DNA from: Dyella sp. M7H15-1
GTDB lineage: Bacteria > Pseudomonadota > Gammaproteobacteria > Xanthomonadales > Rhodanobacteraceae
Direction: 5' to 3'
Length of the DNA: 64,000 nucleotides
NCBI RefSeq assembly: GCF_004114615.1
Contig: NZ_CP035300.1
Coordinates: 2,480,001-2,544,000, forward strand
Shown here piece by piece: positions 1 through 64,000 of this stretch. The notes beneath the pieces are model-generated. The model was not told where the DNA came from, did not search any database, and saw only the letters and a list, made by a program, of their open reading frames with translations. The translations under genes and the position numbers were made by a program. Each line of letters opens with the position of its first letter. The stretch's first letter is position 1.

Positions 1-461
1 TCACAGGAGCACCGTTAGTTGATGCAATGCCGGGTGTGGGTGTGGGTGTGGGTGTGGATAGGTTACCGTGCATTTCCGATTTCAACCATTGATAGAGAAG
101 TTACGAATTCCAGGAAACATATGCATTTTCCCGGGGTTATTTTTGTTGGGGTTATCCCGATTATGGCCGTCATAACTAGTGTAGATATGACAACCATGCA
201 AGCTCGGCGGTAACGCGCGGATCCTCACTTTGCTTGATAGCAGATGCGGTAAGCCCCTCTCCCTCCGGGAGAGGGTGTCGGCAGATGGGTGAGGGTCCGG
301 GCGAAGCGAGCGCTTCAGTTACTGTACATGTCGTTCTCGCACAAGTCTTTGTTTTCGCGCCCTGGCCGCACCCTCACCCCAACCCCTCTCCCGGAGAGAG
401 AGGGGCTCACGCCCTACTCACCCGGCCTGACATCGCAAAAAGATGGGTGTAATCGGATGGG
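1..461. other. Gene-free edge region with short tandem repeat and REP-like inverted repeat
   Basis: No convincing gene is seen. Positions 32-57 carry at least four tandem copies of the hexamer GGGTGT. Positions 253-297 and 368-408 form a long imperfect inverted repeat built on CCCTCTCCC and ACCCTCACCCC. It resembles the repetitive intergenic palindromes (REP/BIME type) common in Xanthomonadales. It lies downstream of the minus-strand glycoside hydrolase and could stabilise the 3' end of its transcript. That role is inference. Confidence 0.5.
253..408. repeat. REP-like paired palindrome
   Basis: The left arm (about 253-297) has a CCCTCTCCC/GGGAGAGGG hairpin followed by GGGTGAGGGTCC. The right arm (about 368-408) repeats these blocks in inverse orientation. 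The same CCCTCTCCC hairpin core recurs at 12795-12817, which supports a dispersed intergenic repeat family. Confidence 0.6.
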
Positions 462-1841
462 TTAGTGGGTGCACGGTCCGGATGTCGGCGAAGGAGACGG
501 CCCCGTCTGGTAATTGCATACCGTACCATCGGAAAACATGCTGTAGCGCCCCGTTGAGCTGTTGTTTTGATTGGAATAGGGGAAACTGATGATCACCCCA
601 TTGCTGTCGCTGAAGGAGGGAATGCCGGCGTAGCTGCCGCCCTTATGGATGGTCGGCACGTCGATGTACTCCTCTTCGGAGCGGCCTTTGGGCCAGTCTG
701 CCGTGACGATACCCATGAATTGCTGGTGACCGTTGTCGGTCGGATCCCTGGCGATGTCCTTTTTGATGGGTTCGTCGTTGTATTCAAAGTAAAGCGCGCC
801 CAGGTTGTGAACATTTTGCGAATGTTTCAGCAGATAGGCCCACTCGTTGTTGTACCAGTTGGGCGAAAACTGTTGGTTGTCGTACTGGCCGGTTTCACCG
901 ATCGCAAACGGAATCTGATAGGCCGTCGTCAATGCCTGAATCTGCTGGAAGAGCGTGTCATACGCAGATAGACCGCCGTTACCGTCGTTGCGGTATTCGT
1001 TAACCATAAAAACGTCGACGCCTTTGCCCTTGGTATGCTTGCTGTTGCCCAGCAACTCCAGCGCCGGACTGATACCTTGCGGGTTGATAATCCAACTGTT
1101 GCTGCCGCCGGAGATATCGTCGTTGTCGGTGTAGCTCACCAGAGCACCCGGGCACTCGCGGCGCACGATGCTGATGGCGGTGTGGATATTGGCGACCGTC
1201 TGCGCGTCACTGAGCGGCAATTCGTTGCCTACGTTATAAGCCAGGATCGCGGGATGGAGGGCGCCACTAGGGCAGGTCTCATTCACCAGAGCAGTCACTG
1301 TGCCCGGCAGAGTGTCGGGATGGCTGTTGGTATAGGTGGTCAGGGCTGGGAAAATAACGCGAATGCCATGCTGCGACGCTTCATTCAAGAAATCGGTATG
1401 CTTTTTGAACTGGCTGGCCTGCACGTCATACAGCCGGATGGTGTTCACACCCAAGCGCTGCATGTCGCCCAGATCGCGATCCCACACTTGGGTCAGGGCG
1501 GCGTTGTAAGCCTTATTGTTGACCGTGGTGTCGGTGAGCTTTCCTGCTAGGTCGTTGTCCCCGCATGCGGACTGCCAGTCCCCAGGGCTGTACTCATTGG
1601 TTCCGGAGCATAGCCATGCACCGTTTTTGTGTTGCTGCCCTTGCGGCCCCACTGAAGTGAGCCCATTGCCAGGCCAGCCGCGCGTTTCCGGCGCATAGTT
1701 CATGCCGCGAATGAAATAAGGCTGGCCGTCGACGGTCAGTTGCAAGGTGTTGGGGTCGATGGCCGGACCCGCCGCATGCGCCGCGGCGATGCTGCCGCCT
1801 AGCAGCGAGGAGGTGAGCAGCCATTTCAATGTGTTATTCAT
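462..1841 (-). CDS. Secreted clan GH-A glycoside hydrolase (glucanosyltransferase-like)
   Basis: The protein of about 459 residues has an N-terminal signal peptide (hydrophobic stretch, then AAHAAG near residue 25). The following TIM-barrel-like enzyme domain starts with an RGMNYAPETRGWP segment. Counting from the ATG at 1841, a YNVGNELP motif near residue 203 supplies the likely acid/base Glu. An FAIGETGQ motif near residue 313 supplies the likely nucleophile Glu, as in retaining clan GH-A enzymes. The start region resembles GH72-like beta-1,3-glucanosyltransferases, but the family is not certain. The ATG at 1841 is preferred over the TTG one codon upstream. Export to the periplasm or outside and action on a beta-glucan are inferred from the family. 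It is likely a single-gene unit. Confidence 0.7.
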   Translation of the reverse strand: MNNTLKWLLTSSLLGGSIAAAHAAGPAIDPNTLQLTVDGQPYFIRGMNYAPETRGWPGNGLTSVGPQGQQHKNGAWLCSGTNEYSPGDWQSACGDNDLAGKLTDTTVNNKAYNAALTQVWDRDLGDMQRLGVNTIRLYDVQASQFKKHTDFLNEASQHGIRVIFPALTTYTNSHPDTLPGTVTALVNETCPSGALHPAILAYNVGNELPLSDAQTVANIHTAISIVRRECPGALVSYTDNDDISGGSNSWIINPQGISPALELLGNSKHTKGKGVDVFMVNEYRNDGNGGLSAYDTLFQQIQALTTAYQIPFAIGETGQYDNQQFSPNWYNNEWAYLLKHSQNVHNLGALYFEYNDEPIKKDIARDPTDNGHQQFMGIVTADWPKGRSEEEYIDVPTIHKGGSYAGIPSFSDSNGVIISFPYSNQNNSSTGRYSMFSDGTVCNYQTGPSPSPTSGPCTH

Positions 1842-2196
1842 CAAGGTTCTTTGGAATGAAAAGGTTATGCGAGGTGAGCCATAGGTTGCCGGCCGCTTCG
1901 GGTACCTTGGGTACCTGCGTATGGTGTTGCGGTTGTGGCTATTGTGGGTACTCGGGCATCGCGACCCTATCGGGTGAATACCTGAATAGTCGTTTAGGGT
2001 TTGGTCGGCTCGGCCATTCAGGTACCTGATCTTGCCTTTGAATCACAGACACGACTCGTCTCTTGCCTCTCACCCAACAGCAGGGGCACTGTTCTGAACT
2101 TAAGCGTCATTCCAACGTATCGTCATCCCAGCGAAAGCTGGGATGACGAGCATGGAATTTCCACCGTTAAGTTCGGAGCATTGATAGCAGGTTGTC
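1842..2196. other. Intergenic region with REP-type hairpin
   Basis: This gap between two minus-strand genes has no gene. It contains several GGTACC-bearing segments (around 1900-2030) and a perfect hairpin at 2121-2148. Confidence 0.5.
2121..2148. repeat. Perfect 12-bp hairpin, REP-type or terminator
   Basis: CGTCATCCCAGC and its exact reverse complement flank a GAAA tetraloop. It lies just past the 3' end of the minus-strand S9 peptidase gene, so it may act as a transcript terminator or stabiliser. There is no strong T-run. The sequence type is common as a dispersed repeat in this group. Confidence 0.6.
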
Positions 2197-4620
2197 TTAG
2201 CGGACGGGATGGGGCTTCACCCAGGTTTCGAACAGTTCATCTATGCGGCGATATTCGTCATACCACGAATCCGCATGCTCAAACTCGTGCCGCTCCAGCG
2301 GATAGAGTGAAATCCAGAAGTTTTTCTTGTGCAGCTCGACGAAACGCTGGTACAGGCGCAGTGAATCGGCAGCCAGCACGTTGTCGTCGATCAGGCCGTG
2401 GTTGATCAGCAACGGATCGCGCAGGTTGCTGGCGTACTCGATCGGCGAGCTGGTTTGGTAGGCTTCCGGATCGATCTGGGGATCGTTGAGGATGCTGGAG
2501 GTGTATGGGTCGTTATAGGTGACCCAGTCGGCCGGCGAACGTTGCGCCGCGCCAGCGGCGAATTCGCCCGGTGCGCGCAGCAAGGCCATTTCGGTCATGA
2601 AGCCACCATAGCTGCCGCCGTAGATGCCTACGCGTTTGGGATCCACGCCGTGGTTCTTTACCAGCCAAGCTTTGCCGTCAAGCAGATCTTCCAGTTCGGG
2701 ATGGCCCATCTGACGGTAGATCGCGGTACGCCATGCGCTGCCGTAGCCTTCGGAAGCGCGGTAATCCATATCAAGCACGACGTAGCCTTGCTGCACCAAC
2801 CGATTGTTGAACAATTGTTCGCGCTGGTAATACGAGGCCGATTCGCTCACATCCTGCAGGTAGCCGGCACCATGCACAAAAATCACCGCAGGGCGCGAAG
2901 CGGCTGCATCGGTTTCATGGGCGGGGCCGTAGTACTTCGCATAGATCACGCCCGCACCGTGCGAGGACGGTACCTCGACGATCTTCGGCTGAATCCAGGC
3001 ATGTGCCGTGAAGCCAGGCTTCATGGTGTGGGTGAGTTCGCGCGGCGTACCACCTTGGGCACTCTGCACGGCAAGCTGCGGCAGCACATACGCCGAGGAA
3101 TGAAGCACGGCAAGCTGCCCGTCATCGGGCGACAGGGCGAATTGATCCATGCCGCCGTACTGGGTGACGCGGCTCAGGGTGCCGCCGTTCGACGGTATGC
3201 GATACATATCGTAGCTGTATGGCGCGACCTGGTTAGTGCGCAGGTAGAACCATTTACCGTCGTTGGAAAGCTGGGGTTGGCTGACTTCGAACTGGCCGGT
3301 GGTGAGTGCCTTCGCCGATCCGTCGACGGGCTTGGTGTAGAGCTGCGAGTAGCCGGTTTCCTCGCTGAGATACCACAGCGTGCGATGGTCCTTGAGCCAA
3401 CCGACATCGTTGAAGATCCAGTTGATCCAGGCATCGTTATGCAGGCGGTGCTGCGGCACGAGCGTGTGTTGGGTGAAATCGATGGTTGCGATCCAGCGAT
3501 CCTTGCTATCGATGGAGAGGAATTCCAGTGCGGCGTTGCGCCCGTCGTCACTCCAGGCGATGCCAGCACTGCCACTGTCCATGCTGTACAGGGTCACCGG
3601 ACGGACGTCGGGTGCTTTCAGCGCCTTGGCTTCGTCGTCCTTGCCGGCCTTTTCCAGCGCAGCGACGGTTTTGGCGCGGATGGCTTTGAGTGGATCATCC
3701 TTGATGCCCGGCAAGTTGTCGGTGGAAAGCGGGTACTGCTTGTGCGCAGACAAGTCGAGCAGCCGTACCGACTGCGGCGCCGGATCGTTGCGGCCCACGT
3801 AGGTGCGTGCGTCTTCGGTTTCGGTGTAGCCGGAATCGGTGACGTAATGAATGACGTAGGGGGCCTTGCCGTTATCGCGGTGCGCAGGCTGAGTGACCAC
3901 CAGCATCCAGCGGCCATCGGGCGACAACTCGGTGTCCACCGCCTGCACCTTGTCACCGAGATAGAACGGCAGCGGCGCGCGGGTGGGATCGGCCGCAGTC
4001 AGTGCTTGCTGAGCGGCGCGCTGGGCGTCCTTGTCGTCTTTGTTTTCGCGCAGCGCCTTGAACCGATCAAGCTGCTGCTGTTCCAGTGCGTCGGGCTTCT
4101 TCACCTGCGGATCGTCGGTGAACTTCAGCACCGCCGCGGGTGAGGTGACGCCACTGGCCATATCGTAGACGTACCAGTTGTTACCCTCGCGGAACTGCAG
4201 CGAGCGGCCATCGGCGGAAAATTGCGGCGACGATTCTGGCTGCGGACTGCGGGTCACTTGCGTACGCCGGCCGCTTGCCAGGTCCACCAGAAAAACATCG
4301 CCATGCAGAATGTAGGCGGCATGCCGGTGTGTGCGGTCATACACCGCCGGACCTTCCGCCTGCGCCATTGCCGACGGATCGAGCTTGGTGTTCTGTCCGC
4401 TGGCGGGATCGACGCGATACACGTCGCGTACCGAACTCCCATCGCGCTTGAGGCTGTAATACAGGCTGCGGCCGTCCACACTCCAGTAGGGATTTTCCAC
4501 CGCGTGGCCCATCCAGTCCGGATGGGCCATGATGGTTTCCAGATCAAGCGGTTGTGCGGTTTCTGCTGCCACGGGCAGTACGGAAAGGGCGATAAGGCCG
4601 GCGAGCAGCAGTTGGCGCAT
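2197..4620 (-). CDS. S9 family prolyl oligopeptidase / dipeptidyl peptidase IV-like
   Basis: This 807-residue protein has a signal peptide (ends near VAAETAQ, residue 20). A beta-propeller-like N-terminal half carries repeated WSDDGR, SPDGRW and SNDGKW motifs. The C-terminal alpha/beta hydrolase domain has the nucleophile motif GGSYGG with Ser near 670. The likely Asp is near 746 (IDDNV) and the likely His near 778 (ERHEF). The layout matches DPP IV/acylaminoacyl-peptidase family S9, so it should cleave short peptides, often next to proline, in the periplasm. The start at 4620 has a good ribosome site (AAGGAG six bases upstream). It is monocistronic by spacing. Confidence 0.88.
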   Translation of the reverse strand: MRQLLLAGLIALSVLPVAAETAQPLDLETIMAHPDWMGHAVENPYWSVDGRSLYYSLKRDGSSVRDVYRVDPASGQNTKLDPSAMAQAEGPAVYDRTHRHAAYILHGDVFLVDLASGRRTQVTRSPQPESSPQFSADGRSLQFREGNNWYVYDMASGVTSPAAVLKFTDDPQVKKPDALEQQQLDRFKALRENKDDKDAQRAAQQALTAADPTRAPLPFYLGDKVQAVDTELSPDGRWMLVVTQPAHRDNGKAPYVIHYVTDSGYTETEDARTYVGRNDPAPQSVRLLDLSAHKQYPLSTDNLPGIKDDPLKAIRAKTVAALEKAGKDDEAKALKAPDVRPVTLYSMDSGSAGIAWSDDGRNAALEFLSIDSKDRWIATIDFTQHTLVPQHRLHNDAWINWIFNDVGWLKDHRTLWYLSEETGYSQLYTKPVDGSAKALTTGQFEVSQPQLSNDGKWFYLRTNQVAPYSYDMYRIPSNGGTLSRVTQYGGMDQFALSPDDGQLAVLHSSAYVLPQLAVQSAQGGTPRELTHTMKPGFTAHAWIQPKIVEVPSSHGAGVIYAKYYGPAHETDAAASRPAVIFVHGAGYLQDVSESASYYQREQLFNNRLVQQGYVVLDMDYRASEGYGSAWRTAIYRQMGHPELEDLLDGKAWLVKNHGVDPKRVGIYGGSYGGFMTEMALLRAPGEFAAGAAQRSPADWVTYNDPYTSSILNDPQIDPEAYQTSSPIEYASNLRDPLLINHGLIDDNVLAADSLRLYQRFVELHKKNFWISLYPLERHEFEHADSWYDEYRRIDELFETWVKPHPVR

Positions 4621-4770
4621 GGGATGCTCCTTGATCGAAAACCACCCAGGATAGCCAAGCAGGCGAGCCTGGCAAGCACCAAGGATTTACTTCCGCGTCT
4701 TGCACAGTGGCAAAACATCCTATGGGAACGGCTGCTACGATGCGGCTCCGGTTCCTACTGTTGATGCCTC

Positions 4771-5436
4771 ATGAGTTTGCTTCCCACCGTCGAAAACGAA
4801 ACCGCCGCCAGCCCCACCTACAGCATCATCTGGCTGCATGGCCTGGGCGCCGATGGCTACGATTTCGCCCCGATCGTGCCGGCGCTGGTCTCCCCGCAGT
4901 GGCCGGCGGTGCGCTTTGTATTCCCGCACGCGCCGATGCGGCCGGTCACGGTGAACAACGGCATGTCGATGCGGGCTTGGTACGACATCTACGGTTTCGA
5001 TCTGGTATCGCGCCAGGATGAGGCGGGCACGCGCCAGTCGATCGCCGACGTGGAAGCATTGATCGCCCGCGAACAGGAACGCGGCATACCGAGCGAGCGC
5101 ATCCTGCTCGCCGGCTTTTCGCAAGGCGGTGCGATTGCGTTGGCCGCCGGCCTGCGTCATCCGCACCAACTGGCGGGCATCATCGCACTGTCCACCTATG
5201 TGCCGATGGCCGATTCACTGGCGGCCGAACGCAGTGCCGCCAACGCCTCGATCCCGATTTTCTGGGGACACGGCACATTTGATCCGGCGGTGATCCTGCA
5301 GCGTGGCCTCGATTCGCGCACTGCGTTGGAAGCGCTGGGCTATCACGTGGCATGGCACACCTACCCCATGGCGCATGCGGTCTGCCCGGAGGAACTCGCA
5401 GACCTCAGCCATTGGATCGGGCAACGGTTCCGCTGA
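4771..5436 (+). CDS. Carboxylesterase / acyl-protein thioesterase-like hydrolase
   Basis: This 221-residue protein has no signal peptide. It is a compact alpha/beta hydrolase of the phospholipase/carboxylesterase family (Pseudomonas EstB, acyl-protein thioesterase type). It shows WLHGLGADGYDF near residue 21, the nucleophile elbow GFSQGG with Ser117, Asp171 in GTFDP and His202 in PMAHAV. Length and triad spacing are normal for the family. It likely hydrolyses short-chain carboxyl esters or thioesters in the cytosol. It ends 32 bp before the sensor kinase start, so cotranscription is possible. Confidence 0.85.
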   Translation: MSLLPTVENETAASPTYSIIWLHGLGADGYDFAPIVPALVSPQWPAVRFVFPHAPMRPVTVNNGMSMRAWYDIYGFDLVSRQDEAGTRQSIADVEALIAREQERGIPSERILLAGFSQGGAIALAAGLRHPHQLAGIIALSTYVPMADSLAAERSAANASIPIFWGHGTFDPAVILQRGLDSRTALEALGYHVAWHTYPMAHAVCPEELADLSHWIGQRFR

Positions 5437-5468
5437 AAGCTGAGCCGGCAGCGGGCATACTTGCACGC

Positions 5469-6533
5469 ATGCCGGGAACTGCCGACAAAGCGCCAGCTCA
5501 ACCGCACAGTCCGCTGCCGGATTTCTGCAGCCTGCCGGTGATTTCCGCCTTGCTGGTGGTGGGCGCGCTGTGCGTTACGCTGGCGTGGCTGGCCCCGGAT
5601 AGCACGCATGGCTGGCGCGGCTACAGTGTAGGCATGTTGTTTGTGGAGTGGCTGGGGATGGTCATCGGCGTGGCACTGTGCAAGCTGCGACCGTGGTTGT
5701 CGCGTCTGCCTGGCCTGCTGCCTTATGCAGGCGTATGGCTGGTAATGGTGCTGATGGTAACCCTGAGCAGTCTGCTGGCGCAGTGGATGGACCAGATGCT
5801 GCAGATGCAATTGCTTGTCTCAGGGTCCCCTGTCTTCGTGCGCAACAACGCCATGATCGCCGCCTTGCTTGGTGCGGCGATGCTGCGTTATTTCTACGTG
5901 CTGGCCGAATGGCAGGCGCGGCTCGCCGCCGTTGCACACGCCAAAGTGGAAGCCTTGCAGGCGCGCATCCGCCCGCACTTTCTGTTCAATAGCATGAATA
6001 CGGTGGCCGCCTTGGTAAAGGTGGATCCGGTGGCCGCCGAGCGCACGGTGGAAAATCTCTCCGAACTGTTCCGCGCTGCACTGGGTCAGCACGATACGCA
6101 CACCAGTACCTTGGGTGAGGAACTGCAATTGGTTGATCGCTATCTCGCCATCGAGGAGCTGCGTCTTGGTGATCGCTTGCACGTGCGTCGCGAGCTCAAC
6201 GAATTACCCATGGGTGCTTCGCTACCGCTGCTGCTTTTGCAGCCGCTGGTCGAAAATGCCGTGCGCCATGGCATACAACCGTTGCGCGAAGGTGGCGAAA
6301 TAGTCCTGCGCGGCAAGCATGGGAACAACACGATGCTGATCGAGATCGACAACCCGCTTGCCGATTGCCCAAGCATCGGCGGCAGCGGTCATGGCCTGAA
6401 CAATGTACGGCAGCGCGTCGCTTATCATTTCGGCCCTCGGGCACGCGTGGAAGCAGGCCCCAGGGACGGGCGCTTTGTGGTGAGGCTGCATTTACCCGTG
6501 GAGGTACGCCATGCGCGTGCTGATCGTCGATGA
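5469..6533 (+). CDS. LytS/AlgZ-type membrane sensor histidine kinase
   Basis: The 354-residue protein has four or more hydrophobic segments in its first 150 residues. A His-kinase domain of the LytS/YehU/AlgZ type follows, with the phosphoacceptor-type motif RPHFLFNSMNT (His170). The C-terminal ATPase part has LLLQPLVENAVRHG (N-box) and GGSGHGLNNVRQR (G-box). The ATG at 5469 is chosen because the longer frame (from 5352) overlaps the esterase gene and adds no conserved sequence. The gene overlaps the response regulator start by 23 bp, a strong sign of translational coupling. It should autophosphorylate and pass phosphate to the next gene product. The signal sensed is unknown. Confidence 0.85.
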   Translation: MPGTADKAPAQPHSPLPDFCSLPVISALLVVGALCVTLAWLAPDSTHGWRGYSVGMLFVEWLGMVIGVALCKLRPWLSRLPGLLPYAGVWLVMVLMVTLSSLLAQWMDQMLQMQLLVSGSPVFVRNNAMIAALLGAAMLRYFYVLAEWQARLAAVAHAKVEALQARIRPHFLFNSMNTVAALVKVDPVAAERTVENLSELFRAALGQHDTHTSTLGEELQLVDRYLAIEELRLGDRLHVRRELNELPMGASLPLLLLQPLVENAVRHGIQPLREGGEIVLRGKHGNNTMLIEIDNPLADCPSIGGSGHGLNNVRQRVAYHFGPRARVEAGPRDGRFVVRLHLPVEVRHARADRR

Positions 6534-7215
6534 CGAACCGCTTGCACGAGCACGTCTTGCCGCCTTGTTGAAAGAATGCGAAGACGTGGAAGTCGTCGGC
6601 AGCATGGCAGACGGCGAAGCCGCGCTGACGGCGCTGTCTGAAATCCGTCCGGACCTGTTGCTGCTGGATATCAACATGCCTGGCCTGGATGGCAAGGCGC
6701 TTGCAGCAAAACTGGCCAACCGCGCGCGGCCACAAGTAGTGTTTTGCACCGCTTACGAAGCCCACGCCGTGCAGGCTTTTGATCTGGGCGCCACCGACTA
6801 CCTGCTCAAGCCCGTGCGGGTGGAACGTTTGCGCGATGCGCTCAAGCGTGTACGTCAACGGCTGGATGCGCAACCGCGCGAACCTACGGGGTGGCTGCAC
6901 GCCCGCGTGCGTGGCGAACCGGTACGCATGGCGTTGGATGAAGTGGTCTGCTTGTTGGCGGAAGAGAAGTACGTGATCGCGCATCGCCGCGGCGGTCAGC
7001 TCTTGTTGGATGAATCGCTGCGGCAACTGGAAGAAACCTATCCGGACCAGTTGATTCGTCTGCATCGCAACTGCCTGGTCCCCGCCTATCGCCTGATCGG
7101 CTTGAAGACACTGGCCGATGGACGCGTGCTGGCTCGTCTTGCCGGCACGGATTTCAGCCCGGAAGTGAGCCGGCGCAATCTGCCCACCCTGCGCAAACTG
7201 CTACGCATGGGCTAA
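6511..7215 (+). CDS. LytTR-family response regulator (AlgR-like)
   Basis: This 234-residue protein has a receiver domain (residues 1-115). It carries the acidic pair DDE at 7-9, phosphoacceptor Asp53 in LLLDINMPGLDG and Lys100 in DYLLKPV. A C-terminal LytTR DNA-binding domain spans about 135-230, with a VCLLAEEKYVIAHRRGG block and an IRLHRNCLV block. It overlaps the sensor kinase gene, so the two form a two-component pair resembling AlgZ/AlgR of Pseudomonas. Targets cannot be read from the window. Its stop codon lies inside a 21-bp perfect palindrome. Confidence 0.88.
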   Translation: MRVLIVDDEPLARARLAALLKECEDVEVVGSMADGEAALTALSEIRPDLLLLDINMPGLDGKALAAKLANRARPQVVFCTAYEAHAVQAFDLGATDYLLKPVRVERLRDALKRVRQRLDAQPREPTGWLHARVRGEPVRMALDEVVCLLAEEKYVIAHRRGGQLLLDESLRQLEETYPDQLIRLHRNCLVPAYRLIGLKTLADGRVLARLAGTDFSPEVSRRNLPTLRKLLRMG

Positions 7216-7260
7216 GGATGCTCCGATGCATCCTGCGCGGGATGCATCGGAGCATCCTTA
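7213..7260. terminator. 21-bp perfect inverted repeat covering the regulator stop codon
   Basis: The arms 7213-7233 and 7240-7260 are exact reverse complements with a 6-base loop (TGCGCG). The first arm starts with the TAA stop of the response regulator. The stem is strong but has no T-run, so it may be a terminator, a 3'-end stabiliser or a protein-binding palindrome. It sits 43 bp before hemC and may insulate the two transcripts. Confidence 0.55.
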
Positions 7261-7302
7261 AGTGCGCGACAATAGAGGCTGACGTCCATTCCCGGAGCCC
7301 TC

Positions 7303-8220
7303 ATGACGCCGTCGATCCTGCGCATCGCCACACGCAAAAGTGCACTCGCGCTGTGGCAAGCCGAACATGTGGCAGGACTGTTGCGTGCTGCGCATCCGGG
7401 GCTTCATGTGAAGCTGGTGCCGTTATCGACACGCGGCGACGAAATCCTCGACAAGCCGCTCGCCACCCTCGGCGGCAAGGGCCTTTTCCTTAAGGAACTC
7501 GAAGTGGCGATGCTGGAAGGCCATGCCGACTTGGCGGTGCATTCGCTGAAAGATGTGCCCGCGGAATTGGAACCAGGTTTTGCCCTGCCGGCGATCCTGC
7601 CGCGGGCGGATGCTGCCGATGCCTTTGTGAGTAACGACTACGCGGACTTGATGGCCTTGCCGCATGGTGTGCGCGTCGGCACGTCGTCGTTGCGACGACA
7701 GGCGCAACTGCGTGCGATGCGGCCGGACCTGGCACTGCTCGACTTGCGCGGCAATGTCGGCACGCGGCTACAAAAACTCGACGCCGGCCACTATGAAGCC
7801 ATCCTGCTCGCTTGCGCAGGATTGGAAAGGCTGGGTTTGCACGATCGTATCCGCAGCCGCCTGAGCGCACCTTCATGGTTACCCGCACCGGGCCAGGCGG
7901 CTATCGCCATCGAAGCACGCGCCGATCGGGTCCCCGTGCTGAAAGCGCTAGCAGTGCTTGATGACACCGACACGCGGCTGGCCGTTACCGCCGAGCGCGC
8001 TATGAACCATGCCTTGGGCGGAAGCTGCACGGTGCCCGTGGGTGCATGGTGCACCGTGACCGAGCGCGGACTGCATTTGCGTGGACTGGTCGGCGAAGTT
8101 TCCAGCGGACGCCTGCTGGTTGCCGAAGCGCGCGGTGATAACGATGATGCAGTGAGCCTTGGTAACAAGGTGGCGCAGGCATTGTTTGCGCAGGGCGCCG
8201 AGACACTGCTCAAATCCTAA
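7303..8220 (+). CDS. hemC: Porphobilinogen deaminase (hydroxymethylbilane synthase)
   Basis: This 305-residue enzyme joins four porphobilinogen units into hydroxymethylbilane in tetrapyrrole (haem) synthesis in the cytosol. The N-terminus [12 protein letters not shown] is typical. The catalytic Asp84 is in [18 protein letters not shown] supplies substrate-binding Arg residues, and Cys242 in GGSCTVPVG is the attachment site of the dipyrromethane cofactor. Length is normal. The ATG at 7303 has a CGGAG ribosome site. hemD is not adjacent; the next gene is convergent and unrelated. Confidence 0.96.
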
Positions 8221-8271
8221 CCCCCCGTTTGCGTGGAGGGGCTTTCGCTGCGACGAAACCGTCGTACGGGA

Positions 8272-9084
8272 TCAGAGGTTGTAGACCACGTTGGTCGTGG
8301 TAAGCGTGTCGGTGTGGCGGATGCCCGGCAGCACTTCGCTGTTATGACGCAGCTGGAAGCCGACCTTGATCGAGAGCTTTTTGGTCATGCCGACTGCGAG
8401 ACCCGCATCGTTCTGCATGTAGGTGTTCTTGCCACCCGCTTCGGTCAGGAACGTGTCGTCGAAGGAGGTGTTGTCGGTGATACGGTATTTGTAGTTCACC
8501 AGGCCACGCGCCACCACTTCGCTCTGACGCGGTTCCATCAACGGCATCGATTGGCCGTTGATTACCTGCGTGCCGGTAGCCGGCTGGTATTGGGTGTAAC
8601 CGGGACCGATTTCGAGCGAAAGCTGGGTCCGGTCGGTTTTCAGCGCCATGTAGCCATAGCCAACCGAGACGGTCCCCTGCCAACGGTTCGCGGCGAAGTC
8701 GTCGTGGTCGTAGCGGATGGCCGTTACCACGTAACTGCGCGGATCAAGCTTGTAACCTGCCGAGGCGCCCATGTCATAACGATTGGCGGTGGTGTCGAAT
8801 TGCTTGTAACGGGTGCCGCCGGGACCGACGACCGTGACTTGGCCCTTGGAACGAAGTGCATCAAGGAAGAAGTTGTTCTTCCACTGATCGGTTTCCTGAT
8901 TCAGAGTCAGCTTGGCGTTGACGTTCTGGGAGCGGGAGTTGCCGGTGGTCGACGCAAAGCCCACTTCACCCGAGCCCGTCCATTCACCCGAAGAGGTCTG
9001 CACGCCGGAGGAAGTGTCCTGGGCTTGGGCAGCGAATGTGGCCAGAGTGGCAAGCGCCAGACTGGTCAGCAGGGTGTTTTTCAT
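8272..9084 (-). CDS. DUF481 family outer-membrane protein (YdiY-like)
   Basis: The 270-residue protein starts with a clear signal peptide ending near AAQAQ (residue 22). A Ser/Thr/Gly-rich opening (GEWTGSGEVGFASTTGNS) leads into alternating polar/hydrophobic strands with many aromatic positions, as in the DUF481 beta-barrel family (salt-induced outer-membrane protein type). It ends TNVVYNL; the last residue is not the usual Phe. The gene is convergent with hemC and divergent from the WYL regulator across about 500 bp. Function beyond an outer-membrane location is not known for the family. Confidence 0.75.
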   Translation of the reverse strand: MKNTLLTSLALATLATFAAQAQDTSSGVQTSSGEWTGSGEVGFASTTGNSRSQNVNAKLTLNQETDQWKNNFFLDALRSKGQVTVVGPGGTRYKQFDTTANRYDMGASAGYKLDPRSYVVTAIRYDHDDFAANRWQGTVSVGYGYMALKTDRTQLSLEIGPGYTQYQPATGTQVINGQSMPLMEPRQSEVVARGLVNYKYRITDNTSFDDTFLTEAGGKNTYMQNDAGLAVGMTKKLSIKVGFQLRHNSEVLPGIRHTDTLTTTNVVYNL

Positions 9085-9591
9085 GACTAAGTCGTCCTAT
9101 TGTTAATAAATTGTTTGGCGCGTCACTTTAACGGCACGGCTTGAATCTTTTGTGAATGTTTAGATCGATCTTAGAGCGACTTAAGGGCAGTTATGTGGCC
9201 AAAGTGGGGCAGGTTCGGCCGAACGGGCGAGGGCGCAGCGGATCAGGGTGGACAGCCATAGCTCCAGACTTTTGCTGATGACACAGACCGTTGCAGCACA
9301 ACAGGCCAGCCAGCGTCCGTCGGGGCACGGCCGTTTAAGCAGCAGGCTCACAGGATCACCCAGAACAAAGCGGCAAGAAACCGCTGGGACTAAAGGCTAC
9401 GGGCCATTTGCCAGTACTCACCCTGATCCGACACCCTCAGCAACTGTCAGCTCAAGCCATCGACCAGCCGTTAACTGACTGCGATGGATGGGGGATTGAT
9501 GAGCATAAGGACCGGGGAAAGTCCGCACGCACGCTTGCAGACGTCACGTAGCATGCTCATGCTACACAAGACCCTTCTGCCGAACATCGAC
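9085..9591. other. Divergent intergenic region, no gene recognised
   Basis: The roughly 500 bp between the DUF481 gene and the WYL regulator must hold both promoters. The part next to the DUF481 gene (9100-9180) is AT-richer. Around 9546-9563 a short hairpin GTAGCAT/ATGCTAC is visible. No conserved RNA or ORF could be supported. Confidence 0.35.
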
Positions 9592-10563
9592 ATGGATCGC
9601 TACGAGCGCATTCTTACCCTGCACCGTCTGCTTAAATCGGCCCACTACCCGGTGCCGCTGCCAAGACTGATGGCCGAGCTTGAATGCTCACGCGCCACGC
9701 TGTACCGCGATATCGCCTTTCTGCGCGATGCGCTGGGAGCGCCAATCGAGAGCGCGGGTGGCGAGCACGCGGCTTTTCGCTATGAAGCCGCCGAAGGCCA
9801 GCGCTTCGAACTGCCCGGCCTGTGGCTGACCTCGGATGAACTAGCTGCCCTGCTGGCCCTGAACGAATTGATCGGACGCAGCGGCCCCGGCGTACTAGCC
9901 GGTGCGCTGGCGCCATTCAAAGCTCGCATCGAGCACCTGCTTTCCGACAAGGCCAGCGGCAAGGCGCTGCCGGTCGAACGCATCCGCGTGATTCCGTGGG
10001 GGGAACGCAAGCTGGATCAGCAGGCATTCCGCATCACAGCCGGTGCTGTGCTGGATCGCAAGCAACTGCGTTTCCTGTACCGTGCACGCACCACCCATAA
10101 TGAAAGCCGCCGCATGGTATCACCGCAACGGCTGACGCATTACCGCGACAACTGGTATCTGGATGCCTGGGATCATGATCGCGAGGCACTGCGCAGCTTC
10201 GCGGTGGATCGCATTACCGAGCCGCACACGCTGGAAACACCTGCCACCCACGTGGTGGAAAACGACCTCAACGAGCTGCTGGCTTCCAGCTACGGCATTT
10301 TCGCCGGTAAGCCCAAGGCGTGGGCCACGATCCGCTTCTCGGCCCACGCCGCGCGCTGGGTCGCCGACGAACATTGGCATTCGCAGCAGAAGGGCATGTG
10401 GCTGCCCGATGGCCGCTATGAATTGCAGTTGCCCTATTCCAACTCGCGTGAGCTGTTGATGGACGTGCTCAAGTACGGCCCGGATGCGGAAATCGTGGCA
10501 CCACTGCCATTACGCGAGGAAATGAAGATCCTATTGCAGCTCGCGTTGGGCGGGTATTCGTAG
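9592..10563 (+). CDS. YafY-type HTH/WYL-domain transcriptional regulator
   Basis: Starting at MDRYERILTLHRLL the protein has 323 residues. An N-terminal winged helix-turn-helix lies at about 1-60 (LPRLMAELECSRATLYRDIAFL is the likely recognition region). A central WYL domain holds RKQLRFLYRARTTHNESRRMVSPQRLTHYRDNWYLDAWDHD. A C-terminal WCX-like extension follows. An in-frame start at 9484 would add 36 residues with no family resemblance, so 9592 is preferred. Such proteins are DNA-binding regulators whose WYL domain senses a ligand, and several act in stress or defence. The target here is unknown; the divergent DUF481 gene is a candidate only by position. Confidence 0.85.
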   Translation: MDRYERILTLHRLLKSAHYPVPLPRLMAELECSRATLYRDIAFLRDALGAPIESAGGEHAAFRYEAAEGQRFELPGLWLTSDELAALLALNELIGRSGPGVLAGALAPFKARIEHLLSDKASGKALPVERIRVIPWGERKLDQQAFRITAGAVLDRKQLRFLYRARTTHNESRRMVSPQRLTHYRDNWYLDAWDHDREALRSFAVDRITEPHTLETPATHVVENDLNELLASSYGIFAGKPKAWATIRFSAHAARWVADEHWHSQQKGMWLPDGRYELQLPYSNSRELLMDVLKYGPDAEIVAPLPLREEMKILLQLALGGYS

Positions 10564-10631
10564 CATCAGATGGCTCCTCCCCTGCCCGTGAGGGAGTCGA
10601 TCTGCACTATCTCTGATCTTCTCGCGCTACC

Positions 10632-11582
10632 ATGCCTCGGATGGCTGTCATTGATCCCCTACCTGACGCTGCTGGCAAGGACTCCACGCGCAAACCTACC
10701 GTCGCGCTGGCCCTTGGCGCAGGCGGCGCAAAAGGCTTGGCGCATATAGGGGCCATCGAGGAACTGGAGGCACAAGGTTTCCAGATTGTCGCCGTGGCAG
10801 GCTGCTCGATGGGGGCACTGATCGGCGGCATCTATGCCATGGGCAAACTGGATGTTTACCGCGACTGGGTCTGCTCGCTGGACAAATTCGATGTGCTCAA
10901 GCTGGTGGACTGGTCGTTCTCGTTTTCGGGCGGTGGCTTGATCAAGGGCGAGAAAATCATCGGCACCTTGCTTGATCTGATTGGCGACACGCGTATCGAA
11001 GAGTTGCCCATCGATTTCACTGCTGTTGCCACGGATATCGAGCGCGAACGCGAGGTATGGCTGTCGCGGGGGTCGCTATTCGATGCGGTGCGCGCTTCCA
11101 TCGCCGTTCCCACACTGCTCCGCCCGCATTCCATTGATGGGCGCCTGCTGGTGGACGGCGCCCTGCTCAATCCCGTACCCGTTACACCGTTGATACGCGA
11201 TCCGGCAGATTATCTGTTCGCCGTGAGCATTGATGGACCTGCCGATACGAATACGCCCATTGAGATGACTGCCAGCGATGTATCCAGCAGGCGCCGTATC
11301 GGGCGATGGCTGAGTCGATGGCTGCCCGGCGGTGGCGAAGCGAAACCCAGCGAACTCAAAACGCAGGAACACGGTGCGCTGGAGTTGCTGGTGCAGTCGA
11401 TGGATCTGATGCAAGCCAATCTTTCACGCTTGCGGCTGGCTGCCTATCAACCGGATTTGCAGGTGCAACTTGCGCGCAATGTGTCGAGCGACTATGCGTT
11501 CTATCGTGCGCACGAGTTGATCGAGCTGGGACGGGAAAAAACGCGTTCGGCGTTGGCAACGTGGAACCCCTCGCCGCGCTGA
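10632..11582 (+). CDS. Patatin-like phospholipase (RssA/NTE type)
   Basis: This 316-residue cytosolic protein has the patatin fold motifs. The oxyanion loop GAGGAKGLAHIG is at 29-40, nucleophile Ser59 is in GCSMG, and Asp175 is in the DGALLNP motif that completes the Ser-Asp dyad. The C-terminal 80 residues are helical and charged. An ATG at 10641 is an alternative start. Such enzymes hydrolyse lysophospholipids or related acyl esters. It is convergent with the YeaO-like gene, with only 20 bp between their ends. Confidence 0.85.
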   Translation: MPRMAVIDPLPDAAGKDSTRKPTVALALGAGGAKGLAHIGAIEELEAQGFQIVAVAGCSMGALIGGIYAMGKLDVYRDWVCSLDKFDVLKLVDWSFSFSGGGLIKGEKIIGTLLDLIGDTRIEELPIDFTAVATDIEREREVWLSRGSLFDAVRASIAVPTLLRPHSIDGRLLVDGALLNPVPVTPLIRDPADYLFAVSIDGPADTNTPIEMTASDVSSRRRIGRWLSRWLPGGGEAKPSELKTQEHGALELLVQSMDLMQANLSRLRLAAYQPDLQVQLARNVSSDYAFYRAHELIELGREKTRSALATWNPSPR

Positions 11583-11602
11583 CCCAAACCTCAAGCCTTC
11601 AT

Positions 11603-11971
11603 CTAACGCAACCCGTTCGCTTTGATCCAGTTATCAAGGTATATCTTCAGCGCCACGGCTTGGTTATGTTCCTCATCCTTTGCACCGTAAAGCAACGTGA
11701 CGCGATGCCGCTCAGCCTGGGTAAGCAGTGGTTGCCAGAAGGGTTTTCGTGCATCCAGTTCACTGGCGTAGCGATGGCGAAAGCCTTCCCAGCGGACCGG
11801 ATCATGGCCGAACCATCGGCGCAGGGCCTTGGTGGGGGCTAGTTCGCGTGACCAGACATTGAGCGCGGCTTCTTCCTTTTTCAGCCCGCGCGGCCACATG
11901 CGATCAACCAATACCCGATAGCCATCCGACTTGGCGGCCGGCTCATAAACACGTTTTATAGCAATACTCAC
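11603..11971 (-). CDS. DUF488 family protein (YeaO-like)
   Basis: The 122-residue form starts with GTG at 11971, behind a good GGGAG ribosome site. A longer ATG frame from 12025 adds 18 residues without family likeness. Motifs are IKRVYEPAAKSDGYRVLVDRMWPRGL, WSRELAPTKALRRWFGHDP and LLYGAKDEEHNQA, all diagnostic of DUF488. The reaction is unknown. It is a cytosolic single-domain protein, convergent with the patatin gene. Confidence 0.85.
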   Translation of the reverse strand: MSIAIKRVYEPAAKSDGYRVLVDRMWPRGLKKEEAALNVWSRELAPTKALRRWFGHDPVRWEGFRHRYASELDARKPFWQPLLTQAERHRVTLLYGAKDEEHNQAVALKIYLDNWIKANGLR

Positions 11972-12043
11972 GGACAATCTCCCATACGGGACTACGACTT
12001 CCGAGCATACGCATCCGTCATTCAATTGGCGTGATGATCGTCA

Positions 12044-12757
12044 CTATTCTTCGACGCGGGTCACTTTGGCGCGGCGCATCAGCCACGCAACACCACGCAA
12101 ATCGGCCACGCCAACCCACAAGCGATCCAGCATGCCGTACTTGGATGTGCCCGCTGTTCGCGGGCGATGGCCCACCGGCACACTCTGGCTACGATAGCCA
12201 GCGCGCTTCACCAGCGCCGGCAGATAACGGTGCATGTGATCGAAGTACGGCAGGCGCAGGAACACTTCCCGCTCGAACAGCTTGAGGCCACAACCGGTAT
12301 CGGGTGTGTTATCGCGCAACATGCGCGAGCGCACTGCGTTGGCGATCTTGGAGGAAATACGCTTGTTGAAGCTGTCGCGGCGCGTGGTGCGCCAGCCAGC
12401 AAACAACTTGAAATCGGGCTCGGCAGCGGCGCGTGCGGCGAGTAGCTTGGGGATGTCGGCCGGATCGTTCTGGCCATCGCCATCCAAGGTGGCGATCCAT
12501 GCCGCACGCGCAGCGCGCACACCGTTCCACACCGCCGTGCTCTGCCCGCTGCGACTTACGTGATGCAGGACGCGCAATTCCGGATAGCTGACTTTCTGCG
12601 CGTTCAATACCGCACGGCTGTCGTCGCTGGAATCGTCGTCGATGTAGACGATCTCGAAATCCACCTTGCCACGCAGTGCCGTAGCGATCTCGGCGAGCAG
12701 CGGCGGGATGTTGTCACGTTCGTTGAAGACGGGCACGACGACGGAAAGTTGCGGCAT
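12044..12757 (-). CDS. Family 2 glycosyltransferase (dolichol-phosphate mannosyltransferase-like)
   Basis: This 237-residue GT-A enzyme has the N-terminal SVVVPVFNERDNIPPLL motif, IDDDSSDDS (first Asp motif) and TLDGDGQNDPADIPKL (metal-binding DxD region). The GCGLKLFERE segment is typical of DPM1-like and ArnC-like transferases. It has no C-terminal membrane helices, so it matches the soluble DPM1 form. It probably transfers a sugar from a nucleotide donor to a polyprenyl phosphate. No acceptor pathway genes are adjacent. It lies downstream of parB on the same strand, separated by a hairpin. Confidence 0.85.
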   Translation of the reverse strand: MPQLSVVVPVFNERDNIPPLLAEIATALRGKVDFEIVYIDDDSSDDSRAVLNAQKVSYPELRVLHHVSRSGQSTAVWNGVRAARAAWIATLDGDGQNDPADIPKLLAARAAAEPDFKLFAGWRTTRRDSFNKRISSKIANAVRSRMLRDNTPDTGCGLKLFEREVFLRLPYFDHMHRYLPALVKRAGYRSQSVPVGHRPRTAGTSKYGMLDRLWVGVADLRGVAWLMRRAKVTRVEE

Positions 12758-12794
12758 GAAACGGTGACCTTGTGATGCGAGTGGGTTGTCTAAG

Positions 12795-12817
12795 CCCTCT
12801 CCCCAGAGGGGAGAGGG
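12795..12817. repeat. 10-bp perfect hairpin after parB
   Basis: CCCTCTCCCC and its exact complement flank AGA. It sits 10 bp beyond the parB stop and 38 bp before the glycosyltransferase start. It likely acts as a 3'-end structure for the parAB transcript, and shares its core with the repeat at 253-408. Confidence 0.55.
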
Positions 12818-12826
12818 AGTAAGTCG

Positions 12827-13696
12827 TCAGCGCATCTTGCCGAGAATCCCTTCCAGCTCGTCATTGCTGTGGTAGTGGATCACCACCTTGCCACGGCCAC
12901 CACGACCATGAGCCACTTCCACCTTGGTGGCAAAACGTTCGGCCAGCTCGCGCTCCAGCGCATCGATATTCGGGTCGCGGGCCGGCGTGCTCTTAGCCTT
13001 GCCCTTGGGCGCGGTTTGCGCTTTACGGGCGGCATCTTCCAGCTCGCGCACGCTCCAGTTATGGCGCGCAGCTTCCAGCGCTAGCGCTTCGGCCTGATAT
13101 TCCGGCAAAGTGAGTAGGCAGCGAGCGTGGCCCATTTCCAGCTTGCCGTCGTCGAGCAGGCGTTTGATGGAGGCCGGCAGGTCGATTAGGCGCAGCATGT
13201 TGGATACCGCGGCGCGCGAACGGCCCACTGCATCGGCCGCCTGCTGGTGAGTGAGGTCGAAATCGTCGATCAGGCGCTTGATGGCGTCAGCTTCTTCCAG
13301 CGGAGTGAGATCCTGACGCTGGATGTTTTCGATCAGCGCCATCGCCGGCACGGCGACTTCCGGCACGTCTTTCACCAGCGCCGGAATCTCGCTGAGCTGG
13401 GCACGCTGCGCCGCGCGCCAGCGGCGTTCGCCGGCGATCAGCTCGTAGCTGTTCTTGCCCAACGCGCGCACCACGACTGGCTGGATCAGCCCCTGCGCCT
13501 TGATCGAGGCCGCCAGTTCGTCCAACGCCTCATCGTTCCAGTGTCGGCGCGGCTGGTATTTGCCGGGCTGGATGTACTGGATAGGCAGCGCGCGCAACTC
13601 GCCTTCTTGTTCGATCACTGACGGAGTGCCGGTGTCGCCACCGCCGAGCAATGCATCGAGTCCACGTCCCAAACCGCGCTTTTTAGCCGCTGACAT
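12827..13696 (-). CDS. parB: Chromosome partitioning protein ParB
   Basis: This 289-residue protein starts at MSAAKKRGLGRGLDALLGG, which is the normal family start; the frame runs 65 codons further upstream but into parA. It has the ParB N-terminal CTPase domain with IQYIQPGKYQPRRHW and ELIAGERRWRAAQ. A helix-turn-helix segment follows (LTHQQAADAVGRSRAAVSN), then a C-terminal dimer domain ending DELEGILGKMR. It binds parS and spreads as a CTP-dependent clamp. Two perfect parS sites lie in recF in this window. It starts 13 bp after the parA stop, so the two form an operon. Confidence 0.95.
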   Translation of the reverse strand: MSAAKKRGLGRGLDALLGGGDTGTPSVIEQEGELRALPIQYIQPGKYQPRRHWNDEALDELAASIKAQGLIQPVVVRALGKNSYELIAGERRWRAAQRAQLSEIPALVKDVPEVAVPAMALIENIQRQDLTPLEEADAIKRLIDDFDLTHQQAADAVGRSRAAVSNMLRLIDLPASIKRLLDDGKLEMGHARCLLTLPEYQAEALALEAARHNWSVRELEDAARKAQTAPKGKAKSTPARDPNIDALERELAERFATKVEVAHGRGGRGKVVIHYHSNDELEGILGKMR

Positions 13697-13709
13697 GCTT
13701 ATAGAGCCT

Positions 13710-14561
13710 CTATTCCTGATCCAGATGTGCCGAGGCTTCCAGCGTTTCCCCGGGGGCGTCACCGTGCATGGCGTGCAGCGCAGGCGCCGCAGCCTGCGAA
13801 CCACGTTCGCGACGAATGATCTCGCCGGCGAGCCCGATATAGGCGATCGCGCCGCGCGAGCTGCGGTCGTAGAGATGAATGGGCTGGCCATGGCTGGGCG
13901 CTTCGGCCAGGCGTACGTTGCGCGGAATGATCGACCGCAGCACCTTGTCGCCGAAGTGCTGGGTGAGCTGTGCTGATACTTCGTTGCCGAGGTTGTTGCG
14001 CACGTCGTACATGGTGCGCAGCAGACCTTCGATTTCCAGTTGCGGATTGAGGTGTTGGCGCACGGCTTTCACCGTATCGAGCAGGCTGGACAGACCTTCC
14101 AGCGCAAAGTACTCGCACTGCACCGGAATCAGCAGGCCGTGCGCGGCTGTAAGCGCGTTCACGGTGAGCAGGTGCAGGGTAGGCGGGCAATCGACCAGGA
14201 TGGTGTCGTACTTGTGGTCGATCTTGGCCAGTTGTTCCTTCAGTCGGTTTTCCCGCGCTAGCGCGTCCATCAGCTTGAGTTCGGCGGCGGTAAGATCGCC
14301 ATTGCCGGGCAACAGGTCGTAATGCGCTTCGGTGGTGACGATAGCCGTTTCAATCGACGCTTCACCCAGCAGCACTTCGCAGCCGTTGGGTGTGGTCTCG
14401 TGCTTGTCCACGCCCGATGCCATGGTCGCATTGCCTTGCGGATCGAGATCGACCAGCAGCACTTTGCGCTTCGCCGCGGCGAGTGCCGCAGCGAGGTTGA
14501 CAGCAGTAGTGGTTTTGCCGACGCCGCCCTTTTGGTTGGCGACAGCGATGATACGGGCCAT
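13710..14561 (-). CDS. parA: Chromosome partitioning ATPase ParA
   Basis: The 283-residue protein begins MARIIAVANQKGGVGKTTT, with the deviant Walker A motif (Lys11 and Lys16). ILVDCPPTLHLLT is Walker B, and LRTMYDVRNNLGNEV and IPRNVRLAEAPSHG are typical of chromosomal ParA/Soj. It moves the ParB-parS complex by ATP-dependent DNA binding. The upstream in-frame ATG at 14744 is rejected because it overlaps rsmG and lacks similarity. It is followed directly by parB and preceded by rsmG on the same strand. Confidence 0.95.
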   Translation of the reverse strand: MARIIAVANQKGGVGKTTTAVNLAAALAAAKRKVLLVDLDPQGNATMASGVDKHETTPNGCEVLLGEASIETAIVTTEAHYDLLPGNGDLTAAELKLMDALARENRLKEQLAKIDHKYDTILVDCPPTLHLLTVNALTAAHGLLIPVQCEYFALEGLSSLLDTVKAVRQHLNPQLEIEGLLRTMYDVRNNLGNEVSAQLTQHFGDKVLRSIIPRNVRLAEAPSHGQPIHLYDRSSRGAIAYIGLAGEIIRRERGSQAAAPALHAMHGDAPGETLEASAHLDQE

Positions 14562-14697
14562 GCCTTGTCCGGTACCGTGAGTATGGGTAAGAACAACTAG
14601 GTTACCAGTTTGTGGGTCCAAACCTCGAAAGCTCGCCACCCTGACAGCTTTTCGGGTCGGTGCGGATAGCGCATCCACAGCGCCGCTGTTCCCGCTT

Positions 14698-15336
14698 CTA
14701 TTCGTTGGCACGCCCAAGCACGACGAGATGACGCTCCGCCGCACCCAATCCGGGCACGTTCAAGGTGTGAATGCCTCTTACCGTGAAGCCGTCCGGCACG
14801 CCGGGCAGCTCCTCGTCCGGCGCTTTACCCTTCATCGCCAGCCAGATGCCCTGCGGCGCCAGCAGATGGCCGCCCCAGACCAGCATGTCGGCCAGACTGG
14901 CAAAAGCGCGGGCGGTTATGCAATCGAATTGGCCCTCCACGTCTTCTACACGCGATTGCAGCGCACGCACGCCCTCCAGCTTCAGCGAGCGGATTACCTC
15001 GCGCAGGAAACGCACCTTCTTGCCGTTGGAATCAACCAGCAACACCTGACGACCGGGTGCAACGATGGCTAGAGGAATACCGGGAAGGCCAGGGCCCGTG
15101 CCCAGATCGGCCAGCGAATTCCCTTGCACGTAAGGCAAGATCGCCAGCGAATCGAGCACATGACGGCTGATCATCTCCGCTGGATCACGAATGGCAGTGA
15201 GGTTGTAGGTACCGTTCCAGCGCTCCAGCAGCACCTGGTAATCAAGCAAACGCGGCACCGCGTCAGCGGACAACCTCAGGCCGAGCGCTTCGATGCCCTG
15301 TTCGAGCCGGGTTTGCAGAGCGGAGCGATCGGTCAT
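14698..15336 (-). CDS. rsmG: 16S rRNA (guanine-527-N7)-methyltransferase
   Basis: This 212-residue SAM-dependent enzyme has the RsmG/GidB pattern. ERWNGTYNLTAIRDPAEMISRHVLDSLA is the N-terminal signature, DLGTGPGLPGIPLAI is the SAM site, and CITARAFASL lies near the active site. It methylates G527 of 16S rRNA; loss gives low-level streptomycin resistance in other bacteria. The rsmG-parA-parB order on one strand is the usual gammaproteobacterial arrangement. The gap to parA is about 136 bp, so parA may have its own promoter. Confidence 0.93.
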   Translation of the reverse strand: MTDRSALQTRLEQGIEALGLRLSADAVPRLLDYQVLLERWNGTYNLTAIRDPAEMISRHVLDSLAILPYVQGNSLADLGTGPGLPGIPLAIVAPGRQVLLVDSNGKKVRFLREVIRSLKLEGVRALQSRVEDVEGQFDCITARAFASLADMLVWGGHLLAPQGIWLAMKGKAPDEELPGVPDGFTVRGIHTLNVPGLGAAERHLVVLGRANE

Positions 15337-15375
15337 CGATAATCCGTGGCGTGAGACACCACACTAGCCTTGCAC

Positions 15376-15400
15376 AAAAGAAGACCCGCCGAAGCGGGTC
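15376..15400 (-). terminator. Rho-independent terminator of the SPFH gene
   Basis: Read on the minus strand, a 7-bp stem GACCCGC/GCGGGTC with a TTCG loop is followed by TTCTTTTG. It lies about 64 bp past the stop of the 151-residue SPFH protein and before rsmG. Confidence 0.75.
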
Positions 15401-15463
15401 GATACTTTCTTAGGTTCCCCTGTGCCGGTGCTTTCTTGGGCAACCTGGCCAGTTTGTTGCTAC

Positions 15464-15919
15464 TCAAGCGGCTTCCAGTTCCACACGGGTCACCATGACG
15501 CCACGCTCGCGCAGACGCTGGTTGAGGTTGGACTTCAGGCGGGCAGCCACTTCGCGGCGCGCTTCTTCCTGATTGGCGGCGGCATCGGCGTTAAGCGCAT
15601 CGAGCACATTGCGGCGAATGAGTTGATCAGCTTGATCAATCACAGCATCCGCACGTTCGGGTTCAAGCACCTGCCAGTAGACCGTGCCATGCAACGACTG
15701 GGCTTCCGAGGCGTCGAAACGCAGCGTGCGGCCGCCCAGATCGATACGATGCCCTACCCGGTCTACCAGTGGCAGTACCACATGGGTGCCTGGTTGCAGC
15801 AGACGTACAGGCTTTCCACGGCGATAAAGACTATGAACCTGATCAGCCGGGACATGCTTCACCGCCACTACCGCGAGGGCAAGCATTGCAATGATAAGAA
15901 CGAGCGCCAGGATAGTCAT
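15464..15919 (-). CDS. Short SPFH/band-7-like membrane protein
   Basis: This 151-residue protein has one N-terminal membrane helix (about residues 3-20). The rest resembles the stomatin/prohibitin (SPFH) core: VPADQVHSLYRRGKPVRLLQPGTHVVLPLVDRV and RTLRFDASEAQSLHGTVYWQVLEPERA. A helical tail (NQEEARREVAARLKSNLNQRLRERG) ends VTRVELEAA. It is shorter than normal stomatins (about 250 or more residues) and may be a minimal form. No NfeD protease partner is adjacent. Function is not known. Confidence 0.6.
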   Translation of the reverse strand: MTILALVLIIAMLALAVVAVKHVPADQVHSLYRRGKPVRLLQPGTHVVLPLVDRVGHRIDLGGRTLRFDASEAQSLHGTVYWQVLEPERADAVIDQADQLIRRNVLDALNADAAANQEEARREVAARLKSNLNQRLRERGVMVTRVELEAA

Positions 15920-16089
15920 GGTCTGTTAAAACAATTGTTTAGCTGTGATTTCTGAAATTTTCACGAAGCAGGATTCTACAGGCGCATGACCCTGCTTGGA
16001 TTAATCTTTATTTAACGGTGAAATTCCCCACGTCACCATGCTTGCTGTTAATCGTTTTTTCGGCTTCCGTTGACAGAGATGAAGCATCG

Positions 16090-16116
16090 TTCGTGCCATG
16101 AACACGGAACGAACAT
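16090..16116. repeat. Imperfect GTTCGTGCC/GGAACGAAC inverted repeat
   Basis: The half-sites flank ATGAACAC. A closely related motif (shared core CCATGRACACGGAACG) occurs at about 17913-17935, so copies sit on both sides of the GDSL lipase gene. It could be an operator or part of a dispersed repeat. Confidence 0.4.
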
Positions 16117-16149
16117 CGCCCTGCCGATATCACTATCGGCAGGGCGATG
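16114..16149. terminator. Perfect 15-bp hairpin
   Basis: The arms 16114-16128 (CATCGCCCTGCCGAT) and 16135-16149 are exact complements with a 6-base loop. It lies at the 3' end of the decayed pirin reading frame on the minus strand, so it was probably that gene's transcript end. Confidence 0.5.
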
Positions 16150-16365
16150 GATTAGCTGAAATGTTCGGAACGGTGACAACAATCCCTGACACCGGACCGA
16201 CAGCGTCACCTAAGGACCCAGCGATGACCTTCACCGTCACCCCTTTGGCCAGGTACAGCACTGGAATCCGCTCCGGACCGATGTTCTGCTAGTGCGGCTC
16301 GGTCATCCTTATCTTTGGAAAGCTAAGTTCACCCAAAGCTGGAAACCCCACATCAGACCGTTTTA
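16129..16365 (-). pseudogene. Pirin family protein, decayed remnant
   Basis: Reading the minus strand from about 16365, one frame gives GLMWGFQLWVNLA, a hallmark of pirins. A second frame continues as PKIRMTEPH-stop-QNIGPERIPVLYLA, then GVTVKVIAGSLGDAVGPVSG. Together these follow the pirin order: GFQLWVNLP, KMTEPRYQ, the IP..L segment and VRVIAG. The remnant therefore carries a frameshift near 16335 and a TAG where Tyr is expected. It stops soon after GPVSGIVVTV. The upstream and downstream parts are not recognisable. It is too broken to appear as one open frame. Confidence 0.65.
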
Positions 16366-16518
16366 AGGTGTTTACCTGACATCAAATCCGCACCTCGGCC
16401 TTAACCTCAGGATCAAGGATCCATGGAAATCATGTTCGAATGATGACGTTGCATTGTCAGGCAATGGTTTCAACTCACCGTAGGACCTTTGTTACCCACT
16501 CGTCCCTAAGGAGAATGC
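16366..16518. promoter_or_regulatory. Upstream region of the GDSL lipase
   Basis: No gene is seen. A good ribosome site (AAGGAGAATGC) precedes the ATG at 16519. Any promoter must lie here or in the pirin remnant. Confidence 0.35.
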
Positions 16519-17871
16519 ATGAAAGCATGGTCGTTGTTGTTGTTGGGTGTCGCTTTGGTCGCACCCACTGTTTTTGCCGGAAACGCCGATGTTGCGCCGG
16601 ACGCCCGTTACGCGCACGTTCTATCGCCATCCGGTCCGCTCAGTCGCGAGGAATTGCTGAAACAGGGGCCACCTAAAGCCGAATTGACCGCGGGTATTGC
16701 CGCGGTGCCTGGCCCTCCCACTTACACCTACGTGCGCTGCTATTACCGTACGGGCAGCAGTAATACACAACCAAGTACTGACTACGTATGGGCGCTTGAT
16801 CCGTCTGGTGGTGACTATTACCGACTGAGCGGCAATTGGTGGTCCAGCAGCCTGGTCGATTGGAAGAACATGTTCTACAGCAACGTAACGCAAGATGCGT
16901 TGTACTCGATTTGTCAAAACACACTGGCGACAAAGGGCATTCAACAGCAGCCTGCCATGGTATTTGCTGCCGACAATCAGTTGTCGTACAACTACACGGT
17001 ATGGAGCAACGACCCGCCAGGCGAGGGTTCGGCGATCAATAAGATTGTCGTGTTTGGCGATAGTCTGTCGGACAATCAGAACATCTATACCGGTTCGGTG
17101 TGGGGTCTTCCTAATCGCAATAGTTGGTATATCGGCCATTTCAGCAATGGCCCGGTGTGGGTGGAATATCTGGCTCAACAACTGCGACTGCCGTTGTATA
17201 ACTGGGCGATAGGCGGCGCTGGTGTCACCACCCAGGACTTATTAATTCCAGGCGTGCAGCAGCAAGTGCAATCATGGCAGCAGTACATGCAGCAGGCACC
17301 CCATTACAATCCAGCCACCACGCTGTTTGCCGTATGGATAGGCGCGAATGATCTGATGAGTTATGGCAGCACACCCGATCAGGTAATTTCCGGCGAGCAA
17401 CAAGCGTTGATTAACCTAATCAACACCGGCGCCCGTAACATCGTGCTTCTGAACCTACCCGATATATCGCGTGCGCCGGTGTACCAGATCAGAAGCGGCG
17501 GTGCTGCTCTAACGATTCAAGTATCGGAATACAATCAGAAGTTGGATGGGCTAGCGGTACTGCTGCGTCAGCAGTATGGCGTCAACATCCAGGTATTTGA
17601 TGCCTATACATTATTCAACGACCTGTTGAATAACCCGGCCAAGTATCAGATGAATAACACGACCCAATCCTGCTTGGACATCAACACCGATTCGTCACTC
17701 AACTACATGCAAGCTCAGTCGCCGCGCTCCAATTGCAGCAACGCCGACACCTTCGTGTTCTGGGATACGTTGCATCCAACCACTCGCGCTCACCTGCTAT
17801 TGGGTAATGCGGTGGCTGACTTCCTCCGCTCGACGGGTATGCTACCGATGACGATGCATGGATACGAGTAG
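16519..17871 (+). CDS. Secreted SGNH/GDSL lipase, thermolabile-hemolysin (TLH) type
   Basis: The 450-residue protein has a signal peptide (cleavage near VFAG, residue 20). A roughly 150-residue N-terminal domain is Tyr/Trp-rich, and the SGNH hydrolase domain follows. Block I is FGDSLSDNQNIY with Ser182, then IGHFSNGPVWVEYLA, IGANDLMSY (Gly-x-Asn-Asp block) and WDTLHPTTRAH with Asp416 and His419. This arrangement matches Vibrio TLH/lecithinase and Aeromonas GCAT-like phospholipase/acyltransferases. It likely acts on phospholipids outside the cell or in the periplasm. The N-terminal domain is typical of the TLH group. It is monocistronic. Confidence 0.85.
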   Translation: MKAWSLLLLGVALVAPTVFAGNADVAPDARYAHVLSPSGPLSREELLKQGPPKAELTAGIAAVPGPPTYTYVRCYYRTGSSNTQPSTDYVWALDPSGGDYYRLSGNWWSSSLVDWKNMFYSNVTQDALYSICQNTLATKGIQQQPAMVFAADNQLSYNYTVWSNDPPGEGSAINKIVVFGDSLSDNQNIYTGSVWGLPNRNSWYIGHFSNGPVWVEYLAQQLRLPLYNWAIGGAGVTTQDLLIPGVQQQVQSWQQYMQQAPHYNPATTLFAVWIGANDLMSYGSTPDQVISGEQQALINLINTGARNIVLLNLPDISRAPVYQIRSGGAALTIQVSEYNQKLDGLAVLLRQQYGVNIQVFDAYTLFNDLLNNPAKYQMNNTTQSCLDINTDSSLNYMQAQSPRSNCSNADTFVFWDTLHPTTRAHLLLGNAVADFLRSTGMLPMTMHGYE

Positions 17872-17904
17872 GCTGCAACGGACGCTGCTTGGCTAATCGA
17901 TCCT

Positions 17905-17937
17905 AACCACGTTCCATGGACACGGAACGTGTTCTTA
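17905..17937. repeat. CACGTTCC/GGAACGTG inverted repeat
   Basis: A perfect 8-bp inverted repeat has loop ATGGACAC, just past the lipase gene. It resembles the repeat at 16090-16116. It may be a terminator-like 3' structure or a protein-binding site. Confidence 0.4.
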
Positions 17938-18019
17938 TGCCACCAAGATGCGCCATAACAAAGCGCAACAAAACTGCCTTGCACCGGTCTACTAAGATTT
18001 TCCCGTTCCCAGCATCCAA

Positions 18020-18706
18020 TCAATGCACCCACTGCCCGCTACGCTGACGTGGCGGGCCAGTGGGACGTTCCTTGTTGGTTTCATTCGCATGATTGAGCGC
18101 GTCGATTTCTGCTTCGGTAGCGGGATGTTCGTACCAGTAGTGATTCACGGCTATCAATACGGCCGGAAGCTGCGCCAAACAGTCGTCGTACTCTTCTTCG
18201 CTAAGTTTTTCGAATTCGGCTTCGGCGCTGAGGATGCCTTCGTCCACCGCCAGGGCCATCACCGGGCCGAGCGTTTCCATCAGGGATGGATCGTCGGCTA
18301 GGCGTTTTTCCCACAGGCCTGCGCGCAGATCGATGCCACGACTGAAGCCTTCGCACCAGCCTGCCGCCGACAGTGCCGGACCGACTTCGGTCTCCACTTC
18401 ACCCAGGATCGGCTCGTAGGCGTCGACGTCGAGTTCAGCACTGATCGAATCACTGAGCTTGGCCAGAAGGGCCAGCACGCGGTTGCCCTCGTTCTCGTTC
18501 TCGAACGGCTCGTGCAGCACCTCGGGCAGCCACTCTTCGGGCAGCACCTGTATCGGACCTACCGCGATCGCGCTGAGTAGGCCGTGCACTCCATCCAGCA
18601 ACAGGTGGCCATCTTGGGTGTGCGCGCGCAGATAGTTGTCGAGCTCGTCGAGTTCGCTATCGTCCAGAGAACTGGGCCAGTCGGCCTTGGTATGGCTTGT
18701 CGTCAT
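18020..18706 (-). CDS. UPF0149 family protein (YecA/YgfB-like)
   Basis: The 228-residue form starts at MTTSHTKADWPSSLDDSELDELDNYL. The family pattern is seen in DGHLLLDGVHGLLSAIAVGP near the N-terminus and in WCEGFSRGIDLRAGLW in the middle. The start ATG overlaps the xth stop by one base (TAATG), so the two genes are translationally coupled. The reading frame extends further upstream within xth but without family likeness. The sequence is strongly acidic. The biochemical role of the family is not settled. Confidence 0.85.
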   Translation of the reverse strand: MTTSHTKADWPSSLDDSELDELDNYLRAHTQDGHLLLDGVHGLLSAIAVGPIQVLPEEWLPEVLHEPFENENEGNRVLALLAKLSDSISAELDVDAYEPILGEVETEVGPALSAAGWCEGFSRGIDLRAGLWEKRLADDPSLMETLGPVMALAVDEGILSAEAEFEKLSEEEYDDCLAQLPAVLIAVNHYWYEHPATEAEIDALNHANETNKERPTGPPRQRSGQWVH

Positions 18707-19485
18707 TAGATATCCAGGTCCACCGTGACCGGCGTGTGATCGGAAGGGCGCTCCCAGCGCCGCGGTTCGCGGTCGATGGCAGCAGCTCTCGCCGACGATG
18801 TCAGGGCATCGCCGAGCAGGATCAAGTCGATGCGCAAGCCCATGTTGCGCCGGAACGCGCCCTGCCGGTAGTCCCACCAAGTGTAGTGGCCGGCTTCCGT
18901 TTCAAAAAGCCGAAAACTGTCGTGCAGGCCCAGATCCATGATGGCTTTCAGGACTCCGCGCTCGGGCGGGGAGCAGAGCACCTCCTCCCCCCATCCGAGC
19001 GGGTCGTACACATCACGATCATCAGGAGCGATGTTGAAGTCACCCAGCACCACCAGTTTCGGGTGCCGCTGGATTTCCTGCGCCAGGAAGGCGTGCACCT
19101 GTTCCAACCAGTGCAGCTTGTAGGTGTATTTCTCGTCACCGACGGATTTGCCGTTGACCACGTACAGATCCACCACGCGCACCCCGCCCACGGTGGCGGC
19201 AAGGATGCGCCGCTGCGGATCGTCCAGACCGGGAATATCGGTGATGACACCCTCGAAACGCAGCCCGGTGTCATGGCGGGCCAGGATCGCTACACCGTTG
19301 TAGGCCTTCTGGCCCGCATAAACAGCCTGATAACCGGCGGCAGCCAGCTCATCGACGGGAAATTTGTCGTCTTCCAGTTTGGTTTCCTGCAGCGCCACCA
19401 CGTCCGGCCGCGCATCGGACAGCCACTGGGTGAGGTGCGGAATGCGCACTTTGAGCGAATTGACGTTCCACGAAGCGATTTTCAT
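18706..19485 (-). CDS. xth: Exodeoxyribonuclease III family AP endonuclease
   Basis: This 259-residue enzyme has the EEP-fold motifs MKIASWNVNSLKVR, VVALQETKLED (metal-binding Glu), ILARHDTGLRFEG, LVVLGDFNIAPDDRDV and, at the end, RIDLILLGDAL and SDHTPVTVDL (catalytic Asp-His). It cleaves DNA at abasic sites and removes 3' blocks in base-excision repair. The ATG at 19485 matches the usual MKIASWN start; the upstream ATG at 19518 adds 11 unsupported residues. It is coupled to the UPF0149 gene downstream. Confidence 0.93.
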   Translation of the reverse strand: MKIASWNVNSLKVRIPHLTQWLSDARPDVVALQETKLEDDKFPVDELAAAGYQAVYAGQKAYNGVAILARHDTGLRFEGVITDIPGLDDPQRRILAATVGGVRVVDLYVVNGKSVGDEKYTYKLHWLEQVHAFLAQEIQRHPKLVVLGDFNIAPDDRDVYDPLGWGEEVLCSPPERGVLKAIMDLGLHDSFRLFETEAGHYTWWDYRQGAFRRNMGLRIDLILLGDALTSSARAAAIDREPRRWERPSDHTPVTVDLDI

Positions 19486-19567
19486 CCGCCGATTGTAAGG
19501 GATGTAGGTTACCGCCAAGAACTACCACCACCACGGTTCCACGCATCGAGGCCCTGCTTACCTAAGA

Positions 19568-20683
19568 TTAGAATAGCTCGCCTTGCGGCGAAGGCTTTCT
19601 TGGTGGAATAAAGCGTGTCGTATCCAGCAGCAATTCACGCGCACGTCCAAAGTTGTGACGACGACAAGCCATGTCGAAACGCCGCCGCAGCAAGTCGGCA
19701 AACACACCCTCACCGTGCATGCGTGTCGCAAAATTGCTGTCGTAATCGCGGCCGTGATTCATTTGTTGCACAAGGCTCATTACGTGTGCCGCGCGCTGCG
19801 GCACATGCAGCTCCAACCATTCGCGAAACAGCGCTTTCAATTCATACGGAAGGCGAAGTATCGTGTAGCCTGCGCATGAAGCACCAGCTTCTGCTGCCTG
19901 CTCCAGAACCGCTTCCATGTCATGCTCGTTCAGTGCTGGAATCATCGGCGCAACCAATACGCCTACCGGCACACCTGCTGTGGCCAGCACACGGATGGCT
20001 TTGATACGACGATGTGGTGCGCTCGCTCGCGGCTCCAGTTTCGCCGCGAGATGGTTATCCAATGAGTTGATCGAGACAAACACTTGCACCAGATGTTCGC
20101 GCGCCATCGGTACCAGGATGTCCAGGTCGCGCTCGACCAGAGCGTTCTTTGTCACGATGGTGCAAGGGTGATGACATTCGGCTAGCACCTCGAGGGCAGC
20201 GCGCGTAAGTCGCCAGCGCTGTTCGATCGGCTGATAGGAGTCGGTATTGCTACCTATGTTGATCGGGCTGACGATATAGCCCGGTTTCGCCAGGTCCGCG
20301 CGCAGCACTTCCGCCAGATTCGTTTTCGCGCGCAGCTTCGTTTCAAAATCGAGCCCTGGCGACAGGTTGAGATAGCTGTGGCTGGGACGCGCAAAGCAGT
20401 AAATGCACCCATGCTCGCACCCTCTGTAGGGATTCATCGCCTGGTTGAAATGAATATCCGGGGAGTCGTTGCGTGTGATGACACTGCGCGCGCACTCTTC
20501 GGTGACTTCCGTGCGGGGACGCGGACGCTCTTCGTCAAGCATGGTGTGTTGCCAGCCATCATCCTCCGCATGGTGTCGGATGGTTTCGAAGCGTCCCTCC
20601 GGGTTGGAAGCCGCGCCGCGTCCTTTAAGTGCGTGAGGAAGGTCAGCCATGTGCCTATGATGCGCTTGGTTGGTCTCATCCAC
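19568..20683 (-). CDS. PA0069-family radical SAM protein
   Basis: This 371-residue protein has the radical SAM cluster CEHGCIYCFARPSH, with Cys89, Cys93 and Cys96 binding a 4Fe-4S cluster. The flanking MNPYRGCEHGC, PINIGSNTDSYQPIEQ, TIVTKNALVERDLD and VGVLVAPMIPALNEHD segments match the PA0069/Rv2578c-like family. Spore-photoproduct-lyase-like chemistry has been suggested for some relatives, but the substrate is unknown. It starts 8 bp after the membrane patatin gene, so the two are probably one operon. ATG at 20650 is an alternative start. Confidence 0.88.
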   Translation of the reverse strand: MDETNQAHHRHMADLPHALKGRGAASNPEGRFETIRHHAEDDGWQHTMLDEERPRPRTEVTEECARSVITRNDSPDIHFNQAMNPYRGCEHGCIYCFARPSHSYLNLSPGLDFETKLRAKTNLAEVLRADLAKPGYIVSPINIGSNTDSYQPIEQRWRLTRAALEVLAECHHPCTIVTKNALVERDLDILVPMAREHLVQVFVSINSLDNHLAAKLEPRASAPHRRIKAIRVLATAGVPVGVLVAPMIPALNEHDMEAVLEQAAEAGASCAGYTILRLPYELKALFREWLELHVPQRAAHVMSLVQQMNHGRDYDSNFATRMHGEGVFADLLRRRFDMACRRHNFGRARELLLDTTRFIPPRKPSPQGELF

Positions 20684-20691
20684 CGCGACAC

Positions 20692-22854
20692 TCAGGGTTG
20701 CATCGCATTGCGCAGTTGCCCCGCAAGCCAGTCCGCCATGACGCCAAGTGGATAATTCTGTTCAAGCTGCCGATGCATTTCTTCGAATGCCGGCGGAGAA
20801 ATGGTCCAGCCCAATGGCAACGTGTAATTACCAGGACACAAACGCATGTGCCACAGGATGTCGCCATTGTCTGGGTCTGCCTGATTGATCTTTAGTGATG
20901 AAAGCAGTTCGGCGCGAGCGTATTCACCACGCGCTCCCCGAGTATCGAGTAGGGCAACGATCGGCGCCGTCGCTTCGCCATAGCTTGATCGTTCGGTGGG
21001 GCTTGGCTCACGCGGACACGCGGCCGAGTAGAGGGGCAAGGGCTGTTTCGCATTATGGGCGTCGACAAAGTCATGCAGACTTGGATCGTTGCTGATATGC
21101 AACACGATGATCTGCAAAGCTTGTCCCTGTTTTACGGCGATGGCGCGCAAGCGATGGATGATCTCGCGCAGGGTGGCGGCACCGGAATTTTCAAAGTAGC
21201 CGCCATCAACCAGTTGAAATTCCACTGGTGTTGGCGGGTTGGTTTGAATAGCTGTCTGCAATGTACCGGCTGGACTTAGATACGTGAAGCGAGCGCTGTT
21301 GAGGACGACTTCACTCAGCGGCATTCGCGGATCTAGCCAGTGCGAACCGTCGTACGCAGTGGTCCAGGGGCTATGGGTGAAAGGACGGAAGGGATCCTGC
21401 ACGAATCGCCATCCCTGCCCCACCGTGGCGCTGTTAAGAAACAGCGCGGGTACATCCGCATTCACGCTGCCATCGGCGTGTTCATACAGTGTTGAAAAGG
21501 GCTGGGCCAGCGCGTTCATGCCTTGCTCCTGCGCTGCCTGTTCCCATGCGCGCGTCAGTGCACGACCGCGGTCGTCGAACAGCGCACCGGGAAGCCAGCG
21601 TTGGGTGAAGTCGACGAACCAGGCGTTGGCCATCACGGGGGCGAGAAAATCGTGGTTGAGCATGTGCTCGGTTCGCATCTGGACAGCTAGGCCCGTACGC
21701 GGGGCCACTTGCAGGGCGGCTACGTAGGCAGCCAACCCGAGGCTGCCGCCCGATACACCACTTCCCGCGAACAGGTAGCGCGTGAACACGGGCTCGCCAC
21801 CATTGGGTGGCAGGATCTGGTCGATGAGGGCGGTGAAGCGGCTTAGCACCATGGTCGTCCATGCTGCGCTCCGCAGGCCGCCACCTTCTGTCGACACCAT
21901 GATCACCGGACACGCGCGCTGAGGGATGCAGCGACTTTGCAACCACGTCGCGGCGTAGGCATCGAAATCCGGTCGATGATCTTCCGGCGGCGTGTCTGGC
22001 CGCTGATGCGTATTCATCGATGGGTACTGGCGCACGCGATGATTGTCGTTGAGATGCATCATGTGCAGGCTCACAGCTATCGCCGCTAGCAGGCTGAGCA
22101 GGGGCACGCCACGGCGATCGGCAAGCATGCACAGAAATCCGCCACTCATGCAGAAGAAGCTACCGGTGATCAGCAGCACAGCCAGCGAACCCATACCGTC
22201 GAACTGGCGTGGTTGGATCACCACCAGCACCGTGAGCAGGACATTCAGCATCAGCGTGGCAAGGAAAATCGCCAGCGGTACCATGCCCAGCACGGTGATC
22301 GACTCAATCCGCTGAGTGGCAACCTGGGTGGAACCGCGCACTCCAAGCAACCAACGCCGGCCAATGAAGAACATGAACATCATGGCGGCTTCTGCCAGCA
22401 GCCCGGCTACACGCAGATCACGGCGATGGCATTGCTCGCCGATGCTGCAGGTGGCGGGTGGGGCACCACGTAGTGTAAGCAGATAACCGAACAAAACCAG
22501 CAGAGGCACCAGGATACCTAGTATCCGCGGGATCCATTTACGCAAGGATGCGGCGCGCGGATCCTGCAAAGCGGGCCAACGCGGGTAGACCAGTCGATAG
22601 GCATTGCGGGCGGTGTACCAGATGGCCAACCCGGCCATGGCGCAGGTGACCAACAAGGACAGGTAACGAACCCTGCTAGGGTCAGCCCACATAGCGATCA
22701 GGAACAGTTCGCTGGCCTGATCAACGTTGCTGATCACGATGGTTGTAAAGGTAAGTACCAACAGGGAAACCCTGATCGGCTTACAGTGATCCAGCCCGAT
22801 TGCCACCCAATCGAAAGCGATCCTCAGGGCAGAACGTGGTTGTTTCAACGCCAT
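20692..22854 (-). CDS. Inner-membrane patatin/cPLA2-like lipid hydrolase
   Basis: The 720-residue protein has about six hydrophobic segments in its first 275 residues. A cytosolic-type hydrolase domain follows, with VSTEGGGLRSAAW (oxyanion region, near 321), the nucleophile motif GSGVSGGS (Ser near 368) and VDGGYFENSGAAT (Asp partner). This fits patatin/lysophospholipase A chemistry anchored in the membrane. The ATG at 22854 is only 5 bp inside the end of an IS21 element, and no clear ribosome site lies in front of it. The native promoter, and perhaps some N-terminal codons, may have been displaced by the insertion. It is probably cotranscribed with the radical SAM gene. Confidence 0.75.
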   Translation of the reverse strand: MALKQPRSALRIAFDWVAIGLDHCKPIRVSLLVLTFTTIVISNVDQASELFLIAMWADPSRVRYLSLLVTCAMAGLAIWYTARNAYRLVYPRWPALQDPRAASLRKWIPRILGILVPLLVLFGYLLTLRGAPPATCSIGEQCHRRDLRVAGLLAEAAMMFMFFIGRRWLLGVRGSTQVATQRIESITVLGMVPLAIFLATLMLNVLLTVLVVIQPRQFDGMGSLAVLLITGSFFCMSGGFLCMLADRRGVPLLSLLAAIAVSLHMMHLNDNHRVRQYPSMNTHQRPDTPPEDHRPDFDAYAATWLQSRCIPQRACPVIMVSTEGGGLRSAAWTTMVLSRFTALIDQILPPNGGEPVFTRYLFAGSGVSGGSLGLAAYVAALQVAPRTGLAVQMRTEHMLNHDFLAPVMANAWFVDFTQRWLPGALFDDRGRALTRAWEQAAQEQGMNALAQPFSTLYEHADGSVNADVPALFLNSATVGQGWRFVQDPFRPFTHSPWTTAYDGSHWLDPRMPLSEVVLNSARFTYLSPAGTLQTAIQTNPPTPVEFQLVDGGYFENSGAATLREIIHRLRAIAVKQGQALQIIVLHISNDPSLHDFVDAHNAKQPLPLYSAACPREPSPTERSSYGEATAPIVALLDTRGARGEYARAELLSSLKINQADPDNGDILWHMRLCPGNYTLPLGWTISPPAFEEMHRQLEQNYPLGVMADWLAGQLRNAMQP

Positions 22855-22958
22855 GGAATGCGCATTCCGACGAAATCGGCCACCCAATCCAACGCAAATC
22901 GGCCAGGTGTTCCGAGGCTAATCGGCCACCTCGGCAAGGTCATGCGTGGGTGGGTGGA

Positions 22959-23720
22959 TTATGGCGTAGCCGAGGGGGTCGACGCCATGGGAGAGGAGGC
23001 ACGTTTGTGCATGGACTCGCCAGTGAGGCGAGTCGGTAGCTGTTGTGGACGAGACGGTCGAGGATGGCGTCGGCAAGGGTGGGCTCATCAATGTAAGTGT
23101 GCCACTGCTCGATCGGCAACTGACTGGTGATGAGCGTGGATTTCTTGTCGTAACGATCGTCGAGGATTTCCAGCAAGTCACGTTTGTGCTGATCGCTGAG
23201 TGGTGCCAGGCCGAAGTCGTCGATGTAGAGCAGGTCCACCTTGGCCAGTTGGCGCAGGAACGCCGAGCGATTGGCCTGCGCGTGCTGACGGACCAGTTCA
23301 TCGGTCAGGCGTGGCATGCGATAGGAGCGCACCGAGTAATCGGCACGACACGCGGCATGCGCCAATTGCACTGGCGATATAACTTTTACCGACGCCGCAT
23401 GGTCCGGTGATCAACACGTTGAGTTTGTCCCGCAGCCAGGCAAGTGCGCCGAGGGTGGCGATCAGCTTGGGATCGAGGCCGCGCGCAGTGCGTGTATCGA
23501 GATCTTCAAACGTCGCGTCTTGGGGAAGTTTGGCCCAGCGCAAACGTTGCGCCAGACGCTTTGCATCACGATCGGTGATTTCGTGCTGGATCATCAAGCC
23601 TAAGCGCTCTTCGAAGGTAAGCGCATCGTGCGAGGTGCTGTACAGGGATTGTTCGAGCGCAGCGGCCATGCCACGCAAGCGCAGCTGATGAAGCTGCTGG
23701 ATCATCGGTTCCATCAACAT
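22959..23720 (-). pseudogene. istB: istB of IS21-like element A, two frameshifts
   Basis: The 5' part reads LRLRGMAAALEQ through LITGPCGVGKSYIA (Walker A), then leaves frame. The 3' part (LAHAACRADYS, LLYIDDFGLAPLSDQHKRDLLEILDD) is in another frame. Compared with the intact copy at 29594-30355, one extra base lies at about 23366 and one base is missing near 23027. Correcting both gives a full IstB ending with TAA at 22959-22961. IstB is the AAA+ helper ATPase of IS21 transposition, so this element is probably not autonomous. Confidence 0.8.
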
Positions 23721-23737
23721 GGATAAAACTCCGCGGG

Positions 23738-25276
23738 TTAGTGGAAGCACTCAGGTCCGCGCACGTTGTCGTGCACAAGGGGTAGCTGGCGCGAAGCGCC
23801 AGATTCGGCGAGGTGTTCGCCGTTGATGATCAACTGGCGAACGCTTTGGTAGCTGAAGGTTTTCAGCGCCAGTGCGCACGTGCAGGCGTTGGCCAGGCGC
23901 TCGGGACTGAAGTCCTGAGCGAGGCGCAAGATGCCCTGGGCAGAACGGATAGCTTCCTCGGGATGCAGTCGGCGGCGAGATTGCTCGCGCAGCACATCGG
24001 CGACAGACGGAGCGATCATTTCGACACGCTCAATGAGTCGTGCGAGCGTGGTATCGATGACGGCGCAATGATGTGGCGGACGGTGCGCATTGAGCGTGAT
24101 GCGCTCGCCACGCTTGGTGCTGCGCGGATGCGTGGCGATGCGCTTATGCTTCGCGAAGACTTCAATCATGCGCGCGGTCAGGCGCACATCTACGCGCTGA
24201 CCGATGCAGGTGTAAGGCACCGAGTAATAGGCATGCTCCACCTCGATGTGATAATCGGGATGGACCTTGGCGTATTTCCATTGCGCAAACTCGTAGGGGT
24301 GCACCGGCAACGGCTTGAGTGCCGGTCGCTCGACGTGCAGGAATTGCGTGTGGCGCGATCCTGCGAGTTTCTGGAAAGGACGGTGATTGAGCTCATCGAG
24401 CAGGATGCGGAGCGCGGCATTGAGCTCGGTGAGCGAGAAAAATTGCCGATCACGCAAGGGCGCGAGAAGGGAGCGTTCGACGATCAGGACGGCACCTTCC
24501 ACCTTGGCTTTGTCGCGTGGCTTGCGCACGCGCGCAGGAAGGATCGCTACGTCGTAATGCGCCGCAAAGTCGGCGTAGGAGCGATTGATCTGTGGCTCAT
24601 AACGATCAGGGCGGTGCACGCCACTCTTGAGATTGTCCGGGACAATCGCGGTCGGTGCGTCGCCGAAGAAGGTCAATGCGCGCGCATGCGAGCCGATCCA
24701 ATCGGATAGGTTTTGCGTGAGTGTGGCTTCGGCGTAGATGTAGTTGGAGCAACCGAGGGCGGCCACGAAAATTTGTGCGGCGTGCAGCTCGCCGGTGTGG
24801 CGATTGATGATCTCGACGGTCTGCCCTGCGTAGTCGACAAAGCACTTCTCGCCGGCGCGATGCTCCAAGCGCATTACCAGTTCGGCGGTGGCGTGCGACC
24901 ATTCGCTGTAGCGATCGCAGAACGCGCTGTACTGCGGGCCATCGGGATGCTGTGCCTTGTATTCCTGCCATAGCAATGGGCGTGTCACGCCAGAGCGGGA
25001 CAGTTCGCGGTGAACATGAGCAAAGTCCGGCCACGGTATCGGCGACGTCACGGACTTGGGTTTGCATGGATACAGGCTCGCTTCGAGCGCAACGTCGTCG
25101 AGCTCATCGGGCAGCGGCCAGCTCAATGACGCAGCGGCAACACGATTCAAGCATTCCTTGATCGACGAGCGGGCCATGGAAAGGCTTTGAGCAATCTTGC
25201 GTTCACTCAATCCCAGCTCAAATTTCAATCGCAACAGTTCACGGATTTTTCGCATGGATAACCTCTCTTTAGGCAT
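23738..25276 (-). CDS. istA: IS21-family transposase IstA (element A)
   Basis: The 512-residue protein has an N-terminal HTH (MPKERLSMRKIRELLRLKFELGLSERKIAQSL). The integrase-type DDE core has CFVDYAGQTVEI (first Asp), TAIVPDNLKSGV (second Asp) and DKAKVEGAVLIVER (Glu). A C-terminal Mu-C-like beta barrel contains DYHIEVEHAYYSVPY. The length is normal. It ends 18 bp before the istB start, the usual IS21 arrangement. Confidence 0.9.
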   Translation of the reverse strand: MPKERLSMRKIRELLRLKFELGLSERKIAQSLSMARSSIKECLNRVAAASLSWPLPDELDDVALEASLYPCKPKSVTSPIPWPDFAHVHRELSRSGVTRPLLWQEYKAQHPDGPQYSAFCDRYSEWSHATAELVMRLEHRAGEKCFVDYAGQTVEIINRHTGELHAAQIFVAALGCSNYIYAEATLTQNLSDWIGSHARALTFFGDAPTAIVPDNLKSGVHRPDRYEPQINRSYADFAAHYDVAILPARVRKPRDKAKVEGAVLIVERSLLAPLRDRQFFSLTELNAALRILLDELNHRPFQKLAGSRHTQFLHVERPALKPLPVHPYEFAQWKYAKVHPDYHIEVEHAYYSVPYTCIGQRVDVRLTARMIEVFAKHKRIATHPRSTKRGERITLNAHRPPHHCAVIDTTLARLIERVEMIAPSVADVLREQSRRRLHPEEAIRSAQGILRLAQDFSPERLANACTCALALKTFSYQSVRQLIINGEHLAESGASRQLPLVHDNVRGPECFH

Positions 25277-25414
25277 GACTCTGCTCGTTGGGGAAAAACG
25301 AGCGAGCGTGCCTGATCAGGGGTCCACGCACGACATCGGCGGGGTGGCCGATTTACATCGGAAGGGGTGGCCGATTTAGCTCGGAATCACTGGCCGATTT
25401 CGTCGGAATGCGCA

Positions 25415-25520
25415 GACGCTCGAAGAGCAACTCGCAATTTCCTTCTGCATAGCCGATTTTTATTAATCCCGAATCATGCAAAGGGAAGCCTATTAACATT
25501 CCTGTGCTGTCAGTCTTCAT
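25415..25520 (-). pseudogene. 5' fragment of a candidate immunity gene, cut by IS element A
   Basis: An AGG-rich ribosome site (ACGGAGGTTGAAC) precedes an ATG at 25520. About 35 codons follow (start MKTDSTGMLIGFPLHDSG) before the frame runs into the terminal repeat of IS element A. The start lies 2 bases after the stop of an rhs-tip remnant, the position expected for an immunity gene. The 3' part is not seen on the other side of the IS. Confidence 0.55.
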
Positions 25521-25522
25521 GT

Positions 25523-25745
25523 TCAACCTCCGTGCGGAACATTAGGTCCGCGCGGCGGAGGCGGATCTCCTGCCTGCGGCGGTCTCGGAGGACCACAGTC
25601 CCCGCTTGTTGGGCGCCCACCACCGGGGGCCCTTTTTCGTCTGGATGCGGTAAATCCCTGTCCGTCAGCGGGTAACCATCATCACCATAAGTGCGACTGC
25701 CTGTCCCCCCGCGCACAGTTGAACCGGAATCACCTGTCCAAGGCG
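25523..25745 (-). pseudogene. Rhs C-terminal tip remnant
   Basis: One minus-strand frame reads GDSGSTVRGGTGSRTYGDDG, then YPLTDRDLPHPDEKGP. A second frame then carries APGGGRPTSGDCGPPRPPQA and GDPPPPRGPNVPHGG with a TGA at 25523. The Gly/Pro-rich tail and PHPDEKG segment look like the end of an Rhs-type toxin tip. A frameshift near 25640 joins the two frames. No YD-repeat core precedes it, so only the tip survives. Confidence 0.45.
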
Positions 25746-25847
25746 GAATACGCAGTGCTTACGGAATCAGGTTACTGACAGGAGAAAAGCCTTGGCTGCC
25801 AAGCCTTCTCCTCAGAAGCTATACCGTCTCCCTTTGCATTTACGAAC
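25746..25847. other. Short gap with imperfect hairpin
   Basis: Downstream of the first immunity gene (minus strand) an imperfect stem GGAGAAGGCTTGG/CCAAGGCTTTTCTCC lies at about 25782-25813. It could end the rhs-immunity transcript. There is no T-run on the minus strand. Confidence 0.35.
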
Positions 25848-26306
25848 CTATTGCTCCTGGAAATAGGCTTCGTTTCGTTTGATTGCTGGCTCCAACAACA
25901 CTAACAACTGTGCAGCCTCCTTGCGAAGCGGTTCCCATGCCGGATGGTTCATCGCAGTGATGCATCCAGCGTGGCCGGTCATCTTCATATGAGGCACTGG
26001 CACTGATAACGCTTCTTTTGGCAATCGCCTCAATGCCGCCACTAGATCAACAATTTTTTCCGCTTGTTCCCAACTTAGATAGGGAGCCGACAAGCGTAAC
26101 GATCCTAAACCATCGCTAGTCGTATTTCGCTGGATTTCCCACGGCGTATTATAGTTACCCATATCCTCACACTGCTTAGCAGCATCGCTCGATAACACGC
26201 GGAGCGCTTTAGTGAAGTAAAAGAAAGTGTTTTCAAATACCTCATGGTCGTCCATTTCCTCGGAAGCCATAATTTTCACCTCTGCAGTACTGATCTTCGT
26301 CTTCAT
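25848..26306 (-). CDS. Candidate immunity protein for Rhs tip 1
   Basis: This 152-residue protein has no recognised family. Its ATG overlaps the TGA of the preceding rhs tip (ATGA). A second in-frame ATG at 26270 with a GAGGTG site gives MASEEMDDHEVFEN, the form best matched by its duplicate at 35330-35752. The C-terminal half is almost identical to that duplicate (SLRLSAPYLSW, PKEALSVPVPHMKM, GHAGCITAMNHPAWEPLRKE). It is soluble and without a signal peptide, as expected for an immunity protein that neutralises a toxin in the cytosol. The role is inferred from position and co-duplication. Confidence 0.65.
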   Translation of the reverse strand: MKTKISTAEVKIMASEEMDDHEVFENTFFYFTKALRVLSSDAAKQCEDMGNYNTPWEIQRNTTSDGLGSLRLSAPYLSWEQAEKIVDLVAALRRLPKEALSVPVPHMKMTGHAGCITAMNHPAWEPLRKEAAQLLVLLEPAIKRNEAYFQEQ

Positions 26307-27410
26307 GGAATGATCGGATCAATAATAGGAGGTTCCACCACCGGCGGCTCGGTAACGGGTGGCTCAGTGATCGGCGGCGGTTGAGAAGGAGGAAGTGGTG
26401 GCTCGGCCGGTAGCGGATTTCCAGGATGTGCCTCTTCCGGGCTCATCCATCTTCCATCTGTCGGATTCCAACGATCCCATCCGTTCTGGCCTGGTTGTTG
26501 AGTTTCCCAATACCCAGTCGAACCAGGTGAACCACCATTTTCTTCACTCGGCACCCATCGACACATTGCCCTCGGCCCTTTGGGCTGCTTAGGACCTAAG
26601 AATGTTCCAGGCCTTTGTCCTGAATTATTGGAAGTCGAACTCCAAGGTCCACCGGGAACATTGCCGGGGATTTCTGATGCGTCCGGAATTCTGCCGCCGG
26701 GGTCTGCCGGTGAAAACGGCCCCATCGGCGGTTGTATGGGAGCGAACCCCGTTGGATCAATGTAAGTCAGCGGATTGTTCAGACCATATACGTACAGGCC
26801 GATCCCGCCATTGAATCCCGATGGATCGGCCTGATCGTACCCACCACGACTCGAGTCGTAGTAGCGCGCACCGTTGTAGTAGAGGCCCGTTTCCGCATCG
26901 TAGTACTGCCCCGCAAAGCGCAGGTTGTACGTATAACCGTTGCCAACAGGCTGTTGCTCACCCCACGCGTTCCCTTGATAGGCCCACGTCCACACCGCGT
27001 TGCCGCTGCTATCGGTGACGGCTCGCGGCGCGCCGAGCTGATCCGCCGTGACGTAGGCGACCGACGTGGTCGTTCCCTGCGTGTCAAGGTTCGCCACCGG
27101 AATACCAGCAAGGTAGACGTAGTCACGGTTGGTCGTGCCGTATTCGCTTAAAAGCTGACTGTCCTCGTTGTAGCTGTAGCGTTCGGTCGTTCCTGCGGCC
27201 GTCTTGGCTACGCGTTCACCGTCGGCGTTATAGGCGTAGTTCGCAACCGTGCTCTGGTTGAGTTGGGCGAGCGCCATCCGGTTACGCGCGTTGTAACCAA
27301 ATCCATACGTGCTGCCAGCTTGGTTGATCGCGGTGGTGTTGCCGTTGGCATCCACCGTTCGCGCCGTATTCCCCGTGCCAATCAACTGATGCGAATTGGG
27401 GTTGTAGCGT
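26303..27410 (-). pseudogene. Displaced Rhs C-terminal fragment with toxin tip 1
   Basis: About 360 codons of Rhs sequence begin abruptly near 27410 inside the YD-repeat core (PNSHQLIGTGN). They run through the conserved core end (AETGLYYNGARYYD, then NPLTYIDPTGF). The variable tip has a Pro/Gly linker and the conserved block RAMCRWVPSEENGG, GYWETQQPGQNGWDRW and EEAHPGNP. A Pro-rich repeat tail (ITEPPVTEPPVVEPPIIDP) ends it. It has no plausible start or ribosome site, so it is an orphan tip that could be expressed only after recombination into a full rhs gene. Its immunity gene overlaps the stop. The toxin activity is unknown. Confidence 0.75.
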
Positions 27411-27490
27411 CAGGTACGCAAAATTCTTGCCGGACAGCAGTGCACTTTCGCGGGAATGACGGCCATGGGGATTACGCGCTCCGCTTTTTC

Positions 27491-27919
27491 TTAAGGAGCT
27501 TTTAGACTCAGACCCGCCATAGCCACCCCGGCAGGAAGCTTCGTCGAGTTGTCGTATACCGCAGACTCAAATAAAGCCTTATCGGTCTTAGCCCCTGAAA
27601 AATCAGCGCCACTTAAGTCGACATACCCACCCATGTTGTCGCTAGTAAAAATAGCGCCACTCAAATCTGCATTACTAAAGTCAACATCTTTATAACTTCC
27701 TCCTGCAAACTTCGCATTCTTCAGAATCGCGTTGGAAAAAGAAGCCCCCATCGCAAGCACCATGTAAAACTCACTGCCACTCAAGTCCGAATTTGAAAAG
27801 TCGGCCCCAAACATTGCCACTCCCTCAAACATGGCATTCTGTAAGGTGGCTCCCTGGATTTCACAATCACTGAGACTTCCTCCTTGAAATTTAGCGTTCA
27901 TTTTTTTAACGCTCATCAT
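27491..27919 (-). CDS. Pentapeptide-repeat protein, candidate immunity for Rhs tip 2
   Basis: This 142-residue protein is built of tandem A(D/N)LXX-type pentapeptides (GADFSNSDLSGSEF, KNAKFAGGSYKDVDFSNADLSGAIF, VDLSGADFSGAKTD). This predicts a right-handed quadrilateral beta-helix. Some pentapeptide-repeat proteins (Qnr, McbG) protect DNA gyrase by DNA mimicry. It starts 68 bp after the stop of the second rhs tip, the standard place for an immunity gene. The segment is AT-richer than the chromosome average. An immunity role is inference. Confidence 0.75.
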   Translation of the reverse strand: MMSVKKMNAKFQGGSLSDCEIQGATLQNAMFEGVAMFGADFSNSDLSGSEFYMVLAMGASFSNAILKNAKFAGGSYKDVDFSNADLSGAIFTSDNMGGYVDLSGADFSGAKTDKALFESAVYDNSTKLPAGVAMAGLSLKAP

Positions 27920-27987
27920 TCAACCCTTATTCAAATTGCACAATTGTTCACTTTCGAACCAATCGGTGACTTTTCTTGCAACATCAC

Positions 27988-29468
27988 TTACTCAGCAAGC
28001 AATGTATTTAATAGCTCCACCCCCTCTTCCACAGCCTCCCCACTTCCTTCAGCAGCGGGGGCGGTTGGCGGAAGCGGAAAAGCATCAGGCGACTGATTAG
28101 GATTCGAAGTTGGGCAATCCGGCGGACGACCCCCGCACCGATCATTATATTGCTTGATGGCATTTGCCAAATCGTTTTGATACTTAAAAAGCAATTGCTC
28201 GTGCCCCCAAACTGAATCCTTCAAAGCACCGCCTGGCCCACTAAACCCCGGGGCGTAATAGGCAAGATTTCCGGGATTGTTCGCCAAATTTTCGATCTGC
28301 CGCTGGATTTCAGCCTTTAGATTTTGAATTCTCTTCGCGAGGTTGATGCAACCTTCGCCGTTCGGATCCATTGGTCTATTCTTCCAATCCGCTTTTGAGA
28401 GCCCTAATGGGTCAATATCTGCGAGAGGATTGGCACCCACATATGAAAAGGTAGAAAGGCCGCCTTTGAGCCCAATCAGATCGCTTTGCAGATATCGCCC
28501 TGTGCCTGAGTCGAAATCGCGATTGACGTTGTAGTTGAGTCCTGTCTCTGTGTCTAAGTATTGTCCGGGAAAGTGCAAGTTATAAACATAACCGTTGGAC
28601 GTTGGTTGCATTTCGCCCCATGGATTACCGTGGTAAGCGAATTGCCAAAGGGTGCTTCCGGCGCTATCCGCAATCGCACGTGGCGTTCCCAACTGATCCG
28701 CCGTGACATAACTGATCGAAGCGCTTCCGTTTGCTACATCCACATTCGCCACCGGAATTCCATCCATCCAGATGTAATCCCGATTGGTCGCGCCATACTC
28801 GGCCAGCATCTGACTCGCTTCGTTGTAGCTAAAGCGCTGGCTTACGCCGTTAGCAACCTTCTGCACCCGCTGATTCAACGCGTTATACGTATAACTCCCC
28901 ACCGTATTCCCAGCGAGCTGCGCCACCGCCATCCGATTGCGATCGTTATACCCAAACCCATACACACTCCCCGCCTGGCGGACCGCCGTGGTATTGCCAT
29001 TGGCATCCACACTGCGCGCCGCATTCCCCGTCGCGATCAACTGATGCGTATTCGGGTTGTAGCCGTAATTTCCGGTCGCCAGCCCACTGCCCGTCTTGCT
29101 CAGGCGGTCACCGGTCTGGTTGTACGTGACGCTTTCCAACGTACTGCCATCCGCCTCCGTGATTTGGGTCAAGCGATACAGCGGATCGTAAGTGTAGGTT
29201 TCCGTCGCCGGAGTCGCCCCCGGCGCATTGCCGATGGCGGTGATGTTGCCCATCGCATCCCGCGCCACGTGCAGGGTGAAGGCCGGGCTGGTCAGGTCCG
29301 TCAGCCGGTAGTTGGCGTCGTAGGCACGCGTGACTTGCTGGCCGTTGCCCAGGGTGTAGCCGCTGACCGGGCCGAACGGTTGGTAGCTGACGTTGCTCAC
29401 CACCGTGCTGGCGGTGCCGTGGGGCGGCATGGCGGTGATGGCCTGGATGCGGCCGTTGCTGTCCCGGG
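27988..29468 (-). pseudogene. Displaced Rhs C-terminal fragment with toxin tip 2, cut by IS element B
   Basis: The fragment reads from the IS end (about 29468) through YD-repeat core motifs (PFGPVSGYTLGNG, YDANYRLTDL, FTLHVARDAMGN, ETGLNYNVNRDFD, NPLADIDPLGL). A tip of about 125 residues follows: NGEGCINLAKRIQNLKAEIQ, then WGHEQLLFKYQNDLANAIKQYNDRCGG and a Pro-rich end. The helical Cys-containing tip recurs in other Rhs proteins, but its activity is not known to me. Everything upstream in this copy is lost at the IS boundary, and the other side of the IS does not continue rhs. Confidence 0.75.
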
Positions 29469-29593
29469 TGCGTATTCCGACGAAATCGGCCACTCATTCC
29501 AGCGCAAATCGGCCACCTGATCCGAGCCAAATCGGCCGGGTCTTCCGAGGTTAATCGGCCACCCCGGCAAAGGCCGTGCGCGGGGTGGGTGGA

Positions 29594-30355
29594 TTATGGG
29601 GTGACGGAGCGGGTCGAGGCCACCGTGGCCGGAGCGCGCTTGCGCATGGACTCGCCGGTGAGGGCGAGTCGGTAGCTGTTATGGACGAGGCGATCGAGGA
29701 TGGCGTCGGCGAGGGTGGGGTCGCCCAGGTACGCATGCCACTGCTCGACCGGCAACTGACTGGTGATGAGGGTGGATTTCTTGTCGTAGCGATCGTCGAG
29801 GATTTCCAGCAGGTCGCGCCGATTGAGGTCGGTCAGCGGTGCCAGGGCAAAGTCATCGAGCACGATCACGTCGACCTTGGCGAGCGAGCGGAAGTAAGCG
29901 CTACGACGTGATTCGGCGTGTGCCTTGGTCAGTTCATCGATCAATCGTGGCAGGCGGAAGTAGCGCACCGAGTAATCTGCCCGACAGGCCGCTTGAGCGA
30001 GCGCACACCCGAGATAACTCTTGCCGACACCGGTCGGTCCGGTGATCAGCACGTTCAGGTGCTCTTTGATCCACGTCAGCGTGGCGAGTTTGGCGATCAA
30101 GCACTTGTCCAGCCCCCGTGCGATGCGTGTATCGAGGTCTTCCAGGGTGGCGCTCTGTCCGAGTTTGGCCCAGCGTAAACGCTGATGCAGGCGCTGCGTA
30201 TCGCGGTCGGCCATCTCGTGCTGAACCAACAGGGCCAGGCGGTCCTCGAAGGGCAAATGGTCGGCTTGGGTAGATGCCAGTTGCTGCGTCAGGGCGGCGG
30301 CCATGCCGCGCAAACGCAAGGATTGCAGTTGTTCGATCAAGGGATGTAGCACCAT
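29594..30355 (-). CDS. istB: IS21 helper ATPase IstB (element B)
   Basis: The 253-residue protein starts MVLHPLIEQLQSLRLRGMAAAL. It has Walker A GPTGVGKSYLGCALA, Walker B-like VIVLDDFALAPL and the IstB segment [52 protein letters not shown]. This is full length for IstB. The upstream reading frame extension belongs to istA in another frame. With its istA destroyed it may still act in trans only if a matching IstA (element A) is made. Confidence 0.9.
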   Translation of the reverse strand: MVLHPLIEQLQSLRLRGMAAALTQQLASTQADHLPFEDRLALLVQHEMADRDTQRLHQRLRWAKLGQSATLEDLDTRIARGLDKCLIAKLATLTWIKEHLNVLITGPTGVGKSYLGCALAQAACRADYSVRYFRLPRLIDELTKAHAESRRSAYFRSLAKVDVIVLDDFALAPLTDLNRRDLLEILDDRYDKKSTLITSQLPVEQWHAYLGDPTLADAILDRLVHNSYRLALTGESMRKRAPATVASTRSVTP

Positions 30356-30366
30356 CGTGGTCTCCG

Positions 30367-30639
30367 TCAGTGGTAGTAGGACGCGCCGCGCACGTTGTCG
30401 TGCTCGGGCAGGGAAAGTGTCAATTCGGTTTGCGGAAGGGTGTGCTTGATCAGCGCACGAATGGCGCGGTAACTGGTGCTGTTGTGCGCCAGCGCCTGCT
30501 TGCAGGCTGCCTCCAGTTGCAGCGGCGAGAAGTCGTTGGCCAAGCGCAAAATGCCCAGGCATGCGCGCAACGCATATTCGGGATGCTTGCGCATGTTGAC
30601 TTGCATGTTCAGCACGCCGACGACGTTCGGCCCGATGGT
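30367..30639 (-). pseudogene. istA C-terminal fragment (element B)
   Basis: About 90 codons match the end of the element A transposase: EYALRACLGILRLANDFSPL, TSYRAIRALI and EHDNVRGASYYH. The frame is cut upstream by the end of element C at 30640. Confidence 0.85.
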
Positions 30640-30838
30640 TGCGTATTTCGGCCCATCGTGACCGCCCATTTCGGTAAGGCGTGACCGGTCATTTCGGTAA
30701 GCCGTGACCGCCCGTTTCGGTTGATCGTGACCGATTTTCGACGGTCACCGAAATCAGCGGTCACGGCTTACCGAAACGCGCCCCTCGTTGTGCATAACTT
30801 CAACGCAACGGCATCCTCCACGGCTTTTTGGAGTGGCG

Positions 30839-32407
30839 ATGCCGACCCCGCGAGTAGCTATGCGCAAGATCAAAGAATGTCTTCGACTGAAGCTGGAGTG
30901 CGACCTCTCGCACGAACGCATCGCCTTGGCCTTGGGTCTGTCCAAGGGCGTGGTCAGCAAGTACGTGAAACGTGCCACGGCCGCCGGACTGGACTGGCCC
31001 GGCCTGTCCGCCATGGACGACAACGCGATTGCCGCCCAGCTGTGTATGTCACCACCCGCCGTGCGTGGCGAGCGGGCACCCATCGATCTGCCATGGGTGC
31101 ATCGGGAGTTGCGCCGCAAAGGCGTCACGCGACAATTGTTGTGGCAGGAATACTGCGACGCGAACGCTGGCCGTCTCACGTACCAATACACCCAGTTTTG
31201 CCAGCACCTCCACGACTACACGGCCTCGCTGCGCCGTTCGATGCGTCAGTTGCACGTTGCCGGTGAAAAGCTGTTTATCGACTACGCCGGCCCCACCCTT
31301 GGCGTCGTCAACCCCGACACCGGCGAGCTGCAGCGAGCGCACATCTTCGTGGCCGTGCTGGGTGCGTCCAGTTTCACCTATGCCTGCGCCACACCGGGCG
31401 AAACGCAGATCGACTGGCTGCGCGGCTTGACGCAGACGTTGGCATTTTTTGGTGGCGTGCCGGCGCTGGTGGTACCTGACAATCCGCGCGCGCTGATCAC
31501 CCAGCCGGATCGCTACGAGCCCGTGCTCAACCGTGCTACGCAGGTGTGTGCAGAGCATTACGGCATGGCGATCCTGCCGGCCCGCCCACGACGCCCGCAG
31601 GACAAGGCCAAGGTCGAGGTCGGCGTGCAGGTGGTCGAGCGCTGGATCCTCGCGCGCTTGCGCCATCCGTGCTTTTTTACCTTCAGCGCTCTCAATCACG
31701 CCATCGCCGACCTGCTGACGGACTTGAATGCACGGCCGTTCAAGAAGCTCGACGGCTCGCGCCGTTCGTGGTTCGAGACGATCGACCGTCCCGCCCTGAT
31801 GCCCTTGCCGGCGCAACCCTATGAGCCGGCGCGCTTCAAGCCGTGCAAGGTCAACATCGATTACCACATCGAGGTCGATGGCCATTACTACAGCGTGCCG
31901 CATAGCCTGGTACGCAAGACCGTCGAGGCGCGCATCACCGACACCACCGTCGAGATCCTGCATGCCGGCCAGCGCATCGCCAGCCACGTCCGCTCCCCGG
32001 CGCGCGGACGCCACACCACCGTCGCCGACCACATGCCGGCCGCACATCGTGCGCATCGGGAATGGTCACCCGGTCGCTTCCTGCACTGGGCCGACACGAT
32101 CGGCGCGGCAACCCGTCAGTTGGTCGAGCACCTGCTGACCGAGCGCCCGCATCCGGAGATGGGCTATCGCAGTTGCCTGGGGCTGCTGGCGCTCGCGCGC
32201 CAGTACGGCGACGACCGCCTGGAAGCGGCCTGCGCACGCGCGTGGGCGATCGGTTCGCGCACGCGCAAATCCGTGCAGTCGATCCTGCACAACAAGCTCG
32301 ATCAACACCCCTTGCCCAGCGCCATCGCCCAAACCGACTGGGTCACACCCGACCACGTCAACCTGCGTGGCCCCACCTATTACCGCGATCCACCCACCAC
32401 TCACTGA
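30839..32407 (+). CDS. istA: IS21-family transposase IstA (element C)
   Basis: The 522-residue form starts [18 protein letters not shown]. It has an N-terminal HTH ([26 protein letters not shown]) and the DDE core: [26 protein letters not shown] and [19 protein letters not shown]-terminal domain contains [18 protein letters not shown]. It is clearly divergent from element A (different ends and HTH). An upstream in-frame ATG at 30788 lacks similarity. It overlaps no gene and is followed by istB 13 bp later. Confidence 0.9.
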
Positions 32408-32420
32408 AAAGGAGACCACC

Positions 32421-33179
32421 TTGTTGATCCATCCCACCCTTGAACACTTGCGTGCCCTCAAGCTCGACGGCATGGCACAGGCGCTGGAAGAACAGCGCCT
32501 GTTGCCGGCCTGTCACGATCTGCCGTTCGAAGATCGGCTCGGCATGCTGGTCGATCGCGAACGCCATTGGCGTGACGGTCGACGGCAGGAACGATTACTT
32601 CGTGTGGCCAAGCTCAAACACGCCCAGGCCTGCCTGGAAGATGTGCAGTACAGCGCCGACCGCGGTATCGACAAACGCCTGATCGCCACCTTGTCCGGCG
32701 GCGACTGGATCCGGCAGGGGCAAAGTGTGTTGCTGACCGGTCCGACCGGGGTTGGTAAAACGTGGCTGGCGTGTGCGCTTGGACAACATGCCTGCCGCCA
32801 AGGCTTCCCGGTGCTGTATCAGCGTGTGCCACGCCTCGCCGAGATGCTACGCATCGCCCACGCCGACGGCAGCTTCGGTCGCGTGCTTGCTCAGTTGGCG
32901 CGCATCGACGTGCTAATCCTTGACGATTGGGGCATGACACCGCTCGATCAGGCGGCGCGCCATGATCTGCTGGAGGTCATCGACGATCGCGGCAACGGCA
33001 AATCGACCCTCATCACCAGCCAGCTACCGATCGAACACTGGCACGCCTGGCTCAACGATCCCACCCTCGCCGATGCCATCCTCGACCGTCTCGTACACCG
33101 CTCTCATCGCATCGTGCTGAAGGGCGAATCGATGCGCCGAAAGTCCTCCGCCAAGCCAGCCGCCGATACCTCATCGTGA
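32421..33179 (+). CDS. istB: IS21 helper ATPase IstB (element C)
   Basis: The 252-residue frame starts with TTG at 32421 behind a strong AAAAGGAGACCACC ribosome site. ATG at 32367 would overlap istA and is less likely. Motifs are [18 protein letters not shown] (Walker A), [41 protein letters not shown] and [20 protein letters not shown]. It is full length. Together with IstA, element C looks autonomous. Confidence 0.9.
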
Positions 33180-33272
33180 CCGGTCCAGTTACACTCGAGT
33201 GCACCGCACAATGACTGGCGCTGACCGGTCACGATCAACCGAAATACGCGGTCACGATCGCCGAAATCCGCA

Positions 33273-33325
33273 GTGAGCCGGAGAACTTCTCGAATCTTGC
33301 GCATGGACAACCTCGCTTTGGGCAT
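33273..33325 (-). pseudogene. istA N-terminal fragment (element B)
   Basis: The codons read MPKARLSMRKIREVLRLT, matching the first 18 residues of the element A transposase, and then hit the end of element C. The remainder up to the C-terminal fragment is absent. Confidence 0.85.
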
Positions 33326-33508
33326 CGCTCTGCTCGCTGGGGAAAAGCGGGCGAGCGTGCCCGATCAGGGGTCCACGCATGACGTTGGCAGGGTGGCCGA
33401 TTTGGCTCGGAATGGGGGGCCGATTTACGTCGGAACGGGTGGCCGATTTAGCTCGGAATCAGTGGCCGATTTGCGTCGGAATACGCAGTCAGATGAGGAC
33501 TTACGGTT

Positions 33509-33901
33509 ATGGCCACCCTCCCGTCCGTGATTTCGACCGTGGCCCTCAGCAAGGAAGAGCAAGCTTTCTTCGTCCAGCTCGGCAACCGCATTGCGCAGCT
33601 ACGCAAGGAGCAAGACATCACCCAGGTCCAGCTCGCCGAGCTGCTGGGCGTGTCGCAGCAGACCATCAACGCCTACGAGGTGGGGCGGCGACGCATCCAG
33701 GTATCGGCATTGCCGGTGATCGCCCGTGCGTTGCATACGTCGATCGAGGAGCTGATTGGCGAGGACACGAAGCGCAACAGCAAGCGCGGTCCGGCATCGC
33801 GGTTACAGCAGCAGCTAGAGCAAGTCAGTCAGCTCCCCAAGGCACAGCAGAAGTTCGTCAGCCAGATGCTCGACACGGTGCTGCAGCAAGCCAGCCGATA
33901 A
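33509..33901 (+). CDS. XRE-family HTH transcriptional regulator
   Basis: The 130-residue protein has an N-terminal arm, then a Cro/CI-type HTH at about 23-78 (QLGNRIAQLRKEQDITQVQL, LAELLGVSQQTINAYEVGRR). A Gln-rich helical C-terminus (QQQLEQVSQLPKAQQKFVSQML) may dimerise. It starts 21 bp after the end of IS element B, so its promoter may lie in the IS. A strong terminator follows. A regulated target cannot be named. Such proteins commonly serve mobile elements or toxin-antitoxin units. Confidence 0.8.
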   Translation: MATLPSVISTVALSKEEQAFFVQLGNRIAQLRKEQDITQVQLAELLGVSQQTINAYEVGRRRIQVSALPVIARALHTSIEELIGEDTKRNSKRGPASRLQQQLEQVSQLPKAQQKFVSQMLDTVLQQASR

Positions 33902-33947
33902 GCGGCTAAGAGATAAAACGGTTCGACCTCGGCGTCGATCGCATAGT

Positions 33948-33994
33948 ACCCGCCTCACGGGCCGCGACAGCGGCCTGAGAGGTGGGTGTTTTTT
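33948..33994 (+). terminator. Rho-independent terminator
   Basis: The arms ACCCGCCTCACGGGCCGC and GCGGCCTGAGAGGTGGGT form an 18-bp stem with one mismatch and two G-U pairs. The loop is GACA, followed by G and six T residues. It ends the XRE regulator transcript. Confidence 0.85.
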
Positions 33995-34067
33995 ATTTCT
34001 ATAAAAGATTTAGCTGGCTAAATTTCCAAGGCAATCAGCATTACCCGGCCCGGGTAACCGCTTCTCT

Positions 34068-34277
34068 TTAGGGTGCTGTGGATGGATCACGGAACGCACC
34101 GGCGGCAATTCGCTCGCGCAGATGGCGCAGCACGGCGTCCAGTTCGATCTCACCACGTGCATGGCGGTTTAGATCTTCCGTCGTCACTGGATCGACGCTC
34201 AGACCTTCTAAGCGCACTGTAGCGATGGCATTGGCCACCGCCCGATGACGTTCCAGCTTTTCCTTTTCATCGATCAT
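34068..34277 (-). CDS. VbhA-like antitoxin without a Fic partner
   Basis: The 69-residue form starts MIDEKEKLERHRAVANAIAT. It contains TVRLEG (Thr20 to Gly25), fitting the [S/T]xxxE[G/N] inhibitory motif of Fic-blocking antitoxins. The following helices (VTTEDLNRHARGEIELDAVLRHLRERI) resemble the VbhA antitoxin domain. An alternative start at 34340 overlaps the upstream gene by 25 bp. No Fic toxin (HPFxxGNGR) is found in the window, so it may protect against an incoming toxin or be a relic of a lost plasmid-type module. Confidence 0.6.
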   Translation of the reverse strand: MIDEKEKLERHRAVANAIATVRLEGLSVDPVTTEDLNRHARGEIELDAVLRHLRERIAAGAFRDPSTAP

Positions 34278-34315
34278 GTGCACACCTGGTTGATCACTCG
34301 ATGACCCGATTCGAG

Positions 34316-34663
34316 TCACTGCGATGTTTCTGCTTGCCAAGGCGTGATGCCCTGGCGTTGCAGTTCCGCCTGCACCATACGCACGTGTTGCGGATTGGTC
34401 ACGGCGCGTAGCAGTAGCAGAGTTTCGATAGCCACACTGTCCGCGTGGCTACCATCAGGCCGTCCATGCCCTCGACCGATATCGACCGCTAAATCACGGA
34501 TGTCCAAACGCAACGCGTCAAGATGTTCGGCGATGGCATCGCCTTCTTCGAGCCGACGCTTGAGGTAGGTGGAGAGTGGAATCGGGTTCGGCCAAGCCTC
34601 GTCGGCCATAGCCTGATAACGGGTGGCGGCGGCTTCAGAGAGCCGGATGCTGACGACCTTCAT
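34316..34663 (-). CDS. Ribbon-helix-helix-like hypothetical protein
   Basis: This 115-residue protein begins MKVVSIRLSEAAATRYQAMADEA, compatible with a ribbon-helix-helix DNA-binding N-terminus. A helical middle (LKRRLEEGDAIAEHLDALRLDIRDLA) and a C-terminus ending TPWQAETSQ follow. An earlier start at 34672 is possible. It overlaps or abuts the VbhA-like gene on the same strand, so they are probably cotranscribed. Similar small proteins occur near plasmid mobilisation or transfer genes, but I do not recognise the family. Confidence 0.55.
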   Translation of the reverse strand: MKVVSIRLSEAAATRYQAMADEAWPNPIPLSTYLKRRLEEGDAIAEHLDALRLDIRDLAVDIGRGHGRPDGSHADSVAIETLLLLRAVTNPQHVRMVQAELQRQGITPWQAETSQ

Positions 34664-34771
34664 GCAGAGCAAGTCACTCCGTTGCGAGCATGTAAGCGGT
34701 TTGTAATCGCTTCATGCGCACAGCATAGCCATTTGCGCGGCATCGTGTAGTAGTCGTGTAAGCATTTTTGC

Positions 34772-35019
34772 GTGTATTAACTTTGTCTCACTTTTGAATA
34801 TTGATTTGCGCATCAACGCGTTGCGCATGCTCTTATCGCTCCCGCAGAGGAGCGTAATGTGTATGGCGCGATTTGGGGGTTAAGGGACACCTCCAACGGC
34901 CCGCAAACACCCCTAAAAACGGCCAGATTGCACGCCAAGAGGGTCCACCACCATCCCCATGGCCCGCAGGGCCATGGGCAGAGACAACGATGATGCCAAG
35001 GTGAGACAAACTTAATACG
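34772..35019. repeat. Inverted repeat pair spaced about 200 bp
   Basis: GTATTAACTTTGTCTCACTT at about 34774-34793 reappears inverted at about 34998-35017 as GTATTAAGTTTGTCTCACCT on the minus strand, with two mismatches. The enclosed 250 bp has no ORF with support. It could be a miniature transposable element or a paired binding site. Confidence 0.55.
34956..34978. repeat. Perfect 10-bp palindrome
   Basis: CCCATGGCCC and GGGCCATGGG flank GCA. It lies inside the 250-bp inverted-repeat unit. Confidence 0.6.
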
Positions 35020-35095
35020 AAGGTGATGCACTTTGCGTCACGGCTAATACAACCATGAGCCAAACGTGATGCAGTGATGATGCAAAAACGCCTGG

Positions 35096-35311
35096 CTAGT
35101 TGCGTGGCTTACGTTCCTGCGCGATGACGACCGGCGGACCGCCTGGCCGCATCCATTTGGCATCGGGCGAGCTGGGCGGGATGTCGCTGCAGTCGATGTC
35201 ACTGTTTGGCATGGCTGCCAAGCGGACGAGCATGGCTTGCTCGTCCGCGCTCAGCGGCGTGGTGGCGTCGAGGGTGAACGTGATGGTTTTTTCAACAGTT
35301 CGATTACCCAT
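35096..35311 (-). CDS. Small antitoxin-like hypothetical protein
   Basis: The 71-residue protein starts MGNRTVEKTITFTLDATTPL, and its centre reads VRLAAMPNSDIDCSDIPPSS. The IDxSDIP pattern resembles the linker seen in BrnA-type antitoxins and related small proteins. It starts 18 bp after the stop of the second candidate immunity gene on the same strand. No BrnT-like toxin was found. It is probably a real short gene, but the function is unassigned. Confidence 0.45.
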   Translation of the reverse strand: MGNRTVEKTITFTLDATTPLSADEQAMLVRLAAMPNSDIDCSDIPPSSPDAKWMRPGGPPVVIAQERKPRN

Positions 35312-35329
35312 GGATTAACACCAAGCTTT

Positions 35330-35752
35330 CTATTGCTCCTGGAAATAGGCTTCGTTTCGTTTGATTGCCGGTTCCAACAGCACTAGCAACTGTGTAGCCT
35401 CCTTGCGAAGCGGCTCCCAAGCCGGATGGTTCATCGCAGTAATGCATCCAGCGTGGCCAATCATCTTCATATGAGGCACTGGCACTGACAGCGCCTCCTT
35501 TGGTAATCGCCTCAATGCAGCCACCAGATCAACAATCTTTTCGGCCTGTCCCCAGCTTAGATACGGCGCCGACAAACGCAAAGATCCCAAACCACTACCG
35601 GCTGTATCGCGTTGAATTTCCCATGGCGTGTTGTAGTTGCCCATCTCCTCACACTGCGTATCTGCATCGTGGGACAAAACCTGCAACGCTTGGACAAAGT
35701 GAAGGAAACAGTTTTCAAACTCTTCGCGAGCATCCATTTCTTCGGAAGTCAT
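35330..35752 (-). CDS. Candidate immunity protein for Rhs tip 3
   Basis: The 140-residue form starts MTSEEMDAREEFENCF behind a GGAG site. The longer frame from 35803 belongs to a different register upstream, and the ATGA-overlapping start used by the duplicate is closed here by a one-base difference (reads MKTTITVTPEQL then stop). The C-terminal two thirds nearly match the protein at 25848-26306. It lies directly after the rhs tip that also has a near duplicate, which supports a specific toxin-immunity pairing. The family is not recognised. Confidence 0.65.
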   Translation of the reverse strand: MTSEEMDAREEFENCFLHFVQALQVLSHDADTQCEEMGNYNTPWEIQRDTAGSGLGSLRLSAPYLSWGQAEKIVDLVAALRRLPKEALSVPVPHMKMIGHAGCITAMNHPAWEPLRKEATQLLVLLEPAIKRNEAYFQEQ

Positions 35753-35783
35753 AACTGCTCCGGTGTAACAGTGATCGTCGTCT

Positions 35784-36584
35784 TCATGGAATGATCGGAT
35801 CAATAATAGGCGGTTCTATCACCGGCGGCTCAGTAACCGGGGGTTCTGTGACTGGCGGTTCGGCAGGCGGCGTAGGCTCAACAGGCGGCTCCGCTGGTGG
35901 CGGATTTCCAGGATGTGCCTGTTCTGGCGGTTGCCAATTTCCATTCAAGTTCCAACGATCCCAACCCTTCTGGCCTGGTGCCTTTGTTTTCCAATAGGGC
36001 GGCTCGCCATTATTACCTTCAGGCACCCACCTGCACATCGCCCTCCCACCCTTCGGTTGAGCTGGACCATAGAAATCACCCGGTAACTGACCCGGCCCTG
36101 CTGGTGTCCATGGCCCACCAGGAAGACCACCCGGGATATCTGATGCACCAGGAAGTTGTCCGGGATCTTCCGGCGGAAACGGCCCGATCGGCGGCGGTGC
36201 GCCTGGGGGCGACAGCCCTGATGGGTCGATATACGTCAGCGGATCGTTGAGGCCGTAAACATACGGATTGATGCCACCGCGGAGTCCAGCCGGATCAGCT
36301 TGCGGGAAGCGTCCCGATGCCGGGTCGTAATAGCGCGCACCGTTGTAAACCAGGCCCGTCTCGGCATCAAAGTACTGCCCCGGGAAGCGAAAGTTATACG
36401 TATAGCCATTGCTTGTGGGTGCTTGTTCAGCCCAGGCATTCCCTTGATAGGCCCATGTCCATATCGAGTTGCCGCTGCTATCGGCGACGGCTCGCGGCGT
36501 GCTCAGCTGATCTGCCGTGACGTAGGCGACCGACGTGGCCGTTCCCTGCGTGTCAAGGTTCGCCACCGGAATACCATCAAGGTA
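35784..36584 (-). pseudogene. Rhs 3' part with toxin tip 3, separated from its core by an IS
   Basis: It begins at the IS border (codons YLDGIPVANLD) and continues through AETGLVYNGARYYD, NPLTYIDPSGL and a Pro-rich linker. The tip has RAMCRWVPEGNNGEPPYWKT, KAPGQKGWDRWN and EQAHPGNPP, then repeated EPPVTEPPV and a final PIIDPIIP. Without the IS it would be continuous with the core at 37430-39735. It is homologous to tip 1. The TGA lies in an ATGA with the upstream-type immunity start. Confidence 0.8.
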
Positions 36585-37429
36585 GAGCATGTCGTCATAA
36601 GATTCTGAGCCACATGACGAGGCAGCGAATTTGCACAGCGGCAAGGAAAGAGGACAGATTCTTCGCGTAGCGTGTCGCCACACCACGCCACTGTTTCAGG
36701 TACAAAAACGCATTCTCAACCAGGTGGCGATGACGATACAGGTACGTGTCGTAGTCGCGCGGCTCTTTTCGGTTTTTACGTGGCGGAATATGCGCCTGCA
36801 TGCCTTGCTCATGAGCCTGCTCAACAATGGCATCACTGTCATAACCTTTGTCGGCCATGAGATGCTCAGCAGGAATGTCTTTGATCAGTTCCGCGGCCTG
36901 CGAACAATCTGCCCGGGTACCCTCTGTAACAAGAATTCGGACTGGCATACCATGCGCATCCACGGCCAAATGTATCTTGGTGTTGCGCCCCCTTTTGTGA
37001 GACCTATGCCCTGATTGCCGCCACGAGCTCCCGCTGCATGAGGATGAACCTTGCAGTGACTGGCATCGATCATCAGCCACTCAAAGTCCGGCTCATCCAT
37101 CACACGTTCCAACAGACCTTCCCATGTGCCGTTATCGCGCCAGCGACAAAAGCGCCGATGGGTATTCTTCCAATCGCCGTACTCGGGTGGTAAATCTCGC
37201 CACGGCGCTCCGGTGCGAAGTATCCAGAACACTGCGTTGATGAATTGCCGATTATCTTTGGCTACACGCCCCCATCGGCCCGCTTGACCCGGCAAATGGG
37301 GTTCAAGCAAACCCCATTTTTCATCGGAGATGTCATGGCGTCGATAGGCTGCAGTCACAGAGGATTCCATCCAGCAAGATTCCATGGCGGGTAGTTAACC
37401 ATATTTCAACACCTCATGACGACAGGCTC
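36585..37429 (-). mobile_element. IS5-family (IS427-like) element, 845 bp
   Basis: Terminal inverted repeats GAGCATGTCGTCATAAG (left) and GAGCCTGTCGTCATGAG (right, complement) match at 15 of 17 bases. A TA target duplication flanks it (36583-36584 and 37430-37431). The uninterrupted site AAGGTAGACGTAG is preserved in the homologous rhs fragment near 27110. It carries two overlapping minus-strand transposase frames. Confidence 0.9.
36595..37385 (-). CDS. IS5-family transposase in two overlapping frames
   Basis: The first frame (36885-37385) has the DUF4096-like N-terminus (ISDEKWGLLEPHLPG, FWILRTGAPWRDLPPEYGDW, FEWLMIDASHCKVHPHA). The second frame (36595-37080) continues with RGRNTKIHLAVDAHGMPVRI, HLMADKGYDSDAIVEQA (second Asp) and YLYRHRHLVENAFLYLKQWR (Glu region). 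An AAAAGGGGG run near the junction (about 36995) is the likely -1 frameshift site that fuses them. This is the usual design in the IS427 group, so the element is probably functional. Confidence 0.85.
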
Positions 37430-39735
37430 TAGACGTAGTCGCGATTGGTCGTGCCGTATTCGTTTAAAAGCTGACTATCCTCGTTGTAGCTGTAGCGTTC
37501 GGTCGTTCCTGCGGCCGTCTTGGCTACGCGTTCACCGTCGGCGTTATAGGCGTAGTTCGCAACCGTGCTCTGGTTGAGTTGGGCGAGCGCCATCCGGTTA
37601 CGCGCGTTGTAACCAAATCCATACGTGCTGCCAGCTTGGTTGATCGCGGTGGTGTTGCCGTTGGCATCCACCGTTCGCGCCGCATTCCCCGTGCCGATCA
37701 ACTGATGCGTATTGGGGTTGTAGCTGTACGCCCCCGTCGCCAGGCCGCTGCCCGTCTTGCTCAACCGATCCCCGGTCGGGTTATACGTCACGCTCTCCAG
37801 CGTGCTGCCATCGGCTTCCGTGATGGCCGTGAGGCGATACAGCGGGTCGTAGCTGTACGTCTCGGTGGCCGGGTTGGCGCCGGGGCTGTTGCCGGTCGCG
37901 GTGATATGGCCCATCGCGTCCCGCGCCACGTGCAAGGTGAACGCCGGGCCGACGAGGTCCGTCAGCCGATAATTGGCGTCGTAGCTGCGCGTGATCGTTT
38001 GCCCGTTGCCCAGCGTGTAGCCGCTGATCGGTCCGAACGGCAGATAGGTGACGTTGCTGACCAGGGTGGTGGTGCCGTTGGCGGTGGTGGCGGTGACGCC
38101 GCTGATGTGGCCATCCGCATCGTAGCTGTAACTCACCTGGTTGCCGCTGGGATGGGTGATGCTCAGCAGCTTGCCGCCGGGGCTGCGGATGTAGCCCGTG
38201 ACATCCGTGTGGCCGTCGACCGTCTGGCTCTTCTGGATCACGTAGCCCTGGGCGTTGTAGCAGTACGCCGTGGTGACGGCGCTTTCGATCACCCGCGTCA
38301 GGTGGCCGATGGGATACGACGTGGTGCAGCCCGTGACGCTGTTGGGTTCGTCGTAGGCGTAGCTGATGTTCTGGGTGCTGTCGGCGTAGCTGGCGCTCAG
38401 GCGGCGGTCGTTGGCGTCGTAGGTGTAGGTGACGGTATTGCCGTTGGCATCGGTGGCGGTCAGCACGTTGCCGGCGGCGTCATAGGTCTTGGCGGTGACG
38501 CCGGTATCGGGGCTGGTGAGTGTCGTCTCGTCCGACAGGCCGTCGTAGTGATAGGTGGTGTTGAGGCCGCTGGGATCGGTGACTTGGGTGAGGCGATCCA
38601 AGCTGTCGTAGTGATACGCCGTCGTGGTGTTCTGGGTGGTGGTATCGCTGCCGTTGTAGTTGTCGATTGTCTGCACCAGGCGGTTGAGGGCGTCGTAGCC
38701 TTGCTGGCGCTGGATACCTAAACCGTCACTGTTTTGCACCAGGTTGCCGTTGGCGTCGTAGCTGGTGCCGGCGCTTGCATCGAAGATGGTGTGGTGGAGG
38801 CCATCCATCACCGTGGTGAGCTGGCCCAAGGTGTTGAAGCTGCGGGTGAGGCTTTTGTGCAAGGTGCCAGTGGCGTCATGGACCTGTTCGGCGGTTTGGT
38901 TGCCGGCGGCGTCCAGGGTGTATTGGATGGTGTTGCCGAGCGCATCGGTGATTTTGGTGAGGCGATGTGCGGTGTCGTAGCCGTAAGTGGTGGTGACGCC
39001 ATCCGGATCGGTGACGGTTTGTACGGCACCGTAGGGCATGTAAGTGAAGCTAGTCGTCGCGCCGCCGACCGTGCGCGAGGCGAGCCAGCCGCGCGGGGTG
39101 TAGGTCATATCGGTGTTGACGCCGTTGGCGTCGGTGATGCGCGTGATGCGGCCGTCGGCATCGTAGGAAGCGAGGGTGGTGACGTGGCCCAGGGCATCGG
39201 TGACGGTGTGCAGATCGCCGGCTTGGTAGCAGGCCGCGCCCGGCGTGCCGCAGTTCGTCGCGCTACCGGTCATGTAGTAGCGGTAGGTGGTGGTTTGGGT
39301 GAGATCGGTGCGCGGACCGGTGGCGGTCAGTAGCAAGCCGACCAACGGACACTGCACGGTGTCGACGGCGGTGCAGTAGGTGTAGGTGCTGCGGCGCACG
39401 CCAGCGGGGACGGTGCCCGTCGTACTACAGCTATAACCTGATGCCGCACTGTTAGTCGGATCGATGTCGCAGCGAGCCAGGGTTTGGCCGGTGGTGTGGT
39501 AGACCCATTGGGTGGAGCTGATGACGGTGCCGCTGGCGTTGGCCACGGAGCGAGTCAGCGGCAACCTCAAGGCATCGTTCCAAAGAAGGGTGGTGGTGCG
39601 CTGGGTGCTTGCTCCTTGTGCATCAACTCGCTGAGACAGCAGGTTGGCGTTGTCGTAACTAAACGCCGTAATATTGCCTAGACCGTCAGTGGCCGTTGCA
39701 ACTCTGCCGTTGCTACCAAACGTATAAGTCATAGG
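37430..39735 (-). pseudogene. Rhs YD-repeat core (main locus, middle part)
   Basis: About 770 codons of tandem YD repeats (for example YDALNRLVQTIDNYNGSDT, YDSLDRLTQVTDPSGLNTTY, YDANDRRLSASYADSTQ) would fold into the beta-barrel shell that encloses an Rhs toxin. The 5' end is out of frame with the N-terminal part: the junction TLTFAYD/TYTFGSNGR near 39720-39735 lost or gained bases. The 3' end stops in the IS5 element, with its stop codon formed at the TA duplication. Restored, the whole locus would encode about 1,420 residues. Confidence 0.85.
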
Positions 39736-40900
39736 CAAACGTAAGCGTGCGTCCTCGTGCATCCTGCACGCTGGCGATTTGACCCGCACTATTACGCGTC
39801 ACTGTTTGCGTAAAGCCGTTTCGATCTGCCATCGACAGTAAATTTCCGGATGCATCGTAGGTCTCGGTTTCACCTTTCTCATTCAAATAAGTGAAACCAA
39901 TAAAATTGCCATTGCTGTCCTGCGTGGATGTGAGCGAGCCGTCAACATCTGCGTCCAACGTCCACACACCATTCGCGTAGTCCGCGATATAGGTTTTGCC
40001 GTCGGGTCGTGTCACGTAGGCTGAGACAAAGGTTGTGCCAGGCATGCTGTATGCCCGCACGGTTCGTAAATAGTTCAGCGATCTATGGGTGCCGAGCACC
40101 ATTTCAGTTTGTGATGTAGAGCCGCTATTCCCTGTGCTGTTATAGGTCCACGTCAACTCCAAGGGGAATGGACCGCTTCCTTGGTATTCCGTTTTAGTCT
40201 CGTAGACATTCCCGCTGCCGACGTCAATAGGGTCGCCACACGAGCAATCCGACTTTCCACGTGACTTTTGAATGTCAGTGCCCGTCGGAGAAGGACAAGA
40301 GATCCCAGGATAACGGTAGGCAGGTGCTGGCGGCGAAGTACAGGAAGACCATTGCTCGGTGATATTGTCCAGGGTGTAGGACGGTGGGTTTGATATCTCA
40401 CCGGAACTACACAATCGGTGCTCGGAATAAGGTTCCCAAAAATCCCCATCAGAGTAGTCCGCGGCATGCCTCATTCGCGCATTCCCCAGAAAAACGGGAA
40501 AAATGGGGTGTGTTCCGCATGCGCTTTGCTGCGCATACCAAGGCCAGCCTGCCTCAAGCGCTGCTACTGCAGAAGGATAACGCTGGGTCGACGGATCTTG
40601 ATTGTAATTGGTGCTGGCGAAATAGTTGATGGGAGCGTGATCCGCACGCGCGTTTAGCGCCACACCCAACAGGCATAGCAGCAAACAAACCATCGCATAA
40701 CGGCTCACTATCGACCAAAGCGTTGGCCGCCTTGTCGTTTTACTAAAAACGGTGGGTCTATTCTTACAAAGAGTATGCCAACCTAGATCGAGCACGCACT
40801 CAACGTGACATACAAAATCGAAACTAGCCGAGGTTAGGTTGCGCAATGTACGATCCATCGGGAACCCATGGTTCGAATTTACGGTGTGCGTGGTATTCAT
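39713..40900 (-). pseudogene. Rhs N-terminal part (main locus)
   Basis: The ATG at 40900 has a GGGAGG ribosome site; about 395 codons follow. A hydrophobic segment (MVCLLLCLLGVALNARA, about residues 70-86) may be a signal or anchor, with an unusually long leader before it. A Cys-containing domain follows, then CGDPIDVGSGNVYETKTEYQ, typical of the DUF6531 region before Rhs repeats, and the first YD repeats. It ends with a premature TAG after TLTFAYDLYVW through the frameshift. The protein could be made only as this truncated form. Confidence 0.8.
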
Positions 40901-40906
40901 GATCAA

Positions 40907-41466
40907 CCTCCCTGTCAGTTTGTGCCGTGGTTGTTGTCGATCGTCTGCAGCAGGCGATTGAGTGCGTCGTCGCCTGTTAAAGTGTAACTATTCAGCCCGG
41001 GGTAGGCACGAGCGAAGGTTTCACGTCGGTGCCGCCGAAGTCATAGTGAAACGTGTCGCAGTAGAACGCAAACACGGAGCGCTGCTGCTGGATGCAGGTA
41101 TGCATGGCGGAGTAGATCCGCTCGACGCCGCTTCGGGTTTGACGGAGGAGTTCATCGGCGAGCAGTGTGCTCAACGTTGTGCGGCGTGACAATCGTTCAT
41201 CCAGCGCGGAAATCGGTAGGGGTGGGCTGAATAATTACACGGATTCTGCTCAACCATCGTTCCATTTTCCCCGTGCGGCTTGATCGACGACTCATATTAG
41301 GCCAGAGATGTGTGGAACAGGTGGTGACATCGCACCTCTGTTGCACTGCAGCTTTGATGGTTTAGCCGCCCAAACGCTACACTCGATGGATCGACACTTC
41401 GCAAAAAAGTGTCATGCGGTTTTTCACTGAGTGTGCTCCCGGTTGATCGGTGAGCAGGAGGCGAAC
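40907..41466. other. Intergenic region with a small Rhs scrap and the acs leader
   Basis: At 40918-40980 the minus strand encodes DALNRLLQTIDNNHGTN, a scrap of Rhs core just upstream of the rhs start. Positions 40980-41200 contain a short minus-strand frame (about 66 codons) with no recognisable family. The remainder is the acs upstream region, with the AGGAGG ribosome site at 41456-41461. Confidence 0.5.
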
Positions 41467-43407
41467 ATGTCAAAGGTCTATCCAGTCGATCCCGCATTTG
41501 CCGCCAAGGCGCATCTTCGTAAGGCGGACTACGAACGTTTGTATGCCGAGTCGGTCAAGGATCCCGAAGGTTTCTGGGGTCGCATCGGCGAAAGACTGGA
41601 ATGGTCGAAAAAACCCACCAAGATCCGCGACGTTTCCTACGATCCGAAAGATCTGCACATCCGCTGGTACGAAGATGGTCTGCTGAATGTCTCGGCCAAC
41701 TGCCTCGATCGTCACCTTACCGAGCGCGGGGACAAGACGGCTATTATCTTCGAAGGCGACGATCCGAACGATTCGCGCCGTATCAGCTATCGCGAGTTGC
41801 ACGCTGAAGTTTGCAAGTTCGCTAACACACTCAAGCATCTTGGCGTCAACAAGGGGGATCGCGTAGCGATCTATCTGCCCATGATTCCGGAGGCCTCGGT
41901 TGCGATGCTGGCTTGCGCGCGCATTGGCGCGATTCACTCGGTGGTGTTCGGCGGCTTTTCGCCCGATTCGCTCGCCAGCCGCATCGCCGATTCCACCGCC
42001 AAAGTGGTGATTACGGCCGACGAGGGCATGCGTGGTGGCAAGAAGATTCCCCTGAAAGCGAATGTCGACGTTGCCCTAGCGCGACCGGGTACTCACAGCG
42101 TGGAAACGGTGATCATGGTACGCCGCACCGGGGCTGCGGTACCGATACAGTCGCCCCGCGATCGGTATTACCACGTACTGATGGAAGGGCAATTAGTCGA
42201 CTGTCCGCCTGAGCCGGTGGACGCCGAACATCCTCTCTTCATTCTTTACACGTCCGGTTCAACTGGTAAGCCGAAGGGCGTGCTGCATACGTCGGGTGGT
42301 TACCTTGTCTACGCCAGCTTTACCCATGAGATGGTGTTCGACCTGCGTGAGGAAGATGTCTACTGGTGCACGGCCGATGTGGGCTGGGTGACTGGACACA
42401 GCTATGTGGTGTATGGCCCACTCGCCAATGGCGCCACCACGGTGATGTTCGACGGCGTGCCGAATTATCCAGATTTCAGCCGTTTCTGGCAGGTGGTCGA
42501 CAAGCACAAGGTCAGCCTCTTCTACACCGCGCCCACCGCTATCCGTGCCTTGATGCGTGAGGGTGAAGCGCCGGTGAAGAAATGTTCGCGTGCCAGTTTG
42601 CGCCTGCTTGGTTCGGTGGGCGAACCCATCAACCCGGAAGCCTGGGAGTGGTATCACCGCGTAGTCGGTGACGCGCGTTGTCCTATTGTCGATACCTGGT
42701 GGCAAACGGAAACCGGGGGCATCCTGATTACGCCACTGGCGGGCGCCATCGATGCCAAACCGGGTTCGGCGACCTTGCCGTTTTTTGGCGTAAAGCCTGC
42801 GGTGGTCGACGCGGGCGGGTCCGTGCTGGATGGTGCTTGCGAAGGCAATTTGCTGATCACTGATTCGTGGCCGGGCCAGATGCGTACCGTTTACGGTGAC
42901 CATGAGCGTTTCATCGACACCTACTTCAGGGCCTATCCGGGCAACTATTTCACTGGCGACGGCGTACGTCGTGACGAAGATGGTTATTACTGGATTACCG
43001 GCCGCGTGGATGACGTGATCAACGTTTCCGGTCACCGCATCGGCACTGCTGAAGTGGAGAGTGCACTGGTGGCTCATCCGAAGGTGGCCGAGGCAGCAGT
43101 CGTCGGTTGCCCGCATGAGATCAAGGGACAGGGCATTTATGCCTATGTCACGCTGGTGGCCGGGGAGCAGGGCAGCGACGCATTGCGCAAGGAGCTGATT
43201 GCCTGGGTGCGCAAGGAAATCGGGCCAATCGCCACACCCGATTACTTGCAATGGGCTCCGGGGCTGCCCAAAACACGATCCGGCAAGATCATGCGCCGTA
43301 TCCTGCGCAAGATCGGCGAGAATCAGTCTGATCAGCTCGGCGACATTTCAACGCTGGCTGATCCGGGCGTAGTGAAGAATCTGATCGATGAGCGCCTGAT
43401 TCGCTGA
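41467..43407 (+). CDS. acs: Acetyl-CoA synthetase
   Basis: This 646-residue AMP-forming ligase converts acetate, ATP and CoA to acetyl-CoA. Motifs are [20 protein letters not shown] (P-loop), [56 protein letters not shown] and [15 protein letters not shown] with the catalytic Lys near 607, the usual acetylation target. Length is normal. The ATG at 41467 is chosen for its AGGAGG site; an in-frame ATG 36 bp upstream is less likely. It is followed 9 bp later by the phosphopantetheinyl transferase gene. Confidence 0.96.
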
Positions 43408-43416
43408 GGTTCTAGT

Positions 43417-44139
43417 GTGGCGTCTCGCAAGTATCGGGAAAAGGTCCATCGCCACCGCTTGTACCCAGCAGTGGCGATCCGGCAGCATGTGCTGATGCAC
43501 ACCTCTCTCGGCCATGATGTCGCCAGCATTGCTTCCAACCTAGGCGACGGCGGCATACATATCTGGTTGATCGACTATCACCGATCCCAGCAGCGTCGGC
43601 CGCTGCAAGCGTTGCTGGGTGTGTATCTAAGCCTGCCTGCCGAGGCTGTCATTCTGATCGATGGCGAACATGGGCGACCGGACCTCGCGCCACCATGGAA
43701 CCAGGTTTTGCAGTTCAATTGGTCGCATAGCGTGGATAAGGCCATTATTGCCATTACTCGTCATGTCGCACCGGGTATCGATATTGAGTGTATCCGGCCA
43801 AGACCTCGGGCCATGCAATTAGCCGAGAGGTTTTTCCACCCTGAGGAAGTAGCAGCACTGCAGGCGCTAGACAAGCACCGGCGTGAGATCGCCTTTCTGC
43901 AGCTCTGGACCAGCAAGGAAGCGGTACTTAAAGCGCTGGGACGAGGCGTGACCTTTGGCCTGCATCGATTGCACTTGAGTGTTGCATCCGAGTCGCCCGA
44001 TCTGCTCTGGCTGGACGGTGATGACGCCACACAGTGGCAGCTCCATTGCCTGAAGATCGACTGTGATCATGTTGCCAGCCTAGCTTGGCGCGGCCCATCA
44101 CTGGCTGTGGACATCTGGACACTTGCCGAGAACGGCTGA
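43417..44139 (+). CDS. 4'-phosphopantetheinyl transferase superfamily protein
   Basis: This 240-residue frame begins with GTG; the ATG at about 43495 would trim 26 residues and is possible. The Sfp/HetI-type signatures are present: FNWSHSVDKAIIAI, GIDIECIRP (Asp122 and Glu124 bind Mg) and LQLWTSKEAVLKALGRG (Glu168, Lys172). It transfers the phosphopantetheine arm from CoA to a carrier protein. No synthase gene lies in the window, so its partner is elsewhere. The 9-bp spacing suggests cotranscription with acs. Confidence 0.85.
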   Translation: MASRKYREKVHRHRLYPAVAIRQHVLMHTSLGHDVASIASNLGDGGIHIWLIDYHRSQQRRPLQALLGVYLSLPAEAVILIDGEHGRPDLAPPWNQVLQFNWSHSVDKAIIAITRHVAPGIDIECIRPRPRAMQLAERFFHPEEVAALQALDKHRREIAFLQLWTSKEAVLKALGRGVTFGLHRLHLSVASESPDLLWLDGDDATQWQLHCLKIDCDHVASLAWRGPSLAVDIWTLAENG

Positions 44140-44184
44140 TCGGCGCAGTGTATTCGGCCCGACATCTATTTTGCTCTCCAATCC

Positions 44185-44928
44185 ATGACCTTGCTTAGCG
44201 TCAATCTCAACAAGATCGCCGTGTTGCGCAATTCGCGTGGTGGCCAGGAACCTGATATTTCACGTGCTACCGTCACTTGTATCGAAGCCGGTTGCGGCGG
44301 GATTACCGTTCACCCGCGCCCTGACATGCGGCACGTACGGCCTGATGACGTGCGAACCTTGGCCGCTCTACTGCGCGGACGCGTTGAATACAACATAGAA
44401 GGCAATCCGTTGGCAGCGCCACGCGGCAATTACCCGGGTCTGATGGTGCTCGCGCGCGAAGTGCGCCCAACGCAAGTGACCCTGGTACCGGACAGTGATG
44501 GGCAGATCACGTCTAACCATGGATTCGATCTCGCCAATGACACCGAGCGACTGCGTCCCTTGGTTGCGGAACTCCGCGAGCTTGGCTGTCGCGTAAGCCT
44601 GTTTGTCGATCCCGGAGCGAAGGGTTTTGAGCATGCTGCCGCCATGGGTGTGCAACGCGTGGAAATTTACACCGGGCCTTATGCACAAGCTTTTGAGGAA
44701 GGCGATGCGGGCGAGCAGCTTGCTCTGTGCGTAGATACCGCGCGTCGTGCGCAACAAGCTGGTCTGGCTGTCAATGCCGGGCATGATCTTAATCAAGCAA
44801 ATCTCGGCACTTTACGTGTGGCTATCCCCGGTCTTGCCGAAGTATCTATTGGCCATGCCTTGATCGGTGAAGCACTTTACGAAGGCTTGGCTAATACCGT
44901 GCGCAACTATCTGCAAATTTTGCGCTGA
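44185..44928 (+). CDS. pdxJ: Pyridoxine 5'-phosphate synthase
   Basis: This 247-residue TIM-barrel enzyme condenses 1-deoxyxylulose 5-phosphate with 3-amino-2-oxopropyl phosphate to form pyridoxine 5'-phosphate in vitamin B6 synthesis. Motifs are [71 protein letters not shown] and [12 protein letters not shown]. The length is normal. A strong bidirectional hairpin follows. Confidence 0.95.
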
Positions 44929-44962
44929 AGAAATGGCTGTCTAAACAGCCACGCAAAACAGA

Positions 44963-44984
44963 AACCCCCGCTTTCGCGGGGGTT
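44963..44984. terminator. Bidirectional terminator between pdxJ and exbD
   Basis: A 9-bp perfect stem AACCCCCGC/GCGGGGGTT has a TTTC loop, between two convergent genes. TTCTG follows on the plus strand and TTCTGTTTTG on the minus strand. Confidence 0.8.
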
Positions 44985-45040
44985 CTGCGGGTAACGCCTG
45001 ACAGTGATTGAACCGCTCCGATTCAATCGCTGCGATTTGC

Positions 45041-45460
45041 TTACTGTCCGCTGCTATCAGTGAAGCCGATCTTGTTCAAGCCGTAGCTCTTCGCATCGGC
45101 CAGAACGCGAGCAACCACCTGATATGGCACCTGATCGGCCGCATCGATCTGCACTTCCGGCTGATCCGCTTCGCTCTTGGTTGCAATAACTGCGATCTGA
45201 GTCTTCAACTGCGGCTCATCCACCGGAGTGTCGTTCCAATAGAACGCGCCGGATTGGTCGATCTTCAGGTGAACCGGTTCCGGCGGGTTAGTCGGAGGAA
45301 TGATGTTCGGATTCGGCTGCGGCAGATCGATCTTGACCTTGTGAGTCATGATCGGTGCCGTGATCATGAAGATGATCAACAACACCAGCATCACGTCAAC
45401 CAACGGTGTGACGTTGATGTCGGCCATGGGGCCCTTGCCACCACCCATACTAAATGCCAT
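45041..45460 (-). CDS. exbD: ExbD-type energy transducer component (second copy)
   Basis: This 139-residue protein has a short cytosolic N-terminus with DINVTPLVDVMLVLLIIFMI, whose membrane-helix Asp takes part in proton movement. A periplasmic domain follows. It is the last gene of a tonB-exbB-exbD-exbD operon and lies 6 bp after the first exbD. The duplicated exbD is known from Xanthomonas, where the second copy has a specialised role in iron-independent functions. That role here is inferred only from the arrangement. Confidence 0.9.
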   Translation of the reverse strand: MAFSMGGGKGPMADINVTPLVDVMLVLLIIFMITAPIMTHKVKIDLPQPNPNIIPPTNPPEPVHLKIDQSGAFYWNDTPVDEPQLKTQIAVIATKSEADQPEVQIDAADQVPYQVVARVLADAKSYGLNKIGFTDSSGQ

Positions 45461-45466
45461 GGGATA

Positions 45467-45889
45467 TCACTCCTTACCGGTGGTCATGAAGCCGACGTGC
45501 ACCATGCCCGAATCCTTCGCTTCGCCCAGAACCTTCCGGACGATCTTGAACTCCGTGTCCTTGGCTGCACGAATCTGCAGTTCTGGCTGTGGTGACATCG
45601 CCGCGAACACCGCGAATTTCGACTTCAATTCGGTATCGGTGATCGGGTTCGAATCGTCATTGAGGAACATGTTGCCATCTTCCTTAATGGCCAAATCCAT
45701 CGGCGGAGTCAACGGCGGCGTATCCGTGGTTTTCGGATTTGCCGTCGGTAGATCCACCCTGATCCGGTGCGACATCAGCGGTGCTGTGATCATAAAGATG
45801 ATCAACAGCACCAGCATCACGTCGACCAGCGGCGTGACGTTGATTTCCGACATCGGCGAGCCGGACTCGTTTCCGGAGCTCATCGCCAT
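45467..45889 (-). CDS. exbD: ExbD-type energy transducer component (first copy)
   Basis: This 140-residue protein has MSEINVTPLVDVMLVLLIIFMITAPLMSH, the single membrane helix with its conserved Asp, and a periplasmic ExbD/TolR domain. It works with ExbB to feed proton-motive force to TonB. It starts 10 bp after the exbB stop and is about 50 percent similar by eye to the second copy. Confidence 0.92.
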   Translation of the reverse strand: MAMSSGNESGSPMSEINVTPLVDVMLVLLIIFMITAPLMSHRIRVDLPTANPKTTDTPPLTPPMDLAIKEDGNMFLNDDSNPITDTELKSKFAVFAAMSPQPELQIRAAKDTEFKIVRKVLGEAKDSGMVHVGFMTTGKE

Positions 45890-45899
45890 GGGTCAATCC

Positions 45900-46673
45900 T
45901 CACTTCTGAGTCGGAGCGACGCCTTCGACGCGTGCGCCGGTGGCGAAGAAGTCGTGCAGGTCATGCGCGAATTCATCGAAGCGGGCATAGGTCAGGCGGT
46001 TGGAACGGGTGAAGAAGTTGTAGGCAAGCACGGCCGGGATAGCGGTAAACAGACCGAAGGCGGTCATGATCAGCGCTTCACCCACGGGGCCCGCCACGGC
46101 TTCCATTGAAGCATTACCGGACGCGGCAATGCGGATCAGCGCGTGGTAAATGCCCCACACCGTACCGAGCAGACCGATAAACGGTGCCGACGAACCGACG
46201 GTGGCAAGCAGAGTCATGCCACCTTCCAAACGCAGGCTCTCACGAGCAACGGCCTGACGCAGGGCACGGTCGATGAATTCCGAACGGCTCAGCGATTCCG
46301 CAAGACGACCGCCGCCAGCGGAAGCCTGCTGGTGGTGAGCCACGGCGGAGGCAGCATCCAGAGCGATCTTCGAGAAGGGTTCGCCCTTGGGTTGGGCTTC
46401 CAACTCACGGATAGCATCCTGGGTGGAGTTATTGGACCAGAAGCCGTTGATCACGCCATCAGCGCGACCGCGGACCATTGAATTACGGATGGCATTGGCG
46501 ATGATGAAGTACCACGAAGAGAACGACATCACCACGAGCACCACGAATACGATCCACCCCAGAAAATCGAAGTTGTGGAGCAGGTCGTGGAAACCCATTT
46601 GTTGCATGGCCATCGCATTGGCGTTGCCACCCAGAGCCGGAGCGGCATCGGAAGCAGGAGTCTGTTGGAACAT
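45900..46673 (-). CDS. exbB: ExbB/TolQ-family proton channel protein
   Basis: The 257-residue protein has a hydrophobic segment at about 36-58 (GWIVFVVLVVMSFSSWYFIIA). The MotA/TolQ/ExbB domain contains LATVGSSAPFIGLLGTVWGIYHALI and AGPVGEALIMTAFGLFTAIPAVLAYNFF. It forms the pentameric channel around ExbD and energises TonB. It sits between tonB and two exbD genes in one operon. Confidence 0.93.
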   Translation of the reverse strand: MFQQTPASDAAPALGGNANAMAMQQMGFHDLLHNFDFLGWIVFVVLVVMSFSSWYFIIANAIRNSMVRGRADGVINGFWSNNSTQDAIRELEAQPKGEPFSKIALDAASAVAHHQQASAGGGRLAESLSRSEFIDRALRQAVARESLRLEGGMTLLATVGSSAPFIGLLGTVWGIYHALIRIAASGNASMEAVAGPVGEALIMTAFGLFTAIPAVLAYNFFTRSNRLTYARFDEFAHDLHDFFATGARVEGVAPTQK

Positions 46674-46720
46674 AAACGCTACCCTTGGAAGTCAGGCGTG
46701 AACAGTAACTGTAATAGGTA

Positions 46721-47380
46721 TTACAGCTGGTTGAGATTGAAGTTGACAGGCACGCGTACGTATCCCTCAACCTTTTTACCGTTTTTGATTTCTGGATTGA
46801 AACGCCACTTCTGAGCCGCTTCAATCGCCGCACGATCAAGCTCGCGGAAGCCACTGGACTGGTCGACCTTGATGTCCTTCGGCGTGCCATCCTCGGACAC
46901 GAGGATTAGCAGAGTCACCGTGCCTTCATGCCGCTGGCGAATAGCCTGCGGCGGATACTTCGGCTGGAGACGACTGTTGTAGCTGATGTCCTGGCCAGCC
47001 TGGATATCCGCCGGCGGTGCCGGCGGAGCAGGCGGTGCCGGCGGCGGCGAAGCCACAGCATTGGTCGAAGCTTCTTCCACCGCCGGCGGCGGTGCCGGCG
47101 GTGGCGGAGTTGGCGGCGGGACCACCTGCTTGATGATCTTCGGCGGCGGCTGCTTTGGTGGTTCTGGCGGCGGCGGCGGTGGTGGTGGTGGTGGTGGTGG
47201 TGGCTCGAGGAAGTTCACCTGCACGACCTTTTCTTTCTGAACTTCCGCCGTTTTCGGAGGCGCCATCGGCGCGATCAGTATCAGGAAAGCAAACGCATGC
47301 AGCGCGATGGCTACCGCCAGCGCCCATGTGCGCCCCCAACTGAACGGTTTAGCGCCGGTATCTTCGTTACTTGAGGCCAT
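46721..47380 (-). CDS. tonB: TonB energy transducer
   Basis: The 219-residue protein has an N-terminal membrane anchor (about 17-37) and a long Pro-rich spacer with 13 consecutive prolines near residue 60. A C-terminal TonB domain carries PKYPPQAIRQRHEGTVTLLI, the SSGFRELDRAAIEAAQKWRF block and a YVRVPVNFNL end. It contacts TonB-dependent outer-membrane receptors to drive uptake. It is the first gene of the operon; about 220 bp upstream without a gene should hold its promoter. Confidence 0.93.
   Translation of the reverse strand: MASSNEDTGAKPFSWGRTWALAVAIALHAFAFLILIAPMAPPKTAEVQKEKVVQVNFLEPPPPPPPPPPPPPEPPKQPPPKIIKQVVPPPTPPPPAPPPAVEEASTNAVASPPPAPPAPPAPPADIQAGQDISYNSRLQPKYPPQAIRQRHEGTVTLLILVSEDGTPKDIKVDQSSGFRELDRAAIEAAQKWRFNPEIKNGKKVEGYVRVPVNFNLNQL
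47166..47203. repeat. GGC/GGT trinucleotide run in tonB
   Basis: About twelve consecutive GGC or GGT triplets (CCG/CCA codons on the minus strand) encode the 13-proline run of TonB. Such runs can change length by slippage without breaking the frame. Confidence 0.8.
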
Positions 47381-47600
47381 CTGTCGCTTTCAATCAGGAG
47401 CTAGTCAATCGGAATGACGTTGTCGCAGCAACCATCGGCAAAGCCGTTCCCAAAAAGGGGGACATTTGCCACTGGACAATGCGGGAAAAGTCCAACGGTA
47501 CAACAGCACATGGCGTTTGTATAGCTTTCGTATAGGCATTGGATGGCAATCGAATAGACGTCCATCTGTGCGGCCGAAACAAATGCCGTGTGCTTACGAA

Positions 47601-48908
47601 TCAATTGCCAATATTGGCGTCTTTAAGCCATTTTTTGGCTTGGGCGGCCGTCTCCGGGTCCTTTTCCGCTTCCATGACTGCATCGGCCGCGGCTGCCTTG
47701 TTCTTGAGGCCGATATTTGCCTGGGCTAGGGCCATGTAGGCCTTGCCCTTATGCTTCACGCCTTTACTGATGGCTTGCTGCAACTCTTGCTTTGCTTCGC
47801 TGTACTGATTGGCCATCACATAAGCCACACCGGCTTTGTAGGCGGGCTCGCCATCACTGGCAGATGGAGCCGCCTTCTGATAGGCCGCAGCGGCGTCATT
47901 GAAGTTCTGGCCGATCATATTGGCGTCGCCGATCAACATGTAATTCTCAGCGCTCGGCTTCACTACGTTCTTGCTGATACCTTCCTGGAGGATCTGCACA
48001 GCCTTGGTGGTGTCACCGCTCGGATCTTGGTTGCTGTCGCTCTGCGCATCATTCATGTAGAGCTTGGCCATCGTGACGTAGTCGTTCTCGGAGAACGGGA
48101 TTTTGCCTTCGATGTGGGTCTGCTCCATCAGCTTCAGCGCATCAGCGTAGTTCTTCGACTGAATGTACAGGCTCAGCGCGTTGTGGAAACTGGTAGGGTC
48201 GGTCGGTGAAGTGCTGACGGCCTGCTTGGCGAGTGCGGCAGCTTTGTCCGTTTGTCCGGATTCGCTGTAATCAAGCATCAGCAACTGATTCCAGCGTGGA
48301 TCTGCCTTGTCCCCAGCCATCGACTGCGCTTTCTGGATAGCAGTGATGGATTCGGGGTATTTCTTCATGTGGTAGTAGGCTTCGCCTTCCAGCGCATAGG
48401 ACTCCGGTGTTTCCTTCTTACCCTCGGAGCGCCACTGTTCGGCCTCATTGATGGCGTCTTGATACTGCTGATTAAGCAGATAGAACGTCGCGAGTTCGTA
48501 TTTGAGCTGGAAGTAAGCATCGTTTGGCAGCACACCGTTAGTGAGCGCCTGCTTCAGCTTGTCGATGCCAGCCGGAAGGTTGTTGTTTGTGGCATCGACG
48601 CGAGCAAGTCCTTGCAGTGCCATGGCCTGCGCGTACTTGCTCTTGCTGCCCGTGGCGATCGGCTGCAGCAACTGCGTGGCCTTGTCCTTGTCGTTGTTTT
48701 CGGCTGCCGTCAGGCCGTCATTGAGGGCCTGCTGCTCTTTTTTGTCGGTGAGATCCAGCTTCGGTTCTTTGCGGGTCGCATTTGGATAAAGCGGAGCCGC
48801 TTTCTGCTGGTCGCTCGACGACGAGTTGTCGTTCGCTAGCGCCGGAGTGCTTGCCAACATCAACGCAAACGCTGCGCCGGCCAGCATCTTCAGGGAAGCG
48901 TGTTTCAT
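47601..48908 (-). CDS. Tetratricopeptide-repeat protein, exported
   Basis: The 435-residue form starts MKHASLKMLAGAAFALMLAS behind a GAGGAACGCT ribosome site; a signal peptide ends near ALAND. TPR-like helical repeats fill the chain (for example DAYFQLKYELATFYLLNQQYQDAINEA, ESYALEGEAYYHMKKYPESITAIQKA, PAYKAGVAYVMANQYSEAKQEL). It is probably periplasmic. Its place next to the tonB operon, on the same strand with a 220-bp gap, suggests a link to envelope or uptake functions, but no function can be assigned. Confidence 0.75.
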   Translation of the reverse strand: MKHASLKMLAGAAFALMLASTPALANDNSSSSDQQKAAPLYPNATRKEPKLDLTDKKEQQALNDGLTAAENNDKDKATQLLQPIATGSKSKYAQAMALQGLARVDATNNNLPAGIDKLKQALTNGVLPNDAYFQLKYELATFYLLNQQYQDAINEAEQWRSEGKKETPESYALEGEAYYHMKKYPESITAIQKAQSMAGDKADPRWNQLLMLDYSESGQTDKAAALAKQAVSTSPTDPTSFHNALSLYIQSKNYADALKLMEQTHIEGKIPFSENDYVTMAKLYMNDAQSDSNQDPSGDTTKAVQILQEGISKNVVKPSAENYMLIGDANMIGQNFNDAAAAYQKAAPSASDGEPAYKAGVAYVMANQYSEAKQELQQAISKGVKHKGKAYMALAQANIGLKNKAAAADAVMEAEKDPETAAQAKKWLKDANIGN

Positions 48909-49202
48909 AGCGTTCCTCAAAATCAAAGGAGTCGGGTTTCACACCCGAACGGTGCGGGAGATTACTGAGATTAACCTGAGCCGACTGTCGATAACAAGTC
49001 GCAGTGCGGCATGAAAGCTGTTTACAAATCAATAACTTATGTCAATGCAGGCATGCGCGTCCGCATTTTTCCTACTTGACGGATACGTGTTTTGTGAAAT
49101 CTGCTTTGCGTGCGAAATTAGGCACTCGCGCGATATTATGTGCACGCTAATGATCCACGTGTAGGCGCAATCCAGATGTAGATGCTCCAGCCCACTCGTG
49201 GA
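48909..49202. promoter_or_regulatory. Promoter region of the TPR gene
   Basis: An AT-richer stretch around 49020-49150 lies between gyrB and the TPR gene. It holds a TTGAC motif at 49076-49080. No gene is seen. Confidence 0.35.
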
Positions 49203-51674
<2,472 letters not shown>

Positions 51675-51688
51675 CTAGATGCAATTCA

Positions 51689-52771
51689 CTATGATAGCAG
51701 AGGTGTCAATTCACCCTGTTCCACGTGGAACACTCTCACGGCTGCGCCTTCAAGGGGACGTGGCATCTCGGTTCCGGTAATGAGCACCTGAGCAGGCGCG
51801 GACAACAAATTTCGTACAACCGCGGTCTGATGATCGAGATCCAGCTCAGATGCCAAGTCATCTAGGCAGATAATCGGCCATTCCCCACGACGCTCTGCGT
51901 CCAATCGGGCTTGCGCGAGCAAACAGGCCAACGCTACGAGCTTTTCTTGTCCACGGGAGAGATGCTCCCGTTGGGGAGCCTGTAAGAACGACAGTGACCA
52001 ATCCGCCCGATGAACTCCCACTGTCGTATGACCACGAGTTTGGTCCTTCAAACGGTGCTCTGCCAGGGTGACGGCCAAACTCTCTCCTTCAGGCCAACCT
52101 CCGCGGTAACGAAGTTCAACCTCACCCAGTTCAGGAAGAAACAAAGCCGCTTGCTCACGTAAGTGCGGCAAGAACGCTCCCAAGTAGTCCCGACGCCATT
52201 CATCAATCAGCACGCCGGTACGGGCCATTTCCAGCTCCCATGACCCGTAAAGTTCCTTTTCTGACACTGATTCCTTCCGCAGCAGGCTATTTCGCTGCTT
52301 TAACGCCCGCTGATATCTCCGCCAAACGGATAGGAATTCTTGTTCCACGTGGAACACTCCCCAATCCAGGAATCGGCGTCGCTCGTCTGCCGCACCAGCA
52401 ATCAATGCGTGTGATCCAGGTTCAAAGCAAACAACCGCACACTCCCGCACGAGTTGTCCGATGGTAGCGTCCTGAGAATCGATGCGCGCTTCCCATCGCC
52501 CCCCTTCTCTGCCCAGTCCGAGCCGGATCAAACGCTGATCGTCCCGTCGAAGGGTTGAAAACACACTCAAAGCCGACGCACCACGCTGCATCAGTGCTTC
52601 TCGGGCTCCGCTGCGAAACGAACGACCACGTGAAAGAAGAAACGCAGCTTCCAGAAAAGAGGTTTTGCCTGCGCCGTTCGCCCCCACCAAAACGTTAAAT
52701 CCCGCCCCCAGATCGAGCGTCGCGTTGGAAATACAGCGCAAGCCACGAAGCTGCATCCGTTCGAGCTGCAT
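51689..52771 (-). CDS. recF: DNA replication and repair protein RecF
   Basis: The 360-residue form starts MQLERMQLRGLRCIS; the frame extends further upstream towards dnaN, but that part lacks family likeness. Motifs are FNVLVGANGAGKTSFLEA (Walker A), EHLSRGQEKLVALACLL (signature) and WPIICLDDLASELD (Walker B). RecF helps RecOR load RecA at gaps. The gene contains two perfect 16-bp parS palindromes, one 29 bp from its 3' end and one in the middle. It lies between gyrB and dnaN in the canonical order. Confidence 0.95.
   Translation of the reverse strand: MQLERMQLRGLRCISNATLDLGAGFNVLVGANGAGKTSFLEAAFLLSRGRSFRSGAREALMQRGASALSVFSTLRRDDQRLIRLGLGREGGRWEARIDSQDATIGQLVRECAVVCFEPGSHALIAGAADERRRFLDWGVFHVEQEFLSVWRRYQRALKQRNSLLRKESVSEKELYGSWELEMARTGVLIDEWRRDYLGAFLPHLREQAALFLPELGEVELRYRGGWPEGESLAVTLAEHRLKDQTRGHTTVGVHRADWSLSFLQAPQREHLSRGQEKLVALACLLAQARLDAERRGEWPIICLDDLASELDLDHQTAVVRNLLSAPAQVLITGTEMPRPLEGAAVRVFHVEQGELTPLLS
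51717..51732. other. parS site 1
   Basis: The 16-bp palindrome TGTTCCACGTGGAACA is a perfect match to the ParB-binding parS consensus. It lies in the 3' end of recF. ParA and ParB are encoded at 12.8-14.6 kb. Confidence 0.92.
52341..52356. other. parS site 2
   Basis: A second perfect TGTTCCACGTGGAACA palindrome lies 624 bp from the first, inside recF and about 1.6 kb from the dnaN-dnaA gap. It is a likely ParB loading site. Confidence 0.92.
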
Positions 52772-52860
52772 CAACAAATACCTATAAACGGCAACGCCGG
52801 AGCTTGATGGCCCCGGCGTTGCGATGTCGACAACGGACAAGCGACTGGCATGCGAACTAA

Positions 52861-53961
52861 TCAGAGCCTCAACGGCATAATGACGTGACGTGACTGCTCC
52901 GTACCATCCTCCTGCACCAGACAGCTTGATTGGGCATCTCGAAGGCTCAAACGCGCCTTCTCACCGTGCAACGCAGCCAGAGCATCAAGCAAATAACTCA
53001 CGTTGAATCCAACGCTCAGATCGGAAACACCCGTTTCTGCTTCCACTTCCTCGACAGCTTCTTCCTGCTCCGGGTTATGCGCCACAATTTTCAGCTTCCC
53101 GGGCGAGAATTCGAGTTTTACACCGCGATATTTTTCGTTGGAAAGAATGGCGGCACGTTGCAATGCACCTCGCAACACCTCTCTATTGAGCGTCGCCTGC
53201 TTGTCTGCGCCTAATGGAATCACAGCTTCGTAATCTGGGAAACGCCCATCAATCAGCTTCGAGGTGAAAACTACGTTCCCGCGACGCACGCGAAGATGAT
53301 TGCGACCGAATTCAAGCTCAACTGAACCTTCACCAGACTCAAGCAAGCCAACCAGCTCGTTGACACCCTTGCGTGGGATGATGATTTGGCGTCGTGCGGA
53401 GACCTTGCTGTCCAGTTGCGTTTCTTTCAATGCAAGGCGGTGACCGTCGGTCGCGACACAGCGCAACGCGTGTTCCTGCACATCCAGCAACATACCGTTG
53501 AGGTAATACCGAACATCCTGGTTCGCCATCGCGAACGCAGTGCGATCCATCAGATCGCGCAGCACTTCTTCCGGAAGGCTTACGCGCTCGACCGACTCAA
53601 TCGCGTCAATCGTCGGAAATTCCGTCGCCGGCAGCGTGGTGAGTGTGAAGCGGCTGCGCCCTGCATTCAAGGCAATGCGGTCACCGTTTTGTTTCAGTTC
53701 GATCTTAGCGCCATCAGGCAATGCACGCACAATATCGAAAAGCTTGCGCGCGGGAATGGTGGTCTCGCCATCGACAAGCTTTTCCGCTTCCGTTGACGCA
53801 ATCAATTCCACTTCAAGATCAGTGCTGGTGAAAGAGAGCTTTCCGTCACCCACCTTGACCAGGAGGTTAGCCAGAACCGGTAGTGTTTGTCGACGTTCCA
53901 CCACGCCGACCACTTGCTGTAAGGGTTTAAGCAGAGCTTCTCGTTGGATGCTGAATTGCAT
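52861..53961 (-). CDS. dnaN: DNA polymerase III sliding clamp (beta subunit)
   Basis: This 366-residue protein begins MQFSIQREALLKPLQQVVGVVERRQTLPVLANLLV, the standard family start. It continues through the three clamp domains (LPATEFPTI, YLNGMLLDVQEHALRCVATDGHRLA, RFPDYEAVIPL) and ends SRHVIMPLRL. Its length equals the E. coli clamp. It holds polymerases on DNA. It lies downstream of dnaA, separated by a 245-bp gap with DnaA boxes. Confidence 0.97.
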   Translation of the reverse strand: MQFSIQREALLKPLQQVVGVVERRQTLPVLANLLVKVGDGKLSFTSTDLEVELIASTEAEKLVDGETTIPARKLFDIVRALPDGAKIELKQNGDRIALNAGRSRFTLTTLPATEFPTIDAIESVERVSLPEEVLRDLMDRTAFAMANQDVRYYLNGMLLDVQEHALRCVATDGHRLALKETQLDSKVSARRQIIIPRKGVNELVGLLESGEGSVELEFGRNHLRVRRGNVVFTSKLIDGRFPDYEAVIPLGADKQATLNREVLRGALQRAAILSNEKYRGVKLEFSPGKLKIVAHNPEQEEAVEEVEAETGVSDLSVGFNVSYLLDALAALHGEKARLSLRDAQSSCLVQEDGTEQSRHVIMPLRL

Positions 53962-54206
53962 GTTTGTGCTTTCCCTAATCCGCAGTTCTGTTTTTAAAAG
54001 AAAAGTAGTGGTAGAAGTAGGTGCCGTGGATAACTTGATAAAGGCAAATTATCTTTAATAAACAGTAGGTTGAAAAAATTCCTCCTGTGCCTTGAACTAT
54101 CGACGAGTTGTGTATCAACAGTGGATAACTTTTGGGCTTCAAGACATCTTCATATTATCCACAGGATACCCTGCTGGTTTTCAAGCGCTTATTCAACATC
54201 GCGCCA
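53962..54206. other. oriC: Candidate oriC segment between dnaA and dnaN
   Basis: This 245-bp gap is AT-rich, notably around 54030-54090. It has a perfect DnaA box TTATCCACA at 54155-54163 and two 8-of-9 boxes on the minus strand at 54120-54128 and 54025-54033. AT-rich DNA with clustered boxes beside dnaA is what an origin unwinding region looks like. It must also hold the dnaN promoter. Confidence 0.65.
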
Positions 54207-55547
54207 TCAACCTGTGAGCGTGCGGATCAATTGTTCCCAGTCTTGCCGCATGCGGGTGTCGGTTTCGCACAACTTCTTGATCGTCCGGCAGGCGTGCAAT
54301 ACCGTGGTGTGGTCGCGCCCACCGAAGGCTTCGCCGATTTCAGGCAAGCTGTGTTCGGTAAGCTCTTTGGACAATGCCATGGCAATCTGCCGCGGACGGG
54401 CCAGCGAGCGCACACGGCGCTTGGAAAGCAGATCCTGCAGGCGTACGCCGAAATATTCGGCGACGATCTTCTGGATATTCGGGACGGTGACCGCCTGAGC
54501 ATGCGTTGCGAGCAGGTCGCGCAGAGTCTCTTCGGCGAAATCTGTTGTGATTGGCCGGCCGTAGAAGTTGGCACGTGCGGCCAGCGTGTTGAGCGCCCCT
54601 TCTAGGTCGCGCACATTTGAGCGGATGCGTTTGGCCAGCAGCATCGCTACGTTTTCACTTACCGACACGCCTTTGTCCTGCGCTTTCGCAAGCAAAATCG
54701 CGGCGCGTGTTTCGAAATCGGGTGGCTCGATCGCTACTGACAAACCCCAGCCCAGGCGCGATTTCAGGCGCGGCTCAAGCTTGTCCACTTCCTTCGGATA
54801 ACGGTCGCACGTAAGGATGATTTGCTGCTTGGATTCGAACAGCGCGTTGAAGGTATGGAAAAACTCTTCTTGCGTGGTGTCCTTGCCGGCAAAGAACTGG
54901 ATGTCATCGATCAATAGCGCATCCACTGAACGGAAACGGCGCTTGAACTCGTCCATGCTCTTGGTGCGCAAGGCTTCGATCATCGAACCGACGAACTGTT
55001 CAGAGCGCAGGTACAGCACTTTGCACTTCGGGTTGCGTTCGCGCATCAGGTTGCCGGCGGCGTGCATCAGATGCGTCTTGCCCAGGCCGGTGCCGCCGTA
55101 AAGCAGCAGCGGGTTGTAGGCACGACCTGGGTTCTGGGCCACCTGCATCGCGGCGGCCTTGCCGAGCTGGTTGGATTTGCCTTCCACAAAGGTTTCGAAG
55201 GTGTAATGCGGGTCAAGGTTGTGGCTGAAGCTGGCCACCTGCGGCTCCACCATTGCTGTGGCTGAGCGTGGCGTGGCAGTGGCAGGCCGAGCATGACTAG
55301 CGCCATTGGCACTGGAGCCTACTTCCAGGCGCACAGTCATACGCTGGCCATTGAGCAAGGTCAGTACGGCCTCGATCTGGGGTAAATAACGTTCACGAAC
55401 AGCATCCAACGTGTAAGGATTGGGCGCATAAAGCTGCAAGCCGTCCGCATCATCGCGTGCCTGCAGTGGCATTAGCCACGTATGCAGGTCCTCGGCGCTC
55501 AATTCACCTTCCAGACGCTCGAGACAGCGCCGCCACAAGTCACTCAT
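54207..55547 (-). CDS. dnaA: Chromosomal replication initiator DnaA
   Basis: The 446-residue form starts [29 protein letters not shown], the normal family start; the frame is open further upstream without support. Domain III has [20 protein letters not shown] (Walker A) and [13 protein letters not shown] (Walker B). Domain IV has [17 protein letters not shown], the DnaA-box recognition signature. It binds DnaA boxes and opens the origin. DnaA boxes lie on both sides of the gene, so autoregulation is likely. Confidence 0.97.
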
Positions 55548-55730
55548 GGATACTATCAGCCACAGCAGGGGCGCTTTCGCGCAGGGTGGATCAGGAAGTC
55601 TAGCAGCACATCCATGACAACTATCCACATGGATATCCACAAGTTGCTGTCAAGCATTCATTTGACAGCCATTGGTTTCGTTCCGCATAATTCCCAATCT
55701 TTTTTCACTCATTCATTTTAGGAGGAAGCC
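55548..55730. other. dnaA-rpmH divergent region with DnaA boxes
   Basis: This 183-bp gap holds two 8-of-9 DnaA boxes, CTATCCACA at 55621-55629 and ATATCCACA at 55633-55641. It also holds the rpmH promoter and the leader of dnaA. In other gammaproteobacteria this gap, the dnaA-dnaN gap, or both carry the origin. Confidence 0.6.
55662..55691 (+). promoter_or_regulatory. Sigma-70 promoter of rpmH
   Basis: TTGACA at 55662-55667 and CATAAT at 55686-55691 are spaced by 18 bp, 40 bp before the rpmH ATG. Confidence 0.7.
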
Positions 55731-55865
55731 ATGAAGCGGACCTTCCAGCCCAGCAAGCTCAAGCGCGCCCGCACGCACGGCTTTCGTGCCCGCATGGCCA
55801 CGGCCGATGGTCGCAAAGTGCTCAACGCACGCCGCGCCAAGGGCCGCAAGCGCCTGATCCCGTAA
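55731..55865 (+). CDS. rpmH: 50S ribosomal protein L34
   Basis: The 44-codon gene starts [20 protein letters not shown] and ends GRKRLIP with TAA at 55863-55865. It is the standard small basic L34 protein of the large ribosomal subunit. A strong AGGAGGAAGCC ribosome site precedes the ATG. It is the first gene of the rpmH-rnpA-yidC-mnmE cluster. Confidence 0.98.
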
Positions 55866-55877
55866 GCGTTCACGTAT

Positions 55878-56258
55878 ATGGGTACCACCGGCCTGCCGCG
55901 CGAGGCGCGGATTCGCCGAGCCGGTGACTTTGCTGTCTTGCGTCAAGCCAGCGGCCGCCTTGGCGGCCGCTGTTTTTCTGTGCGCTACCGTCAGAACGAA
56001 CGGGGTCACGCACGACTTGGCTTAGCTGTTTCCAAACGGGTTTCCAAACGCGCGGTAGAGCGCAATCGCATCAAGCGGCTCTTGCGCGAATCCTTTCGCC
56101 GCGTCCGTAACCAGCTTCCGCCGCTGGATCTGATGGTCATGGCCCGCGAACAGGCTGCTGGCGTCCCCGGTCCGGAGCTGCTGGCTGAGCTCGAAACGCT
56201 GTGGCGTAGGATTCCGCCGTTGAAGCGCAGTGGCGACGCCGCCACAATGACGAGTTGA
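55878..56258 (+). CDS. rnpA: Ribonuclease P protein component
   Basis: The 126-residue protein has the RnpA core: FSVRYRQNERGHARLGLAVSKRVSKRAVERNRIKRLLRESFR contains the RNR-type signature NRIKRLLRE. It binds the catalytic RNA of RNase P for tRNA 5' processing. It starts 12 bp after rpmH. No yidD gene lies between it and yidC; the gap is only 60 bp. No rnpB RNA gene was found in the window. Confidence 0.95.
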   Translation: MGTTGLPREARIRRAGDFAVLRQASGRLGGRCFSVRYRQNERGHARLGLAVSKRVSKRAVERNRIKRLLRESFRRVRNQLPPLDLMVMAREQAAGVPGPELLAELETLWRRIPPLKRSGDAATMTS

Positions 56259-56318
56259 CCTCTCTTTTTCCACCCAAGTGGCCCGCCAGCGCGGCGCCTG
56301 GAACCGGATCGCTACGCG

Positions 56319-57998
56319 ATGAATCAAACGCGCACCTTCCTCATGTTTGCTTTGCTGGCTGTTTCGTTCCTGCTTTGGCAGGCATGGGAGCAGGATTACG
56401 GTCCGCACCCTGTCAACGAGCCGACCACAGTGTCGACCACCACCACTGATGGCAACATCGTCCCGGGCGCCGCACCAACCATCGCCAACGGTTTCGCGGA
56501 AGGCACGGCGCAACTGATCACGGTAACCACCGATGTCCTGCGCCTCACCATCGATACGCGCGGTGGTACCATAGTGCGTTCGGAGTTACTGGATTACCCA
56601 GTCACGCCGCGCACGAGGAAGGATCCGAATCCGGTACCGATCCGTTTGCTGGACGATGGCGTGGCCGACTACTTCGCCGCACAGAGCGGCCTAGTCAGTG
56701 CGGATAGTGCTGCTCCCGATCACCGTGCGGTTTTCCAGTCGGCGCAGACCAGCTATGAACTGACCTCCGGTCAGGATGCGTTGAATGTCGACCTCACCTG
56801 GGCGGATCCATCTGGCATCAAGGTGCTCAAGCGCTACACCCTGCATCGCGGCAGCTACGTGATCGGTCTCGACCAGCAGATCGACAACGGCAGCAGCAAG
56901 AACTGGGACGGCAACGCTTATCGTCAGTTCCAACGTGTGGATCGCCCTGCTCCGGTCTACAGTAACTTTCTGCAGCGCATTTCCGATCAGTCACGCTACG
57001 GCTTCTTCGGCGCCGTGTGGTACACGCCGGAACAGAAATTCAACAAACTGCCCTTCGACAAGTACGAGAAGGAACCGCTGCAAAACCAGTCCGCCACCGG
57101 TGGCTGGGTATCGATGATGCAGCAGTACTTCCTGGGCGTCTGGATTCCGCCAGCCAAGGAAACGGATACGTTCTCCAGCGCTATGGTGAACGAGCAAGGC
57201 AGCGCACCGCGATATGTCATTCGCAGTGTTGGTCCGCAGATCAGCGTGGCGCCAGGCCAGCAGGCCAGTAGCGCGGCCGAGCTCTACATCGGTCCCAAGT
57301 TGCCCGATCAGTTGCAAAACGTGGCGCCGGGCCTGGAGCTGACCATCGATTACGGCATGCTCAAGATCTTCGCCGAACCCCTGCATTGGGTGCTGGCCAA
57401 GCTCGACAAGCTCACCCATAACTGGGGTGTGTCCATCATCCTGTTGGTGCTGCTGATCAACCTTGTCACTTTCAAGTTCACCAATGCGCAATTCGAATCC
57501 GCCGCCAAGATGCGCAAGCTCAAGCCGCGCATGGATGCGCTGAAAGAGCGCTATGGAGACGATCGCCAAAAGATGCAGCAGGCGATGATGGAGCTGTACA
57601 AAAAGGAAAAAGTGAATCCCGCTGCCGGCTGCCTGCCGGTGCTGATCACCATTCCCATTTTCTACGGCCTTTACTACGTGTTGCGCGACAGCGTGGAGCT
57701 GCGCCAAGCACCGTTCTTTGGCTGGATCCACGACCTGTCCGCGGCCGATCCCTACTTTGTGCTGCCGATCCTCTACACCGTCGTGATGCTCGTGCAGCAG
57801 TGGATGATGCCGCCCACCGCCGGCATGGATCCCACCCAGGCGAAGATGATGAAGTTCATGCCGCTCATGTTCGCGGTAATCTTCTTGTTCTTCCCCTCGG
57901 GCCTGGTGCTTTACTACGTCGTCAACGGCCTGTGCCGCCTGTTGCAGCAATGGTGGGTTACGCGCCGTACCGAAGCCGTGCAGGCTAAAGCTGCCTGA
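56319..57998 (+). CDS. yidC: Membrane protein insertase YidC
   Basis: This 559-residue protein starts MNQTRTFLMFALLAVSFLLWQAWEQDYGP, the first membrane helix of Gram-negative YidC. A large periplasmic beta domain (about 60-350) follows, then the conserved insertase core (LLVLLINLVTFKF, PRMDALKERYGDDRQKMQQ, AAGCLPVLITIPIFYGLYYVL, PLMFAVIFLFFPSGLVLYY). It inserts and folds inner-membrane proteins alone or with SecYEG. Length and domain order are normal. Confidence 0.97.
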   Translation: MNQTRTFLMFALLAVSFLLWQAWEQDYGPHPVNEPTTVSTTTTDGNIVPGAAPTIANGFAEGTAQLITVTTDVLRLTIDTRGGTIVRSELLDYPVTPRTRKDPNPVPIRLLDDGVADYFAAQSGLVSADSAAPDHRAVFQSAQTSYELTSGQDALNVDLTWADPSGIKVLKRYTLHRGSYVIGLDQQIDNGSSKNWDGNAYRQFQRVDRPAPVYSNFLQRISDQSRYGFFGAVWYTPEQKFNKLPFDKYEKEPLQNQSATGGWVSMMQQYFLGVWIPPAKETDTFSSAMVNEQGSAPRYVIRSVGPQISVAPGQQASSAAELYIGPKLPDQLQNVAPGLELTIDYGMLKIFAEPLHWVLAKLDKLTHNWGVSIILLVLLINLVTFKFTNAQFESAAKMRKLKPRMDALKERYGDDRQKMQQAMMELYKKEKVNPAAGCLPVLITIPIFYGLYYVLRDSVELRQAPFFGWIHDLSAADPYFVLPILYTVVMLVQQWMMPPTAGMDPTQAKMMKFMPLMFAVIFLFFPSGLVLYYVVNGLCRLLQQWWVTRRTEAVQAKAA

Positions 57999-58048
57999 TA
58001 ACAACACGTGGGCGGCCACGCATCGCCCGCCGCGGTTATGCTAAACCC

Positions 58049-59401
58049 ATGACCGCCGACGCCTTTTACGAAGACACCATCGCCGCAATGGCCAGTGCTC
58101 CTGGTGCCGCTGGGGTCGGAATTGTACGCGTTTCGGGGCCGCGCGTTCCGTTTATAGCCGAAGCACTACTAAGTCGCGCGCCAACGCCGCGACACGCCCA
58201 CTTCGCCGCATTTCGAAATGCGGATGGCCAACTGATCGATCGCGGATTGCTGCTGTATTTTCCCTCGCCTGCTTCCTATACCGGCGAACACGTGTTGGAA
58301 CTGCAAGGTCACGGCAGCACCGTTCTGCTTGCTGCGTTGTTGCGGCGTATCGGTGAATTGGGTGCACGTCTGGCACGTCCCGGTGAATTTACCGAGCGTG
58401 CGTTCCTTAATGGCAAACTCGATCTTGCGCAAGCCGAAGCCGTAGCTGATCTGATTGCCGCACGATCACAAGCGGGCGCACACGCAGCGCTGCAGTCCAT
58501 GGAAGGCGTGTTTTCCAACAAGGTCGAAGCGTTGTTGCATGCCTTGATTGCCTTGCGTGTGCATATCGAAGCCGCCATCGATTTTCCGGAAGAAGAAATC
58601 GATTTTCTGACGGATCCTGCGATTGCCCGGCAATTGGAAGCCTTGCGCACGCAACTCGATGAGCTGCTACGCGAAACACGACGAGGCGTTCGGCTCAACG
58701 ACGGTTTGCGCATTGCTATCGTTGGTCGACCCAACGCCGGCAAATCCAGCTTGCTCAACGCACTGGCCGGCAACGAACGAGCCATCGTCACGGACATCGC
58801 GGGTACCACCCGCGATGTCGTACGGGAAAGCATCCATCTTGATGGCTACACGCTGGAACTGGCTGACACTGCAGGCTTGCGCGATACCCACGATCCCGTC
58901 GAACGCGAAGGCGTACGCCGTGCACACAGCGAACGCGAGCGCGCTGATGTCGTTTTGTTAGTGACTGATGCCCAACACGCCGAAGCAGATCTTGCGTGGT
59001 TGGCCGATCTTCCCCCTGCGGTCGAACGCATCGTCATTGTCAACAAGATTGATCTGGATAGCGAACAAGCACACACTGAACAACGCGTGGATACCAAGTG
59101 GCTTTGGCTCTCCACCAAGACAGGAGACGGCCTAGAGACATTGCGTGAGTATCTCAAACAGCTCGCTGGAGCTGGTAGCGGTGAAGGCGCTTTCAGCGCG
59201 CGCCGCCGCCATGTGCTTGCACTCGAACAAGTCGCTGCTCACCTGGCACGAACGACTATCGTATTGACCGAGAATCGAGCCGGCGAACTCGCCGCCGAAG
59301 AACTGCGACATGCCCAACATGCACTTGGCGAGATCACCGGAACCTACACCAGCGACGACTTGTTGGGTGCCATCTTCAGTTCGTTTTGCATTGGCAAGTA
59401 G
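58049..59401 (+). CDS. mnmE: tRNA modification GTPase MnmE
   Basis: The 450-residue protein has the N-terminal folate-binding domain (DTIAAMASAPGAAGVGIVRVSG, GEFTERAFLNGKLDLAQAEAVADLI). A G domain follows with IVGRPNAGKSSLLNAL (G1), DIAGTTRDV (G2), DTAGLRD (G3) and VNKIDL (G4). The C-terminal FCIGK ends with the catalytic Cys. With MnmG it modifies U34 of several tRNAs. mnmG is not adjacent. The 3' end is a known integration site for some genomic islands in other bacteria. Confidence 0.97.
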   Translation: MTADAFYEDTIAAMASAPGAAGVGIVRVSGPRVPFIAEALLSRAPTPRHAHFAAFRNADGQLIDRGLLLYFPSPASYTGEHVLELQGHGSTVLLAALLRRIGELGARLARPGEFTERAFLNGKLDLAQAEAVADLIAARSQAGAHAALQSMEGVFSNKVEALLHALIALRVHIEAAIDFPEEEIDFLTDPAIARQLEALRTQLDELLRETRRGVRLNDGLRIAIVGRPNAGKSSLLNALAGNERAIVTDIAGTTRDVVRESIHLDGYTLELADTAGLRDTHDPVEREGVRRAHSERERADVVLLVTDAQHAEADLAWLADLPPAVERIVIVNKIDLDSEQAHTEQRVDTKWLWLSTKTGDGLETLREYLKQLAGAGSGEGAFSARRRHVLALEQVAAHLARTTIVLTENRAGELAAEELRHAQHALGEITGTYTSDDLLGAIFSSFCIGK

Positions 59402-59426
59402 ACCATGGGTCTAATGACACCCGTTA

Positions 59427-60794
59427 TTAAGCTCCAGTGTTAACTCGTAGCCTAGTGACATAAATCCATGTTTTGCCACCGTCCCCTGAACTCAAAACAT
59501 CCTCATGCCAAGGATCGGGTATTGATCCAAAAATACCGCTCAATGGCACCGCTCTAAATTCAAAAAATTTTTTCAGATGGGAGACCCATATTATAGCGTC
59601 AGGCCAACCAATGCACTCAGACAAGGACCAATGTATGCCATCGGTCGTGTAATATATTCGTTTTTCAAATGTGAAATCATAATAAGTGCCGTGAGCAGCT
59701 GCAACCGCTGCGCCACTATAGTCATTATCGGCTGCTAAAATGGTTAAGCTATAGCGCGAAGGTCCCTGAATGCCGCTGGTTTGACTCCAAACATGCGTGG
59801 TGAATGTGTCACTATAAAACGCTGTGGCATTATTCCCGACGGCAATCCACCTATGAAGCGGTTTGTCATAAAGCACTCTGTTTATGGTCGTGTTGGGTAA
59901 CTTATCCAAACCGCTAACATACCTCCATGTATTGGAATTCCCTGTCTCGGATGCCATAACGGTCAGGTAAGGTCCAACCACAACAAATAGACCGTTCCTT
60001 ATGCATAGAGCGGGCGGATAACAGACAATGTTCGACGAGGGGTCTCTACCATACGCAATGCCCTGGAAATGAGCCTTGTTTCCAAACACCCCAACTGTCC
60101 ACGAGGCGCCGCCGTCGCTAGATCGAACATACTGATACGGTGACAGTGTCTGTTGGCTCGAAGCATTTGCAAGTGCCACTATTGTATTATCGATCTGAGC
60201 CGCCCCCAAAACTTCGAAGCCACGCGGTGTTCCGCCAGAAGACCCCTTCGAAGTCCATAAGGGTGGTGTGTTTCTTTCGGAAGGGGGGCGCAAATATGGG
60301 GGATGACCCAAATATGGAAATCCACCGTAGGCGAATGCAATGAAATTTCCCTGCAACTGCACGCCAAGGAGCCCTGTTGGCTTAAATCCTAGACATTCCT
60401 CGTAACCGCAATAGGCGGGGTTCTTGTTCGGATATTGTGGATGCCAGTGTGCACCGTTATCAGTGGAAACCCAAATGTCCCGAGCGCCCGACTGGCCAGC
60501 TGGTGCTGATTCGAGCTCGGAGAGCATCCAGCTACCGTGGCCGTTATAGGCTAAATCGCTAAACTCGCCTATAGGGGATGCCCACTGTCCAGGATTGTCG
60601 ATTTTGCCTCGATTCCAGGTAGTGCCGTCGGTTGAGTAGTAGATGACGCCACCGACACCTGCGTAGATAATCACGCCATTTGCAGATACGACTTGGGAGT
60701 CTCCCTGCACCGAGTCCGCATACACTTGGCGAGCAAGGCTTCCCACAAGAATAGAAAATAAAATCGGCATTATTTTCTTAATATACCCTCCCAT
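59427..60794 (-). CDS. Exported Asp-box (BNR) repeat beta-propeller protein
   Basis: The preferred form starts MGGYIKKIMPILFSILVGSL at 60794 and has a signal peptide ending near VYADS. Several in-frame starts exist upstream (to 60974). At least five Asp-box-like repeats are visible (YYSTDGTTWN, WVSTDNGAHWHP, RSSDGGASWTVG, YYTTDGIHWSLS, SSGDGGKTWIYV). These predict a sialidase-type beta-propeller, without evident catalytic residues that I can assign. It is clearly AT-richer than its neighbours and lies just past mnmE, which suggests horizontal transfer. Function is unknown. Confidence 0.65.
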   Translation of the reverse strand: MGGYIKKIMPILFSILVGSLARQVYADSVQGDSQVVSANGVIIYAGVGGVIYYSTDGTTWNRGKIDNPGQWASPIGEFSDLAYNGHGSWMLSELESAPAGQSGARDIWVSTDNGAHWHPQYPNKNPAYCGYEECLGFKPTGLLGVQLQGNFIAFAYGGFPYLGHPPYLRPPSERNTPPLWTSKGSSGGTPRGFEVLGAAQIDNTIVALANASSQQTLSPYQYVRSSDGGASWTVGVFGNKAHFQGIAYGRDPSSNIVCYPPALCIRNGLFVVVGPYLTVMASETGNSNTWRYVSGLDKLPNTTINRVLYDKPLHRWIAVGNNATAFYSDTFTTHVWSQTSGIQGPSRYSLTILAADNDYSGAAVAAAHGTYYDFTFEKRIYYTTDGIHWSLSECIGWPDAIIWVSHLKKFFEFRAVPLSGIFGSIPDPWHEDVLSSGDGGKTWIYVTRLRVNTGA

Positions 60795-60974
60795 TCGACC
60801 AAAGTCAGGAAAGCATGCACCCGAACGTTCTTTCAGGAAGGAATCTTTTAACTGTTTCATAATATTGATTACGATCTGAAGGAGTAGGCTTAAATTAGTG
60901 CCATTGCGATTAATTCCACATTGAACGAGTTCACCTCCTACGGCTTTGTTCGATTGTAATTTGATATACGCCAA

Positions 60975-61350
60975 GTTGGTTGTGGATGCAAGTAGGGGTA
61001 TATATGAACGCGCTCCGTTTGCGCCAGTGTTTCGTGTGATCCGACATCAACAGGATGGGTTGCAGCTGTCGAAGTAGATGTTTTATCGCTTGCGATTGAA
61101 TGCAGTGATCCTCGGTCACCACAACGTGTGGCTGCATGGTGTAAGAGAAACTCTAAAAGAGTGATCATCAATTCCGGCAGAGCTGGGTAAGCGAATGTCG
61201 TTTTCCTTTGGAGAACCTGCACAGAAGTCGACCAGGCAGGCATCGCCATCGTCGGATCGCCATTTATTTGCCCCGCTCTGAACAGGAGGATCTCGTTATG
61301 ATTCAACGATCATCGGGTTCTTACACGCAATCAAAATCGGGACGCGAATC
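60975..61350. other. Gene-poor region with a possible response-regulator scrap
   Basis: On the minus strand at about 61010-61137 a frame reads MQPHVVVTEDHCIQSQAIKH then LLRQLQP, which resembles the first strand and helix of a receiver domain. The similarity stops there. No complete gene is supported. The AmpC promoter must lie in the right part. Confidence 0.3.
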
Positions 61351-62508
61351 ATGGGAAAATTTCACGCAGCATGTTTGCTTGCCGCTACGGCTATCGCTAA
61401 CGCTGCATTGGCTGCTACGCCTCAGAAGGATATTGACACGAATATTCAACCTGCCGTCCAGGCGTTCATGCAGCAGTACAAAGTACCTGGTGTGGCGATT
61501 GCTCTCACGGTCGATGGCAAGCAGCATTTTTACAACTATGGTGTGGCTTCTCGCGACACCCAGCAGCAGGTTACCAGCGATACGCTTTTCGAAATCGGGT
61601 CGATTAGCAAGACATTCACGGCGACTCTGGTTGCTTATGCACTAGTCAACGGCCAGCTTTCATTGACCGATCATCCGGGCAAATATCTGCCGGAACTGAA
61701 GGGCAGCGACTTCGACAAAGTAACGTTGCTTAACCTTGGGACGCATACAGCGGGTGGTTTTCCGATACAAGTACCAGACGAAATTCAAAACACCTCGCAG
61801 TTGATGGCTTATTTCAAAGCGTGGAAGCCACAGTATCCCGCCGGCACCCAACGCACTTACGCCAATCCGAGCGTAGGCATGCTTGGTTTGATTGCGGCAA
61901 AGAGCATGCAAACTCCCTTCGACGTTGCGATCGAACATGTACTGTTGCCCAAGCTTGGCATGTCCGATACCTATCTTCACGTGCCCGCAGACAAAATGGT
62001 GTTGTACGCGCAGGGCTACAACAACAAGGATGCCCCTGTTCGCGTCAATCCAGGCATGCTTTGGGAAGAAGCGTATGGCGTGAAAACCAATGCCAGGGAT
62101 TTGCTGCGATTTGTTGAGATCAACCTTGGTTTGGTCAACGTGGAACCCAAGCTCAAGCAAGCCATTGAGGACACCCATGTTGGCTACTTCAGGCTGGGTG
62201 CCATGACCCAGGATTTGATCTGGGAGCAATTGGCTTACCCTGTGAGCCTGAACGATCTGCTTGAAGGCAGTTCCGACCACGTTGTGCTTCAGAACAACGT
62301 GGTAACGCCTTGGCAACCATCGCGGGCTCCGCAACAGGATGTGTTGATCAACAAAACGGGCTCCACCGCAGGTTTTGGCGCTTACGTCGCCTTTATTCCA
62401 TCGAAAAAGATGGGCATCGTGCTATTGACCAATCGCAGCAATCCGACAGATGCCAGACTACGTCTCGCGTACACGATTTTGAACGCAGCGAACGCACTGT
62501 CGAACTAG
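61351..62508 (+). CDS. Class C (AmpC-type) beta-lactamase
   Basis: The 385-residue protein has a signal peptide ending near ALAAT (residue 22). The three class C elements are present: SISK (Ser84, Lys87), YAN (Tyr170 to Asn172) and KTG (335-337). The region GSDFDKVTLLNLGTHTAGGFP is also typical. It hydrolyses beta-lactams, classically cephalosporins, in the periplasm. No ampR regulator is adjacent, so induction by that route is not shown. It is convergent with rbsK. Another serine hydrolase of the same fold cannot be fully excluded, but all motifs fit AmpC. Confidence 0.88.
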   Translation: MGKFHAACLLAATAIANAALAATPQKDIDTNIQPAVQAFMQQYKVPGVAIALTVDGKQHFYNYGVASRDTQQQVTSDTLFEIGSISKTFTATLVAYALVNGQLSLTDHPGKYLPELKGSDFDKVTLLNLGTHTAGGFPIQVPDEIQNTSQLMAYFKAWKPQYPAGTQRTYANPSVGMLGLIAAKSMQTPFDVAIEHVLLPKLGMSDTYLHVPADKMVLYAQGYNNKDAPVRVNPGMLWEEAYGVKTNARDLLRFVEINLGLVNVEPKLKQAIEDTHVGYFRLGAMTQDLIWEQLAYPVSLNDLLEGSSDHVVLQNNVVTPWQPSRAPQQDVLINKTGSTAGFGAYVAFIPSKKMGIVLLTNRSNPTDARLRLAYTILNAANALSN

Positions 62509-62531
62509 CACCACCATCTTGCCACGCGGCT

Positions 62532-63431
62532 TCATTCGTTACGTTGCCGCGCCAGCAATGCCTCTACCTCTGCCGGATGCGGCATGCCGCCGCGCGCACC
62601 CATACGGGTGACCGAAAGGGCGGCGGCAGCGCAGGCTTTGCGTACGGCAATCGATAAGCCTTCGTGTAGGAAGACGGCCAGCGCTGCGTTGAAGGTATCG
62701 CCGGCACCCGTGCTGTCGATGGCTTCCACGTGGAAACCACGTTGAAGCTGCGGCTCCTCCTCCTCCCGAAACCACGCACCTTCCGCACCGCGGGTCAACA
62801 CGACCGGACAAGGTGCCTGACGCATCAGGTCGCGAAAATCTTCCGACGGATCTGCGCCAAGCAAAACCGCCAGCTCATGCTGGTTTGGCGTCACATAGCG
62901 TGCCAACTTCAGCCAATCCGACGGCAATCGCTGCGCAGGCGCAGGGTTCAGAATCACCGGCACCCGCTCCTGCTGTGCGATGCGCAGGGTGGCTTCTATG
63001 GTTTCCAATGGAATTTCCATTTGCATCAGAATTGCGTCGGCGCTTGCAATCTCCGGCCTGGCTTGGTTCACGTGTGCAGCACTGAGTCGCGCATTGGCGC
63101 CTGGCACGACGATGATTTGGTTTTCCCCGCCGGCAACAGTGATGGTGGCGGTTCCGCTACTGCAATCACGGATGCGAGTGATGTGCTGGCTATGGACGCC
63201 TTCCGCGACCAACGCATCGCATAAAGCGTGGGCGAAGCCGTCGTCCCCCACCGCGCCTACCATATGCACGTCGGCGCCCAGGCGTGCCGCCGCAACGGCC
63301 TGATTGCCGCCTTTGCCACCGTGCACGGAAAGAAAGCGTTCGCCAAGCAGGGTTTCGCCGGACGCGGGGAAACGCTGCGCCACGGTGACCAGATCCATAT
63401 TGATGCTGCCGACGACAACAAGACGCGTCAT
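62532..63431 (-). CDS. rbsK: Ribokinase
   Basis: This 299-residue PfkB-family kinase starts MTRLVVVGSINMDLVTVAQRFPASGET. It has GGKGGNQAVAAARLGADVHMVGAVGDD near the N-terminus and IDSTGAGDTFNAALAVFL with the catalytic Asp near the C-terminus. It phosphorylates D-ribose to ribose 5-phosphate. The upstream in-frame ATG at 63479 is rejected in favour of the family start. No ribose transporter or repressor gene is adjacent. Confidence 0.92.
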   Translation of the reverse strand: MTRLVVVGSINMDLVTVAQRFPASGETLLGERFLSVHGGKGGNQAVAAARLGADVHMVGAVGDDGFAHALCDALVAEGVHSQHITRIRDCSSGTATITVAGGENQIIVVPGANARLSAAHVNQARPEIASADAILMQMEIPLETIEATLRIAQQERVPVILNPAPAQRLPSDWLKLARYVTPNQHELAVLLGADPSEDFRDLMRQAPCPVVLTRGAEGAWFREEEEPQLQRGFHVEAIDSTGAGDTFNAALAVFLHEGLSIAVRKACAAAALSVTRMGARGGMPHPAEVEALLARQRNE

Positions 63432-63603
63432 GGAGGTTCTCTCAGTATGTTTACCGGAGAGCGTAAAGCCACAGGCCATGCTGTAGTAGTCGCTACGTGT
63501 CAGCGCACGGATAGGATGTCGGTGCGCTGCGGAAAAACGTCCAGCGAAAGTAGACTAGTTGCTGCCGTTGTCGGAGCTGGAGCCAGCAATGATGATGATC
63601 TCA

Positions 63604-63963
63604 CTATGCCCGGCCGACGTCGGAATCACCCTGCAATAACGGTGGTGGCGCACCAGCGACGGCTAGTAGAGACTGTGCATAGCCGTCTTCCATCGTCACC
63701 GTCGACACTTCATCCCAGGCGAAGAAAGAAGGCTCACGCAACCACTCTGCATCGGGGGTGATTTCCTGCATATTGAAACCATCCTCCTCAACGCTGACCA
63801 ATCGGCCGATGTAGCAAACTTCCGATTCGTCTTCGCTATCCACGTGTACACCGATCACCGGCGCCATCGCGCTAGCCGCTTGTACCACTTCACGAATGCT
63901 GTCGAGCGGAAAGTTGCGCGGGAGCCGTGGTACTAAGTTCTTCAATACCAGCGCCTTCTCCAT
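63604..63963 (-). CDS. Hypothetical acidic protein
   Basis: The 119-residue protein starts MEKALVLKNLVPRLPRNFPL and is acidic and soluble, with no signal peptide or membrane helix. The middle (VGRLVSVEEDGF-like, CYIGRLVSVEEDGFNMQEIT) and FFAWDEVSTVTMEDGYAQSL read like a small beta-barrel domain seen in many proteobacterial unknowns. No family is recognised. Its promoter region would lie beyond 63963, at the window edge. Confidence 0.55.
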   Translation of the reverse strand: MEKALVLKNLVPRLPRNFPLDSIREVVQAASAMAPVIGVHVDSEDESEVCYIGRLVSVEEDGFNMQEITPDAEWLREPSFFAWDEVSTVTMEDGYAQSLLAVAGAPPPLLQGDSDVGRA

Positions 63964-64000
63964 GAAGTGGCTGTGTTTGTCAGGTGTTTCCAGCTCGGAG

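Follow-up and report, generated by a model that had tools for sequence, protein, structure and literature searches.

A probable orphan rhs tip-immunity array, now decaying, in Dyella sp. M7H15-1

In Enterobacteriaceae, rhs tips have been dissociated from their genes by C-terminal displacement, and the portion of that work considered here describes cores that are identical within one locus and an infrequent exchange between loci (Jackson et al., 2009, PMC2935791). Salmonella LT2 carries a main rhs together with orphan rhs-CT/rhsI, as treated in the sections drawn on of a later study (Koskiniemi et al., 2014, PMC3967940). The window, a stretch of 64,000 nucleotides of Dyella sp. M7H15-1 (NZ_CP035300.1, positions 2,480,001 to 2,544,000), very probably contains an orphan rhs tip-immunity array of this known kind, located between a patatin-like gene and acs and now decaying. 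An 18.5-kb block has no counterpart at the same site in any of 15 genus-mates, and no rhs is present there (site comparison). A genome-wide search for Rhs_assc_core (TIGR03696) returned 17 ends, 16 of them above the cut-off, and 3 of the 17 lie within the window. The same genome has a T6SS sheath gene and another rhs with a Tlde1 toxin domain (E 7e-21) at its end.

The first-pass annotation described a single broken rhs gene, and this is what the minus strand contains at 40906-35784. The N-terminal piece (39713..40906) has a signal-like leader (judged by eye), DUF6531 and the first YD repeats (PF20148, E 2.4e-8; PF05593, E 3.8e-8, in Pfam). Only DUF6531 and YD repeats were found in this piece with Pfam and NCBIfam, and no PAAR domain, which places the main rhs outside the PAAR-type T6SS Rhs effectors. 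The middle YD core (37429..39789, minus strand) is one continuous, fused core with 13 RHS_repeat stretches; its ORF (39789-37429) overlaps that of the N-terminal piece (40906-39713) in a different frame, and an identical frame change is present in the rhs copy at C1:54-57 kb (L011). There follows an IS5-family insertion (~36583..37431, minus strand; NF033580, E 2.9e-42; PF01609), at which a few nucleotides of the target are duplicated and which is 99.6-99.9% identical to the other IS5 copies (849-850 nt). It sets apart the C-terminal ORF (36686-35784), in which the core end and tip A with its Pro-rich tail (35784..36582, minus strand; TIGR03696, E 5.4e-25) meet at about 36213. The left edge of the inserted block is an IS21-family element (22860..25415, minus strand) with istA at 25276-23738 (Mu-transpos_C_2 and rve) and an istB part recognised by similarity. 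Nested IS21-family elements occupy 29466..33491 (outer element 29466-30643 and 33268-33491, inner element 30640-33277; IstB, E 3.5e-70, and istA domains), with copies at L013 and L014 that are 99-100% identical. The decay under IS activity proposed earlier agrees with one IS5 and several IS21 elements recognised at the locus.

Behind the main gene and on the same strand, two of the three further units originally claimed are 3' fragments made up of partial core and tip. Fragment A (26303..27408, minus strand; TIGR03696, E 4.7e-20) joins a short YD core to tip A'. It fits the earlier description of fragments that start inside the core and lack start sites, since its 5' end lies inside the core and neither a start nor an export signal was recognised for it. 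Its tip family and immunity family are those of the main gene, and the tips of the array therefore do not all differ. The 3' end of tip A overlaps with a candidate immunity gene, ImmA (35330..35803, minus strand, up to 157 aa); the ImmA counterpart ImmA' (25848..26306, minus strand), likewise a candidate, overlaps the tip stop of fragment A by 4 nt. A small immunity-type gene is linked to each tip, by position only; as first noted, one stands directly behind each displaced fragment (26306-25848 and 27919-27491). ImmA has no match in Pfam. An ImmA-like gene stands behind tip A in only two of ten places examined in relatives. One occurs in G110, from another genus, and one in G122, where the tip-A tail was recognised by eye. 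A scan of the genome contigs with ImmA found no relative, and a second scan, with six members, matched two Luteibacter loci. The structure of ImmA predicted from three sequences (pLDDT 65.5, pTM 0.62) gave no match at E<=0.001 in a fold search of the PDB, and a sequence search there found none. Tip A has no match among plasmids.

Fragment B (27988..29470, minus strand; TIGR03696, E 4.6e-19) combines a core of a second lineage with tip B, and begins at an IS21 edge, which need not be its original 5' end. The gene behind it, which starts after a gap of 68 nt where the other two tips overlap theirs, encodes a pentapeptide-repeat protein of 142 aa (27491..27919, minus strand; PF00805, E 1.6e-16) and is the candidate immunity gene of tip B. 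Its best Qnr-type score in NCBIfam, 31.2 against a cut-off of 240, places it outside the topoisomerase-protecting Qnr/MfpA proteins. A relative at 73% identity adjoins an rhs gene in G084; of the 13 genomes that gave pentapeptide matches, 11 did so at just 29-40% identity. Different tips on an intact core in relatives had been suggested as a check, and one was found: a tip B relative (34%) is joined to a full-length rhs frame of 1503 aa in G174, of another genus. This is the only full-length relative of a displaced tip that was seen, and it fits an exchange of tips. The gene behind it is not a pentapeptide protein, and the pentapeptide gene was rejected as a general mark of tip B. The predicted structure of tip B is poor (pLDDT 54.7), and a sequence search in the PDB returned nothing. 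No recognised toxin domain was found in tip A or tip B with Pfam, NCBIfam and further searches, and PADLOC gave no match for five proteins.

The third unit, placed near 25523 in the first-pass annotation, has no rhs core; the claim of three further fragments is reduced to two displaced fragments (B, 29470-27988, and A, 27408-26303) and a possible remnant. At 25.5 kb only a tip-like tail (~25725-25513) and a gene start (25520 to ~25415) are present, possibly the tail of a further tip (25510..25725, minus strand) followed by the first codons of a gene up to the IS21 edge. The 68-aa ORF there has no Pfam or NCBIfam match, and the region gave neither a TIGR03696 match in the whole-genome search nor a blastn match to rhs core. 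No match was found among plasmids, and no convincing relative among the loci compared. As a separate observation, L013, L014 and L017 have a GGGGTCAG-type repeat close to the starts of fragments, and the window has none.

The locus could also be only a graveyard, in which IS elements have copied rhs pieces whose toxin and immunity functions are gone. The main gene is indeed broken twice, the third unit is a remnant and the block is absent from the genus-mates, but all three tip ORFs are open, as are the three small genes that follow them, and identity is 84% between ImmA and ImmA' and 66% for the C-terminal rhs pieces. We regard the graveyard reading as unlikely.

The shared core proposed for the rhs segments is borne out by alignment, fragments A and B both matching the main gene far above chance. 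By blastn, the core of fragment A is 97.6% identical to the main gene over 295 nt and that of fragment B 75% over 698 alignment columns; the latter is closest not to the neighbouring main gene but to that of an rhs locus at a distance of about 1.3 Mb. Fragment B is 93% identical to L014a over 893 nt, with 78-100% throughout 17 windows, while its comparison with L014b gives 84-100% in twelve 50-nt windows and then, after a sharp break, 54-76% in nine. In the two segments that align all three sequences, its core is 70% and 80% identical to the main gene and 89% and 97% to L014a. L014c, in turn, is 95.7% identical to the window main gene over 1202 nt, and L014d 90-94% over short stretches. Two core lineages are mixed between this array and the distant one. 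Beyond the IS5 site, in the 3' segment, the two core groups do not separate cleanly: L014b shares 71-75% identity with the first group and 66% with fragment B, which is itself 59-67% identical to all rows.

Tandem full rhs genes may instead have lost parts where they stand, through IS insertions and deletions, with no displacement of tips by recombination. Fragment B has an IS21 edge as its 5' end and could for that reason be a truncated full gene, and two fragments at L014 are also cut by IS21 copies. Against this stand fragment A, which begins within the core and at whose edge no IS was recognised, the break point located inside the core, and the core of fragment B, unlike the neighbouring main gene and matching the distant locus; truncation in place is judged very unlikely. 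The array reading is retained for its shared core, its small genes behind tips and its mosaicism, without a third core-bearing unit and without tips that all differ. Recombination within the YD core would have displaced tips and could swap them, and the affinity of the fragment B core suggests that cassettes moved between this array and the locus about 1.3 Mb away. The tips would be antibacterial toxins, and the small genes would encode immunity proteins. Since its main gene is broken, the locus would now serve, if anything, as an immunity reserve and recombination donor.

A joint sequence lies upstream of the main start (40910..40975, minus strand) and would be what is left of a head gene, its final codons (DALNRLLQTIDNNHGTN-stop); over 53 nt the joint is 87% identical to the mid-core of the main rhs (38649-38701). 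The joint was found in 7 of the genus's 16 genomes and in none of 217 others in the family. In six genus-mates, a long head gene that ends in ...NYNGTN-stop stands before 11 of 13 joints, and behind 12 of the 13 comes a second gene that has its own start, a signal-like leader, the second core half and a tip. The building of rhs toxin genes regularly as two genes in these relatives looks unusual. In the 12 second-gene frames and in L014c, the ATG is always 8 nt behind the 29-nt joint, and a hydrophobic leader is present (12-residue maximum 1.77-2.91; of 260 control stretches, 8 reach at least 1.5) together with a small-x-A|QTANT site. L014c, at another locus, is the sole such tip gene of the genome that holds the window, almost headless, and has a start and an export signal. 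The window main rhs is not of this form, its core being continuous, and only the joint remnant upstream of its start would represent the 3' end of a former head gene. No core-derived sequence was found ahead of 11 long rhs ORFs from relatives or ahead of 2 from the second rhs family, a set that left out L096 and L104, where rhs is split. The general absence of such sequence upstream of rhs starts in relatives was overturned by the two-gene form and by L096, where a mid-core repeat of the gene itself (84% over 50 nt) lies upstream of the head; it was seen at none of 12 other heads tested.

Taken as a whole, the reading of these genes as two exported proteins is held only tentatively and is less probable than not. 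The head protein would always reach to one and the same position in the YD core, and the tip protein would have its own start, a leader, the rest of the core and the toxin, the two forming one shell after export. Displaced tips would then not be silent: an orphan of the L014c type could be armed in trans by any head, so that tips could be exchanged without DNA recombination. The joint remnants ahead of heads, that in the window included, would be scars of head insertion at joints. Alternatively, frameshifting at the joint may yield one protein, or the joint may be a common inactivating mutation. In L096 and L104, the two cases inspected, the reading frame of gene 2 continues without a stop 5' of its ATG and overlaps the last part of gene 1, and the long rhs ORFs of other genera examined are single frames; the constant ATG position, leader and cleavage-like site of all 13 frames argue the other way, as a leader within a fused shell would make little sense. 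This alternative is considered quite unlikely. If the two-gene rhs is real, an orphan tip would be an expressible gene pairing with a head in trans rather than a silent fragment. Tc toxin B and C components form an Rhs shell of two chains, of which the second gene bears the variable end. The two-gene rhs of the genus appears similar, with a shell from two genes and the variable end in the second, but differs in that both genes bear Sec-like leaders (by eye).

Compared with the portions considered of the three studies of rhs and polymorphic toxins, the locus is close to known arrays. As in polymorphic toxin systems, toxin-immunity cassettes adjoin the main toxin gene (Zhang et al., 2012, PMC3482391); a pentapeptide protein stands behind tip B here, and the word "pentapeptide" is absent from 300,000 of the 357,715 characters of that paper. 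A headless orphan tip with its immunity gene is found here as in Salmonella LT2, with a long near-identical core (295 nt at 97.6% here; 522 bp at 95% in LT2), whereas the window main gene is broken and shares one tip family with fragment A (PMC3967940). Behind the rhs gene, as in the enterobacterial loci, lie core pieces that differ in length and carry variable tips (PMC2935791). Near-identity of the core pieces at one locus, a rule of those loci that does not define them, is absent from the window, where the core of fragment B belongs to another lineage, which is common to the locus about 1.3 Mb away. In this array outside the enterobacteria, tip cassettes can thus bear the core of a distant locus.

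The main rhs gene occupies 40906-35784 on the minus strand and is broken into three ORFs. The N-terminal ORF (40906-39713, minus strand), which has a signal-like leader recognized by eye and a DUF6531 domain, and the middle ORF (39789-37429, minus strand), with 13 YD stretches, lie in different frames, and the C-terminal ORF is separated from the rest by an IS5-family element. The 5' half is copied at 54-57 kb of the same contig (99.8% identity over 2296 nt); because the copy carries the same frame change, this change probably predates it. The gene ends in tip A, which has no Pfam match and whose end overlaps the candidate immunity gene ImmA. Fragment A (27408-26303, minus strand) shares a core stretch with the main gene, 97.6% identical over 295 nt and reaching up to the IS5 site; the identity drops towards the tip, which belongs to the tip A family, and ImmA' is 84% identical to ImmA. 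Fragment B (29470-27988, minus strand) ends in a different tip, tip B, and 68 nt further on lies a gene for a pentapeptide-repeat protein. With core pieces common to the main gene and the fragments, the first-pass annotation of a decaying orphan rhs array is largely upheld; the third rhs 3' end that it placed near 25.5 kb contains no core in the tests made (Pfam/NCBIfam, blastn against the rhs core, whole-genome TIGR03696 search). The block also includes a helix-turn-helix regulator (33509-33901; PF01381, E 1.3e-15) adjoining nested IS21 elements, and a VbhA-type antitoxin gene (34068-34340; PF18495, E 5.9e-14), beside which no Fic toxin gene was noticed in the ORF listing.

In the single 3.52-Mb contig of this genome, in which the window spans C1:2480001-2544000, the rhs block is flanked by acs and by a gene termed patatin-like from a Pfam Patatin match under the cut-off, 18,580 bp apart. 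The corresponding distance is 345-788 bp in 13 of the 15 genus-mates, and the patatin-like match is absent from the fetched stretch in the remaining two. The N-terminal piece of the main gene has a relative elsewhere in the genome of seven genus-mates. At the site itself neither the N-terminal nor the middle piece finds a match in any genus-mate stretch (12.9-17 kb each). Elsewhere in the family, a tip B relative (34%) ends a 1503-aa rhs frame in genome G174.

ImmA relatives are found in 10 of 233 family genomes, this one included, and in none of the 15 genus-mates. Outside this genome there are 11 ImmA-like places, of which 10 were opened (G033 was left out). Tip A lies 5' of the ImmA-like gene in one (L051, G110) and a tip-A tail, recognized by eye, in another (L054, G122); it is absent from the other eight. 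Tip B relatives occur in three family genomes: besides this genome and G174, where the following gene encodes a 165-aa protein with no significant Pfam match, the third is G024 (E 9.9e-5), its frame interrupted by a stop. The pentapeptide gene has relatives in 13 of the 233 genomes (E<=1e-6), close only in G084 (73%). There it lies 0.9 kb downstream of an rhs frame of 1510 aa; judged by eye, the tip of this frame is similar to the one displaced at locus L015 of our genome. No pentapeptide immunity partner of Rhs was noticed among the papers that the literature searches listed, with PMC3942780, PMC3482391 and PMC3967940 read in passages.

The main gene of the window is of the fused form, not the two-gene form found elsewhere in the genus (L096:7426-12142, L104:5683-10444, L166-L176 and L014:7999-6080). 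In the genus-mates G069 and G071 rhs is split exactly at one point: head frames of 847 and 839 aa end in ...GYDALNRLVQTLDNYNGTN-stop, and a few nt past this stop a second gene starts, comprising a signal-like leader, ...AQTANTKT(T/I)YTYDALDR..., the second core half and a tip. The 29-nt joint between the two genes, searched with up to 3 mismatches, is present in seven of 233 family genomes. All seven belong to the genus, which has 16 genomes in this set (four places in our genome, 13 in six genus-mates), and the reversed control pattern has no match in the 233. Upstream of the 13 genus-mate joints, 11 head frames are at least 748 aa long (three reaching a contig end), and the other two are 170 aa and 32 aa, the latter beside a contig end. 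Downstream, 12 joints lead into a gene 2 (691-761 aa), and the one in L173 (G077) into another head frame, itself ending NYNGTN. With L014c of our genome there are 13 gene-2 frames, and every one of them begins 8 nt past the joint. Each encodes a small-x-A|QTANT site and a leader that is 42-84 aa long and includes a hydrophobic stretch (maximum over 12 residues 1.77-2.91; a value of 1.5 is reached by 8 of 260 control stretches from the same proteins). The tips mostly differ, except that L170 and L176 have one in common (83%), to which that of L168 is distantly related; the stretch extracted as tip is too long for L169 and includes core residues for some others. Sequence support for two separate frames is strong, and the function of the two-gene form is putative. 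No mention of a split rhs was found in the literature searched, the wider search being judged by titles and abstract starts of the papers listed, and the form appears new as far as this search reaches.

Joint sequence is also present in our genome. A 53-nt core piece, 87% identical to the mid-core, lies directly 5' of the main rhs start, and similar pieces precede four other starts (L018, 52 nt matched; L015, 32; L014c, 47; L014a, 273), the right edge falling at core position 1139-1141 in all five, exactly the point of the rhs split in G069 and G071. Their scores are 50-121 bits, against at most 27.4 for 100 shuffles and 31.9 for 100 random window stretches. Three of the four joints lie 5' of heads (window main gene, L018, L015) and one 5' of gene 2 (L014c), where the head is gone and the tip is cut by IS21.

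A second rhs array, L014, lies at 1.156-1.170 Mb and comprises a gene (a), two fragments (b and d) and a short gene (c); two of its rhs genes are interrupted after identical core residues. IS200/IS605-like transposase frames were recognized by eye at L014:12043-11588, at about 3.2 kb of L014 and at L011:7799-8254, and GGGGTCAG-type sequence lies shortly upstream of some displaced rhs fragments (L013:7410, L013:12889, L014:10618, L017:1630). A second rhs family is present at L012, L013, L016 and L017, with two further arrays, and one of its frames (1792 aa) has a Tlde1 toxin domain at its end (E 7e-21).

Cores 5' of the IS5 site form two groups, one with the window main gene, fragment A and L014c (and L015, 82-98% identical to the main gene), the other with L014a, L014b and fragment B. 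Because these groups cut across loci, both core kinds are present in each array. The division is less clean 3' of the IS5 site, the only segment in which L014d takes part, at 91-94% to the main gene, fragment A and L014c. Fragment B is 84-100% identical to L014b in twelve 50-nt windows and then 54-76% in nine, whereas against L014a there is no comparable drop across 17 windows; the break with L014b is read as recombination inside the core. Judged from its sequence, the locus is indeed an orphan rhs array in decay, which is a known kind of locus, here with inter-locus mixing. It differs in this from the enterobacterial loci of Jackson (2009; PMC2935791), where cores are reported to be identical within a locus and exchange between loci to be infrequent.
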